A DNA stretch of 64,000 bases from Grifola frondosa (Eukaryota > Basidiomycota > Agaricomycetes > Polyporales > Grifolaceae). The DNA is taken from contig LUGG01000002.1 in the NCBI GenBank assembly GCA_001683735.1, positions 806,001 through 870,000 of the forward strand, read 5' to 3'. Position 1 is the first letter of the stretch, and each line of letters starts with the position of its first letter. The notes under the pieces were generated by a model. The model did not search any database, was not told where the DNA came from, and saw only the letters and a list, made by a program, of their open reading frames with translations. Position numbers and translations under genes: made by a program. Below, in pieces: positions 1-64,000 of this stretch.

Positions 1-357
1 GACCAGCAACCCGAACCTCGCACACCCTCCCGAACTCAAAGACCCACCACAGAGCAGCGAACGGCACTAAGTACGCACTATGCAATGAGCAACGGGCGCT
101 GCACCGGTTGTACCCAGTCGCGAGCTGGAAGTTTGGAACACTACACGATCGCTAACTCTGTGCGGTATGAGCGGTGGGTGCATACGCACAGCCTCGCCCA
201 GTTCGCCGACACCACGGCCCCTAATATGATCTTATCAGTCGCACGCGTTTCGGACGCGTCCGCGCGAGCGGTGTCTGGCTGGCCGTACGGCGTCGACCTT
301 GGGCTGAGCGGAGGGTGAGCGGGACGTGTGCGCATCGTCGTGGGCGGGAGTACGGGA

Positions 358-1214
358 CGCGCGAGGTAGTCTCGTAACCAGACGGCATAGGGTGTGAGCG
401 TGCCACCGGGATCACGTGCTCCCCCTTCGGAGTTCAAACCGGAGAGCGAAAACAGCAGCACGGACACACCCTATACCGTCTGGTGAATTTGGTATAGAGG
501 GGGGGGGTTCATCACGCTTGTGACCTGTCGCGTCAAGCGCGCATTATCTCTCTCAACATCAAGCGCATTTCCTCCGTTCCTCTCGCAAAACTCCACTGAA
601 AATATGCCCAAAAATATATATTATTTATGTACTAGCATGCCCGAAACACTCCCGCGTCGTTTTCGCATCCTGGACGGCTTCAGCGCAGTATGTCTCCCGC
701 CTGCCTTGCTGCTCACGGCGGCGCAGCGCCGCCGACAAACGCAGCTCGAGCGCGACCTTTGCGGAGCTCCCACTCATTCCTCGACTTCCTCAACCCCGAC
801 CCCGATGGCATGCACATCACCCCTGCTGACTTGGAGTGCAGAGGTGGCAAGAATAAATATAAGTTGTTCGGGAAACAGCCCAGAATTGGATGCTAACTTA
901 AAGTAAGCAAGAAACCTCACAGAAGTATAAACAGTTGTGCCAGAGAAGAAAGGGGATTTACAGAGTGTCGTAGCAGTGCTAATTTTGATAATATATATAT
1001 ACCAAAAGGGGCGGGAACAAGCGGGAACACAGCAGAAACGCAAGATTGCAGCGCGTAAACACTCGCGTCAGACGCGTCAAAGAGCACGTGAATGTGACAA
1101 CCCCCCCCCCCTCTATACCAAATTCACCAGACGTTCTACCCCGGACCCGTGCTGATGTTTTTGCTCTCCGATTGGGAGTCCGATAGGGTAGAACGGCTGG
1201 TTCCGAGACTACGC
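358..1214. repeat. Fold-back (long inverted-repeat) element, MITE-like
   Basis: Two arms are inverted copies of each other. The inner, almost perfect part is at 477-509 and 1099-1133 (CGTCTGGTGAATTTGG followed by a tract ending in a G run, and its complement with a C run). Further out, 434-470 pairs with 1139-1172, and 358-385 pairs with 1191-1214, with more mismatches and small gaps. About 590 bp lie between the inner arms and hold no recognisable gene. I see no clear target duplication, so the outer borders are estimates. The right arm ends about 300 bp upstream of the next gene's start codon and may lie in its promoter region. Confidence 0.6.
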
Positions 1215-1349
1215 GCGAGGCACCCGATGTGACCGCCAGGGCCAAGCGGAACGCGTCTCGGATATCGCGCGTGCGAGGGCCATCACTGGCGGTGCCCGAT
1301 CGGGCTGTGCGGCCTTGCTTCCTGTTCATCGCCATCGCGCCTCCTCTCT

Positions 1350-1356
1350 TATAAAA
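1350..1356 (+). promoter_or_regulatory. TATA box of the four-TM protein gene
   Basis: TATAAAA lies 154 bp upstream of the ATG at 1510, followed by a pyrimidine-rich leader typical of fungal promoters. Inferred from position and sequence only. Confidence 0.45.
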
Positions 1357-1509
1357 TTCTCTAGGGCGCAGTCAGGCTCCTGCTATCGACTTTTGAGGGA
1401 CGTGTCCACCACCACTACCACCTCTCCCCGTCTCTTGTCCTATCTTCGTTCGACTTCTCTCTTGAGACGGCCTTAAAGTTTGTTATTTGTGTCTGAACTA
1501 GAGTAAACG

Positions 1510-2377
1510 ATGTCACGACACTTCTGCTTCTGCATCCCCGTGCGGGCGGCCGTGTTCTTCTTCTCCCTTATCTCGCTGCTCGTCGGCGCTGTGAGCGCCG
1601 CGGCCGCGTGGTATCTTGTCTGGGGTGAGTGTCTTCGTCCGCCCGTCTCGCCATTACTGACACAACGCGCGCGCAGCGATCGATGCGGGGAAGGTGGAGG
1701 ACATCGCGTGGCAGATCAATAACCCGCAGGACGCGGAGAACTTCAGGCTCGTCGCGGGCCACTACAAAACGCCCCTCATCATCGCAGGCGTCATCTTCAC
1801 CCTCGTCGCGGTCATGTCCCTCTTCGGGTGCGTCCCACTCCTACCTCATTTCTCGTTTTGCTCGTTTCGTGTGTTGCTGACGGGCGTGGCAGGTTCATCG
1901 GGGCGTGCGCGCGGAACCGGCGGATGGTGAAGGCGTACTCGTTCATGACATGGCTCATCCTCCTCGTGTCGATGGCCGCTGCGGGGCTCAACCTCTACGC
2001 AGCATTCTACGGCAAACCGATCTGCGTCGACGTCACAGACGCGCAGGGCAAACACCAAGTCTGCTCACAACTCATACTCAGCACGTCGAGGAAGATCGTA
2101 CTCTGCGTCGTCCTCGCCATCGAGCTCCTCGTCAACCTCTGTAAGCCCCCTACCCCCTTTCTCGTGTCCTTGCCCGGGCGCTGATGCGCGCGCAGATATC
2201 GTGCTGGTGATCCGCCGGTATTATCGCCAGCTGGAGGACGAGCAGGAGTACCGCCGCGAGTTCAAGTTGAGCCCGACGGGCGCGGGGACGTACGAGGCGA
2301 ACCAGAGCCTGCTGAACCCCGCGACGGGCCACTACCCGTACTCGGACGCGTCGAACGCCTTCGGTCACAAGGCGTAG
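1510..2377 (+). CDS. Four-transmembrane (tetraspan-type) membrane protein
   Basis: Four exons (1510-1624, 1677-1827, 1893-2140, 2196-2377) join in phase to 231 residues. The product has four hydrophobic spans, roughly residues 12-35, 65-88, 100-122 and 155-178. A short loop follows span 1 and a larger loop follows span 3 (with Cys in PICVDV and QVCSQ). The cytosolic tail is charged, with many Tyr and Arg. This layout fits small fungal tetraspan or tetraspanin-like plasma-membrane proteins; I cannot name a specific family. Introns are 52, 65 and 55 bp. The ATG is the first in frame after the TATA box and gives an N-terminus that runs straight into span 1. No sign of damage. Confidence 0.8.
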
Positions 2378-2977
2378 GGCATCCGGGCATGTATATTATA
2401 TCCGTGCTGCCGCGGGTGGTCCGGTACGATAGTACCTGGTGTATAAACCACACCTGGCGGGTCGTTGCTTTGCTGCAGTATCTATCGCGGATGTGTGTTG
2501 GATGTATATTTTGTATATTTCATGTTCAATGGACACCTGCTTTTTTACGTGGCTGTTGCTTTCATGTGCTGTGTGCTGACGTGTTCGGTAGAATGGGCTT
2601 GGGGGTTTCTCTTCAGGGCGGCGGTGCGTGGTGTTTCGGGCTTTGCTGAGATTTTGTCTAATGTTCTGCTGTGTATAGACGAGGCTGAGTTTATACGAGT
2701 CTCAGTGCCACTTCAACGTGCCGGATGCACACTGGCAATAATTCGCGACAAATGTCGTCAATATAAAAGAGCTCAAAGTCAAAAGATATACTGTTGGCAA
2801 GGGTGATCGGTGGGTATCAATACATTGCACTAACATTACAGCAAAATCCTGTAGATCCAGAAAGAATGCGGAATCGTCCTACACTCCTCTACGTATACAC
2901 TATTATAGTCTGTCGATGGCGCCTCAGCCAATCCCCTTGTCTGTGTGGGTATCTTTGCCTCCGCGTTGGACCTAGGC

Positions 2978-3545
2978 CTAGTGCGTGCCCTCGGGTACGG
3001 TAGTGGCAGCCTGCTCTTCGGCGCCCTTCTCTGAGGGACCTTCTGGTGCTGGTGGGCTGCCTTTCGGCTGGTCGGTATCGCCCTTGACTTCCTGGTCTGT
3101 GTTCCTGTCCTTGTCTGTGTCATCGCCACCGCTGGACTTCCCGAAAGGGTTGGCCTGCCGCAGACGGAATTAGCATACAACATCCTACGAGACAACATAG
3201 CTAGGCGGCTCACGTCGTCCTCCTTCTCGCGCCTCTTGAGCTCGCCCGTGCGCAGGTCCCGGCCGTGCTGGACCTTCTCCGGGTTGTGCAGCAGCTTTCC
3301 CACCATCTCCTCCTGTAGTCCGGAGAGCTTGTCCCCCGTGCTCTGTGGCGCCATTCAGTGACGGTGTCGCGCAGGGATGGGAGCATACTCACTGCGCCCT
3401 TGCCGTACTCGGGGCCATAGCCGACCGCGCCGGCGTGCCTCTGCGGAGGATATTCATATGTGTTCTGCGGCTGGCTGCCGGCGGTGTCTGGCGGAGCGGC
3501 GCCCGGGGTTGGGGCGGGAGACGCGGGTTGTACGGCAGTGGACAT
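2978..3545 (-). CDS. Small hydrophilic fungal protein, function unknown
   Basis: Three exons (3393-3545, 3214-3342, 2978-3154) join in phase to 152 residues. The N-terminus is rich in Pro, Ala and Gln. The middle is charged and helical (GDKLSGLQEEMVGKLLHNPE, then RDLRTGELKRREKEDD). The C-terminus is acidic and disordered. The middle block looks like a conserved core found in small fungal proteins, but I do not recognise a named family. Both introns have clean GT-AG borders, and the second carries a TGCTAAT branch site. It has no signal peptide and no membrane span. It runs convergently with the four-TM protein gene, separated by 600 bp that hold no gene I can see. Confidence 0.65.
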
Positions 3546-4243
3546 TTGTTGGCTGGGGATGTCGAGGATTGTGATCTTGGCAGCGCGCGGTGGATAGTGA
3601 GCTTGAGGAATTGGAGAAGCTGGGCGGCTTATAAGCTTGGCGTGCTGTGGCAGCGCTGGATAGACATGACGCGTGCAATGACGTCGGCGTTGAGTCTGGT
3701 GATGACGTCGTGCCTTGATCCATCACGTGTAGACGCGTTTGTACGGCGCGTCTAAACATTCTCGGACTTAAGTCTTTCCAAGCCTGCGCTGGATGTGGTC
3801 CTGGTGACGACGTTCGTATGCAGATATAGATGAAGTACTGCAGCGAACTTGATGGCTATTCATTCGAATGAGACCGTAGAGACAAAGCGGGGCAGTACTC
3901 GATCATGATCGAAATAAACATTGATCTCGCAAAGTAGTCGGAGTCTATATACACCTATGGCCATAGTACTTTACAACTTGCAATTTGTTAACCTGCGGCT
4001 CGGCGCACACTACGACTTCACGACTACGACGACCGTAAATATTCAAGTTGCGTGGGGGGAGCATGCGTAACCGCCCATCCGTGAGACAGGAATGGTCAGC
4101 TAATATGGTCAGTGAACAGATGCGGACTTGACGCTGGCTGTTATGCATGGGAGCGCAGGGCGTCCTGTGACTTGGACATTCACCCCGACGATAGCTTCCT
4201 ACGACTCCCCTGCAGTCCACCCAGAGCCCTCACCCTCATCATC
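3546..4243. other. Intergenic, shared 5' region of two divergent genes
   Basis: About 700 bp between the start codons of the minus-strand small protein and the plus-strand transcription factor. I see short CT-rich stretches near the transcription factor start but no coding sequence, RNA gene or repeat. Confidence 0.5.
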
Positions 4244-7200
4244 ATGACCCATCATCTGCCTCCACACACCGACATCACCCTCTCCCACTCATCGCTGCAA
4301 TCCGCCCTCCAGATCGACCCCAATCGCCTCCCGCAACCGCCCGCCCAAGCTTCCGCCAAAAAGCGCAGAAAAACTGATGCCGACCGCGTTGAACCTCCCC
4401 GTCCGTCGGAACCGAGACGTCTGAGGCGTTCACACGAAGCATGCGCACGCTGCAGGAGCAAGAAAATCAAGGCAAGTCCCGTCCGTCGGGCTACACCGAC
4501 GGATCATCCCCGTCTTCACCTCCCACCTTCATCTCCGCCAGAGCTCATCACATCTATTCACAGTGCGACTCCAAACACCCAAGGTGCACCGCCTGCGCAA
4601 CCGCTGGCACCCAATGCCATCAAGAAGACAGATACAGACAGACCCTCACCCCGAGAGGCCACACAGAGCGCATCGAACGCCAGCTCCTCCAATGCGATGC
4701 CCTCCTCAAACGCCGCATCCCCGGCTTCGACCTCAACAACCTCGACGACATCCTCGCCAGGGAAGGCATCCAGCTCGACATCAACGATCCCGCCCTCTCC
4801 ATGACCCAATTCGCACCTAGCTCTCCCCAGGCCGGCCTGAGCAGCAGCGCCTTCTCTCCTCAGTCAGAAGCTTCGCCCATGAGCATTTCCTCCCCGCAAA
4901 GTTATCCCTACCCTCCTCCAGGCATGCCTTCCGCTTATCCCGCACCTGTTCCCATGCACTATTCGCCCGAGGGCTCGCCGTACGGTCCCCCACCTCACAT
5001 GTCTATGCAAGGTCCTCGGATGGCTATGTTCAACCCACATACTATGTTACCCTTTCAGCACCCTCTCCAACCGGCCCGCCCGCCATCTCCACACGACATC
5101 AGGGGACAAGACCCTCTCTGTATGACATGGCCAACACCGAGGTACTCCCGTCTTCTGCACTATCTCTGCGCTACTAACGCTTGTTTTTATCAGGCGCTGG
5201 CCAAGAATTTTGGCGTCCCGGACGCAATTGCGGGCGACGTGATGATGACTGCAGTCGACAAGGAAGATCTCGCGGTTGGTTCGAGCGGGCTTAGCTCAGG
5301 GCGAGATCGCGACGTCGCGGAGGCCGCCCCGCGTGACGCTAGCAAATGGGTATCCGTGTCTATGCTCCGCAACGGCGTCGTGCGTGCGCCCTCTTCAACC
5401 TCTGCCACGACCACTCCCGCCGACTCGCTAGTGATCGTCTGGCTCCCCAAGGACAGAAAGGTCGTGCAGGACACGCTCGACGCCTACTTCACGCGCCTCA
5501 ACTTCCACCGGCCCGTGTTCCTGCGCGGCGAGTTCGAGCAGACGCTGGGCGCGCTGTACGAGGGGCAGACGCTGCAGCACGACCCCGGGTTCGTGTGCAG
5601 CGTGTATCTGGTGCTCGCGCTCGGCACGCTGAGCGAGCTGAACCACCGCGCGAGCAGCATGGAGCGGGACGGGACGCCCCCCGGCGCGCCTGGGCACGAC
5701 GTGAAGGAGATGATGCCCCCGGCTGGCCGGCGCACGAAGAGTTCTTCGACCGCGCGTTGGCGGTGAAGCCCGACCTGCGGGTCACCGTGTCCAGCCTGCA
5801 GGCACTGATCCTGCTGCACTGGTACCTCTACACCGAGGTGCGTGTTCTGTGGTTTTATGGTTCCTGCTTCCTACGTTCCGCGCTGTTGTATGCTGATGGC
5901 CTGACAGCGACAGGGTCGCACGCTGTGGCGGCTGGTGGGGAGTCTGATCCGGCTGGCGATCGAGCTGGGGCTGCACCACGACCCGACGGCGCAGGGGAAC
6001 GTGTTCTCGGCGGACGAGTGCCAGACGCGGATCCGGCTGTGGGGCATCGTGCTGCTGCACGACCGGGGCACGTCGATCCTGCTCGGGCGGCCGCTCGCGA
6101 TCGCGCCGTCGGACGCGAACACGCCGCGGCCGACGGGCGGGCAGGGCGCGGACGTGTCGGAGCACTTTGTGCTGTCCGCGCCGATCGCGGAGGTGCAGGC
6201 GGACATCATCAACTCGCTGTATGCGCCGACGCGGAAGAGCGCGGACGCGATCATGCGGCATGCGACGCGGATTAGTAAGAGTATGGGGCTGTTGAGGAGG
6301 CAGCTGCCGGTGAATTATAAGTGGTTCTTTGGGGGGACGGAGGGGTGGACTGCGGAGCGCCGGGTGAAGCTCGTGCAGGATATTACGGAGGACCAGGGGC
6401 TTACGTTGCTGAAGATCGGGATTACGAGGGTGCTGCTGCTTCGTGCGTTGTTCAGCTCGAAGGAGCTCGAGCATACGCAGAGACACAGTGCGCTTGTCGA
6501 CGGTACGTCGCCGCCGTCGTCCCTTCTGTCGCTAATCCACATCTGACTGACTGATTGACTGACCCCATCTCGCCCACAGCGATCGTGACCTCGCACAACA
6601 TCATCGTAGTACACAACCAGCTAATCCGCTTCGCCGACATCGCGTTCTTCGTCTCGCCGATCCCGCTGCACATCTCCGCGATGGTGATCCTGTACGGGCA
6701 GATGTCGCGCAGCGCGGCGCTCCCGCGGCAGGTCGCGCTCGAGGACGTGTGGATGGCGCTCGACATGCTGCCCAGCTTCCGCTGGCGCTGGGAGCGCAGG
6801 GACCCGAGCGGCGCGTACCCGCTCATCGCGCGCCTCGCCGAGCGCGTGCTCGACGTGCACCTCCACCAGGTCGCCCCGACCTGCGCGCCCGTGCTCCTCC
6901 CCGAGCGCGACTGGGAGCCCCCGCGCCCTCGCCGCAGCTGCAGCGCAGCCCGCCGCGCCCCGCGCAGCCCCCGGCGCCGAGCAGCTGCCGGACGTGCCGA
7001 ATGCGCTGTTTTATCCGTTGTTCCCGGCGGGCGGGGGCCAGGATGGGGGTGGGGGCGGAGGGGCGGTGAAGGGGGATGGGGAGGGGGATGGGGGGCAGGA
7101 TGTGGGGGTGTTGTTGGCGCAGGCGGCGCCGTATGGGACGCAGTATGGGCAGCAGCCGTATATGATGGAGGAGAAGGACTCGTCGATGGCGCCGAGTGCG

Positions 7201-7248
7201 GGGATGTGGATGAAGTCGGAGGGGAGGAGGAGCGGGGTGCTGCAGTAG
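4244..7248 (+). CDS. Zn2Cys6 fungal-specific transcription factor (reading frame broken in this sequence)
   Basis: Residues near 70-100 form a complete Zn(II)2Cys6 cluster (CARCRSKKIKC followed by CTAC and a final Cys). A disordered Pro/Ser region follows, then the middle-homology region of the Fungal_trans family, with blocks such as LYTERQGRTLWRL, HDRGTSILLGRPLAIAP and WERRDPSGAYPL. A nuclear DNA-binding regulator is expected; its targets are unknown. Exons are about 4244-4471, 4564-5011, 5059-5141, 5194-5837, 5908-6502 and 6580-7248. The first intron is GC-AG and cuts the zinc cluster. The frame drops one base at the C run 5716-5720 (MMP to GWPAHEEFF). It appears to drop twice more between about 6910 and 6980, before LPDVPNALFYP. 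No stop codons lie in the conserved frames, so sequence error is as likely as a pseudogene. Confidence 0.8.
4472..4563 (+). other. GC-AG intron inside the zinc-cluster codons
   Basis: The donor is GCAAGT after ATCAAG, and the acceptor is TTCACAG before TGCGAC. Removing it joins CARCRSKKIK to the third Cys of the cluster in phase 0. At 92 bp it is longer than most introns in the window. Confidence 0.75.
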
Positions 7249-10200
7249 TGAACGGACTGTGGTGGGTTTGTTGGAGTCGTGGTTATGCTGTGTTTTTGTT
7301 TCTGTTTTCGTTTGCGACGGGCTTGTACAGTAGCGATCTATTGGTATGCGTCGATATAGAAAGGATTGGTTATGAGTTCTATTGTTTTAGTACTGGTTCT
7401 TTCTAATCATAGTTTGTTGAAATATTTTGGGATGGGGCTGGTTGAGAACTCGATGGATGGATATTGCGAAGGGTTGCGGTAATGTGTTTCCCGCGTTCAA
7501 ACTGAAGACGAGGAACAATATACATACTCTAGCGGCATACAATTCGTTTCAAGCGGAGGTGGATCAGACCTTTCAAGGAGAGAGGTCGCACCAGAAACTG
7601 CACATCAATGCGCCATTGAGCAGTCAAGACAAACCGAACCCGGAAAAATCACGTATGTATGCTGTTAATTTGCAAAAACCCCAAGAAGATGAGCTAGAGC
7701 GACCTCTTCAATGTCGCAAACTGCAACCAATGTCGTTGACGAAACTCACATCAAGCTGTACCAACTCACCAAGATGATGCTCAGAATAGATATGATGCTC
7801 GAATCGAGCCTTCAGACGAGGCCAAACCGTTGATGACAATGAATGGGCCTTCGCCGCATTGAGGTTGTGCAATGGGGTAGGTCCTCACATGCGCAGAAAA
7901 TTGAAGATGATGGTATTGACTTTACGCCACAATACAAACAGACATCGCCTGAAATACATGCAAGCGGTACGCGCGAATCAAGAAGTAAGACGTCAACCTA
8001 TCAAAAGAAGGTTGGCATGGGTGTACCAGACACAACAACTGAACGTACCGAAAGAGCGGCCAGGCTTCACGCTATCACCAAACACCATTCCGGATCCCTC
8101 GTCGTCCCCAGAATTGCCTTGATTCTTTCGATAGCCTCCGGCGGAGGTATCTTGGGCTGGCAACAAGGCTGGCGGCATGACTTATTGTTCTCCGCAAGCG
8201 ATATGCAAGTCTCGATACCATTGCTCCCACGCGCCATACGCATTTGCGAGTTCCTCCAGACACCCGCACAATCGCTCGCGAGCATCATCACACACCGGCT
8301 CAAGCACGATTCACGGGAGTCCGCAGATGTATTCATCTCTTCCGGCCCGAATATTTCCATGCTTCTCTTTTCGAGCCAGGAAGTCGTAAATGCGACACAA
8401 TAGGCTTTGTGGTACCACACATTCCTCTTCAGCTTCACGCGCCGGCGAGCAGGGGCTTTCTGTGGATCTGGAGCTTCCTGCGAGACAGGAGCTTCTGTTG
8501 TCATAACCTAAGTACATCATGTAGATGATGAGCGCTAGGCCAAGATCGTAGTCTACGACTCCACGGGTGGTGAATATTAATGATGGTAGTCAAGATTCAA
8601 GTGTGTGCGAGAGAGGGCATAGCCGGGTGGCTGAACTTATATTGATGGCCACATAATCTTACGCCACAATACTTACTACTTAACCAGTAATTACGCACCA
8701 GCTACATCCGTCTCCAGGATATTAACAATGATACAGGCTAATCAGCAGTGACAAAATTCATGCATTCCGACTGCAGTCATCTCAACGTCTTGTTCCCCTT
8801 CGTCATCATCAATCAGAAGTTGAATCCTATGAGAAGGAAGGTATTGCCAGAATGTTTAGACTCTCGATAGCGGGGTGCGTACCATCGTCAGCCTGGCTGG
8901 TATTTCCGACAATTTGCTGTGAACGGAATCGATAAACCTGTTTCATTGCCGTTCCACTGCGGTTTCTCCCAAATACGATCATGTACAATTTGAAGGCCTC
9001 GCCTTCTTCAGCGCTGTCGGCCGTCTCCTTCTGATCATGTCGCACCTGACATCTATGTAGCCAAACGTTCGAACGAACCGCATAGATGCGTTGTGAACAA
9101 GCCAAGGGATCCTTGTGCCAGCCACGAAGAAGAGAGCTAGCCAGACCGAGCCAGTGAATAGTCGACCCTGTTAGAGCCTAATAGCATAGAAGTCGTTGCG
9201 AGTTCCAACTTGTTTCCAACGGTAGACCGCATATTTGAGGAAGCACAGAAGAGTTATGTCCTGAAGAGCAGCAGAAGACTTGAAGCTAAGCTTGAATGTT
9301 GAATGATGAACGCAGAAAGCAGGACACAGACAGTGCGGGGAATATTTCGCGGAGGTCGCGTGTCGGAGTTGGCATGACCGAGAACGGTTCGAGGTTTCCG
9401 CCGCCACACTGGTCGACGTTTTGAGTCTCCTCATCTCTTGCTTCGGTTTTCCAGCCATAAGGTCAACCGTTCTACTTGTGCATTTTGCGGGATTCCTGTG
9501 TGGCCACATGTCTCTACCTTTGTTCGCCCCCGGGTTGAAAGCGTCGGGGACCTTCTGGGCAGTGATTCCTCTCTTTCGGCGTCATGTGGTGTTTTATGCA
9601 TCTCCATATCGACGCGTTACCTGGACGCAACAACTGTTTTATCTTTGCCTGAACGGCCGAATTTTAGGACGTGATTTTACGGCCAAAATATGCTGGGTCT
9701 TCTGCTGTCGCTTTCTCTCGCTCCGCTGTACTTCCACGCCGCCGGTGATTCTCTATCTGGGTCAGGGAAGGCATCAGAAAAAAAAACGGACTTGACACAA
9801 AAACCGGCTTCAAGATTACGGGCAGCGCACTCAACTTGCCGCACCGGTCATTTTGACTGAGGTAAAAGGCTCATAATCTCGCGGACGCGGACTGTGATGC
9901 AGTAACCTGCGGAGGATTGGACTCGCACATTGGGCATCTAGGGGGAGCATATCTTGAGGAATGCAATAGTGGTGCGTCTGCGTTGTTGATGCCATCTCAC
10001 ACTTCGCACTCGTATGTGGTTCATTGTGGTTGTCCTATCCTTCTGAACTGGATATCGTGGTCTTTGAGATCTGTTTGCTCTGCGCCGTCGGCGCCCGCCT
10101 TCCTATCTTGAACGGCTTCGGGGGATATTGCTGTTGGGATCTTGATTGCTCTGGGGGATGTGGTGCCTTCTGCAGCTAGTTGATAGCTCGGCTGTGCTCA

Positions 10201-11048
10201 TGTTCAATTGTTTCATAACGGGAGTACGTAGAGTGCAAAGCCGACATACCACTCCTCATCTTGATGTGATGGTGGCGTGACGCGTTGTTGTCACACCAAT
10301 GGTCACACGTGCCAGACAAACCGCTGGAGCTTTGAATTCGAGCAGGGTCAGGATTGTCTGACAGGACTATGCATGTGGATAAATGCTGCTCTTACATACG
10401 GAGGGACGTATGGCACCCAGTGATTTCTCCTCCATTCGTGTTTACGCTCAATATATGAGGTGCTGTTGGGGGATGATTGATGATGACCGACGTCTCTTGC
10501 AGACAGTATTTGCCCACCGGAGAAGATGACATGAATTCATGATCATCATTATGGTTGGATACATGGCATATAATTCTTTGCCACACGTTGTCTCAGAGGG
10601 AGGGTTAAGTGCAGAGCAAGAAAAAGTCTAACTTGACTCATACTTTTCCGCGTGCTCAGGCTCCTCCAGGGTACTCAGCATCTCCTCTATTATTGAACAG
10701 ACCTTAGAGGTCAGACCATGTTTCAGCCTCAGCGAAGATAGTACCGACGTTATTCGAGGATGAATGACGATCGCGGAGGCAATTGCAATTCCTTCGAGAG
10801 ACGGGAAAGAGATCGAGAGCGTGGGGTTGCCGCGTCAGTCATAACGGGGAATAACCGACCCTTGATGCAGCTCTCAGAGACCGCTGCTTCTTCCAAGGTC
10901 CCCGCTCTATTTAATGGATTTTACTAACCCACCCTTCTTTCTCCTCTTCCCCCGTCTCTCTCTCCCTCATCCCTTCATTTATCCTTGCGTTGTCACTAGC
11001 AGCATTTTCTGTTCCAAAGCAATCAATTGAGTTTCCAACAAACCATTT
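7249..11048. other. 3.8-kb stretch without a recognised gene
   Basis: No known domain was found on either strand. The most coding-like part is on the minus strand at about 8067-8504. There the basic start PARRRVKLKRNVWYHKAY is followed, one frame off, by RIYDFLARKEKHGN, then by a Pro/Glu-rich segment (PPPEAIERIKAILGTTRD). This may be a broken or multi-exon gene of unknown type. The rest shows only short unrelated frames. A CT-rich promoter-like tract at about 10930-10985 belongs to the next gene. Confidence 0.4.
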
Positions 11049-11697
11049 ATGCAAGGCATCAAGCCGCCCTATCCATCTTTCGCGCTCGTTATGTCCACGG
11101 CTGGCTATTACCCCCCATATTCGTCTCGTTTACCACCTTATCGTTCTGGTCATGCCGAGAGATACCATCCGTACCCAAGGGTTTCTCGGCCTCTGGACGA
11201 CCGTCTTATGGTGAGCAATCTGAGTCTCCTCTTTATGATGTATCCGATTTGTCGATAGTTGACTGGGCTGGCATTTTGTATGTGTATGCAGAATACCGTC
11301 GACTATCGGTATGTGGGCGAGCCAACTTGGGAGCTGTCGCCATCCGCATTGCACCTGGTACGTTGCCACGTTCTTGCTTCGTGGCGAGCTCGTTCACGGG
11401 TAGCTTATCGGTGCTTCAAGCGCCCCGTAGTTTACTACGAGGCAGCCCCTGATGTGGATGTGTCGACGCTCCAGCTTGACGGTATGCATCCAGCCGTCTC
11501 GGTAGAGGACAACGCCGATGCGAAGCACTGTTCTAAGCTTGTTGGGGTTTCGTTGTGAGTCTTCCTTGCTTCTTATACTATGGAATAATTGCAGTAGTCC
11601 TCAATATGATGGTCAGGCGCTGCTTCTCTTGCTGCGACGCAAGTATCGCTCGCTCAAGGAAGGGAAAGGCGATGTCGAGAAAAACACATCTCGATAA
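11049..11697 (+). CDS. Unrecognised small protein, four exons
   Basis: Exons 11049-11210, 11292-11357, 11421-11554 and 11595-11697 join in phase to 154 residues. The N-terminus is rich in Tyr, Pro and Arg (PPYSSRLPPYRSGH). Then come a mixed central part (VVYYEAAPDVDVSTLQLDG), a segment GQALLLLLRRKYRSLKEGKG, and a short Lys-rich end. Intron 2 is 63 bp, so leaving it in would also keep the frame and give 175 residues. An alternative start lies at 11091. A CT-rich tract and a TATTTAA-like element lie about 100-140 bp upstream. I do not recognise the family. The correct splice signals and clean phases are the main support. Confidence 0.55.
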
Positions 11698-12816
11698 GTA
11701 TGTGCTACATCCGTCTGGGATGACGTGAAATCCTGCAAAAATTTAAAAGTCCCCGAGTATGACTGCTGCGTAACTCTTTTCATCGTTATTTGTATCGATA
11801 TTCCTTGTGTGCATCATTTACCCCATTTTTTAGATTTCAATATAGCAGAGAAGCACATCCAGACTATGGTAACAATTTACATGGGTATCGTGTAGATTAA
11901 ATAGGATCATCTTATGACCAGTATAGTGGTTGTACATGGCCGGCTTCGCAAAAGAATCAATCGCTCAAAAAATCCCTGCACAACCGCCTTCTAAGTTGTC
12001 CCTGCGAAGGATACGCCGAGTATTAAGGTGAAATCGTCAGAATTTTCTCCGAGTATTCTTGAGAGCAATACTCATGTCGGATTGGTTCTAGCTTGTGAAG
12101 TGTTCCACCAGAGTGTCCGCGAAACGTCCCCTCACGAACATGGGCTTCGCTCGCAAGTACACTGCATGATTTTCAATAAAATAGCCCCACTCGGTCTGTG
12201 TTCAACTTCAGGGCAGAACCATGGATCACGACATCAGATAATAGTTCCTGGGCCTGAGTTTCAGCCGTCTACTCAAACGCCAGTCAACACTAATGGCCCC
12301 ATGCCGTGGATCGCTGCTGTTTCGACCGGCACCGGTGATACTGTCAGTTGGTGTTCAACGGATCCGTTCCCGAGGAGTTCATGGTGGTGCTATTCCTCCT
12401 CGAAGGTACTGTTATAGTAAGTCGTTTTATGCTTGGCTGGTAGGGATTTATGCATTGGGATTATGGCTGTCTCGATGATTCTGATGTTCAAGGCATAATG
12501 AGCTGAGCGGCGAGGATCATCGAAAGCTTGGACTATTGTTTGGTTAGGAGACCTTCACTGGATTTTACTTATGCAACCTGCTTTCAATTTTTTGTGGAGA
12601 TTCTCCGGGACATCGTGATCTGACGCATTCGCTCTAGTTATGCGAGGATGGTTTGGCTCCCTTGTTTGGCATGACAGCTGTGTCACAACGGAGTTGAACA
12701 TATTCCCTCTCGGCTATGTTACCCACCGGAGGGTGTGGCTGGTCTATATAATGCAGCGCAAAGGTGATACTATCCTCAGTTTACAAGACTCTCGAACTAC
12801 CCAGCACCCAAGCATC
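11698..12816. other. Intergenic, upstream region of the M35 protease gene
   Basis: About 1.1 kb with no recognised gene or repeat. An open frame at 12028-12417 has no family I know and lacks splice support. The 3' end holds the TATA box of the protease gene. Confidence 0.45.
12745..12752 (+). promoter_or_regulatory. TATA box of the M35 protease gene
   Basis: TATATAAT sits 72 bp upstream of the ATG at 12817, the usual spacing for a strongly expressed secreted fungal enzyme. Confidence 0.6.
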
Positions 12817-14156
12817 ATGCATTCTCTCTCTGCCCTCCTCGCATTCGTTGCATCCGCCGTTATGGTCTCCGCCACACCAGGCCTCCTAGTCCAAGTCACC
12901 GGGCCTGCGGCTGTCCACGACATTCAGAACTTGCAAGTAGTTGCAACCGTCGTCAATACCGGCAACGAGAGTCTCAAACTGCTCAAGGACCCCCACGGCC
13001 CTCTTAGCCAGTCGCCTACTGATATTTTCAATATAACCAACGGCTCTGGTGACAGCCCGGATTTTATTGGTATCCGGGTAAGTCCCAAGCGATCTTGGGA
13101 TGATGTCGATACCGGTCTGATACTTTCTATCCCGCAGGTCTATTTTGCCCCGTCGTATTCCATTGAGCAGGGCAATCCCGACTCGTTCACCGTCCTCGCT
13201 CCGGGTGAATCTGTGGGAATTCAACACGATCGTATGTGCTGGCTTCACTCTACGATTCTTCTCTATCTATCTCAATCGCAACGTATAGTCTCGCAGGCAT
13301 ATAACCTGACTTCAACCGGGTCCGGGCAGTATACCGTAGCTGCCAAAGAAGGGGTCAGCTTCTACTACGTTGACCCAGCGACCAACACGTCTGCGTCTCT
13401 TCAAGCTGACGTTGGATACCCCGCGCACAATGTGTCGGTCACGGGATCCCTGGCCCGCACCGACCTCTCAAAGAGGGAGCTCTCCGCGCGGGACTATAAC
13501 TATTGCAGTGATGATCAGAAAGCTGCGTTGGATATTGCTATACCGGCGGGCGTGGCGCTTGTTGCGAATGCGAATGCGTACGTTCCGCCACGATCTATGC
13601 ATTTCTCGGAGCTCAAAGGTCTGCAGTGCCATCCAGGAGGATCCGAATGGGAACAGCCCGAATTTCGTGCGGTGGTTCGGCCAACCGGATGTCCCCCGTC
13701 GCAACCATGTGGCCGGAAACTTTCAGAGGATGAGCGGGAATGTCCTCGCCGACTTCACGTGGAATTGTGAAGGACAGCATTGTGAGCCGGAAACCGGCGC
13801 ATATGTGTACCCCACCGAGTGAGTGTCCTTGTCCCTCTTCGTGTGCATGACTGACAGCGGGTGAAGGTATGGTACGGTGTACGTGTGCGCGACGTACTTC
13901 GGCTTGCCTCTTACGGGCCGTGACTCTCAGGCCTCAGTAATCGTTCACGAGGTATTAATGTCACCATTGGTGGTTTATCTGAATAATAATAAAAAACAGT
14001 GCTGACGCTCGATTGCAGCTGAGCCATTACACTGTAAACGGCGGCGCGCAAGATTTTAAGTATGGAGTTCCGCTTTGCGAGGAGTTGGCAGTGGATTTGC
14101 CTATAGTCGCCATTTCGAATGCGGCCAGCTACCAGTACTACGCGGCCGACGTCTGA
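12817..14156 (+). CDS. Secreted M35 metalloprotease, peptidyl-Lys/deuterolysin type
   Basis: Six exons (12817-13077, 13138-13231, 13289-13577, 13627-13818, 13867-13951, 14019-14156) join to 352 residues. Residues 1-19 are a signal peptide ending VSA|TP. The propeptide follows and ends at a Lys-Arg (LSKR) processing site. The mature enzyme then begins near the Cys of YNYCSDDQ. The aspzincin signature is complete: HELSH (zinc ligands, catalytic Glu) and GAQDFKYG downstream (third ligand Asp). The family cleaves extracellular protein, often before Lys. The 49-bp intron 13578-13626 resolves what first looks like a frameshift. The gene looks intact and is close to the usual length of about 350 residues. 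Confidence 0.9.
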
Positions 14157-14816
14157 TGGCGCTGGAGAGTGCTCCGAGCGGAAGCGCAAGCTATGCGGTA
14201 GACTCGGAGGTAGAATGTTACATGTTTCTTCTAACGTTTCCCGTTTTCGAAGTACTTGGCAGCCTGGTCATTCATGTATCGAGAACATAACCCGGTACAC
14301 GAAATTATGCTTTACCCCATTCATGTTCAATTGCAATATTTAGGTTAAGCTTCTCCGCCAAAAACAATGTGGTAGAGCGTATATGCAGCTAAGCCTGGTC
14401 GCGAAGCACCAATCCTAAATCCATAGTGGTAGCTGTGCGCGCCATCCAAATGACGAATACATGGGTCGCAGAAAATACAGGTCTGATTAATGCTGGACAA
14501 TGGATGTGCCGAATGCATCCACTTTCGATAGATAGCCGAGATCCAGAACAAGGACTGCTCCTGCATTCATGCCACTCTCTTGAATCATCGAAAACAAGAA
14601 GAGCGTTGAAACTTGACACGTTCACAAAATTGCTTGACAAACATGTACCACGGTCCTTCAGAACCTTGTTGATATTGGCCAGTACATTGCAACATGCGAA
14701 CGATCAATGACACGTAGCTTCGTGGCTCTTGAAATTGTCTTCAATCAAATGGCCCCCAACTCTCGCGAACAGCAAATGAAATGCGAATGCCGAATCCTGA
14801 TCTACAGAACAAAAAC
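14157..14816. other. Intergenic between convergent genes
   Basis: 660 bp of 3' flanks of the M35 protease and the proteasome subunit. No gene, repeat or RNA recognised. Confidence 0.5.
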
Positions 14817-15593
14817 CTAGTCCATGCGGCCTTTCAACGTACGCTTGATCACCTTGTCTTTCGTTCTATCCACGAGTCAATCAGCACCCATCCATACATC
14901 GAGAAAATGGGCACTTACACAACATACACTTCTGCGCCCCAACCCGAATACGCATCCCTATCCACCGCATTCAGCAGCGTCTGCGCACACGTTTCAAACA
15001 GGTCCTCCGGCTCCAGATCTGGCTCCCACAGGCCCTCCGCAACACCGAACAGCTTAGTGCTCGCGGTCCCCGCGACGACGAAGTCCTTTGCGAAATTGAG
15101 ACACCCGATGAGATCCGTCGCAGCGATGAATGGCTTGTATGCTCCTGATGGCGTCTTCTGCAGCCCCGCCATGACCGGCTCGATGAAGTATGGCCCGAAG
15201 CGCCGCTCGTAAAGCGTCGATGAGACGAGGTGCGCGAACGTTTCCGGCTCGATCTCACGCTCTTCTTTGATCGTGTACATATTCAGTCTTAGCCGGAATT
15301 GCTCCTTTCTAGGGAGTACCATGAGCATATGTCAATAGGAATGGGGGAACAGAGACCCACAGTGTTGTTACGTCTGTCGCAAGACCGGGGAGACCAAGGT
15401 ATATCCGGTCTGACATGGGGAATATCTGCATGCTGTTTAGCTCGGGTACGCATACGGTGCAAGAACACATTGTACGCACCTTCTGGAAGTGTGAAGAGAT
15501 ACCTAGCGATTGGTTTCCCAGCCGCAGGTCAGACGCAATAGCGACACATTCCTTCCCCACCATGGCGATCACGGAGCCACCGTTATATTCCAT
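14817..15593 (-). CDS. PUP3: Proteasome subunit beta type-3
   Basis: Four exons (15480-15593, 15361-15425, 14919-15308, 14817-14865) join to 205 residues, exactly the length of yeast Pup3. The family sequence is clear throughout: [20 protein letters not shown] at the start, [61 protein letters not shown] and [11 protein letters not shown] near the end. It is a structural beta subunit of the 20S core particle and lacks the catalytic N-terminal Thr of beta-1, -2 and -5. The last exon codes the tail [15 protein letters not shown]. Introns are 52-54 bp. The gene is intact. Confidence 0.95.
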
Positions 15594-15839
15594 TATAGAC
15601 TGCGTAGGGAAAAATTAGCGTCACTGTGCCATTCAAAAGCAAAACAAAAGTTGTTGCTCACCATGAGGGCAGAAAGATATGTGGTGAGCTGGTGCAAACG
15701 CGTAAGTGTCCTCAAGCTTGTCCAGGCGGCTGTAATGAACGCGTGGTGACGCGTCCTTGTGCTACGTCACACGACGCGTCACCGTTGTCACGAGCATGTC
15801 GTGGTCACAACTTGCCGTCATTCCATAGGTGTGGCACTA

Positions 15840-16104
15840 CTGTACATTACAGACCAACTCGGCGCCGGTTGTGACCTGTGACCCATGGCACCCAATCCGG
15901 CGCCGCGGCGCGACCGCTTGGGACGTGTGACTGCCGGCAACAAACGGCGGGGACATTGCCGCGCCGCAGGCGCGGAAAATTGGGCAGAGGTGACATGCGG
16001 CGCCGCAGCCGGCGGAGCCGCTTGTGACCTGTGACTACGCCAAAATCCGGCGCGTCGAGGGTCCTTGTGACCTGTGACGCGCCGAGTTGGTCTGTAATGT
16101 ACAG
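15840..16104. mobile_element. 265-bp MITE with 26-bp terminal inverted repeats and TA target duplication
   Basis: The element starts CTGTACATTACAGACC at 15840 and ends with its complement at 16104; 26 outer bases match on both sides. The dinucleotide TA flanks both ends (15838-15839 and 16105-16106), as expected for Tc1/mariner-type insertions. The inside is very GC-rich (many GGCGC motifs) and carries three copies of TTGTGACCTGTGAC at 15869, 16022 and 16065. It codes for nothing, so it would depend on a transposase elsewhere. It lies between the divergent proteasome and PET117 genes, 60 bp before the latter's ATG. Confidence 0.8.
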
Positions 16105-16163
16105 TACTAGGACCTAACCAGGTTTCAAGATAGTTTGCCTGGTTCTACTTCTTGTCAGCTTGA

Positions 16164-16468
16164 ATGTCTCGTGTTTCAAAAATTACTCTTGGAGCGGCCA
16201 TAGTTGCTTCAATATCCATTATCTGGGGCGTTCATGCCCTCCAAAACCAGGAGCGCGAGGTACACCTAAGTCACTACTATGAAAGAATATTCACTCTAAG
16301 TGATGACCTTTTCAGACCATGTACAAGGGTGTGTTGCGCGATGACGCGCGACGACGTGATAAGATGCGTCAGCGCGAGGATGATCTGAAGGAGTCTCAGC
16401 GCAAGAGAGAAATATATGAGCGCGTCCAGACTGTTTCCGGAAATCATGGCGAGGAGAAGATTGGTTGA
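16164..16468 (+). CDS. PET117: Cytochrome c oxidase assembly protein PET117-like
   Basis: Two exons (16164-16259 and 16316-16468) join to 82 residues. The start MSRVSKITLGAAIVASISII is the short N-terminal membrane anchor and mitochondrial region typical of Pet117. It is followed by a charged helical part (MYKGVLRDDARRRDKMRQRE, then LKESQRKREIYE). Pet117 is a small mitochondrial protein needed to assemble cytochrome c oxidase, acting with Cox15 in heme A synthesis. Length and layout agree with the family. The intron is 56 bp. The MITE directly upstream may have changed the promoter. Confidence 0.8.
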
Positions 16469-16745
16469 CTGATAGATAGTCATATAGCCTGGACGGGAAG
16501 GCGAGTACTAATATCTTCTTAGTCGTTCAGAATTCTCAAGGAGTGCACCAATGCATTGTTTCCCGTCAGACGTAGTTCTCTTCCATCAATGTAAGGTCTA
16601 TGCATATTGAGATTTACACCTCAATTCTAGGTGTATATACCCCGGACCATGAGCTCATATAGATGGTGATGATGTTCCACTTGAATCATGACAGCACAAT
16701 GAACCAACCACAGAGAATGCGCCATTGCAAGCTTCTTCCAGGTAT

Positions 16746-18589
16746 CTACCCCACAATGGGATATGCCGGGGCAACCGCTGAATGAAATATTAGCATTCTC
16801 ACCTCCGACCAGCTATCAATATCAAAATGTCCGTATCCCGTCGCGCCACTGATGACAATAATCACATTAATTCGCAGAAGCAGGCCTATGACACGAAAAG
16901 CTTACCCAAGACCTATATGGTTCCTCATATACTCCCCGTGTATAGTTGGTCCGTTGATGTTTGTATAACCTGAATGACTCAATAACCTCCAAAAAACATC
17001 ACAGTAGCTCGGGCTTACCAGCTCGGATGCGGGCGGCGACATCGAATGCTGTGTTGACGTTCTGCGTCCATAAAGCTGCCACTAGGGAATACGAGGATTC
17101 ATTTGCCAGATCTACTGCTTCATCAATGCTATCGACCACGGCAAGTACAGCCACTGGACAGACATCAGCCATCTCGATAGTTCAATATGCAAATCTTCAG
17201 TAGACGTACAGGGTCCGAAGCTCTCCTGATCCCAAAGTCGCATCCCAGGCTTCACGCCCATGAGCAGATGGGGCTGTACCACTGGTCCCTTGCGTGTTCC
17301 ATCTCCCAGGATGATCTCTGCGCCTGCCGCTTTCGCCTCCTGGATCATGTTCACGACATTTTCCGCCGAACCTTCTGTGAAGAGAGCCCCAAGCGCCACA
17401 GAGGGATCGCTGTGCGGGTCGCCTGCCTTAATTTGGCTGAAGAGCCTAGTGAGCTCAGGAATAAGAGTGACTGCGGCTTCCCGCTGGATAATGACGCGTT
17501 CCGTGGACATACAGATCTGGCCTGAGTGAAGGAGGGCCGAAGACGTGATGGCTCTCGCAGCTCGAGGAATGTCGGCGTCGTTCAGGACCTTGGCGCTTGT
17601 TATTACGATGCAAAAGTAACTGGAAATGAAGTACGCACGACAACAGGAGCTTTACCGCCGAGCTCAAATACACAGGGTTTGAGATACTTCGCTGCTTCAC
17701 CGGCAATAATTTTGCCGATCCTATCGCTACCTGTAAACTTCAAGGTGGTGAGAATTTCACTTTCTACACAACAAATACTCGTTTACATTGATCTTTCGCA
17801 CATCAGGATGCGCAATCATTTCAGCGGTCAGCATGGGCGAGTCTTCCTTGGCCATCGAGATGAAATTGAGGACGCCGTTGGGTAGTCCAGCCTGTGGAGA
17901 AAATCGTCAACACAAACCTGTCGCTCATCAACGAGATGTGTACCTCATCAAATAGCTCTGCAATGAGAGCTTGGGATCGGGGGCTGTTCTCAGAGCATTT
18001 GAGAACAACCGTGTTTCCACATATGATAGGAAGTGACACTGCGCGAATGGACAGGATTAAAGGCGCGTTCCAAGGTGCGATAGCTAGACTAATGGAAGCA
18101 TCCAACAGTTCTTCAATCGGATTCTCACTGTCAAGAGGTATAATCTTACACGACTCCGATCGCCCTCCTCTGCGCTACGGCATAACCGCCCTCAAGCACG
18201 GACGGGAACGTCTCTCCCCTGAGTTGGGTGACCATTCCTGCGTAATTTCGCAGGGCGTTAACGGACCCGAGATAACCGCTTGAAAACATTCCATCTGTCG
18301 CCGCCGTTTCCTCCTGCAATGCCACCTTCGCTCTCTCCCTGTACTTCTCGGACTCGAACAGGTCTGCAGCTTTGAGGAACACGTCGCGGCGAGCAATTAG
18401 CGGTGAATTCTCCCACGTGCCGAATGCGCGAGCGGCTGCGTCTATGGCATCCTTGCAATCTTGGCTGGAAGCGGCGGCAGCGAGGCCGACGACTTTGTTG
18501 GAGTACGGATTACGCACTTCGAAAGTCGCCTCAGTGCTTGCGGGACGTAGCTGGCCGTTAATGAGGAGCGATGTAAAGGGGACAGACAT
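16746..18589 (-). CDS. Aldehyde dehydrogenase, vanillin/salicylaldehyde dehydrogenase-like
   Basis: Eight exons (18150-18589, 17944-18088, 17787-17891, 17639-17737, 17210-17588, 17019-17153, 16906-16969, 16746-16848) join without a phase error to 489 residues. All ALDH hallmarks are present: APWNAP in the NAD-binding part, FTGSDRIGK, the catalytic Glu in FELGGKAP, the catalytic Cys in SGQICMSTE, and NINGPT followed by GATGYGHFD near the end. It oxidises an aldehyde to the acid with NAD(P)+. The closest types are vanillin or salicylaldehyde dehydrogenases, which fits aromatic metabolism in a wood or litter fungus, but the substrate is inferred. A TATA-like GTATAAGA lies about 40 bp upstream of the ATG. 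Confidence 0.9.
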
Positions 18590-19489
18590 GATTACTACAA
18601 ATAAGACCGATGAAGCTCTGCCCACGCTCTTATACTCCCTGGACCTAGGCACAGAACTTAGCCAGGCCTGTTCCGACGTCTTCCTGGAACCCTCAGTGGC
18701 AACAAAGTTTGGGTGGTGGGACTGCGGGCTAGCGAATGCCGTTGTCCCTGAACGTGTTTGGAAACGTTGATTCTGTTTCTTCCGGATGCGATGCAACGTC
18801 TTTGTCAAGTTCTAAGTGCTGAGAGGATCATAAGACATAGGTATCCACTTCCGTACAAGTTTTGCCGCATGACCATGTTTCGATTCTCATGAGGTCCGGA
18901 AAACGCATCGCAGTGATTACTACACGCAAGGTCTAATTTCTCACTATTTGGCGGCTTGGTCCGAGACTATTGATTGCATGACTTGTGTTTCTGACTCCAT
19001 GTCATGTTAAACATCCAGTGTACAGAGAGCAAGCACTTACCCCAGTAAGTGCTTGATCAGTGGCAAAAACCGATCTAGAGGTATCTATATAGCCACATAC
19101 TGATATTACTGCATAGATAAGATACACCGTACTACTATGGTCTACATAACTAACGAGTAACGACTGGATCCGGACCGCGGACGCAAAATAAGTTGCACTG
19201 TTCACAAGGAGTACTTGTACCCTCGATTGGTCGGGCACATCACATTGTCAGGCTTCGTGCGCTAATCGAATCCGACCAATTGACGGGCCTCTCGTTTTAG
19301 CGACTTTCGTTTGCTTCAATGATGCTTAGGTCAATAATTACGAAGACGTTGATGGCCTCGCGATACACATCCAGTGTATGCTAAGACTTCTGCTAGTTCC
19401 AAGACGTTTCATCAATACACGTTACACTCCATCGTACACTGCTACCATGATGTTCTGCTCCAATCCTCAAGATGCGCAGCGCCCTGCTC
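18590..19489. other. Intergenic
   Basis: About 900 bp with no recognised gene, RNA or repeat. It holds the ALDH promoter at its left end and the 3' flank of the 100-aa protein gene at its right end. Confidence 0.45.
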
Positions 19490-19912
19490 TCACTTGTTCA
19501 GTTCCGCAGCCCTGGCTCTCAGCTCTTCCCGACTCTGGAGCGCAAAGACCTCGATAATCAGTTTCGCTCATCGATCGTAATCGAAGTAATCAGCTCACTT
19601 TTGGCGGCTCGATGTTCTTCATCACATCCGCGCTGGGGATGTATGGGTCGCGCGCGTGGTGCGCCTGTATCTCCGGGATGCTGTTCAAACCACCTCCAGG
19701 CTGCGGCGGTTCAAGATCTCTAGGGTCGTTCGTCTTCTGCAAATACCACAAAGAGAGGGTTAGTGGCTGCTTCAGCGGACTGGAAGACGTACGGCGGGAT
19801 GGGGCTGGATGGAGAAGGTTGGCTCCGGGTCGCTGCCTCCCTGCTTCGGCGGCGAACTGCTCGAGTCCTTCCTGGATTTCTTTCTCTTGAATTTATCGAA
19901 AAAGGAGGACAT
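19490..19912 (-). CDS. Unrecognised 100-aa protein
   Basis: Three exons (19793-19912, 19599-19736, 19490-19534) join in phase to 100 residues. The start is basic (MSSFFDKFKRKKSRKD). A Ser/Pro-rich linker follows, then a segment RDPYIPSADVMKNIEPPK and a short helical end SREELRARAAELNK. The last two blocks look like a conserved motif, but I cannot name the family. For the third exon I prefer the acceptor CTCCAG over an upstream AG because it gives the more natural helix. No signal peptide or membrane span is present. Confidence 0.6.
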
Positions 19913-20398
19913 GGCGGTTGTGTAGACGGTTCGATACACACGGCTACGGCTATTTATGACGATTGAATGCTGAGTACTGAGTCCGCAGCGGAACAGTGCG
20001 ATATGACGAGCGATGGAGTCAAAGGCTAAGATGGGAGATGCGCTGCGTGCGCAGAGCCTTGAGGGCTGTATATGTCTAGAACGTGACTTGCCTACCAGTC
20101 TATGTCTCGGTCTAGTCTGAACTGCATCATGCGGCAGACCTTAGTTCGCCTCGAGTATCATCGTGTCGAGGAAAATGCAATACGCCTATTGACGAGCTTC
20201 GGGAATGTGGCTTCTTAGAGCTATGGACTTCTGTTTTACACTCCGACCCTCACATTGCAACCTAGCCTTAAGTTCCGTCTGCTGTCTAAATCGTAGATAC
20301 ACAATACTTATCAACACGCGCTGCGTGTGGAATGCGGACGTAGCAAAGAGCACAGCACGAACCAGACCAATCGCTCTCGCTCCACGTAGGGACCCGCC

Positions 20399-22054
20399 TT
20401 AACTTTCGACGGGTCCGTAAATGCTCTCTTCGTCAGACGCCATATCCTCAATGCATAGGATGTCTCCGAGCCTGATTTCCGCATCAGCACGCGATTCCTC
20501 GGTACGCTCGAGCTCCTCCGCGGAGAACGAAAATTCATGGTCAAGAGGGGCGCCGAGAGGTTCGATGAAGGCTTCAAATCGGAGTGACTGTTCTTGGGTG
20601 TGGACAGAGGACAGGCCGCCAGTGTCTGTGCCGCTGTTGCTCAGTGATTCGAACTCCCGGAGATTGAGGATAAACCGCGAGATGAGGATGGCCGTGATCC
20701 TGCGATATATGTTGCGGTGCGAGGACAGAACGTCAACGGCTATGAAAAGCGAAACTGGAAGATTAAATGACTGACGGATCAATGAAGCTACCGGTGATAG
20801 AGATGGCCTATTAATGATACATGAGTTCTTGTGGCAGTGTAGGATAGTGAAAATTCACATACTTCAACTGAAGCCGTTATTATAATATCTACAACATTCA
20901 TGATCAACAATATCCTATGAAATGTATTATCATGACGGTCAGATGCTACCAGTCGGACCCTGGGTAACTTACACAAAGTATAGTGTGCCTAGCACGTGAA
21001 TGATGATTATGAGAACTCGTCAGAGGTAAGATGACGACTGACCGTCTCGCAAGACCAAATCGTTCAATGATGGCCCAAGATCAGCCTTCTTGGCTAGCTG
21101 TCTTGTGCGATATGTTTGCGATACAGTGGTGGCAAGGACAAGCAAGTCTGCAACGATTACTGCCGAACGGGCTACATACGTTACTGCGAACATCACATCA
21201 ATTGAGAGGGGAATAACAAGGAGCAAAACTCACATCTATGGAAGGGTTAAAATCAGTCAGCGAGATACAATAACATGAGCAAAATTATGCACGTCTTAGT
21301 GAGCTTCAAAGGAATGGGATCAACATATCACACAGTTGAATGGAGGCAGCGCTTCCAATGATGTTTGCTGCACAGCTTCAAACTGCAGATGCCACATTAG
21401 TAGTAGATTGAGATTAGGGTAGGAACAGGATTTACCAAGTCGGCGCCGGAGGGAATTAATGAAAGGACAAAAATCAACGAAGCTAGCCGCCATCGGCGAC
21501 CAGACACAACATATGCTCGGAGACTTGAAGATGCTTGACAGCGGGTAAATATTCTATTAGGAATGAGATGCTTGCAGACAAAACTCAGCACTCACCGGCA
21601 GAGAAAACAGGCATCAGGATCTCAAAAATTGTGAACAACCGCGAGACCACAGAACAACCCTGGGAACAATGAGCGGATGACGACCAAATCAGAATGAACG
21701 CTGTACCGAATTCGTCCATGCGTGTATAGTTAGCAGGTCAAAGATGTTATGCAGAAGTTCAATATATCTTGCCAGCAAGAAGAATAAGGTAGCCGCAGAA
21801 AACCGACGTTTCCGGACGAGTTGGTATTCGCGGTCAAAGGTAATCAGATATTCAAAAATAAGAAGAGCTGTAGGAGAATTGAAGTCAGAATATAAAAAAG
21901 AGCTGAAGGTAATAGTGGATTACTGACTTGTGGTCGATACAGCACACAGATCGCCACGAAGCTGGTTGAAGAATCAGTCGTTTGTTATAAAAAAGGAGCA
22001 TATCACGGAGGTCCCTGACTTTTGTTGAAATAAGTCTGCGCTCATAGTAGACAT
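20399..22054 (-). CDS. DUF6533 fungal integral membrane protein, multi-exon; 5' end uncertain
   Basis: The exon at 21707-21867 encodes the DUF6533 signature: FEYLITFDREYQLVRKRR, then LFFLLARYIELLHNIFDLL. The minus strand continues through short exons with hydrophobic spans (about 21600, 21480, 21120-21010 and 20900). The last exon, up to about 20750, codes NIYRRITAILISRFILNLRE, the usual end of the membrane part, and a Ser/Glu-rich cytosolic tail stopping at 20399. Such seven-span-like proteins are abundant in mushrooms; their function is unknown. The start is a guess (ATG at 22054, MSTMSADLFQQ). I could not fix the phase between the first two exons. Several introns are 50-65 bp. Confidence 0.7.
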
Positions 22055-22462
22055 GATGTGAGACTCGAGGTGAAGCAAGCGATCAAGAAAGCCTACGGTT
22101 GAAATATTGCCCGTGCAGTCACCGCAACATCGTTCTTCTGCCAAAAATGTGTGATATATCATGTCACTGACCCCCGTCACCAACGAGCAAGATCCCGTCA
22201 ATGGAAGTACGAAGACAGAGAGCTGACCACGAGCATACACTCTCTTATACACAACTCAATGCGTCACTTGCTGCGTATATGTCGAGAATCGCACTGATTT
22301 ACATCGCTCATTCGAAACGGGTTTTGGGAAAAGGATCGAAATTATCGATTTTCGAATTCTGTAACATGCATTCAGGTATTGCTTCGCTAATCGTAACGCC
22401 GTCTGATCGAGGATATAGATAGATACGGGGCAGAGAGGACGAGACTACAATCGTACATTGCA

Positions 22463-23377
<915 letters not shown>

Positions 23378-23729
23378 GGTGATGATTGAATAGAAGTGAA
23401 AGAAAGAGGATTAGGGTACTGAGGTCAACGAGGAAGTTATAAGTAGGAAGACAACGAAGGTGCTATAAGGGCCCAGGGGTTTCCGGCGAATGGACATTGA
23501 TAGATGCTATGATCTCGGCAATCGCCATTCTAAATCGACGCACCCGCTTTCGTGCTTCTCCGCAAGTCCTCCGCCACTTCAAATCAATGTAGAGGCCATA
23601 AGTTAGGGCGCGACACAAATAACTAACAAGCATATAATAATTTTCCAATCCTAATGTAAGGGCCACTATGTCTCCAACGTCCTCCATGCCAACGTGTAAC
23701 AGCGTAAGAAAACTAATATTAAACGTCAA

Positions 23730-25404
23730 TCAATCCCATTCATCATCATCGTCCTCCTCCTCTTCATCGCTGTCACCCATCCGCTTATTTCGCTCCAACA
23801 ACGCAGCAGCCAGTGCAGCAGTCAGGTCGCCACCGCCACCGCCCGCGGCAGGCTCCTCGACAGGAGCAGGAGGTGGCGGGGAGCGCGCAGGTGCAGCTGA
23901 GTCTCCGCGGTGTTTGAGTATGTGGACCCCCGCGCCTTGAATAGATGCGAGTAGCATATCGCGCCCAGGCTGTGGCGCAGGAAGGTCGGCAACCACGGTT
24001 CTGGGTCCTCCCGCTGGAGGCGGAGGCGGTGGTGGTGGTGGAACGCCTCCTGTGGGAGGTGGGGGAGGTGGGGGCGGCGGCGGGGAGGTGCGCTACCTCC
24101 TGTGGGAGGAGGCGGAGGCGGAGGTGGCGGCGGAGCGCTGCTCGTGTGAGGCGGCGGCGGCGGCGGCGGTGGTGGTGGTGGACCACCCGAAGGAGGTGGC
24201 GGGGGACCGCCCGAAGGAGGTGGCGGGGACCCGGCGGTGGGGGCGGTGGGGCAGGAGGAGCTGCCGGTCGCGTCAGCGGTGGTGGAGCTGTCGGTTGCGT
24301 TAGGGGCGGGGGAGGTGGCGCAACGGCCTGGCGCATCGGTGGAGGCGGGGGAGGAGGTGCAGCACCTCGTGGAGGCGGAGGCGGGGGTGGCGCCGCGGGA
24401 GCCGCTGGGTGAGTGCGGGCGGGTGGTGCGGGGGATGGAGGGGTAGGAGGAGACGGTGCCGGGGGAGTGGGTGAAGGCGCAGGAGGCGGGACGCTGCGGA
24501 TTGGTGGCGCAATGCGAGAGGGAGGGGCAGGCGGAGGTGAGGGCGATTTCGAAGGGATGCTCTCCTGTGCTGCGAGCATGGTTCGTCTTGGGGCAGGTGG
24601 AGGTGGAGCTTTCTTCTTGATGGGAGGGGCAACTGGTTCTTTCTTCTGCGCGTCCCGAACAAAGTCCTTGATGAACTCCATATTTTGCTCCAGCAACTCT
24701 CGGGGTACGCCCTGCCCCTCCAGTTGGCCCAGGAACGCCTGCCACGACGGATCAACATTCGTAGACGTAAATCCTTTCTCCGCGTCGTAGCCCATGTGGG
24801 CGACATGCTGGAAGGACCCTGCGGTTTGGGCCAGAAATCATAGACTTGTCAATTTTACCACCCTTGGCTGGTTTCGACGCCTTCTTCTTCGTCGAACCGG
24901 ACTTCGCTTTGGCTGATAGTATGATAAGTCTCATTCTGTGAATTAGAATAAGTAAGGACATACCAGTTTTGGTCTTCCTGGTTGTCACCTTCTTGAAGAA
25001 TGTTTTCGCCTCACCTTCGTCAGCGAATACCACCCCGATCATACAATCCTATATTATAGTTCAACAAAATATTCGCTTCAAGAAATGGTATACACTTACA
25101 TCTCCGGCAAAAGAATGGAAATATGGTCTGTCCTGGAAATACTCGAATCCTTCATATACCTCGTGTTCCCAAATGATCCCTCGGGTGCCGACAAGGTCCA
25201 CCAACTTCAGAAAGAACACGTTCTGAGTTGTGTCCTGGACGAAGGCAAGCGCACCTTGCAGACCCGTATATGACCACTCATTGGCTCAGGGTGAGCGTAA
25301 TAGATTCGTGCAAGTGCAGCGAAGGATATCTTGTTGGAGGAGGCAGGGATGGTGGATTTAACCTTCGACTTATCGTCGTTGGACAGGGTCGTCTGTGCAG
25401 GCAT
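23730..25404 (-). CDS. LAS17: WASP/Las17-like actin nucleation factor (frame broken several times)
   Basis: The order of domains is that of fungal WASP. An N-terminal WH1/EVH1 domain comes first (RIYYAHPEP, WSYTGLQGALAFVQDT, GIIWEHEVYEGFEYF, FADEGEAKTFFKKV). A GBD-like segment follows (FQHVAHMGYDAEKGF), then long polyproline runs, a WH2-like helix (GRDMLLASIQGAG) and an acidic end (DSDEEEEDDDDEWD). The protein would recruit Arp2/3 to start actin patches in endocytosis. Exons are about 25100-25404, 24964-25048 and 23730-24912. The frame is broken near 25277 (one base lost), twice around 24810-24830, and twice in the polyproline part (about 24230 and 24070). The conserved ends stay open, so I suspect sequence errors. 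Confidence 0.85.
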
Positions 25405-25679
25405 AGTCGGTCAAGTTTCTTCTGCAAGGAGTGATGTAGAGATATGGAATGAACGTCCACGATGACCAACGGTGAGAAACAAAGCAGCAAGAGGCTGCGT
25501 TGGGTCTGATTGAAAGGTGGCCAGTGGCCGGTAACTTTACTTATCGGAGTTATACGATAATTTACTTATCTGTCATTAATTATGACGCGAATCGAAGTAT
25601 AGATGTGTGACGAGCCTGAACCTGAAGTTGGCTGATTTCTGTAACTTCTTCGTGCCGAGCGACACGAAATGCTGCAGAT
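25405..25679. promoter_or_regulatory. 275-bp divergent promoter region (Las17 / LRR protein)
   Basis: It lies between the two divergent start codons and contains an AT-rich patch at about 25535-25580 with TTACTTATC repeats. No classical TATA box stands out. That both genes share it is inferred from spacing. Confidence 0.5.
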
Positions 25680-28600
25680 ATGTTATCTTCATCGCCCTCA
25701 TCGTCTGCTGTGACTATCCCCACGCCTGGGAAGTCGATCCTGAAGCGCCCTCCTCCACCTCAGCAGTCGTTCTTCTCGCTCGCACGACTCTCGAAGCTCC
25801 TACCATCACAAAATCTACCACCACCAAGTGCTACAGGCGATGACACGAATACACTCAAGAGGGCCCATTTTATACTGCCCGAGATGACTACGGTCTATCC
25901 CATACTCGCGGCGAATCCTCCTTGCACTCCAAGTCTGAAGGAAGAGAAGCGTTCCATTGAGGAGCGTGAGGCTGAACGCAGGAGACGTGTCCTCAGAGGC
26001 AACCCTTCTAGCCCAGATGCGATTCTTACCGACGAGTGGTGGAGCCTTGACAAGGTCGAATCATTCTACAGAGAATGCTGCGCTGGCCGCGAGGAAATCG
26101 CAGATCCGGGAATATCTGCTGCATTTAAGGTATGTGCCCGTACTCAGATCTCTATTCGGACATTCACTGTATGGCTGTACATTTCAGCGAGCAGCAGGCA
26201 CCAATCCGCGTACTGTGGATTTTTCTGGCGTGCAGCTGACCGTAGGCTCTGCCTCTGTGCTTTCCGATGTCTTCACCATTGAATGGGGTTTACGCAAACT
26301 TGTCTTTAAAGAATGCGATCTTGACGAACAAGTAGGTCGTTACTTACGTCAGAATTTGCAAGATATTAGACCTCTTGGCTAGATACTCAAACCGATGCTT
26401 CATGCGCTCCTGATTCCTGGCACTCTAACGTTCCTTTCTGTCGCGTCCAACCGACGATTGAAGGCACCTGCATTCCGTTTAATTGGCGCATATGTTGCGA
26501 AGGTACGTTTATCATTGTAGGAGGGAGGATAGATGGTGACTCTCGACAACAGGCAAGCAGTTTGCAATTCTTGGATTTGTCACAAAATGCACTGGATAAG
26601 AAATCGGTTGAGTATGTCGCTGCCGCTCTGGCTGTTTCACCCGCTCCTGGGCTACTGTCCCTACGACTAGATGACTGCTCCATGAAACCGGCTGCCCTGG
26701 ACGCTTTAGGTAATGCTTCTCGCTTGTCAACTGGCACACAGTACCTGACGAATGATCCAGCTCATTCGGTGCGGACTTCATCCTTGCGCAACATATCCTT
26801 GAGACACAATCGTATCAACGTGAATGGCGCAGTGGCTTTGGCACTCATGATCAAGGACTATCCGGATCGTGCGCCTATTGCCGCTGGTAATGGAAATTCT
26901 GTGCCAAGCTCTCCGGTGACCGGCTCTAACCCGTCATCTCTAACTCCTCCTCCGACACCCTCAACGACTTCCACGAAATCCCCCCATCAATATCGAACGG
27001 GAAGGTCACACCTCCTACCCGCATGGCACCCATTCTCCCTCCTCCTCGCCATCCTGCGGCGGGTCCGCAGACAACATATACACCTTATATTCCCCGTTCA
27101 CGCCGTGGCGCTGCTGCCGGGACAAATCCGCTGTCGTCATCAGGGCGTCCTGTGCCCATTATCACATCTTCCGCTCAGGGCGGCGTGACTGCACGACATT
27201 CTGTCCCACCACCGATGTCATCCTCACATGGGCATGGACGCGGAACGCATCATCATCATGCTCAACATGGCCCTAGTGCAGCGCTTCTAGAACAGGTCAG
27301 GGCATTGGACAATCTGCCGCGACTGGAACGGACTTGAGGGGTAATGACATCAGGGTTAGTCAATGAAACACACGTCTTATGAACTGTTATGGAACGTTAT
27401 TAATGAATACCAACAGAGCGGCATATACTTACCTTGCACAGGTTCTCAAGCGGAACCGGACTCTGAAAGTCCTGAATCTTAGTGAGAACAAACTCGATGT
27501 TCAAGGACTTATCGCCATTGCTGAGGCACTGGTATGTATCGACCATCTTTTAATTCTAGGCACTTTGACTCATGCGAGAGGTTACTCACAGAAATATAAT
27601 TCTTCTCTCGAGACAATGGATCTCAGTAAGAACCCATGTTGCGGTCCCGGTTTGGAAGGAGTCTGTTTCTCATCATTATGTTTCTTCGGAGTGCTGACAA
27701 TGTCATCAGATACAATCGTTGCGGACGGCCTTCACGCTGAACGACGCTCTGAAGCGATTATTCATGTCATCGACATCGATGACGTCTGCCGGTGCTATTG
27801 CGCTTGCCGAGTTTTTGCCCGAATCGACCTCCCTTCTTCATCTGGATCTCACCATGAACGATTTGGATCTTGCGGGTGTTATGGCTCTCAGCTCTGGCCT
27901 GAAAGCGAATCACACGATGAGGTGTCTAGATTTGAATATTCCTCCAGGTGACGAGGAAATGGCACGGTAGGCCCTTGCAATTGCGATATGTCCCACAATT
28001 AATCGTGTGTTGCAGCATGTGTCGACACATTTTGAACACGTGCGTGCGCAACACGGAAGAGGCAGAAAAGAATGCACACTCCGCTAACACGGACACTGCG
28101 AGCGGCCGTGGCCAAGCAAAGGGTGTGTGGGGCATGATTGAGGAGAGCGAACTGGCAAAGTCCATCCGCGAAGGCGACAAGAAAAAGGTCGATGAGCATG
28201 TTGAAACTCTGCCTGCTGATTCCTCGGCCCCGGCTGACTTCCCTTCCGCGGAACAGACTGAGTCCGACATTGTCATCCAAGCTCGTTCGCGCAAGACCCA
28301 ACTGGAAGAAATGCTCATCCGCCCACCGTTATCAAGTTCTGCGTCTGCGTTGTCTGTCTCTGAGCTGGAACCAGATTTCGCTTCCAGAACGCAGGAGCTG
28401 ATGAAGTCCTTGGCAACTGTGATTGAAACCACAACTGAACCTATTCGCCTCGAGGAGCTCTCAAGCTGAATGACGACTTGACGAGCTTGTTGGCCCGATT
28501 TGATCCTCAAAAGCTGCATCCCGTTCTTCATGGTCTTGGTATACGCATCGATACTAGTGATGGAGGCCAAGTAGTCGGCAATGGGCACGTTCCTCATGGA

Positions 28601-29344
28601 AATGAGGATGGCGTTGGCGCCGAAGAATCTGTGACTCCCCGGGTCGATAAGGGCAAGGGTCGAGCTGAGCCTGAGCCAGAGGAGCCAGAGAAAGTTCTCA
28701 GCCCAACTTTCTTGATCTCCGAGTCGGATGATGAGGATGGTGAAACTCATCCTGCAGTCGAAGAGGGAGCTGAGACTCTTGTCTCTCCAACAGACCTGTA
28801 TGTGGTTCCCTGGCTGGCATATTGGAAGTTGCTCATATGAATATCCTTCTATGGTTTTAGGTCAAGGCGGCTTGTCGAGGAGGAAGGCGAGGTCTTCCGG
28901 AAGGGCACAATACTTCTCGGTCCAGAGGAGATGGAAGGGGAATATGATGGCGAGGAACTACGTAAAGAGGTTTGATTAACTTTCTGCTCTCGCAACTTTA
29001 TGGGACTGAAGTATTATTTGTTTATGTAGTTGCTCGAGGCCATGGTAGAACGTGCTCCTCCAAGGGTGATGGATGAATTCAGTGGCGAATTTTCGCCGTT
29101 GGATGTAACACCTTCTCAGCCCCCATCGGATGAACCCCAGAAGCCTCCTCCCAGACCCTATATCCGTCGTTCGCGCTCATCGTCTTCGACAATATCCCTT
29201 GATACCCAGAACACTACTTCTCCTGTAGAGCAGTCCCAAAATGGGATTCAAAGCCCTGTAGTCGCAAGCCCCATGTCTCCGTCTCTCCATAACAGACCCT
29301 TCTTGAACAGAACATCATCCTCAAACCCCAAGGACTCTACATAG
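25680..29344 (+). CDS. Leucine-rich-repeat (RNI-like) protein, PPP1R37-like; frame broken in places
   Basis: A large multi-exon gene. The N-terminus is disordered with GKSILKRPPPP. LRRs follow: LRKLVFKECDLDEQ, LTFLSVASNRRL, LQFLDLSQNALDKKSVE, LRNISLRHNRIN, LKVLNLSENKLDVQGL, LETMDLSKNP and LLHLDLTMNDLDLAGV. Next come a charged coiled part (VWGMIEESELAKSIREGDKK) and a C-terminal block LVEEEGEVFRKGTILLGPEE. Likely exons are 25680-26129, 26188-26330, 26382-26501, 26552 onward and 27417 onward. The last three end at 28798, 28974 and 29344. The LRR type resembles protein phosphatase 1 regulatory subunit 37, but this is tentative. One-base frame losses occur near 26940, 27328 and 28460, with good coding on both sides. 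Confidence 0.75.
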
Positions 29345-30044
29345 AGGCGTCGTCCTCGCTGAATATATCGGTAGGTTGAGTCTCCGTACTCATTGCGATT
29401 TGCTTTAATATATTCATGTTCAGGCACCCATCACACGCTCTGAAGTCGGGGATTGTGCATAACACAATCACGCATTAGCATGCTACTTTTCCCCTGGATA
29501 TCCCCGCGTTGAATATTCCCTTAGTTCCGCTCCTTCGCTGTCACTTTCTGCTCGACATGAACGTTTGTTGCATTCCTTTTGTTTTCCTTCCACCCGGCGG
29601 TGGAAACGTCATTAAACTAGACCTATCCCTTCTACTACTTGCACACCTTCACAGATGCCTATGCCTTGACTTGGTGCACAGTGTAAATCTGGTAATATTA
29701 GTTATAGCCTACGTACATACGGTGATATGTGGTGGACGTATGAATGCCAAATATAATGTTTGCATGCACATCTACATCAGTTCCCTCGATCAAGCCGACT
29801 TCGTTGGTCGAATAGATTCATCCCAGTGCACGACTTCTGTACTTTTCGTCAGTCTCCACCTACATTGAAAATAAATGGGAAAGGTATACTCGACGCCAAG
29901 GGTGTGGTTTCGGAACTCTGTATAGAAGGAACGCGGCCATGCTAGTCTACAATCTTCTCTATTGCCGGCGTGCGTAAGCTGCGCGTCGGGCAAGTTCGTC
30001 TTCGACATCCAGGCACAACCCCAATCCTTTTCTTTCCTACCGCC
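29345..30044. other. Intergenic
   Basis: 700 bp of 3' flank of the LRR gene and 5' flank of the peroxiredoxin gene. No gene, RNA or repeat recognised. Confidence 0.45.
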
Positions 30045-31084
30045 ATGGCTCCTCGTGCTGCTAAAGCTGCTGTAGAAAGCTCCGAGCCCACAAGGAGGTC
30101 TTCCAGAATTTCCTCGCAACCTAAGAGCGAGCCTCCCAAGGAGACCAAAAGCGTACCTAAGAAGGCTGCCAAAAAGCGTAGTGTGGACGATGGTCCTGTT
30201 GGAGAAGGCGAAGTTCCTGCTGCTAAGAAGGTAATTCCTCCTTCGCAGTAAATTTGTTGTATGGCTCGTTGATCCTGCATCTTATTCATGCTCGAATTTT
30301 TCCGTGACTCTTGATAAATAATTTCAAAATCAGAGCAAAGGCGAAGCAAAAGCCGCGGAATCATCTGGTGCTTCATCTGAGGAGAAAGGTTGGCAGTCCA
30401 TATAGACATGCGGGACCTTCGTTTGAGATATTTGGACATCTTCTCAGACGCTCCCGAACCCCTTGATATAGGGGACTCCTTGCCCTCTCTGACACTCAAG
30501 AACGAGAAAAACGAAGATATCGATGCGGCGACGTTGGCCTCAGAGAAAGGGGTCATTCTGTTCTTGGTGCCCAAAGCTGACACTCGTATGTATCGGCTTT
30601 GATATCGCTGTTCGATCCACTGAACACATCTCACATCTTGTTAGCCGGATGCACAACTCAGGCTTGCGGTTTCCGTGACGTTTATCCCGACTTCACGTCG
30701 CTCAACTTCGACGTTTACTGTTTAAGTGCGGACTCACCCGCAGCTCAGAGCAAATGGCAGACTAAGGTATGGCCAGCCTGCAGTGATCCTCAACCATTAC
30801 CGGCAAAAATCCTGACGAGGAGCTGGATAGAAAAATCTCCCATATGCTTTGCTGTCTGACCCTAAGCGCGTCCTCATCAAGGCCTTGGGCGCAGGGGAAG
30901 GTGGAAAGACCAAGCGAAGCCATTTCATCTTTGAGAAGGGTGGTAAGCTGGTTGACAAGAAGATCCCGGTCAAGCCAGTCGACAGGTATGTTTTCGGCGG
31001 CCGTGTCTAAGCGTGTAACTCAAGATGTTCCCCCGCAGTCCTAAATTAGCTCTGGAATTCGTCAAGAGTCTCGCGTCTGCCTGA
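30045..31084 (+). CDS. Nuclear PrxQ/Dot5-type peroxiredoxin
   Basis: Six exons (30045-30230, 30334-30388, 30448-30585, 30645-30766, 30831-30985, 31039-31084) join in phase to 233 residues. The first 80 or so residues are basic and disordered, with TRRSSRI and KKAAKKR, fitting nuclear targeting. The catalytic domain has ILFLVPKADTPGCTTQACGF, in which the peroxidatic Cys and a second Cys four residues later match the BCP/PrxQ pattern. ALLSDPKRVLIKALGAG and RSHFIFEKGGKLVDKK follow. The enzyme reduces hydroperoxides using thioredoxin; yeast Dot5 is the nuclear relative. The N-terminus resembles that of the basic protein at 63156. The gene is intact. Confidence 0.9.
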
Positions 31085-31518
31085 AGCTAGCTGTCTACGA
31101 ATGAACTGTCAATGTAATATTCTGATCGCGTCTCTGTGCTCATGCTCTGTTGTTTGTCTGCTCTTTACTTGTTCTTGAGCTGTACTTCGAGTCTTGGATA
31201 TCCCTCGTCTTCGCGAATCACCTCGATGGATTGTCCATCTACACGACTTTCTGGTGTGGTTGCTTCGGCAACACAGTTTGGTTATGTGTCTCAAATTTGC
31301 AATACACGATCATGTACCTCTTGGAATATGAATATGAGTGTGATAATCTTTCGATCTACAGTTCGAGGTTACGGAGGTATTTATGGCCGAGGGTTCCAAG
31401 GGCGGTAGAACACATAAGTATACAAGCATGTTCTATACTTCGATATTGACCTACTCTCAACTTTTCGAACTGACAGCTATACGGTTCCTCAGGAAAGCAC
31501 CTCGAACGTCCGAGCTAA

Positions 31519-32214
31519 TCAGAGACCTAGACATGCGGCTTTGATCTCCGTGATTATGGTCTTCAACACACTCGCGCCTTGCTCATCCATCACGTCCAAC
31601 ATAGCCGACTCGGGATGAGGCGGTGGTTGCATACGGAGAGGCGAGATCGCTTGGCCACGGTAGAAGCAAAGGCGAGTACCGAACGCGCTCACGGCATGGA
31701 AAACGGGAAGCGGACAATGAGAGCTCAAGTCGTGGATACGCTTGCGAATTTGGTTGTCCGCCTCCTCTCGAGTGGGACCCGGCTCAACGTTCCCTGGCGC
31801 TCTTACTTGGAGTAAAAGAACAATGATGTCGCCGTAGGTGACTAGATATTCGAGGAGGTCGGCTTGGGCCATGGCCTCGGGGAGGTTGAGGTATGATCGT
31901 GAACTCGCCGGCAGCAGGGAACAGGGTATAGAGGAGTTTCATGTATGGGACGGAGAAGTCTTTCCCTTGAGGACTAGCTGGAACAAGTCTGAAACGTCTC
32001 ATGATGGGCACTGGCCACAGAGTCATTTGCGCCTGCTGTGGTAGAGTCAGACGGGAATAAGGAGAAGATGCAAGAAACGCACAGGTGGCGGGAAGGCGCC
32101 TGGGGTTCTGAGAATCTGCTGTTGAACCGGAGGTTGTTGCAGCATAGATAATCGCATCATCATGTCATGCGTCTGCTGCTGTACCGCTTCCGCGTTGCGG
32201 ATGGTATCCTCCAT
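31519..32214 (-). CDS. Basidiomycete conserved protein, possibly nuclease-like; follows gag-like frame
   Basis: Two exons, 32083-32214 and 31519-32035, are separated by a 47-bp GT-AG intron. The N-terminal exon is Gln-rich. The main part starts MTLWPVPIMRRFRLVPASPQ and has YMKLLYTLFPAAGEF, LLEYLVTYGDIIVLLLQVR, REEADNQIRKRIHDLSSHCP and VFHAVSAFGTRLCFYRG. This pattern belongs to a family common and multi-copy in mushroom genomes. The Glu/Gln-Val core after a hydrophobic strand suggests a PD-(D/E)XK-like fold, but that is my inference. The frame shifts once near 31890 (FTIIP to LNLPEA). The first exon is in the same frame as the upstream gag-like region, separated only by a TGA. Confidence 0.5.
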
Positions 32215-32217
32215 CTG

Positions 32218-32802
32218 TCAACCCTGCTCTTCTGTCTCCTTGAAGTCTGCCAACGCCTCCCGCAGGGCCCTCATCGAGACCTTCTCCATCTGGTCTCTGA
32301 AATCCGCCCACGTCTCCACATCCGGATCGACGAAACCGCGCAGGGGTCGGGGCAACTTGTCGCGGATCTCCGAAGCGATGGCGTCGTGCACGTCCAAGCG
32401 CTGCGCGAGAAAATATATGTCGCGCGCCCAGTATGCGTGCGTCGAGATCGGCCGGTGATGAAGTTCGATATACTTGCCCAGCTCGTCGATCGTTATGATC
32501 TTCTGTTCGCGCATGATGGCGATGGCATCTGCCATAGAGAGAGTGTACGAAGGCTTGGGCCAGCGGATTTTGAAGGCGTCGACGAGCTGCGCCCAGGTAT
32601 CAAGCTCGGTTTCCCGGAGGTCCTCGTACCACTGCTCAGCGATACCGCCGGGCGCGAGGTGGCAGTAAAACAGCTCGAGCTTGTGTTCTTCGGACTGTAC
32701 ACCATTGAGGATGAATGTTCGTGTCACGTCTTTCAGGAATTGGTGGGGGTTTTCATGGATGCGATTACCCCAGAAGAATCTGGAGTCAGATTCGGAGTCC
32801 AT
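32218..32802 (-). CDS. Ty3-type retrotransposon gag-like protein
   Basis: 194 residues with the retrotransposon gag domain pattern: NPHQFLKDVTRTFI, HKLELFYCHLAPGGIAEQWY and LDTWAQLVDAFKIRWPKP. A helical end follows and stops at TGA 32218-32220. Gag proteins form the particle of LTR retrotransposons. No protease, reverse transcriptase, integrase or LTR is visible nearby, so this is a solo gag-like gene, perhaps taken over by the host or left behind. The codon frame continues past the TGA into a Gln-rich stretch and, by splicing, into the next protein. Confidence 0.65.
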   Translation of the reverse strand: MDSESDSRFFWGNRIHENPHQFLKDVTRTFILNGVQSEEHKLELFYCHLAPGGIAEQWYEDLRETELDTWAQLVDAFKIRWPKPSYTLSMADAIAIMREQKIITIDELGKYIELHHRPISTHAYWARDIYFLAQRLDVHDAIASEIRDKLPRPLRGFVDPDVETWADFRDQMEKVSMRALREALADFKETEEQG

Positions 32803-33115
32803 AATGGACGATAGAGAGGCAAAAATTGAGCAGAATTATCAAGACTGCACGAGGGAAAGTCGCATCAAAGTAAATTGTGTAGCTTAGGTAAGAGCTTGCT
32901 GCACGTACTTCATAAGCGAGATGTGTGTCGATGATCTGCGAATGTACTCTGTTCAAGCAGTTTTATAGACTAGTATCAACACCGTTGATGCTGGAGGTGC
33001 AAGAAAGTCTAGTGCTCCGAAGAATACATGATACAGGGACATACAAACTTCAACTACGTCGCTCCTTCCGCTTTCTCTTTCCCCCAGGCAGGCAGGCCAC
33101 AGTCAATCCGAGTAT

Positions 33116-34391
33116 TTAAGCCAAGAGCTTCTCGCGGAGGAGCTTCTTGAGGGTCACGCCGTCCTCCGCGAACTTCTTGATACCCTCATGCAGCTTGTCG
33201 AACGCCATCTGATCTTGCAGCAACGCCCAGCGGAAGTCTGCCTCGTTGTTGATGAAGCTCACTTTCGAGAGCGGCTGGCCTTGTGCAGCTGTGGATAAAT
33301 TACGTGAACAATCAGATACGGGAGAATTAGGGAACGGCGGGATACGCACCAGTGAGGGGATCAAGTTTCTTGGGGACGGGAGCGGTGTCATTCTTTAGTT
33401 CTTCAAGCAAAGGAGGTGCGATGGTCAGGAAGTCGACACCAGCGAGCGCCTTGATCTCCCCGGTCTACGTCAAGCCAAAAAGCGTCAGAAGCGGGCACGA
33501 CAACGAACTGCACAGAAACATACGTTACGGAAGGAGGCACCCATGACGATGGTCTTGTAGCCGTGTTGCTTGTAGTAGTTATAGATCGTCTTGACCGACT
33601 GCACACCGGGGTCCTCATCGCCGACGTACGCCGGGCCCGGCTTGTTCTTCTTGTACCAGTCAAGAATCTGCACACGGAAAGAGTCTTTAACGAAAGAGCG
33701 TAAGGTGTTTATGCTAGGACTTACACGACCGACGAAAGGTGAGACGAGGGTGACGCCAGCCTCAGCGCAAGCGACGGCCTGTGCGAAACCGAAAAGAAGC
33801 GTGAGGTTGCAGTGGATGCCGTCGTCACGCTCGAGCTCGCGCGCAGCCTGAATACCCTCCCAGGTAGAAGCGACCTTGATCAGAACGCGTTCCTTCTTGA
33901 TGCCCACGGAGTTATAGAGCGCGATGAGCTCCTTGGCTTTGGCCTTGGTGCCCTCCTTGTCGAAGGAGAGGCGAGCGTCGACCTCCGTAGAGACGCGTCC
34001 AGGAATGATCTTCAAGATCTCCTTTCCGAACTCGACGAGCTAGCACATGCGCGCCCCAATATCAGCATCGCCTATTCAAGTAGCGTCAGATGATCACGAC
34101 GCACAAGCCTGTCTACGGCAGCACTGCTCTGCGCATCGATATCGCCGCCCTTGCTCTTGCCGAATGCAACAGCGTTGTTAATCAGATGTTGGTATGCAGG
34201 CTTTCCAGAAGCAGCAAGGAGGAGAGAAGGGTTTGTCGTTGCGTCCTGAGGCTTGTAGACACCGATGGCTACGAAGACACGGTTAGATGGATGGATGGCT
34301 GAGAGCGATGCTGCTACTGACACTCAAAATCTCCGGAGTCCGACACGACGACGGTCCCGGTCTGTTTGAGATAGTCGAGAGAGGAGGTCAT
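33116..34391 (-). CDS. TAL1: Transaldolase
   Basis: Six exons (34322-34391, 34105-34268, 33725-34039, 33524-33667, 33350-33464, 33116-33288) join in phase to 326 residues, the usual length. Family blocks are complete: [32 protein letters not shown], the Schiff-base Lys in [54 protein letters not shown] and GASFRN. The enzyme moves a dihydroxyacetone unit between sugar phosphates in the non-oxidative pentose phosphate pathway in the cytosol. Introns are 50-65 bp. The gene is intact. Confidence 0.95.
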
Positions 34392-37300
34392 GGTGGTGAG
34401 GAGGACTGTGGGTTGCGGATGAAGAGGAGTGAGGAGAGGATTGAAGTACTCCAATGCTGAGTGAGATTTGGGGCGATCGTGATCATCTTTCCACGCTACG
34501 GGCCGACCGGCCTCCCTCTCTTTACGGTGGTTTTGACAAACGTTCAATGCGGATACGATTCCTGACATCGTGCTGACATCTTCCGACTAAGACCGTGCAC
34601 AATATCTCCGTATTATGTCGAAATTTAAGGCATAGACCAATGCGTATGTACGACGAAGGACAGAAAGACATAACCTCATCTAGTCGGATGACAACACCGA
34701 CGGGAAACTGTCGAGGAATGGCACACCAGTAATGTGCTGTACCGCCACGATCCGACATCGGTGAGATCTAACCGTGGGAGGCTCCTTGTTGAAATGCACA
34801 CTTATCTCCCCTCCGGACCCTGGATGAGTCAAAGGGGGAGATCTTGCCAAGAATGCAGTCACGGATTTATATTTTTGGAGGCAGGGAGACAGCAAGTCGC
34901 AAGTGCGTACTGACGTTCCTGTACAATGTGCTTGGTCAACAAGGGGTCGTGACTCTGCATGGGGAGGATAGCACATGTACTCACGTCATGCTCTCCGAAT
35001 TGACCCCGTGTATGTGCGACCTAAGTTCGGCCGATCGGGTATTCAACGAAACATATCCACATGTATGGTCATAATCTAAAGAACAGGAGACATGAATACG
35101 ATCATCACCCCGTTGCATAGCCGACGCACTTGTCAGGTTCCCGCGCTTGCAATTCCTCTTGACGGGATTTTCTGAGAAGCAGCTGTTAAGTGAAAAAGAA
35201 AACGTAGCTTTCGCTGTAGTGTACACATCATGGCACTACCAGTTGGGCTCTCATGACCACTTTGGGAAGTACTTACTACCTCAACCTTGAGAAGCTCATT
35301 CCATCGATGAGATGAGAAAGTAGACGGAACATAGTCGGGGGTTGGATGATGACTTCGATGGATAACCTGATTGGACTGGTTCCAAGGGCAGTAGCACTGG
35401 GATGAACCGCGTAGGGCGGCCCACTCGGGGGAACAAGAACAAGCAAGATATGCACATGAGGTGCAATGAAGCATATAGCCTTGTACCAGTGGAACTGTTC
35501 CAGTTATTTTTGAATAGCAAACTCACCGATCTGATCGACCTCAAAGTCCTCAACACCACCGGTACGGCCATTTCCACCGTCCAAGGAAGAATAAATATCC
35601 TGACGACTTCTGGGAATGCGGTGACTGTCGACAGACACCGTTCTGATAAACCCTGTTTGTTCCAGACACTTCACATTCGTCACAGCATTGTTCTGCCACA
35701 AGATTTAAATTCTACGTGATGATAGGGATATTTATGAATCAGATGTTCGCACAGTATCAGGAAAAGGTGGTCGCACTTGCCTGTTTATTGCTCCCCAACC
35801 GTTAGCTTTGGAGATGTGCTCCGCAATCGGGTGATTGAGATGTATGGACCTGGAGTGAGGATGAAACAGCTCCGTTCGTGTTGAGGCAGTACCGTTCCTT
35901 GGCGGCCTCAGAGATAGGTGTGACGGTAGGAAAGTGTTCTAAGAAGAATATATGCAACACTATGAGAATAACATACATTGTAGTAATCGACGCACTCGCC
36001 TGGTAGTCGCACTGAAAACGATTGGGATCGTAAGAGGTGGGAGAAGCAAACTCAGATGAACGCAGTCAGGCTGTACTGTGCTGCATCAACGTTAAGAGGA
36101 TGATTCACAGAAAATTGGTGGCAGACTTTGCCGTTGCCATCGAGCCTCGCAAGAGTTCGAACACTATCATGCCGCCCACATCTTGGCTGCAGAGATTTGT
36201 CGTTGCATGCGGTTGTGGGCCTTTCCCGCGTTTCACAATTGTGATCACTGTACTCCTGTCCGAAGTGTGGTGATCGGTCGAGAAAAAGTCCGGAAGAGTG
36301 CTGGAACCGTGGTTCATCAACCAAAGGAAAGCCATCATCAGCGCCGAGAAGACATTTGCTTCAGTGTTCGAATCAACGGCCGCCCGGAAACATCCACTTC
36401 CGTATGATGATGTGGAATTTGGTCCAATGAGCAGCCTCATTGTCAGCGCCCACCACCGTTCTGAGGGAGCATTCGGCGGTGGCTTGGAGCGTGAAGATTT
36501 CGGCGAAATGATCCTCAAGGCAAGCTGCTTGATGAAATCATTATCGCGCCCATGTGCTATTCTATCGTCGGATCAATTTTCTCGGTTGAGAGAACAACAC
36601 GCGACATGTCCAACTTGCTATGCCAATGACGAGTAATACGACGGTGGAGACCGTCAAAAAAATCCGGAAGACTGATATGGAGAGTGTGCGCGGGCAGCCA
36701 AAGTAGCCGCCTTGTATGAAGCACGTTGCAGCTCTGAATCGGGAGTTGACAAAGACTCGTCATTACCGCCGTGCACCGGTGGTCTTTTACCTCATGACTA
36801 TCTCCGGGATGATTCAAACAATCGATCGGTTATTCGTCGGCTAGTGCACTGCTAAAATAAAATAAAATACAAAGCTTTTTCATTGACTCACCTCAAAATT
36901 GCGGGTCCGCCTTGCTCGGTGGATTGTCACCAATGGTGACGGAGGGCTGACAGGAGTCAGATTATTTTGGGGGTGTTGAACAGCCTTGCGATACTCCGAG
37001 AAGGTAACACAAGGTAGGTTTTGCGTCATTCTGGTCACTGAAATCAGAGAAAGGACCATCATAGAATCAGAAAATATCGTGCATTGCTTCCAGAGTCACT
37101 TCCAGAATAAGACCTGTGTTCGAGGCAGTACTGTCGCGCCAGAGCGTGGAGGAAGAACAACAGCGCGTGTGAAAAAACGATTACACCGATTTCCTCAAAT
37201 GGCAATTATGCTGTGTTCGAGTGTGACAAGTACGCTGCAGCTTGAACTTCCTGAACGTCCACCTTAGCCAGTGTATTTGTTACGGGGAATTCGAATCAGA

Positions 37301-37740
37301 ATTCGTTCACTTTTTTGCGACGACTTCGGATGTGTTTCTCGGGGCCGTTTGTTAGTCTGACAAATCCTACTAGGACTAAGTACTTAGTATTCATGTTCGT
37401 GGCTGTTCTCGTTCTCAATGACTCAACAACATCTGGGTCCTTGATACGACTTGGAACCGGTCGGATGTCTCTGCGGCTGGGAATTTGAGGAACTTGACGT
37501 GGGCTGAAAGCTGTCCTAGGATTCCAATCTTGAAACAGATATGTGTCTCGGATCCTATCGTGCGGCGGTCGCGATGATAGTACTGTATGATATTGCTCTC
37601 TCTCGGAACAAAAAAAATTTCGACGCCAATCGTTTTCTGAGCTTTCACTCTTCCGCTGGTTGCACACCTGCGGTATTGCGCTGCGATCTCTCTTTTGGCG
37701 AGTTAAAATGAACCGAAAACGAATTTCCACCAGTGCAGCG
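34392..37740. other. 3.3-kb gene-poor stretch with a possible degenerate gene
   Basis: No recognised family. On the minus strand at 35296-35701 two pieces splice well: FEVDQI joins to RPTRFIPVLLPLEPVQSGYP through a GTGAGT donor at about 35526. Upstream at about 36100-36520 there are coding-like pieces (such as LQATAECSLRTVVGADN) but with stops and frame changes. Together they may be an old, decayed gene. Nothing else of note was seen. Confidence 0.35.
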
Positions 37741-38429
37741 ATGTCTCAGCCAGTTATTACTCTGTACGATGTTCCTTCCACCATTCCTCAGCCTTGGGCT
37801 CCAAATATTTGGCGTATACGGTTCGTCGCTTAATTCACGCCGTAATGCGCCAATCACTTACTCTTTTCCAGCTTCATTCTGAATTATAAACGTCTCCATT
37901 ATCACACAGTCTGGGTCGAGTTCTCCGATGTCGAACAGACGCTACGGTCGATAGGTGCCCCGCCCACCTCGCAAAGACCCGATGGACGTCCAGTCTATAC
38001 ACTCCCCGTCATAGTCGACCCTCTGCGTTCCCGTAGTTCTCCCGTCATAATCTCCAATGCCAACATTATCGCCGAGTATCTGGAGACTGCATATCCCGCA
38101 CGGCCCATATATCCTGAAGGTTCCCGCGCATTGCAGACACTCTTCGTCCACTACATTCAGGAAATTTTTGTCAAACCGCTGCTTCCAATACTCGTCCCTC
38201 TTACCCACCAGAGGCTTCCAGAACGGAGTCAGGCACATTTTCGCCAAGGTGGTGCAGCCAATCTTCCCCCGCCACAGTTGGCAGGTGCGCAGAAAGAGCA
38301 AGCCTGGCGGGCAGTGAGGGAGCAGTTCGACTTCCTTGCACTCATACTTGACAAAAACTCGGTCCCTGACGGTAATGGGGTGGTGGCCATGGGTCACGAG
38401 GTCAGCTACGCGGACTTCGCGCTCTGCTC

Positions 38430-38480
38430 CATCAGCAAAACCCGGATATGTCTAATTTAATCTTAAATTGTCTGAACCCA
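38430..38480 (+). repeat. Left terminal inverted repeat of Plavaka element 1
   Basis: Starts CATCAGCAAAACCCGG; pairs with 53080-53128 with about 20 of 24 outer matches, then TGTCT, ATCTTA and TTGTCT in common. Confidence 0.75.
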
Positions 38481-38822
38481 TCTTAAACATCTTAAATTAA
38501 GACGAGTAAGAGACAAAGAACTGCCAGACCTTTGAGACGGTCCACACGAAAAACTATTAGACAATTTCAGAATATTTAGAGACCTCGAAGAGCACTTAAA
38601 GTGATTAGAGAATTTTCGGTTTAAATGCTCTTGGCTGCCTTGTTGATCTTACCAACTTAATTAACCATCATTTTCGTCTGAGTTCTCTTAATTGCTCTGT
38701 GTTCTGTCACACAGACCCAGAAGACGTCATAGAATGCTAAGAAAAGGCAATCTTCGAAGTTCCATTTGAGCTCTCCTGCGCCTCTCCAGGCACGTTTGCT
38801 CGTCCACCAAGCATCCGTGATC

Positions 38823-40660
38823 TCATCCCCACAGCCCCGTTAGACAAGGCGCATTCAAGATCTGCATTTGCGGAGTCTGGTTGCCGATAGTGAGAGTCGC
38901 TGAGGTGCCGCTACTCCTCAGCAACAGTCTTTGCCGCCTGGTCCTGAGGGCAGCCGCCACGACGGTTGCCTCCTTGGCAACCCACCCACGCTCGAAATCC
39001 TCCTGGCAGCGATTGAGTAGATACTTGTGGAACAACTGACCACCGGCGATAGGCTTGCCCTCCGAATTCTTGATCCCATCATCCTGGACATTCGCGCTAA
39101 TCTGCTCCATCATCTTGTGACAGAGACGTGCGTACATCTCCGACCAAGTCGCCTCGTCGGTTGCCTTCTCGAACACGAGCCGGATGACCTGGATCAGCGT
39201 CTGACCATCCTTCTCCTTCTCGGACCTGTTTGCCCAGGTAATGATTTGGTCCGAAATCGAGTCGAAGCGCTCCATCGTCAGTTTGTTGAGCAGACCCCGG
39301 ACCTTACGATCTACAACCCCTGGAGAATCCGCATCGGGAGCCTGAGGCTTTCTGCCAAGACTACCTGCTTGCCACCGGTCTGCAGAAGCTTCCAGAGGCG
39401 CAACGGGTTCCAAGGACAGTCCACCCGGTAGTGATGATCCCGAGGCAAAGGAACTTTGTTCTCTTTGTCGCGCCGCCCGCCTCACTGGCTCCGTGTCCGG
39501 CCACTGCCCATAGGGTGGCAGCCCGGACTGCCTTGGCTAGAAGAACGCGCCATAGGTGAAGGCTGACCGAACGGCATACCAGCAGGGCCACCAGACATCG
39601 AAGTGGAATGACTAGACATCTGGAAGCGTTCTTCGCTCGACACCTTGCTACTCGGCGTGGAGAACTGGCCCATCATGTTGAAGGGATTCGGGGGCTTGGG
39701 GAAGCCTGAAATAGCAAGGCCTATGGAGGCCTGGCGGGCGGCGGTGGAGGCGGGAGGTGACATGGATGCGGAGGATGTGTGGCGACCTGAACCACCATGG
39801 CTCATAGCGAAATTCTGGTCAGCAGGTTTGAGGCCGATTCATCTAGTGGCGGAAGAGAATCGGGTTTCTCCTTGCAGATGGCCATGAATTGTAGGAGGAA
39901 TTCGCGGTCGTACCTGAACGAGACCATGATTTGAGCAGACAGATCACAAGGAAGATTTCTGGAGACTTACCTGAATTTACCCTGCTTTGCATTCACGTTG
40001 AGTTCGACCTTTGGACTTTTGATGCCTTCAGGGTACGCGATAGAGTCAAGGTCTTCAATGACCCGAGCAGTGGCTAAAGCAGAGGGGAGTGGCGTGGGAA
40101 TGGGAACCTTTGTCCCCGATAGATCCAAAGGACCGGGGCGACGCTTGGGTGTCTCCGAATGCACCGCTGTGTCGATGCATAGCGGACCCTTGTGAGAGAC
40201 CTTGTCCTTGGCCTCTTCCTTTGCAGCGTCGTCTGCCCGCCTCCTCGGCCTCAGGAGCTTCCTCGACTTCGCCTTCTTTCTGCAGCCTCGGCCTTCAACT
40301 CCTTAGCTTTCTGGGCTGCCTCCTTCGCCAGATGCTCCTCCTCTGCCTTGTGCGCCCGCTCCTCCTTCAGCTGCAACCGCTCCTTCCACTCTTTCTCCTT
40401 CTGGATTGTTCTTTGTCTTCTTCCTACTTACGCAGTTCTCCCTCTCCTCCTCCTCTCTCTGTAACTCCCTTCTCCTCTGCCTCCTTGCGCGTCCGCTCCT
40501 CCTTCTTCGTTCTTCCTCACACTTCTTTTCCTCCTCTTCAGCTGCGCGGCGAGCAGTCTCCTCTGCCACCGTCTTCGACTGCTTCTTCTCATTCTCCTCC
40601 GCAAGCCTCTTCGCCTTGGCCTCCCACTCTGTCGGAATATTGATGGTCAGTCAATGTATG
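38823..40660 (-). pseudogene. Captured 3' fragment of eIF4G (MIF4G domain, truncated)
   Basis: On the minus strand the coiled segment AKRLAEENEKKQSK comes first. Then come PLDLSGTKVPIPTPLPSALA, YPEGIKSPKVELNVNAKQGK, a Ser/Gly-rich linker with PNPFNMMGQFSTP, and the MIF4G start (DRKVRGLLNKLTMERFDSIS, LIQVIRLVFEKATDEATWSE, KYLLNRCQEDFERGWVAKEA). All are the translation initiation factor eIF4G in the correct order. The MIF4G domain stops after about 110 residues; the following sequence is unrelated and soon ends. Introns are retained but several frames are broken. It cannot give a working scaffold for eIF4E/eIF4A. It lies inside the Plavaka element. Confidence 0.8.
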
Positions 40661-40699
40661 AAATGAAACAAGCAAATATATGCATACTCCGGTGAACGA

Positions 40700-41960
40700 C
40701 ACTAGGACCGGACTCGTCCTACTCCTACTTTGATTACCACAAGTCCTGGAAGGTGCTGAGGGAGGCTATGATAGATCCGCCAATCCGGATGGAATACTTT
40801 CTTTCGAGAGGAGCAACGATCTTGACCTGCAGTGCGAGAACGAATGTCAGCGCTAATCCATAATTGCACAAGATGAAACATACCTCCATGCTCGACGGTG
40901 CAAGCGCAAGAAACTCCTTCTGCATATGGTCGGCGATACCAGGGAACATTGTGGTACCGCCGGACAGGACGATGTTGCCGTAAAGGTCGCGACAAATATT
41001 CAGATCGCACTTGTAGATGGAGCTGTAACTGGACAAAGAAAAACATTTAGATCTGTTACTACTACTCGACAAAGGGGATGGACACGTACGTAGTCTCATG
41101 GACACCAGCAGCTTCCAGGCCAAGGAATGTGGGAAGGAAAAGAGCCACAGGAACACAAAATCTGATGAAAGTAAATTAAGCACACAATAATACACTTCTA
41201 ATAGATATTACACACCGTTCGTGGCCGATAGTAATGACCTGACCATCGGGCAACTCATAGCTCTTCTCAAGCGCAGACGCGTGCACAGCAGCCTGTAACT
41301 CCTGCTCGAAGTCCAGAGCAATGTAGCACAGCTTCTTGATGTCACGAACGATTTCATGCTCAGCGATAGTGTGGAAGGGCTAGCCTCGCTCCAACAAGTT
41401 CTTGATGAGGAACTCCGTCAAGTCACAACCAGCGAGATCGATATGCAAAATAGCGTGGGGAAGCGAAAACCCTTCGTAGACGGGCACAGTGTGGGTGACA
41501 CCATTACCGGAGTCCAGCACGATACCTGTCGTATGACCAAAGGCATACAACGACAGGACGGTTTGAATGGCGACGTAGAAGGCAGGCGCATTGAAGGATT
41601 TGAACATGATTTGAGCCATCTTTTCACGATTCGCCTTCGGGTTCAGAGGGGTCTCAGTAAGGTACTCCTCTGGCATGACACAGAGCTTGTTATAGAACGT
41701 GTGATGCCAAATCTTCTCCATGTCACCCCAGTTGGTGACTATACCGTGCTCAATAGGATATTTCAAGGTGATAATACCACGCTTGGACCACTGGGAAGAT
41801 GAATTGGTGTGATGCTAAGGTGCAATTGCACTGAAGCTTACCCAACATAAGAGTCCTTCTGACCTATACCGACCGTCACACCCTGGTGGTGAGGACGACC
41901 GACAATAGAGCTATCATACACAAGAATTAGTACTTGCTAAGATGATGACGTGGAAAATAC
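40700..41960 (-). pseudogene. Captured actin copy with introns, stop codon and residue changes
   Basis: In order on the minus strand: [134 protein letters not shown] and [18 protein letters not shown]. This is conventional actin. Defects are a TAG replacing the Tyr of the ERGYPF motif (about 41380), one codon lost in DIKEKLCY, many unusual substitutions, a badly diverged N-terminus (AGDPANVDAEH for the ADP-binding loop) and a missing final exon. Introns are still there, so it was copied as DNA and not from mRNA. Confidence 0.85.
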
Positions 41961-42540
41961 GTACGGAGTGCTCTGCATCGACATTCGCGGGGTCCCCTGC
42001 GAGCAGAATGATCCGATACCTACGCCCCATGAGCTCAGCGCAGCCTTGACGGGTTCTACCAGAGGTGGAGGCTGTTGATTCATTACGATGCTCAGCGGGC
42101 ATATGCCCTTAGGTCGCTGTGGTGGGGTGGGCTCGGGCTGCATGCTCCGCATGAGCTCCACCGAGCCCTTCCGCGATGTCTCGGCACTGGTCGACGTGCT
42201 CCCCTCACCGCTCAGGTCAGAAGTAGAACCCGAGTTGCACTGCAGCTACCACCCGCGCATGCTCTCGATGACCTTGAAGAAGTTTGTGGATCCTGCAGTG
42301 ATTGTACGCGAGATCGCCTCGCGTGTGGGTGCCAGCTGCTGCTCTAGCTTCAGCCCTTGGATACCCTCGGATAGCCGCAGGCCGATGTCGGCGACGACGG
42401 AGGGTTTCTCACTGCAAGGATGTCTATAGGAACAACGTAACTCCCATGAGCCAGAGGCGGTCGACATGCAAGGACATTCTCTTACCGCGCTTCGATGAGG
42501 TCGAATAACAGAAGGTCGGTTACCCAATCCTAGACTTCGT
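41960..42540 (-). pseudogene. Captured C-terminal fragment of a probable AVL9/DENN-type protein
   Basis: The minus strand codes WVTDLLLFDLIEAR, then across a probable intron VVADIGLRLSEGIQGLKLEQ, LAPTREAISRTITAGSTNFF, KVIESMRGW, a Ser/Thr-rich part and a final ALSSWGVGIGSF. This is the pattern I associate with the C-terminus of fungal AVL9-like (DENN family) late secretory pathway proteins. The name is from memory of the family and is uncertain. It runs directly into the actin copy without its own stop, so it is a fragment. Confidence 0.5.
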
Positions 42541-42568
42541 AAGCATTAGTCTCCTTGAATTCCTATAT

Positions 42569-44110
42569 CTATAACGGATTGAAGTCTTGTATCGAGTTCG
42601 GATCGCCTGTCAGACGAGTCAGCCACTGCACTCTCCTCTGACTCTGGAGCTTGCTATACCTCTTCTTCTCCTCCTCCTCCTTGCGTGCCCGCTCCGCCTC
42701 CTCTTCTTTCTTCCTTCGCTCCTCCTCACGTTTCTTCCTTTCCTCCTCTTCAGCAGCACGGCAAGCGGTCTCCTCCGCCGCCTTCTTCAACCGCTCCTTC
42801 TCATTCTCCTCCGCAAGCCTCTTCGCCTTGGCCTCTGGAGTCTCCATCCGAACTACTGTCTTCTGCGCAGGCGAGCTGGGCACGATCACTGGAGGCGACA
42901 CAACGGGACCCGCCTTCTTGAATTGTTCGAGATCAACTTCCATCCCGAAACCATCCTTGATGGTGACTTTCCGTGGAACGAACATGCTCGGGCTCGAGTT
43001 GAGCTGCCCAAGCCCCCCCTGGCGCAGTCGTCGATAATGGTGTAGAGGGTGGCGATGACACACTGCTCAGGCTCGTTGTGTGCGTGTGCGGTGAAGGCGT
43101 CGTATGTGGTGGATGACCTGTACTGGGAATGGCGGGGGTAAGCGTAGGCGTGCCGGGTGGGTGAAGTTGGGGAGGTTGCGCACGGGGTGACATGGGCATG
43201 CCACCCATCGGAGGACCGGGCGGACCCTGTTGAGGGTGATGTTGCGGAGGAACTGGCTGTGGCATCCACTGCTGAGGATATTGAACATACTGTTGGTCCA
43301 TGGCCACGCCGGGATAAGGATACTATAGTAGTTACATCACTGTCAGTTATCGACTCAATATTCAACCAAATAATACTTACATAGTATCCGGGCCACCCTG
43401 GCACCGGAACAGGCTGAGGCAGCTGAGGTGGCCCCATCCGAGGACTCGGCAGGCCCACCGACATCGGCGTCGGTACGGGCCCCCACCTAGCCCTCCAGGA
43501 GCACCGGTCGATTGCCCATTCACTGTGCCGTGGGGTATCGGAGGAGGGTGTGATGGCGAAAGAGGGATGCCGCTGGAGCTAGCCCCCGCTCCATTTTGCT
43601 GTGGCCTTAACGCGCCGACATGAAAGGAGTGTATGAATGGACACCTAATTGAGAAGGCTGCGGTTGGTGATGCATGCCCTGCTGACCCTGAGTCAGCATT
43701 GCTGAGGGAGGGAGGGACGTCGGGCGAGTTGAGGGAGAGGTGACATCAGATGGTGTTGAGGAGCTCGTCACAGTCGACGATCCGCTGCTCAGCGACTGGA
43801 AGAATTTTTTCACATCTACTTTCAGGTGAGGCATATGGGCTGGAGCGGAAGATGACGCTGCAGATGCTAACGCCGATGCTGACGGCGCAGATAGGGAGCT
43901 AAGTCGATGGCGATGAAGTTGAGGTTGAGGTGGAAGGTACTCTACCATTAGGTATCGAAGAGGGTGACGCTTGCACCGAGCCAAACTGCTTGATACTCTC
44001 TGACTGGATTGGTGGAACAACTGCAGGAGAGCATGGTGTTGGAGCGGCTATGTCGTCTATTCGGCCAAAAGTCACGGATGAACCTAGATCGGTGGGAAAG
44101 CAAGATGAGA
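42569..44110 (-). pseudogene. Captured 5' fragment of eIF4G
   Basis: The minus strand codes VTFGRIDDIAAPTPCSP, VPPIQSESIKQFGSV, HMPHLKVDVKKFFQSLSSGS and a Pro/Gln-rich part with QPVPPQHHPQQGPPGPPMGG. Then come VPRKVTIKDGFGMEVDLEQF and the coiled segment AKRLAEENEKERLKKAAEE continuing to RARKEEEEKKR. This is the N-terminal half of basidiomycete eIF4G, including an intron after WPGYY. It ends in unrelated codons and a stop at 42569. Its last 150 bp repeat the start of the 3' fragment at 40480-40640, so the two fragments overlap but are separated by the actin and AVL9-like pieces. Confidence 0.75.
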
Positions 44111-44229
44111 TGGTGAGAATTTACGCGCTGCAGCGTCGAAACATACCTGATTTTATGTGTTGTGACGAACGACGGGCACCTGCAATGCCACCGCTCAGCC
44201 GTCTAGAGTACATTAAAGCTATTTTCACA

Positions 44230-46050
44230 GTGAGCCGTGAGTAAGAAGAAACATAGGAAGGAGGAGCTTACTCTTTACATCTTGAGCTGACATGTCGCGC
44301 ATACCTCGAGAGTGAATTTCTTGCCGTTGCTCATAGAAATGGAGTGGGGACTGATGATTATGATGCTCAGTATCGTCAGTGGCAGTTGAACGCGAGCTCG
44401 ACTCACTATCGCAACATAGCAGTTCCACTTGCACCCCGCATCAATTGAGAGCACCGCGGAGTCTCGTAGTCGTGAGATAAGTGGCGATTACTGTGGTGTT
44501 CGTGAGGGCCCACGCGAACCCGCGGTCATTGAAGCAGTAGTGGAGCGTCGAAGCCTGCGTCGAGGCGACCACAATCGGAAGATCTACCTGGTGCGCAGCC
44601 CTAAAGCACACTTGCACGATGTCCTGAAAACCGCCTCCGCCTCGTTTTCAATCAGCCATTCCCCTGTTGCGCTTGGCACTGCCATTTGCGAGGGCACGAC
44701 GTCGGTCTCGAGAAGCATTGTTCGGTAGTCGAGTAGAGAGCGGCCGTCTGCGCAGAGAGGGTGCAGGGCTAGCAAGCAGCTTTGGCTGTAGGAATGCTCG
44801 GATTTTGAGTCGAGCGTGGAGGTCGTTGTCGCCATCGTTTGTGGCGGATTCTGTGCAGAGGTGGTGGGATTAATTAGAACAGAGTTATAAGGCGCCCACG
44901 CGTCCTCTCACTTTCCCATCTCCGACATCTGAACTTGCAGAATCTACGTTGGCGATATATATCCTTGTGAGTCACTGGATTTTGATACTACACAAGTTCT
45001 CATGTTTCTGCAGCCCAGCAGCATGCGATCGAGACGTTCCATAAGCTCACAGAGCTCCTCCGCCGAACAGAATAGAGTCAGCTGTCAGTCGTATTTACTC
45101 GTTGGGTGCTAGCCATACTGAACTGCATACTGTAGCCCCAGATTGTACTCCTCGCAGGGCCATTCAGGAATGACATGACCGCGCGCTGAGCTTCCAGGAG
45201 GTAAGCTACCCACGCGCTGATGTCCTTGTCCTCACCCACTCCCCAACTTCCACTACCTCTCCGAGTGCACCGTGCTGTCATTCTGCCGCATGTCAGGACC
45301 GTAGATATGGACGTTGACCCTCGCACCTGACCCCAGCGACAAGGAGCACCTCACCTCACCCTCATCGACACGCCGTCCCTGGAATACGAGGACAACACCT
45401 CATCCTAGTGGACCGTATCCGAGATCCTCAGGCATGTCGACACCAGATTCGCTGAGAGAATCGAGGATGTGAGTCCCACTCTGTTACTGCACGCACATGA
45501 CAATGAACGACATGCTCCTTCCAGCCCAATAAAGCCCTTTCCGGTGATGAGCCTGCCATCCCCGCTGTTGTTGGACCAAGCAGCTGCATTGCGATATACG
45601 GCATCCGAGCCTTGTTGGAAATGTGCATGTAACGGGCAGTGGAGATCGTAGAGATCAGGGAGGCGACCGCGATCAGCTTTCACGCGCACCAGGCTGTGGT
45701 ACGCGTGCTCGGCCAGGGTGTGTGCGGGGCGATCGTGCGGGGGAAAGGTGTAGACATAGAGAGGCCATTCTTGCCATCGAGAAAATGTTACACGAGGGTG
45801 GGACTGGCACCGATGTGCTCGCCGTGGTAAAGCTGGAAGTGGAATATGTGGTCTGGCGACGGCGTCGACGGCGGGCAAGCTGGGCCACATGGAATAGTAG
45901 TGTCGTGGACTACCTCATCAATGAAGTCAGTTGTGACACCTAGCGGGACATGCGATGCGTCAATGTTCAGCACCCCGCGTGCTAGCTACAGTGCAGGTTG
46001 TGATTCGCAAGCAAAGAAATCTCTGGAAAGAATGCATGAGTGAGGGGCAC
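44230..46050. other. Further gene scraps inside the element, including a probable exosome-subunit start
   Basis: On the minus strand at 44584-44835, LHPLCADGRSLLDYRTMLLE with TDVVPS is the N-terminal pattern of RNase PH-type exosome subunits (Rrp42 group). On the plus strand at about 45800-45835, DVLAVVKLEVEYV resembles a later part of the same family, in the opposite direction. Minus-strand pieces at 45405-45890 (LAEHAYHSLVRVKADRGRLP) and 45078-45326 (LLEAQRAVMSFLNGP) look coding but I cannot assign them. None forms a complete gene. Confidence 0.4.
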
Positions 46051-46097
46051 CAAATCGATTTCAGGCTACTCACGGTTTGCCACAGGCTGCGCGACGT

Positions 46098-49000
46098 TCA
46101 GAAAACCATCTCGAATGCATGATGGTCCACATATCTGTTCACATAGAAGTACTTGTAGGCATCGAGGGCATTGTGTTCCGTGATATTGTTGGGGACAGGT
46201 TGTTTTCCATAGACACCAATAAGATGGGCAGCTCGGACAATGCTATCGAGATGAAGCACAGAGAGAACGGGAACGCCACGCTTTGACTCGGGGCGAACGA
46301 TGTACATGCCTGTATCTTCATCGGGCTCCTCGGCTATGCGTTCGAACCACTGGACCAGTGCGCAAGGATATACGATACCACCAAATTTGAAAGAGAAAAA
46401 GAGGCGTATACGCACTACAGCAAGAGCCTTGATCCCTTCGAAGTCCGGCTGATAATTAACAAAAGCACAGTCGAAGCGCGGTGCGATTCCGAACCACATC
46501 GGTGTAGCACGAATGTGTTCGCGGTGCATTCCTCCAACGCCAGAGGGATCACTAGGTGCATAATAGGTTGATGCCGCGGAGAAAAAAACTGAGATCTTCT
46601 CGTCGAATTCCGGGCAGTCCTGTAGCGGAACTTCGAGTCCTGGAAGGCCACTGTCCGGATTTAGTTGATCGTATAGAAATCGACGTATCAGTTCTTTCAG
46701 TCGAGGTTGCTTGATGTAATTAGCAAGAGCTACTGCTGTACGGGGAAGTTTTGTCTCTGTATGGCCAATGAATGAGCATTTGCTGTTGACAATGAATGAG
46801 AACTTACGGGGAGTCGCAGCCATCACAACATATGCAAGGACAGTGGGTCCGGGCATAGCGCCATCATCGTTTCGTGCTCGATTGTGCTCCCGGCGTGACT
46901 TCGCGGGGATTAGCATCTCTTCTTCCGATTCCGTGTCCTCGTCAGGATCTGATATGGGATTTAGTGTGACATGCAACTTGAATAAAATACCACTCACGTA
47001 GCTTGAGATATTCTTCGAATAAACAAGGTCGCATGAGCATCCCTCGGTCTGCAAAGTCAACACGAGATGCGGCGAGTTTGTCAACGCGCTGGTTCGTCAG
47101 CAACATTTGCCCCATCGCTTTATGTTTGTTAGAACGCCTATATGGATCCTTGACTGCCTCGATGTGCTTTGATTCCGTTATCGAGGAACAAAGACCATTA
47201 GGAGCGCCAAACGCCCATATAAGACGGCGATAGTGGCGAAGCGAGTGTTGACGAGGAAGATTGAAGTTTTCTCGTACACCAGTGGCCTGAAAGATTCCCC
47301 GATTGGCATAGAAGCGCTCCAAAGCATGCTCAAGCTGGCGCAGAGTGCTCGGAGTGTGAACATTGCGGCGGACAAGGTAACAAAACTCGATGAACGCCCG
47401 AATCGCCCGTACCATTTCTGAGGGCACGTAACCAACAATTGCAGCAAGATAGACCTGGTATCATGATTATAAGCTGTGGCTATGTCATTAAGGGATGGCC
47501 GCTCACCTTCATTAACGCTTTGGAATCATCCCCGGTCCATTGCTTGAAGCCTCGGCCTTCATGGAAGTTCCGCAAGCCAGAGAAAGGTGGTGCAACCGCA
47601 ATGCTGTACGTTCTCAATAATTGACTTCGTTGCAAATGAAATGGACTCACCGGTGATCGATGTCTGCGAGAATCACCTGGGCCTGCGAATTTCCATGTTC
47701 TTGAATGAGATACTGCTCGACCCAATCAACTAAGTGATCCTTGAAGGTTCCCTTGATCAATTGGTGGAGGATATCCGGCGCTATCAGCTCATGGATGTCA
47801 GCGCGGGGAAAGTCGTTCGTGAAGGGCTGTGAAACGATAGTAATCAGTGATCATGAACACCAAAATAAAGGTCATCAATGCCGCAAAGTCGTTGCTCCCA
47901 TCGACGATGCAGCGGAACGTCTTCAATTCTGGCCTCCACCAAGAATCAGATGCGCATTGGCGCGGCGCTGCACCCACCGCACATCGACTTCGACGAGCAC
48001 ATCAAAGCACCACGGCGCCGTGATTGTGATGTGTATGAAGAGCTGGTAGCGGCTTGTAGAGACCTACATACGGTAGGTGATGAGAGCAGGGGACCCGTTT
48101 CATCTCTCGAGGAGATGACATGGTCGGAGCGTGCGTGAAGAGAACAGATTGAAACTTACTACAATATCCCCGACAAGACCGTACTCATTCCAGAGCACCC
48201 CAAGCTCAAAGTCGGCAACTAACGCCTCCGTGTGTTCACGCGTCCGACGCCCGCCGCCAGCACCGTCAAGGTCGTGATTGGGGGCTGTACACCTGAATAC
48301 AGCATTAGACATATCTGGAAGAATCAAAATATGAGAGAGTATACCTTGGACACCATCCTTGCACGATGCAGGCAAGGAGGGCTTGCTCTGGATAGTCCGC
48401 GATATAAGGGCCTAAACCATAAATGACACGTCTAAAATGTCCGTCGGCGCAACGCGTGACCTCCGGAGTGGTCATTCCGGGTTTTAGTGGTTGAAGAATG
48501 CGAGAGAGGGAGGTATGAAACAGTTGTCGTCGGAACTTGCGAAAGTTTGCATCATTGGCGTAGTCGCGATGTGCTTTGTAAATCTCGTGTGAGCTACGTA
48601 GAGTAACGAGTCAAAGAAGACTTACTTTTTGGTAGAGCTAGGAAGCCGATTAAGGCAACCGCATTGCGATGTGCACGGCGTACGCTATTGTTCACATTCC
48701 CGATCGATGCGTACAAAGGATAATACTCATTTTGCCCGGTTGCGACAGACACAGTGGTCTTGTCGCTGCCCAGGATGATTGGAACGAACGCCGCTCCTGC
48801 GTTTGTAGGGTCTTCCGCAATGATATCCTAGTGAAATCTCAGTTATTGTATTCGTTTGCAAGCAAGAAAATGTAAAATAATATACCGCCTGTTTCCATGC
48901 CCAGTCTCCAGACATGAAATCCTTGAGTCTACGTTCCCCATCGACAAATTCGCGAAATGGTCCGTAATTGATCTCACCGTCGAAGTCGGGGTTTGCGAGC

Positions 49001-50016
49001 ATATTCTGAACAACCGTACGCGGATTTCGAAACCAAACATCATATCTGCCTGTCATCCATCGTGGCACATTATGATCAGGAACCTCACCAGAATAGCTCA
49101 ACTCAAACGACTCCCACTTGACATCCCCGAGGCGGGTCGAATCAATGGTGCGGTAAAGGTCCTTGGAATTTGCGAAAGGTCCATAATCGTTATACTTGAG
49201 AAGCGTAGCTGTCCAAAGGTCCATCAGTTCATTGATACATTTTCCCGGCATCTTGTCGCGCGTATAGAGTAGCCCAGCAACTTCAAACTCGACGCGGTTC
49301 CGATATGGTGACCAGTCGTCTGATAGCGGCGCGGGCGGGAAAGTGGGAGGAGTATCTGGCGGCAAGTAGTTTCCGTCTTCATCGCATGGCGTGCCTGAGG
49401 TGCAAGAAATGATTAAAGGGAAGTTAAGTGGTATCGATGTCCTGAAAAACACACCGTCGATATGCTCGTGATATTCACGGCTTAATCCTTCAGGTACCGT
49501 ATCATCCAGAGGATGATCTTCCGCTACATGCGCCGGAGCATCATCATCACCCTGCTCTGAATGCCCTAGACTCGACTCCTTCGAAAACTCGGAATGCGGG
49601 CTCAAATAATCAAAATCCCCCCCTCCGAGATCAAAATCCAAGTCAGCCATAGGCGAACCGACGCTGTGTTCATCTTCCTCGTGATTCGCAACCTCGCCTT
49701 CATCGACATCATCCATTAGTACGTCTTCGGGTCCGACTTCTTGATCAGAATGCTCGGTGGAGGAATTGGTTTCATGAACTGCAGCGCGCTGCGCTGACAT
49801 CGTGTCACTGTGGTCATTTTCCGATCCGCCGTGGTCAGAAGACGGGTCGGACTGGGGTCCAGCTGCATTAGGGAGGCATGGGTGGTGTGTGCGGAAATGT
49901 AATGTACGTCCGGCCTTGCTTTTGAAGTAGCGGTGGCATTTACGGCAGCGATACTCCGCTGGATTACGGATGGGTCGTTTTAGAAGATGCGAGAAAGGAT
50001 CGGGTGAGCTAGACAT
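46098..50016 (-). CDS. Plavaka transposase (element 1)
   Basis: The gene starts with a C2H2-type zinc finger (YRCRKCHRYFKSKAGRTLHF followed by two His) and an acidic Ser/Asp-rich region. The Plavaka core follows: WTATLLKYNDYGPFANS, GRYDVWFRNPRTVVQNMLAN, SGDWAWKQA, then after introns FKQWTGDDSKAL, MVRAIRAFIEFCYLVRRN and SLRHYRRLIWAFGAPNGLC. The usual tail is VNRYVDHHAFEMVF. It catalyses excision and insertion of CACTA-like DNA elements of the Plavaka group, which is widespread in basidiomycetes. Many short introns break it and I did not join all exons. Long open stretches and preserved ends suggest it may still be functional. Confidence 0.85.
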
Positions 50017-50219
50017 AGTTCTATGTAGGACCTTTAGGAGAGATGGATTGAGCTTCAGAATAAGAAAAAAAACAAAGTAAATTCACGGCGTACGCTGACG
50101 CGCTCACTCTGTGAGCGTCGAGACACACCGGTCATCGGGAGGTTCTAGACGCCAGGTTGCATGGGTACTTGATGAGCATCCCGTAAAGTTCAACTTTCAA
50201 CCACTACCTTCACTCCTCC
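50017..50219. promoter_or_regulatory. Divergent promoter of element 1 (transposase / partner)
   Basis: 203 bp between the two start codons, with an A-rich stretch at 50061-50080. Element 2 has the same arrangement with 184 bp between its start codons. Confidence 0.55.
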
Positions 50220-52323
50220 ATGCCTCAGACTCGACCTACTAACAAGGATCAACGCCCCGGTCAGGTTGACATGAAGCGCAAGCGTCGCACCCGTGCTGAA
50301 ATCGAGGCGGACTTGGCGGCGAAGGCGGCGAAGGACAAGAAGACGACGGCAAGCCAAAAGGAAAAGGAAGCCCACCTTGCAGACATAGAGGATCAAATAT
50401 CGACGAGCGACGCCCAAGCATCCGCGACGCGTGTTACACACGCTAAGAAAGGTCTTGTCCGCAGCGGTGCCATAGCTGATATATCCAGGCCTCCGAAGAA
50501 GGACAGGCGTCCTCGTAGGGTGGAGCGGGATGAATCCACTGAGCCAAGTGCCGGCAGCAAAGAAGATGACGCGTTGTATTCAGATGTGCCGACCGACATC
50601 GACTACACTTCGGAGTCAGACGCTGTACCACTGGCTAAGAAGGCGAAGAAGGACAGCGGGGTCAGGAAGGCCATCACCGCAGCTCGTAAGACTCTTCCCG
50701 ATCCCGCCGTCAACCAAGTGCAGGGCGCTGCGGCCGACAAATCGAGGATGTCGCCTGATATACCTGTCAAAAAGGGGTGAGTTAGCTGCAAGTCGAAGAG
50801 AATAGTTAGCGCTCAGAAATTATCATGTCTTGACACTTGTCTTAGGGCTCAGCAAAAGCAGGCAACATCTGTGGAGGGGATTTCAGGCACTGCCAAGAAC
50901 TGGACGGCATCAGTGGTTGATTGGGATAACGCGCTGCCACCTACAAATCGTGACACTGCTTCTATTATTCCGTATACTAAGCCACCCGCTGGCGCTCGCG
51001 CAACGAAGGAGAACATACCGGCGACACCAGTCAAGTTTCAAGAAAGGGGAATCATCAGCGATGACGAAGGTGTGGAACGAGATGCCGCAATGTCAAGTCC
51101 TGAGAAGAATGGCAAGCGTTTGACGAGTAATGTGAGTGCCAATGGACTTACCGTATTGATCTCTAAATGGGTTGTCACATCCAGGGTATCGTCACTGTCA
51201 CGTCCAAGCCGCAAAGCGATTCCAGCACTAAGGTCAATTCCGACGTTCAAGTCAAAGCCGAGGACTCTGATGAAAACAAGCTCAACGACGCACCGAAGGA
51301 TAGCAAAGATTCTGAAGGAACATACAAGATGCCTGCAGAGCTGAATCACCGTTTCAAGAGGAAATTCATGCCGACGGTCATCAAGCTTGTTGGAAGACTG
51401 AACAATCCGTGGTCGTTCGTCGAGTTGGGTGCAAAGCAGCTCGACATGTGTATCGAATTCCTCCAGATGCTCTGGATCGAGATCTATGGACCTACCGTCC
51501 CTGTTCCTCGGCCGATGAAACCTTTCTGCAAATTGGTAAGTCCGACATGTTCTTGAGCAACTGATTACTTTCTTACTCCGTGGTAGGTGACCCAAGAACT
51601 GGCCCAATGGCGTTCCGCTATGGCCAGCACAGCGCTTCGTCTCTTACACAACTTTTTTCTCAGCGATCCTTCGACTGCCTTTGATAACGAAGAGCGCGCT
51701 GCGGAGGCACAAGACATGCTCCAAGATCTATGGTTCCTCTTCGAGAAGGTTCATTCCAAGGTATGTCGCGTTTTACTGTCTCCACAAAACAACTAGTTGA
51801 TATGTCTATTTATTAAATAGCCTTATTCGGGCCTCTTCCGATCAGCGTTCGTCTTGCGAACCTTTACTCATTTCCTTTCCTCGACCCACGGTGCAATCAA
51901 GTTCTCTGATCACAATATACCTCGGTCAATGTGTTACCCATTGGCGCAGTTGCCTTGGCAGCAGCCGCAGTACGTTCACGCATTCATTGTTGATATTGAT
52001 TTCGTTGACTTCATTTTTAGGTTGAGCGCGCTGTGTGGTTGTGGGCCGAGGAGCGCGTCACCATAAGCAGTAGTGGTCAAGTCGATTATCCAAAGAAACC
52101 ATTCAATCCGAAAGTCCTCAAAGAAAGCAAGTACCACCACCACTTTAGCGACCTTCGGTGGGGCAGCGCGACCCGTTCATATGTTGTCTCGGTGAAGAAC
52201 CTTTCGGCTTCGAAGATCTCGAAGATAATCGATCTAGCGCGTCCGCCTTCCACCATTATGTCAGATGACGACGATGACAAGGGCCGCGCATCGCTCGTGG
52301 ACAATGGCTCGGATTCCGAGTAG
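50220..52323 (+). CDS. Plavaka-associated partner protein (DUF6532-like helical domain)
   Basis: Six exons: 50220-50776, 50846-51131, 51185-51535, 51587-51760, 51821-51970 and 52021-52323. The N-terminal part is basic and acidic in turns (MKRKRRTRAEIEADLAAKAA), likely nuclear and disordered. The folded part has FKRKFMPTVIKLVGRLNNPW, QELAQWRSAMASTALRLLHN, SGLFRSAFVLRTFTHFLSST and VERAVWLWAEERVT. It ends in an acidic tail, SDDDDDKGRASL. Its helix pattern and place next to a transposase match DUF6532-type proteins. Its role is unknown; a DNA-binding or regulatory helper of the element is possible. The join of exons 5 and 6 is one base short (CCGCAG|TACGT). Confidence 0.65.
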
Positions 52324-52579
52324 CGGTAGTGGTGCGTAATCTTGTTTTCCATCACATTGGTCTGACTGTCTTAGCAGGGATATCTCGTGGTGCTAGACGA
52401 GCTGTTGAATACCCGGCAGGCCCGGCGTCATCGTCGTCTCTCCTATTTCTCGCAAGGACATCTTTTCGTCTATTCCCTCTCTCTCGTATATATCCACCCC
52501 CACTCACAAGAAAACTCTGACATCTTGGCCCGGATTTCACTGATTATTCTCTCTTGCACTCCGGCTTCTGTATGTATGT

Positions 52580-52805
52580 ACACTCATTTGATTTCTGAGT
52601 GTTCTGGACAGTCTGGTTTCATTATGCCCGCATTTCAATCTTCTTTTTTGTTTTAGCAGTCTTAAGTCGGTCTCGCGCTTCTCGGTGATGTATCTACACT
52701 CATTTGCTTTTGAGTGTTCTGGACAGTATTTTCATTATGCCCGCGTTGTACTTGTCTCGACCTTCTCTTCGTCTTAGCAGCCTCAAGTCGGTCTTCCGCT
52801 TCTGT
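52580..52805. repeat. Two imperfect tandem copies, about 116 bp each
   Basis: Copies start at 52580 and 52696. Each opens with ACACTCATTTG, TGAGTGTTCTGGACAGT and CATTATGCCCGC, and later has TTAGCAG, TCAAGTCGGTCT and CGCTTCT. ACACTCA and TGAGTGT form a small palindrome in each. Location near the right end of the element suggests subterminal transposase-binding repeats. Confidence 0.65.
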
Positions 52806-53079
52806 CCGATCTCAGGCATATTGTGTAATACCTATGCTCTTTTCAATCAAATTTTGTATAGCGCTCTCTCGCTTGAATGTCTGTGGGTCAATTACAGTCT
52901 GAATGAACTGAGATCTCTTTGGTATCTGAGCTATCTGAATAGAATCTGAATGATTATATTAACTTCATGGTCTGAAGCCTCTAAATTTAACACATAAGAA
53001 GATTCAAGACCATTTAGAGACTACAGAGGACGAGGGCTTATGAACGCTCTGAAGCGTCTTAAGGTTCAGATGCTCAGAC

Positions 53080-53128
53080 GAAATAGACAAGTTAAGATCA
53101 AATAAGACAACTTCGGATTTTGCTGATG
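53080..53128 (-). repeat. Right terminal inverted repeat of Plavaka element 1
   Basis: Ends TTTTGCTGATG at 53128; its complement begins CATCAGCAAAATCCGA, matching the left end at 38430. Confidence 0.75.
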
Positions 53129-53315
53129 TCACTCTGTATTGTGAGTGTTATCTTTTCTTTGTCGGTGCTTCACGCTTAAATGGTCCGGCTTCTTCATTAG
53201 GATATGGATAGAGAAGGTATCACCGCATGAATGCTGGGCAAGGATCAGGGAATGGAACGGCGGGAGATGGGCGCGACTCTGGGAGAGATGCAGGGAATAC
53301 ATGGATGTGTTTTAG

Positions 53316-54771
53316 CAAGGCAAGTCGTTGGGTTCGACTCTAGTTTCTACAGTATGACCGTCATCACCTGCTACCCATTCCTATCATATGTCTCGGCCTT
53401 TGTGGCTAATGCAGTACTCTGGCATAGTGCTAATATTTATTATTTGGTTCCCTTGGTACATGTATTTCTGCCATATATATCACTGGATTTGCGTACACAC
53501 TGGGCATCCAAAAGATCTTCGGCTATTCGACAATTGCTACTCAGATTCCCTTCCCAGCGACGAGTTCCGGGAGCAGTACCACCAATAGTACCGCCATTGT
53601 CGTGACCAGCACCAACGCTGGGTACGTAGTATATGCAACTCTACCGCGGAGATTGCCCTGTGGATTCAATCAGGCGTCAAGTCACGGTCAGGTCCGTAGG
53701 TCGGACTCAAATGGCACAATGAGAGAATGAATAGATGTTGGATTGTATTGCATTTATTGTCAGCGCAGTTCAATCTAGGCCTACGAAAAATCCGATGACA
53801 GCGTGTTAGTGATAATAACCTGTATCATCGGGAATCCCAACGGATACGTAAGTATACTACGCGAATCAGAAACACAGCCAGCTGGGTGGAGAAGTCTGAA
53901 CGCAGAATCGCTCCGTAGAAATTCAACGGCACATTCTTGTGATGATAAGTATACTTGGTGTGGAAGTAATTCCTCCATAAGGAATGGGCCACATACCTTT
54001 GAGTTCTTCCGTACGGGCCTGAAGGGATGATAGGGTATCCTGCATATGGCACCGTGTCCCTTCCATACTTTCCATATTGGTCATCAGAGTCTCCGATGTT
54101 GAAATTCTGGGAGCCACACCACAAATTTTGAAAAGTGTGTGAGAATTATGTATCCCGTAGAGATGATGAATTATCGATTTGATCGTTCGTAGAACTGTTG
54201 CTTATCATTCTGTGCATTCAAAAGAGGCGGGACAATCAATAAATTAATCGAAAAGCCAACAGGACCAAAGGCACAATTCCTGCAGAATGCGTCAAAAATA
54301 CAAGAGGGTCGATGACTCTTTCATCGTCACTCACCATGAACATTTCCGCGATGCGACTCGGAAACCTAGATAAAGAAATTCGTTTGACAAGCAAAGAATT
54401 CGTTCATGGTACCTTTGATATTTTGCACTTCCGGAAAATAATCTCTCCAGTAAACAGAGAGAAAGTCGGAGGACAGTATTGACTGATTTGAGACCACGAC
54501 GATCGTGAGTCCACACGTTCCAACTCAGCATCGAGGTGGCTGGCATGAGCACCATAGAACTCTCCGACTCCGACGTCTCGGAATCTTCGAACAGAGGCCG
54601 TCCAGTTCTACGATGAAATGCATGTTATTGGGAAACAATTCCGAGAAAAGACTCGAGAGTCAAGAAGTTAGAACTCCAGGCAAGGCACGTGATTGGCACG
54701 CGTCGCGCGCCAAGAGTTGATCGACAAGTTAGGACTACGCTCAATTGCCATACGGTCATCTCGCTATAACA
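53316..54771. other. Intergenic after the GST gene
   Basis: 1.45 kb with no recognised gene or repeat. A GGTTCGACTC string at about 53332 is not part of a tRNA that I can fold. Confidence 0.45.
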
Positions 54772-56283
54772 ATGTCTTTCACGTTAAATTCTATCCTCAG
54801 TTCTCAATCGTCTCTGGTTCAGGAAGCCGCAGAAGCTCTCCCCCACCAATTCTCTCAGTGCACTTATTCCCTCGGACCCATCCGTCAAGCAGTTTATCTT
54901 TGCTTTACATGTGCTTTGCCCCGCGGTATCTGCTCAGCGTGCTCAATCGCCTGTCATACGGACCACGAGCAGCTCGAACTTTTCCCTAAACGCAACTTCC
55001 GCTGTGACTGTCCTACCACCGCGCTTGCTCACCAGTGCACCCTGCACAAGAACTTGGAGGAGCCCAATAGTACAAATCAATATGGACAGAATTTCGCGGG
55101 AGTGTTCTGCAGGTGCGGGAGAGAGTACAATGCCGAAAAAGAGCGGGAGACGATGATCCAATGCCTTGCCTGTGAGGTGCGTTTCTTGGCCTTGTTCCAT
55201 ACAATGTCTGACAGTGTGTACTAGGACTGGTTTCACGAATCATGTCTGAACCTTCGTGAACGTCCATCGTCCCGACAACCGACTCCAGAAGTTCCCCAGG
55301 AGCCTCGAGTGGAGACAGACGATGCTGCCTCCGAAACTTCTTCGTCTGGGCTGCCTCCTCCGCTCATCCACGCGTCGGACTATGAATGCCTCGTCTGCAG
55401 CGCTTGTGTGCGTAGGATTGACGTGCTTCGGAGATGGGCTGGTACACCTGGAGTGTTGATGGTGGTGCGCAACAGCCCTGAGAACCGGTGGCGTGTAATC
55501 GGCAAGGAAGATGGTGCCGAAACTGACACCGTTGAAATTGACACGGTAGGGAATGAAGTTGAATCTTCCCCTGTTACTGGGGAGAAGCGTGAACGGTCAG
55601 CCTCAGCTGCAGATGCGCCGGAGGCCAAGCGGACGAGAGTATCTCCAGATGCATCGTGCTCATCACCTCCTTGCCTTGCTCCTCCCATCAATCAGGCTGC
55701 GCAGGACCTCCTAACATATCTCGACAAGATGGGCTTACCGGAAACAACCCCCATTGTTGAGCATGAGTACCTCGGTGCAGGGGATATCTTCCTCACATCC
55801 GGCTGGCGAGATCGTTGGTGTATTGTAAGAACGTGAGTCTTTGTAATTCTACTCGATGAAGTCCCTGACTTCTTCATCTCAGTGTTTGCCCACATTGCGA
55901 TCGCGGGCATATCTTCTTGAGGAGGAAGAAACCTACGAACCCCCTGAGGACCCTGATTCTGGTGGGTTGTGTGTATTGCCATCTCATTATCAAATGTGAC
56001 TCATGGACGTCCATAGGCTTGTCGCTTGAAGAACTGGGTATGCGCGCGCCCAACGTCTTCCCCTGATCGCGCCATAGACGGGATCAGAGCATTCAACGAG
56101 ATGCGGTACGTCCCTTTACTGCCTGTTATGTATTCTTTTTCCCTAGTGACTTACCATCCTCATACTTCATTTGTGCGCAGTGACGATCTCATGAACCACC
56201 TCCGACCCTTCGCGCAGGAAGGAAAAGAGGTTACCGAGGCGGACATTCGTGCCTTCTTTGATGCACGCATGGCTACAAAGTGA
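54772..56283 (+). CDS. UBR7-like E3 ubiquitin ligase (UBR box plus PHD finger)
   Basis: Exons are 54772-55176, 55225-55824, 55883-55961, 56017-56105 and 56181-56283. The UBR-type zinc box is at about residues 25-95 (CTYSLGPIRQAVYLCFTC, GICSACSIACHTDHEQLELF, RNFRCDCPT). An atypical PHD finger follows (VFCRCGREYN, IQCLACEDWFHESCLNL, then YECLVCSACV after an acidic insert). The C-terminal part has RAYLLEEEETYEPPEDPDSG and DGIRAFNEM. The human relative UBR7 binds histone and N-degron-like substrates. The frame is off at two C runs in exon 4 (56049-56051 and 56060-56063). Adding one position at each gives the family sequence (QRLP, then DRAIDGIRAFNEM), so sequence error is likely. Confidence 0.85.
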
Positions 56284-57049
56284 AAGGAATCAATATTCAT
56301 GCCGTGAAATGTTTGATGTGCGCCTCGCTAAAAGTTTGACAAGTGGTCTAGTGCAAAACAATGTTCGATCTGATTACGAGGTATCGTTATCATGTTTAGG
56401 TGTAAGTTTTGATGATATCCCATATGCGCATCTCTTAAAGACCTGATATCAATGAACACTCTGCACGAACATGTCGGATATTCTGATATAGTTTCGAGTG
56501 TTATAGTGTCTTTGAAGGTCTGCGAGGCGAATGGGAAGATACAACGTTTGTTTGATTTACCCACAGTGCAGCTTTCTCTATTGGGCCGTATTTATAGGAT
56601 CATGTCGATAATAAAAAGTCAGGACCGAGAACCTTGATTCAGATTAATAAAAATTGGTCTACCCGGACTTCAAGCCAAGATTTGACGCTATCATCGAGAT
56701 CTTAGCTATATCTGAGGCATGCGATATGCATCAGGAATCGAGGTTATCTCCGCATCGTCTGTATGGCTCGATGCGGAGGCAGATGAGCTGCGGAAGAGCC
56801 CCCCAAATTGCGGAGCACGTGGTCTCCGCGATGCTTATCAGTTGAGATTGTGGGCTCCATTTGAAGACAGCAGTCTCCGCAGGACTCATTAAGGACCGGA
56901 TCCTCTCAGACAACCGTTTATGAGATTATATAGACGTACGGATACTACGGCAGTATGTAGCATACTCCAGTAGCTAAACTGCAATTTTGCTCGTACATAT
57001 GCTCCAATTCTAACCGGCAACAGCAATACATGTCTTTAGTCTGCGGATA

Positions 57050-59009
57050 TCAATTCTCGTCATGATCCGTATCCTCTCCAAGTGCTAATTCAGCTCCTAA
57101 TTCAGCATTTAAATCCGCCAACTCGCGCTCCAGGCGTGCTTGAGAAACGGGCTCGATCACTGGGATCACTCTACATTCATGAACAGCTCCGCAACCATCC
57201 CTGGACACACATGTCGGTCAAAAGCCAAAGCTCAACTCGTCAGGGTACCTACAAGCCTTGCTTAAACATCTTCTTCCGCAACAACACCCACGGTTTACGG
57301 AGAGGGCCCTCCTGAAGTGGACGTAGCACGGAGAGAAAATTGTCGTAGTCGGTCCATGTACCAGCAGTGAAATCATCCTCGACGAAGATACCGGTTTTCC
57401 AGAGGCCAAGGCAGTGATGAATCTGGCAGTACATGTGAGCTTGTAGAGAAGAACTTCAAGCAACATACTGCTGTGAGAACGAGCGCAATAGCCTGGAACG
57501 GGATGGGGTTGAACGCATCTTGGTAAGAAACCTATCGCCGCGGCATGCTTGAACCATGCCTTGTGAACGAGTTCAGCAATGATTGGATGACGAAAGAGCT
57601 TTTCATCAACTTGAGGGTTCTGTCAATGTTGTCGGCGGTTAGCAAACCATGGCAAAACAGATTTGATTGAAGGTTCAATACCGCTCGGTGAAAGGTGGGC
57701 TCAGGTTTCGTAGCTTCATAGTCCAACAGGGCTAGTATACGCGCCTTATTTTGAGCGGCATAGCTCACGTCGCGAATGATGCCAAAGTGTGAACCAATGG
57801 CGTCCAAGACGATCTGCTTCAGGCGACTACGCACAGTAGACTCTTGGTCAGAGAGCTGACATGAAAAGGATGTGAGTAACAATGAATCAAGTAATGAAAG
57901 ACACTCACAAAGCGTTCAATTTCGGCTGTAAAGGGAAATTGAGTGCGATCGCCATACTGGATCTCGAGAGCGTCTTGGAACTTCTCTCGAAGCATTATTT
58001 CCTTCTCATCTGTTTCTAGATATGCATTAATCGTTATGCAGTATACCTTTACAAGTTGCGTAGCCTTGATTATAGCCTTCTTGAGCTCGTTGTCATGGGC
58101 AAAATTCCTGAGGCGTGGGCGATTGTTGTTGTGCATCGCCTTCTTGGCACGACGTGCTTCTTCTCGCTGCTCATCCGGATTGGGACGTTTCTGACTTAGA
58201 CGAGCTGTTTCTATGTGGCGACTATCAACGACAGAATCAGAAATCTGTGTCAAGGAATTGGGAACCAAGGAACCCTGTGGACGATTATGGGGGAGACTGG
58301 CCAGATACGAAGATGGGACAAGAGAGGTCGGCACCATAGGAAAATTGATCGCTGCGGATGCGGAACACTCTGCTGGAATAGCATGAGTAAACGCGCCCCT
58401 AAGTTGTTGTAGCCGCATAGCCCCTGTCAAAGGCCCACTGGTACCCAGACCCGGATGCATGTTTGCTGTAAACTGTAGTCGCATTAATTCGAGCTCGTAT
58501 CAAGTGAAATATGACTACATACTGCAGGAGAATCCTCTGATGCACAGCTGGTGCTAGGAGTGGGCCCCGATGGTGCAGATCTTGTTTGGGGTCGTGCCTG
58601 CGCACGCTGGGGCCTCAAAATCATTGTCTTCGTTGTCGTCCCAACCCTGTTGACGATTGTAATCTTCCAGCGAAAGATCATCTTCATTGGAAGCCTCTGG
58701 CTGATTCTGCGTCGCAGAATCGGCACGCTCACGTGGTGGGACATCTGGTCGCATGTTCTGGATCAATGCTATGGAGAATCAGCACTCGATGGGGAGATAC
58801 ATGGCATACAGTGACTTACCATGATCAGCATGTGCAGTAGGCATGATGGCACGTCGGGATCGCATCTCCTCCGATGGTTGGGTGCCATTTTCGCCTGGAG
58901 CATTGGGTGGTACATTCTCCTTGCTTGTGAGAAGAGCTCTCGCTTGAGATTTTCCTCCACGACCACGGCCACGACCACGGCCGCGACCGCGGGATGTTCG
59001 AGCTGCCAT
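57050..59009 (-). CDS. DUF6532 protein, Plavaka partner (element 2)
   Basis: The N-terminus has repeated Arg-Gly (TSRGRGRGRGRGRGG), typical of nucleic-acid-binding tails, then a disordered acidic part. The DUF6532 domain starts at about HDNELKKAIIKATQLVKVYC. It continues with LREKFQDALEIQYGDRTQFP, RSRLKQIVLDAIGSHFGI, KARILALLDYEA, NPIPFQAIALVLTA and IHHCLGLWKTG. It ends in a short acidic coil (LERELADLNAELGAELALGE) and stops at 57050. Function unknown; the family is abundant in mushrooms and often near transposases. At least six exons; the joint near 58625 (DFEA to RPQRAQ) is out of frame by one. Confidence 0.75.
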
Positions 59010-59193
59010 CTACTGCTCTGATCATTAGGCAATATTATGGGTCAGAAGGTTTGGGAGAGGCACCTGTGGAATGATGAGAGGTCGGAGGCAACTTGCTGTG
59101 TGTCGGCAAGGCCCGGAATAGGACTTGCGCGACCTAATCGCAATCTTGTAGAGTCAAATTTGTGCGTCCAGATATCATCATCTTCTCGTCCTT

Positions 59194-62100
59194 ATGGCTG
59201 CAATCCAATGCCTCAATTGTCATGCACTTTTTGCAGAAGATTCTCACCTTCGTCATCATCTCGCACAAAAGACAGCTTGTAAGGATGGACACTTCAAAAA
59301 GGTCAAGACACGGCCTCCGCCATCCCCATCGACTGAACGAGCTAGCATTCGTCGTCGTCGTCAGGAGCCAGCTACTTTATCTTCGAATTCCCCAGATGCT
59401 CACATATCTCCTGGTGGTCAGCAAGATGACAGTTGTTCGTCTTCCACACGGTCGGGCCCATCGTCATCCACGCATTCAACTGCACAAGACAAATTCATCA
59501 GAAAGACATATCCTGATGCTGGAAAACCATTGCGAGAGCATCCTACCATTTTTGAAATGCGTAAAGCAGTTCAGAAGCAGGAGGGTTTGCCGCCGTGGGC
59601 ACCATTTGTTAGCAAGGAGGAGTGGGAGTTCGCCGAGTGGATCATCGCCAGCGGCATCTCACAGGACGAGACTGACAAGTTACTTAAATCTGGCATGGTA
59701 GGTTCATTGCTTTTCGAAAATACATACTATACTGATAAGTCAGAGACAGTTTCAGCTATGTGTTGCGAGTAACGCAGCCAAATTCGCATCTTACCGTGAT
59801 AACAAGACCCTGTTAAAGACTATTGACCTACTACCCGGCCCCGCAACGTCATGGAAACTCATTGAAATCACTGTAAAAGGGGACATGCAGGATGCTAAGG
59901 GGAATACGATGACAGAGACACTCGATGTATGGGCGCGCAATCCTGTGGAAGTCGTCGCAGAGTTGTTGGGCAACCCAGAATTCAAGGACGAGTTGGAGTA
60001 CGCACCAGCAGAGGTATATATGGGAGCAGAGATGGAAGGAATGGATCCCGACAGGCTGTTCGAGGAGATGTCTGCTTCGGATTGGTGGAACAGAGTCCAA
60101 GTAAGCACAGCGTCTATCAGAACATGGTCATGTATATAGACGTTGACGTACCCGTAGACATCAGGAGACCTTCCAAAAGAGGCGACAATTGCACCTGTAA
60201 TTCTTGCTTCTGACAAGACACAATTATCGACGTTTAGCGGCGATAAGGTTGCATGGCCAGTCTATCTTACCATCGGGAATATCAAAAATTCCGTTAGACG
60301 ACGACCTTCAAGACGCGCTATGGTTCTCCTAGGTTATCTGCCTGTCTCAAAACTCTCTTGTTTCCGGCCACAGGATCGCTCCCTGCAAGGATATCGGCTA
60401 TTCCACTTCGCCATGCAGCAACTTCTCTCACCTTTGGTTGATGCCGGAAAGCATGGCGTGGAGATGGTATGCGCGGATGGTCTTGTCCGATTGGTCTTTC
60501 CCATACTGGCGGCCTACCTTGCCGACTATCCAGAGCAATGTCTTATTTGCTGCAATAAGGAAAATCGGTGTCCAACCTGTGTCGTCCCACGGGATGAGCG
60601 CGGTGAGCTGGTTGACAGCTGCTATCGCGATCCTGAGACGACTTTAGCAGCAGTCAATGATCCCTCATCCTCGCGTTTCGACAACGAAGGACTCCGACAC
60701 GTACCTAATCCATTTTGGATGAATCTCCCACATGCAAATATCTTCAATTGTATCACTCCGGATCTTCTCCACCAGCTGCATAAAGGTGTTTTCAAAGATC
60801 ACCTAGTCAAATGGACGACGAAGGGATTTGAAGCTGAGGTTGACTCACGATTTATGCGCGTACCTCCGTATATAAATCTACGTGCATTCAAAAAGGGAAT
60901 ATCGTCAATCTCTCAGTGGACGGGCAATGAATTTCGCGAGATGGAGAAGATCTTTGTCTGTATTCTCTGTGGTCTGCATGAAGACTCACGTGTTATCACC
61001 GCAACTCGCGCCATCCTAGACTTCATTTACCTCGCTCACTACCCTTCCCATTCGACGTCGACTCTCGAGGATATGCAGCGCGCACTAGAAACGTTCCACA
61101 GCCACAAGCAGGTATTCGTCGATCTCGGTGTCCGATCGCATTTCAACATCCAGAAGATCCACTGGATGAAACATTATGTCGTCTCAATTATCGACTTCGG
61201 GTCATGCGACGGCCTCAGCACAGAGATATCAGAACGGCTCCATATCGACTTCGCCAAGCAGGCCTATCGTGCAAGTAATCGAAAGGCATATATCAAGCAG
61301 ATGATACTGTGGCTGTTGCGTCGTGAGAAGGTGCGATGGATGCGGGGCTACATACGTTGGAACACGGCCCTCGAGACGCAAAATGATCTCGTAGGCAACC
61401 AGCCTACTGGCTATGATGTCCTTCTTAGTGATCGAGATGACGATTCTGAGGATGAGGACCTCTCAGATGATTGTCTTCAGCAGTCTGGACTTTGGACTCA
61501 CGAATCTGTGGAAGTACTGTCCTACCCTGCTCATCCGTCACATGAATCACAGGTCGTGACCTATGATCACACAGATATACACCTAGACAATCACACGGGT
61601 ACAACTAGCAGATTGGCCACCGACCTCGATGACGAAGCTGACCTCGAAGAGTCCCAGGTGAGCAAAGTTCGCCCTTGCACACAGGTCACCTAATAAGACT
61701 CCAACCTTAGTGTACTACCTATTTCAGCCCATATCGGATCGCACGTCGTCCAGGACTGGGTTTCTACACAGCTGCGGAGATTGTCGCACACTTTGGGGCT
61801 GTTTCGTTCGAACATGCTCTGAAGACCTTCCTTCAGCGCGAATGCCCCACCGCCCAGGAAAGATATATTGAGGGGACCATCACAAAACACCCTTATGCAG
61901 TGTTCAAGCAATTTAGCCGTGTACTCCCTTCTCTTCGTGGTGTCGACGGCGACACCTTCTATGATCGTATTCGGGCTTGTCCTTCTTCTCACGATCAAGC
62001 TGCTTATTTTAGTACTGTTCTCTATGTCGACCAACCCGAGCACGCTCACACGGTCGGTCTTGAAGGTGCGCTACAGACGTCAGCATTTTAGTGATACTGT

Positions 62101-62470
62101 CACTTACTAGATACTCGAAGGCTACCGTGTCGGTCAAGTCCGTGTCATCTTCTCGATACCTCCATCTCTCCAGCGACTACGAGCTGATCCAACCCAAGCA
62201 AATGGACATCTAGCTTATGTCGAGCTGTTCACACCATTCACCAAACAGCCCGAGCCTCATAGCAAGCTCTACAAGGTTGCACGATCCTTCAGTGGTATGA
62301 CACGCCGCGCAGTTGTTATGCCATTGACCACGATCTTTCGGAGCTGTCATTTGATGCCCGACTGGGGTGGAGTCGCCGACAAGACTTGGTCAGCAGATAC
62401 TATACTAGAAGAATGTGAGATGTTTTATTTAAATCCGTTTTCTGACCATCATATGTATATATTTGTATAA
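59194..62470 (+). CDS. Plavaka transposase (element 2)
   Basis: Exons are 59194-59697, 59756-60100, 60158-61657, 61728-62065 and 62121-62470. The N-terminal C2H2-like finger is AAIQCLNCHALFAEDSHLRH. The core has LREHPTIFEMRKAVQKQEGL, WARNPVEVVAELLGNPEF, FEEMSASDWWNRVQ, PVILASDKTQLSTFSGDK and VYLTIGNIKNSVRRRPS. Then come LADYPEQCLICCNKENRCPT, PDLLHQLHKGVFKDHLVKW, ILDFIYLAHYPSHS and SERLHIDFAKQAYRASNRK. The tail SADTILEECEMFYLNPFSDH is typical. The exon 3 to 4 junction is off by one base as spliced here; otherwise the frame is open, so the gene is nearly intact. Confidence 0.85.
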
Positions 62471-62841
62471 TTCATGGTCATGCTGCTCCGACGAACCTCT
62501 ATATTCAAGTTCTAGAGCTGCTCCATTGAAGTCGTGACACTGAATGCATGCACACATTGGTTATTGGACCATGCATAACATGATCGGAAGCACCTTCCTC
62601 TTCAATGACTCAGACGGAGACTTGCAGCGCTGAAACGACACACTCGGAGATAATCTCTCCTTATGGACACTCGATCACTCTATAGCTAAACAAGGAGATT
62701 TCTAAATCATTGTTGAAATGGATTATCAATAGTAGGTAGGTGGATCGGATTAGCCATCGTCGGAAAGGCTAGGCTCCGCAGGGTGAGCTACGGAGCAGTT
62801 GAGATAAGATCTCCGCATGGAGATTTCCCGGTTTCCTGATG

Positions 62842-63155
62842 TGGTTGAACGATCCTCTGGTAGCTAGAAAGAAGTCGACCCTCAGAAGCCCATATCTTCC
62901 CCAACGTTGGAGAGTACTTTGGCTAGGTTTGGGCGCTCGAGTAACTCGACTTGTAACTCAAGTCGAGTTGCAAGCGCGATGCGAAAGTGGCGGGCCACGC
63001 GTTTGTCACGGGACCGCATTTGGCACGTGATAGGGTTGTTGATCGTGAATAGAGTTTAAGACTGTCCACGCTCTTCAACGGAACGCTCCCGTCCTTTCCC
63101 CTCCCCCCCGTTTTCTCTTTCTCTTGTTCACTCATCCATCCGCCCTCTCTTTAAG
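62842..63155. other. Intergenic, promoter of the H1-like gene
   Basis: It contains a short palindrome around 62935-62970 (ACTCGACTT and AAGTCGAGT) and a CT-rich leader just before the ATG at 63156. No gene seen. Confidence 0.45.
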
Positions 63156-63870
63156 ATGCCACCTCGCCGTGCCGCAGCAGCAACAGCCATCGATGCTCCA
63201 GCGGAGCCCCGTCGCTCTGCTCGTATCAAAGAACAACCGAAGGCTGAACCTGCGCCTAAGAAGGCGCCGGCTAAGCCCAGGACCAGGAAACCTAAAGTTG
63301 ATGCTGAAGGCAAACCCGCTGAAGAGGGCGAAAAGCCTAAGAGAGGAAGAAAGCGGACTGCATCCGACAAGGAAGCAGAAGAAACTGTTGCTGCTGAGCC
63401 CAATGGCACTGCCGATGGCGAGCAGCCACCTCCCTCGAAGAAGGTTAGTTGTTGTGCTTGCTTTCCATTTATCAATTACTAATGTCCCCATAAAGGCGAA
63501 GCCTGCATCTAAGGCTGCAAAGCCTGCGTCCAAGGCCACTGCTAAGCCAGCTTCGAAAGTATCTCGAGCGGGTTCCGCGAAGCCGGCTTCCCGTGCTGCG
63601 TCTGCCAAACCTGCTTCCCGGGCCTCAGCCAAACCTCCTTCTGCCGCTACAGCGAAGAGGCCTGCTTCAAGGGCTGGATCCAAGAAGCCCGCCTCCAAGG
63701 TGTGCCCACATTAATGTCATGATCCGCGAAGATCTCACGAACTGCTGCCTCAGGTGGGCAAAGAGGAGAAGGAGAATGAGGCGACTGCTGGTCCAGCACC
63801 AGAGACTATTGCGGAGGAGCCAGAGGCCGAGGCAGCCGCTGTTGAGGCTGAAGTCACGGCAGAGGCTTGA
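63156..63870 (+). CDS. Histone-H1-like, Lys/Ala/Pro-rich basic nuclear protein
   Basis: Three exons (63156-63443, 63496-63699, 63754-63870) join to 202 residues. The N-terminus is basic with PRRSARIKEQPKAEP and KPRTRKP. The middle is a run of short repeats of the type AKPASKA/AKPASRA (about ten copies). The end is acidic and Ala/Glu-rich. There is no globular H1 domain or HMG box, so it resembles an H1 tail or an architectural chromatin protein; the role is inferred from composition. The start resembles that of the nuclear peroxiredoxin at 30045. A strong CT-rich leader precedes the ATG, which suggests high expression. Confidence 0.7.
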
Positions 63871-64000
63871 TCTTCGTCAGTGTCTTATCGTTATCTTGTC
63901 GTGCGGTGAAAAATGACACATCACTTCAGAGTCTAATGAACTCGTATAAAGATGATCACGAACATATGCAATCTTCTCGCTGTATCGTTGCTTGTTGTCC

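Follow-up and report, generated by a model that had tools for sequence, protein, structure and literature searches.

The window, a 64,000-nt stretch of Grifola frondosa (maitake) DNA (contig LUGG01000002.1, positions 806,001 to 870,000), was found to carry at 37741-53315 a fungal gene for a detoxification enzyme, glutathione S-transferase (GST), that is split in two by a transposon (Table 1). The inserted DNA measures 14,699 bp, which bears out the first-pass annotation of a GST gene cut by a transposon of about 14.7 kb whose removal restores the frame. Its 44-nt terminal inverted repeats are 84% complementary and have the 5'-CATCA..TGATG-3' termini of PlavakaB. Counted throughout the genome, ends of the same type number 13 on the left and 22 on the right, including those of the window; the right ends take in related families, and a reversed control pattern gave 0.

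Table 1 Features of the interrupted GST gene and of the element within it, in window coordinates.
Feature	Position	Strand	Remarks
GST 5' part	37741-38429	+	FuA-like; PF22041 (partial); 212 complete codons and two bases
GST exon 1	37741-37820	+	
GST first intron	37821-37871	+	51 nt
GST exon 2, left portion	37872-38429	+	
PlavakaB transposon, whole	38430-53128	.	14,699 bp; termini CATCAGCAAAA..TTTTGCTGATG, same on other copies
Left terminal inverted repeat	38430-38473	+	44 nt
eIF4G fragment, 3' part	38915-40623	-	includes MIF4G domain start; ~90% identity to native C14:814850-816615
Actin fragment with intron sequence	40625-41966	-	88% identity to C25:139405-140766
Avl9-like gene fragment	41967-42661	-	86% identity to C17:553369-554099
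Stop-to-stop ORF	42569-43066	-	eIF4G joined in frame to Avl9-like piece; predicted only
eIF4G fragment, 5' part	42662-44190	-	~92% identity to native C14:816442-817966
Septin-like gene fragment	45289-45548	+	86% identity to C10:371058-371321
Plavaka transposase gene	46098-50082	-	read as multi-exon; PF18759 in three successive pieces
Two stop-to-stop ORFs	50187-50780, 50781-51344	+	no Pfam match
Right terminal inverted repeat	53085-53128	-	44 nt
Six surplus bases TCACTC	53129-53134	+	adjacent 2-bp TC repeat plus ACTC
GST 3' part	53135-53315	+	
GST exon 2, end	53135-53140	+	
GST second intron	53141-53200	+	60 bp
GST last exon	53201-53315	+	carries C-terminus

The pieces of the transposase correspond to profile positions 1-99, 101-168 and 165-246 of 325 (E-values 2.1e-30, 2.4e-28 and 7.5e-34, respectively), positions 247-325 lying outside the scan. 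No stops occur in the pieces compared, and in these the enzyme looks intact. Two ORFs inside the gene (46098-47096 and 46942-47460) lack a Pfam match, and the stretch at 50187-51344 is partly conserved among related copies. The element has 14 ORFs of 150 aa or more, and in the 10 of them scanned no TET/JBP domain was detected. The window also holds a second Plavaka transposase (60158-61693), around which no matching pair of inverted 12-mers or of CATCAG-CTGATG ends was found.

The interrupted GST gene

When position 38429 is joined to 53135 and both introns (51 and 60 bp) are taken out, 759 nt remain in a single frame; the first-pass annotation had this length and frame right, but removed the 60-bp intron only. 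As it also stated, the frame breaks where the inverted repeat begins at 38430, and the missing C-terminus lies beyond the other repeat, which ends at 53128. Translation can run on for 28 nt into the element, as far as a stop codon at 38458-38460. The C-terminal nine residues of the deposited protein A0H81_01905 are exactly those read from the element. Joins longer by 3 and 6 bases are likewise in frame, so the frame was rejected as sole proof of the join, which is fixed instead by the orthologs: the motif C-[S/A]-V-L-I-W runs unbroken across the junction in all 21 that were aligned, chosen among 119 other listed proteins (354 matches in all). Sequence relation to the FuA-class GSTs is indicated by a T. 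sanguinea protein named as FuA class (75%) and by PF22041; the relatives include the solved glutathione transferases 4lmw, 4lmv and 4f03, which we take to be Phanerochaete FuA enzymes.

Each GST half has one match in the 39-Mb G. frondosa genome, where other GST-related stretches reach just 36-46% identity, and the interrupted gene appears to be the only close FuA-like ortholog found there. A complete GST gene elsewhere that could have supplied the right fragment, the counter-explanation named in the first-pass annotation, was not found among these stretches. That the two fragments are unrelated pieces, united through the transposon or in a faulty assembly, is highly improbable given that each half is found once and that together they form a complete GST with a gapless join against 21 of 21 orthologs; the one point in its favour is the lack of an empty allele, which was seen neither in the assembly nor among the 120 listed proteins. 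Alternative-haplotype contigs may be present in the assembly, where C39 repeats C37 at 99.9%, outer flank included, and none covering the GST locus was found in it.

At most, the truncated gene could encode residues 1-213, of which the final one is completed by the first base of the transposon, followed by nine from the transposon end, and it is probably non-functional. No plasmid match was obtained for the 5' part of the GST gene.

None of 71 invariant positions is changed in the joined GST, against a neutral divergence of about 4% that the cargo would have accumulated, by our own arithmetic, since its split from the C14 relative. As the joined gene has no detectable decay, the insertion appears relatively recent, and the earlier description of it as probably recent is upheld in this relative sense. 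The Poisson bound on its age assumes about 156 sites at which a change would alter the amino acid, a figure that we estimated ourselves.

Target duplication and right flank

Very probably, a cut-and-paste DNA transposon of the PlavakaB type landed in the GST gene six bases ahead of the end of exon 2. No reading but insertion into a once-intact gene agrees with the paired termini, the TC repeat next to the element, the single occurrence of each GST half and the alignment with orthologs; these observations support it. The whole explanation, namely insertion at this point with a 2-bp TC duplication by an element whose cargo had been collected earlier, is given a probability of about 0.93.

Target duplications of 2 or 3 bp are a trait of PlavakaB, and TC is adjacent in the window copy. 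An adjacent 2-bp repeat is present in four of the seven complete family members, the window copy included (chance probability 0.0005, at 1/16 each), none is present in the other three and a 3-bp repeat in no copy, so that the family duplication looks like 2 bp. The three copies lacking an adjacent duplication, together with the four bases (ACTC) on the right that a 2-bp duplication leaves over, count against the insertion account; the extra bases could date from before the insertion, from the insertion itself or from later. The first-pass annotation correctly noted that a strict 2-bp TC duplication puts the join out of frame, and proposed either a 3-bp duplication or an altered flank. Of these the latter is the likelier, because 2 bp are duplicated in four copies, none in three and 3 bp in none.

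A duplication of CTC with three filler bases (TCA) at the right end, the gene being fully intact until the insertion, has in its favour that removal of TCACTC yields exactly the ortholog-like sequence and CTC recurs three bases past the right end; PlavakaB families are moreover described as making 2- or 3-bp duplications (PMC12730594). Against it, none of the 7 complete copies has an adjacent 3-bp repeat and none of the 6 other tabulated copies has TCA after its right end, and this reading is considered unlikely. TCA as a common filler beyond right ends was rejected on the same count.

Another possibility, somewhat doubtful, is that the gene had already been frameshifted by a 4-bp footprint (A+CTC) of an earlier insertion and excision, and that the present element then used a 2-bp TC target. 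Without the element and a 2-bp duplication the site reads CTC-A-CTC, shaped like an excision footprint, but two insertions at one spot are required and the joined GST is otherwise free of decay. The two histories predict different empty alleles: CTGCTCACTCTGTATT if a footprint came first, and CTGCTCTGTATT if the insertion duplicated 3 bp or the flank was altered.

Host-gene fragments in the element

Between its ends, as in Pack-TYPE transposons, the element contains fragments of host genes, here of eIF4G, actin, an Avl9-like and a septin-like gene, none of which was mentioned in the first-pass annotation, otherwise right about the GST insertion. Their parents were located in the same genome. 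The boundaries against the parent genes are sharp, intron sequence is kept in the captured actin, and the cargo is, judged from sequence, captured as DNA. The Pfam match of the Avl9-like parent lies in its neighbouring ORF, outside the captured piece. In the 5' part of eIF4G the first ~174 native bases duplicate the end of the 3' part. The element gathered these fragments from host DNA before landing in the GST gene, most likely by copying host sequence during the repair of breaks inside the element.

The actin|Avl9 junction is common to the window element and the C14 relative, while another relative has, without actin and Avl9, an eIF4G that is 97% like the native gene. Differences between the window and C14 copies are spread about evenly over the three codon positions in three of the four eIF4G blocks (37/33/36, 31/24/27 and 18/16/18), and lean to third positions in the fourth, a repetitive charged stretch (16/26/35). 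Because of this evenness, the fragments seem to have evolved mostly neutrally, as passengers. It is improbable that selection preserves the cargo because the element uses an eIF4G/MIF4G-type protein of its own, even with eIF4G pieces recurring in several related elements and with a C37 copy that has no indels in its MIF4G-side exon and differs from native eIF4G mainly at third positions (4/7/25). The third-position excess of that copy may or may not be fully explained by constraint on the native gene, and against selection stand the absence of codon-position bias in three blocks, indels in both the window and C14 copies, and an insert that interrupts the eIF4G of the window. A four-way site test in which the C16 copy replaced the C14 copy gave few sites (3, 2 and 1).

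There is about an even chance that mushroom PlavakaB elements collect host genes one after another. On this reading the cargo would have begun with a long piece of eIF4G (4.5 kb or more in C14); one or two repair events would have placed actin and the Avl9-like piece inside it, with the 174-bp duplication flanking them, and a septin-like piece would have been added. The native gene would also have overwritten the cargo, or lineages of the element would have exchanged it, and the family trees of element and cargo would therefore differ.

Relation to known elements

The maitake element resembles the PlavakaB elements described from Agaricomycetes (Kojima 2025, PMC12730594) in its CATCA..TGATG termini, its Plavaka transposase and the 2-bp duplication of some copies; it differs from that description in having four ordinary host-gene fragments and no TET/JBP domain in the scanned ORFs. 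Plavaka is grouped with CACTA/EnSpm and with Transib, from which RAG1 derives (PMC12730594). A close parallel is Tgm-Express1 of soybean, a CACTA element that lies in the F3H gene and contains five host-gene fragments (PMC1947982): both are CACTA-group elements with a multi-gene load that interrupt an enzyme gene, but Tgm-Express1 is reported as 5.7 kb and intronic, whereas the maitake element is 14.7 kb, exonic and has a transposase gene. The latter also sets it apart from the Pack-CACTA and Pack-TYPE elements of plants, which share the host-gene fragments between DNA-transposon ends and are described as non-autonomous (PMC13317346, PMC8903248). The Helitrons of Pleurotus ostreatus (PMC4289320) are likewise mushroom transposons with captured genes but, unlike the Plavaka element, are rolling-circle elements. 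Stacked capture of host genes by a Plavaka element did not surface in our searches of the open-access literature; those on gene capture by Plavaka or fungal CACTA-like elements brought up, among others, a paper on Helitrons.

The GST disruption can serve as a strain marker, and as a test of whether a white-rot mushroom can do without this GST. For a transposon to land in a host gene is an ordinary event and the cargo is the unusual part: four host-gene fragments, carried as intron-containing DNA in a Plavaka element, outweigh the disruption in importance. Since their parents lie in the same genome and related elements have reached different stages of assembly, they offer a fungal system for ordering steps of gene capture.

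The interrupted GST gene and its flanks

The FuA-like glutathione S-transferase (GST) gene can be followed as far as 38429. There it meets a 44-nt inverted repeat, the partner of which ends at 53128. When 38429 was joined to 53135 and both introns were removed, 759 nt were obtained; the first-pass annotation had claimed this length with a 60-bp intron taken out, and it holds once the 51-nt intron is removed as well. The joined product is gap-free at the join against 21 orthologs (a selection from the best 120 of 354 protein matches), every one of which carries C-[S/A]-V-L-I-W there. Since each half was found once in the genome (39.06 Mb in 64 contigs, the one holding the window being 3,563,620 bases), and GST-related stretches elsewhere in it show 36–46% identity versus 68–79% for the orthologs, the split GST is the only close ortholog found. 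The top protein match among those listed was A0H81_01905 of Grifola frondosa, with a prefix that we take to be that of assembly GCA_001683735.1. It is annotated as a truncated GST model ending in nine residues from the transposon end, and this public model should be labelled as disrupted. The consulted part of PMC10820438 gives GCA_001683735.1 as the assembly of strain 9006-11.

The right flank carries six bases, TCACTC, that are surplus when it is compared with the orthologs. A 2-bp duplication covers TC and leaves ACTC, and a 3-bp duplication covers CTC and leaves TCA. For PlavakaB, CATCA..TGATG ends and duplications of 2 or 3 bp are described in the sections consulted of Kojima 2025 (PMC12730594). 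Target duplication was scored at seven complete copies including that of the window; four have an adjacent 2-bp repeat (the chance of at least 4/7 is 0.0005, at 1/16 each) and none of the seven has an adjacent 3-bp repeat. Family evidence thus favours a 2-bp duplication with ACTC left over, and of the two options proposed initially, a 3-bp duplication or an altered flank, the former is disfavoured.

Coordinates of the GST parts, neighbouring features, complete element copies and parents of the captured fragments (C7 to C37, contigs of the same genome)
Feature	Location	Details
GST 5' part	37741-38429	start 37741, intron inside
GST intron	37821-37871	51 nt
GST intron	53141-53200	
Last GST exon	53201-53315	
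UBR-box gene	54733-55224 (+)	PF02207, ~1.4 kb downstream of GST
Second Plavaka transposase	60158-61693 (+)	PF18759, E 4.6e-91, ~7 kb past GST
Weak retrotransposon gag match	32218-32835 (-)	PF03732, below curated cut-off
Element copy	window	adjacent repeat TC
Element copy	C7:104095-130615	adjacent repeat TC
Element copy	C37	adjacent repeat CA
Element copy	C7:1771720-1775997	adjacent repeat AG
Element copy	C14:447638-467237	adjacent repeat absent
Element copy	C14:556182-561627	adjacent repeat absent
Element copy	C10:1579524-1587163	adjacent repeat absent
eIF4G parent	C14:814850-817966	about 90-92% identity
Actin parent	C25	88%; PF00022 in window piece
Avl9-like parent	C17	86%; PF09794 in neighbouring ORF of parent
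Septin-like parent	C10	86%; PF00735 in parent ORFs

The element and its relatives

The transposase is of the Plavaka type, with PF18759 positions 1-99, 101-168 and 165-246 of 325 matched in three successive minus-strand pieces. In an ORF comparison, in which small frameshifts are possible, the ORFs inside the transposase gene of the C37 copy match the window without stops, and some antisense or outlying ones match with stops. A genome-wide search located this type of end at 13 left and 22 right ends, counting those of the window; the right-end pattern, used with up to 3 mismatches, also takes in related families. No matching pair of CATCAG/CTGATG ends was found around the second transposase.

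An element at C39:7803-14206 is 99.9% identical to that on C37, and because the identity extends into the outer flank, C39 probably represents either the alternative haplotype or a duplicate made in assembly. The larger C7 copy is ~99% identical to the C37 copy, its ends being 26.5 kb apart; a stretch of ~14 kb inside it (115024 to 129246), for which no match to the window's element was scored, may have been inserted into it as a nested element.

Captured fragments and their history

Four cargo stretches match host genes elsewhere in the genome, with junctions sharp to within a base or so. The native eIF4G gene has MIF4G, eIF_4G1 and MA3 domains; in the septin-like parent, one ORF matches PF00735 above the cut-off, and the match of the ORF overlapping the captured piece falls below it. 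The actin piece contains intron sequence and was therefore captured from DNA. It lies back to back with the Avl9 piece within eIF4G, the same 174 native eIF4G bases occurring on both sides. The eIF4G, actin and Avl9 pieces are on the minus strand, as is the transposase, and the septin piece is on the plus strand.

The actin-Avl9 junction is common to the window and the C14 copy to within about two bases, and the Avl9-like piece is longer in the latter. Actin and Avl9 are missing from the C37 copy, whose eIF4G cargo shows 97% identity to its native counterpart along 3.3 kb and 93% along another 218 bases. Backbones group C14 with C37 (two segments, differing by 6.6 and 10.3%), the window lying outside at 14–15%. 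By eIF4G site patterns, the C14 copy pairs with that of the window, and the C37 copy with the native gene; 29 sites support this grouping, versus 9 and 3 for the alternatives. These comparisons are most simply read as overwriting of the C37 cargo by native sequence or as a second capture from the native gene; alternatively, cargo may have been exchanged between element lineages.

Four blocks of eIF4G were compared by codon position between window and C14. Three show about even differences (37/33/36, 31/24/27 and 18/16/18) and the repetitive one leans to the third position (16/26/35); both copies have indels, and the pattern broadly fits passenger cargo. Differences between C37 eIF4G and the native gene are mainly at third positions (4/7/25), in an exon free of indels; this bias is at least partly due to constraint acting on the native copy. 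A cluster of eIF4G-like pieces at C14:571783-601008, 67–90% identical to the native gene (three loci compared), suggests repeated or old captures.

Relative age and published parallels

The 21 orthologs all agree at 71 columns, and the joined GST departs from them at none of these; each ortholog, set against the remaining 20, deviates at 0 to 9 invariant columns. With an estimated ~156 amino-acid-changing sites, zero hits would be expected with a probability of 0.04 if neutral divergence were 2%, and of 0.002 if it were 4%. By arithmetic from the site comparison, private divergence of the eIF4G cargo in the window since it split from the C14 copy is ~4%. Because GST is unchanged against this figure, the insertion is probably younger than the split of the two cargoes, and the recent date that the first-pass annotation had thought probable is supported in relative terms.

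In the open-access literature searched, no report was found of ordinary host-gene fragments in Plavaka; gene capture by Plavaka is already in print for TET/JBP, in the sections consulted of PMC12730594. Among the reports found, the nearest published parallel comes from soybean, where, according to the part of PMC1947982 consulted, the CACTA element Tgm-Express1 sits in F3H and carries fragments of five host genes.
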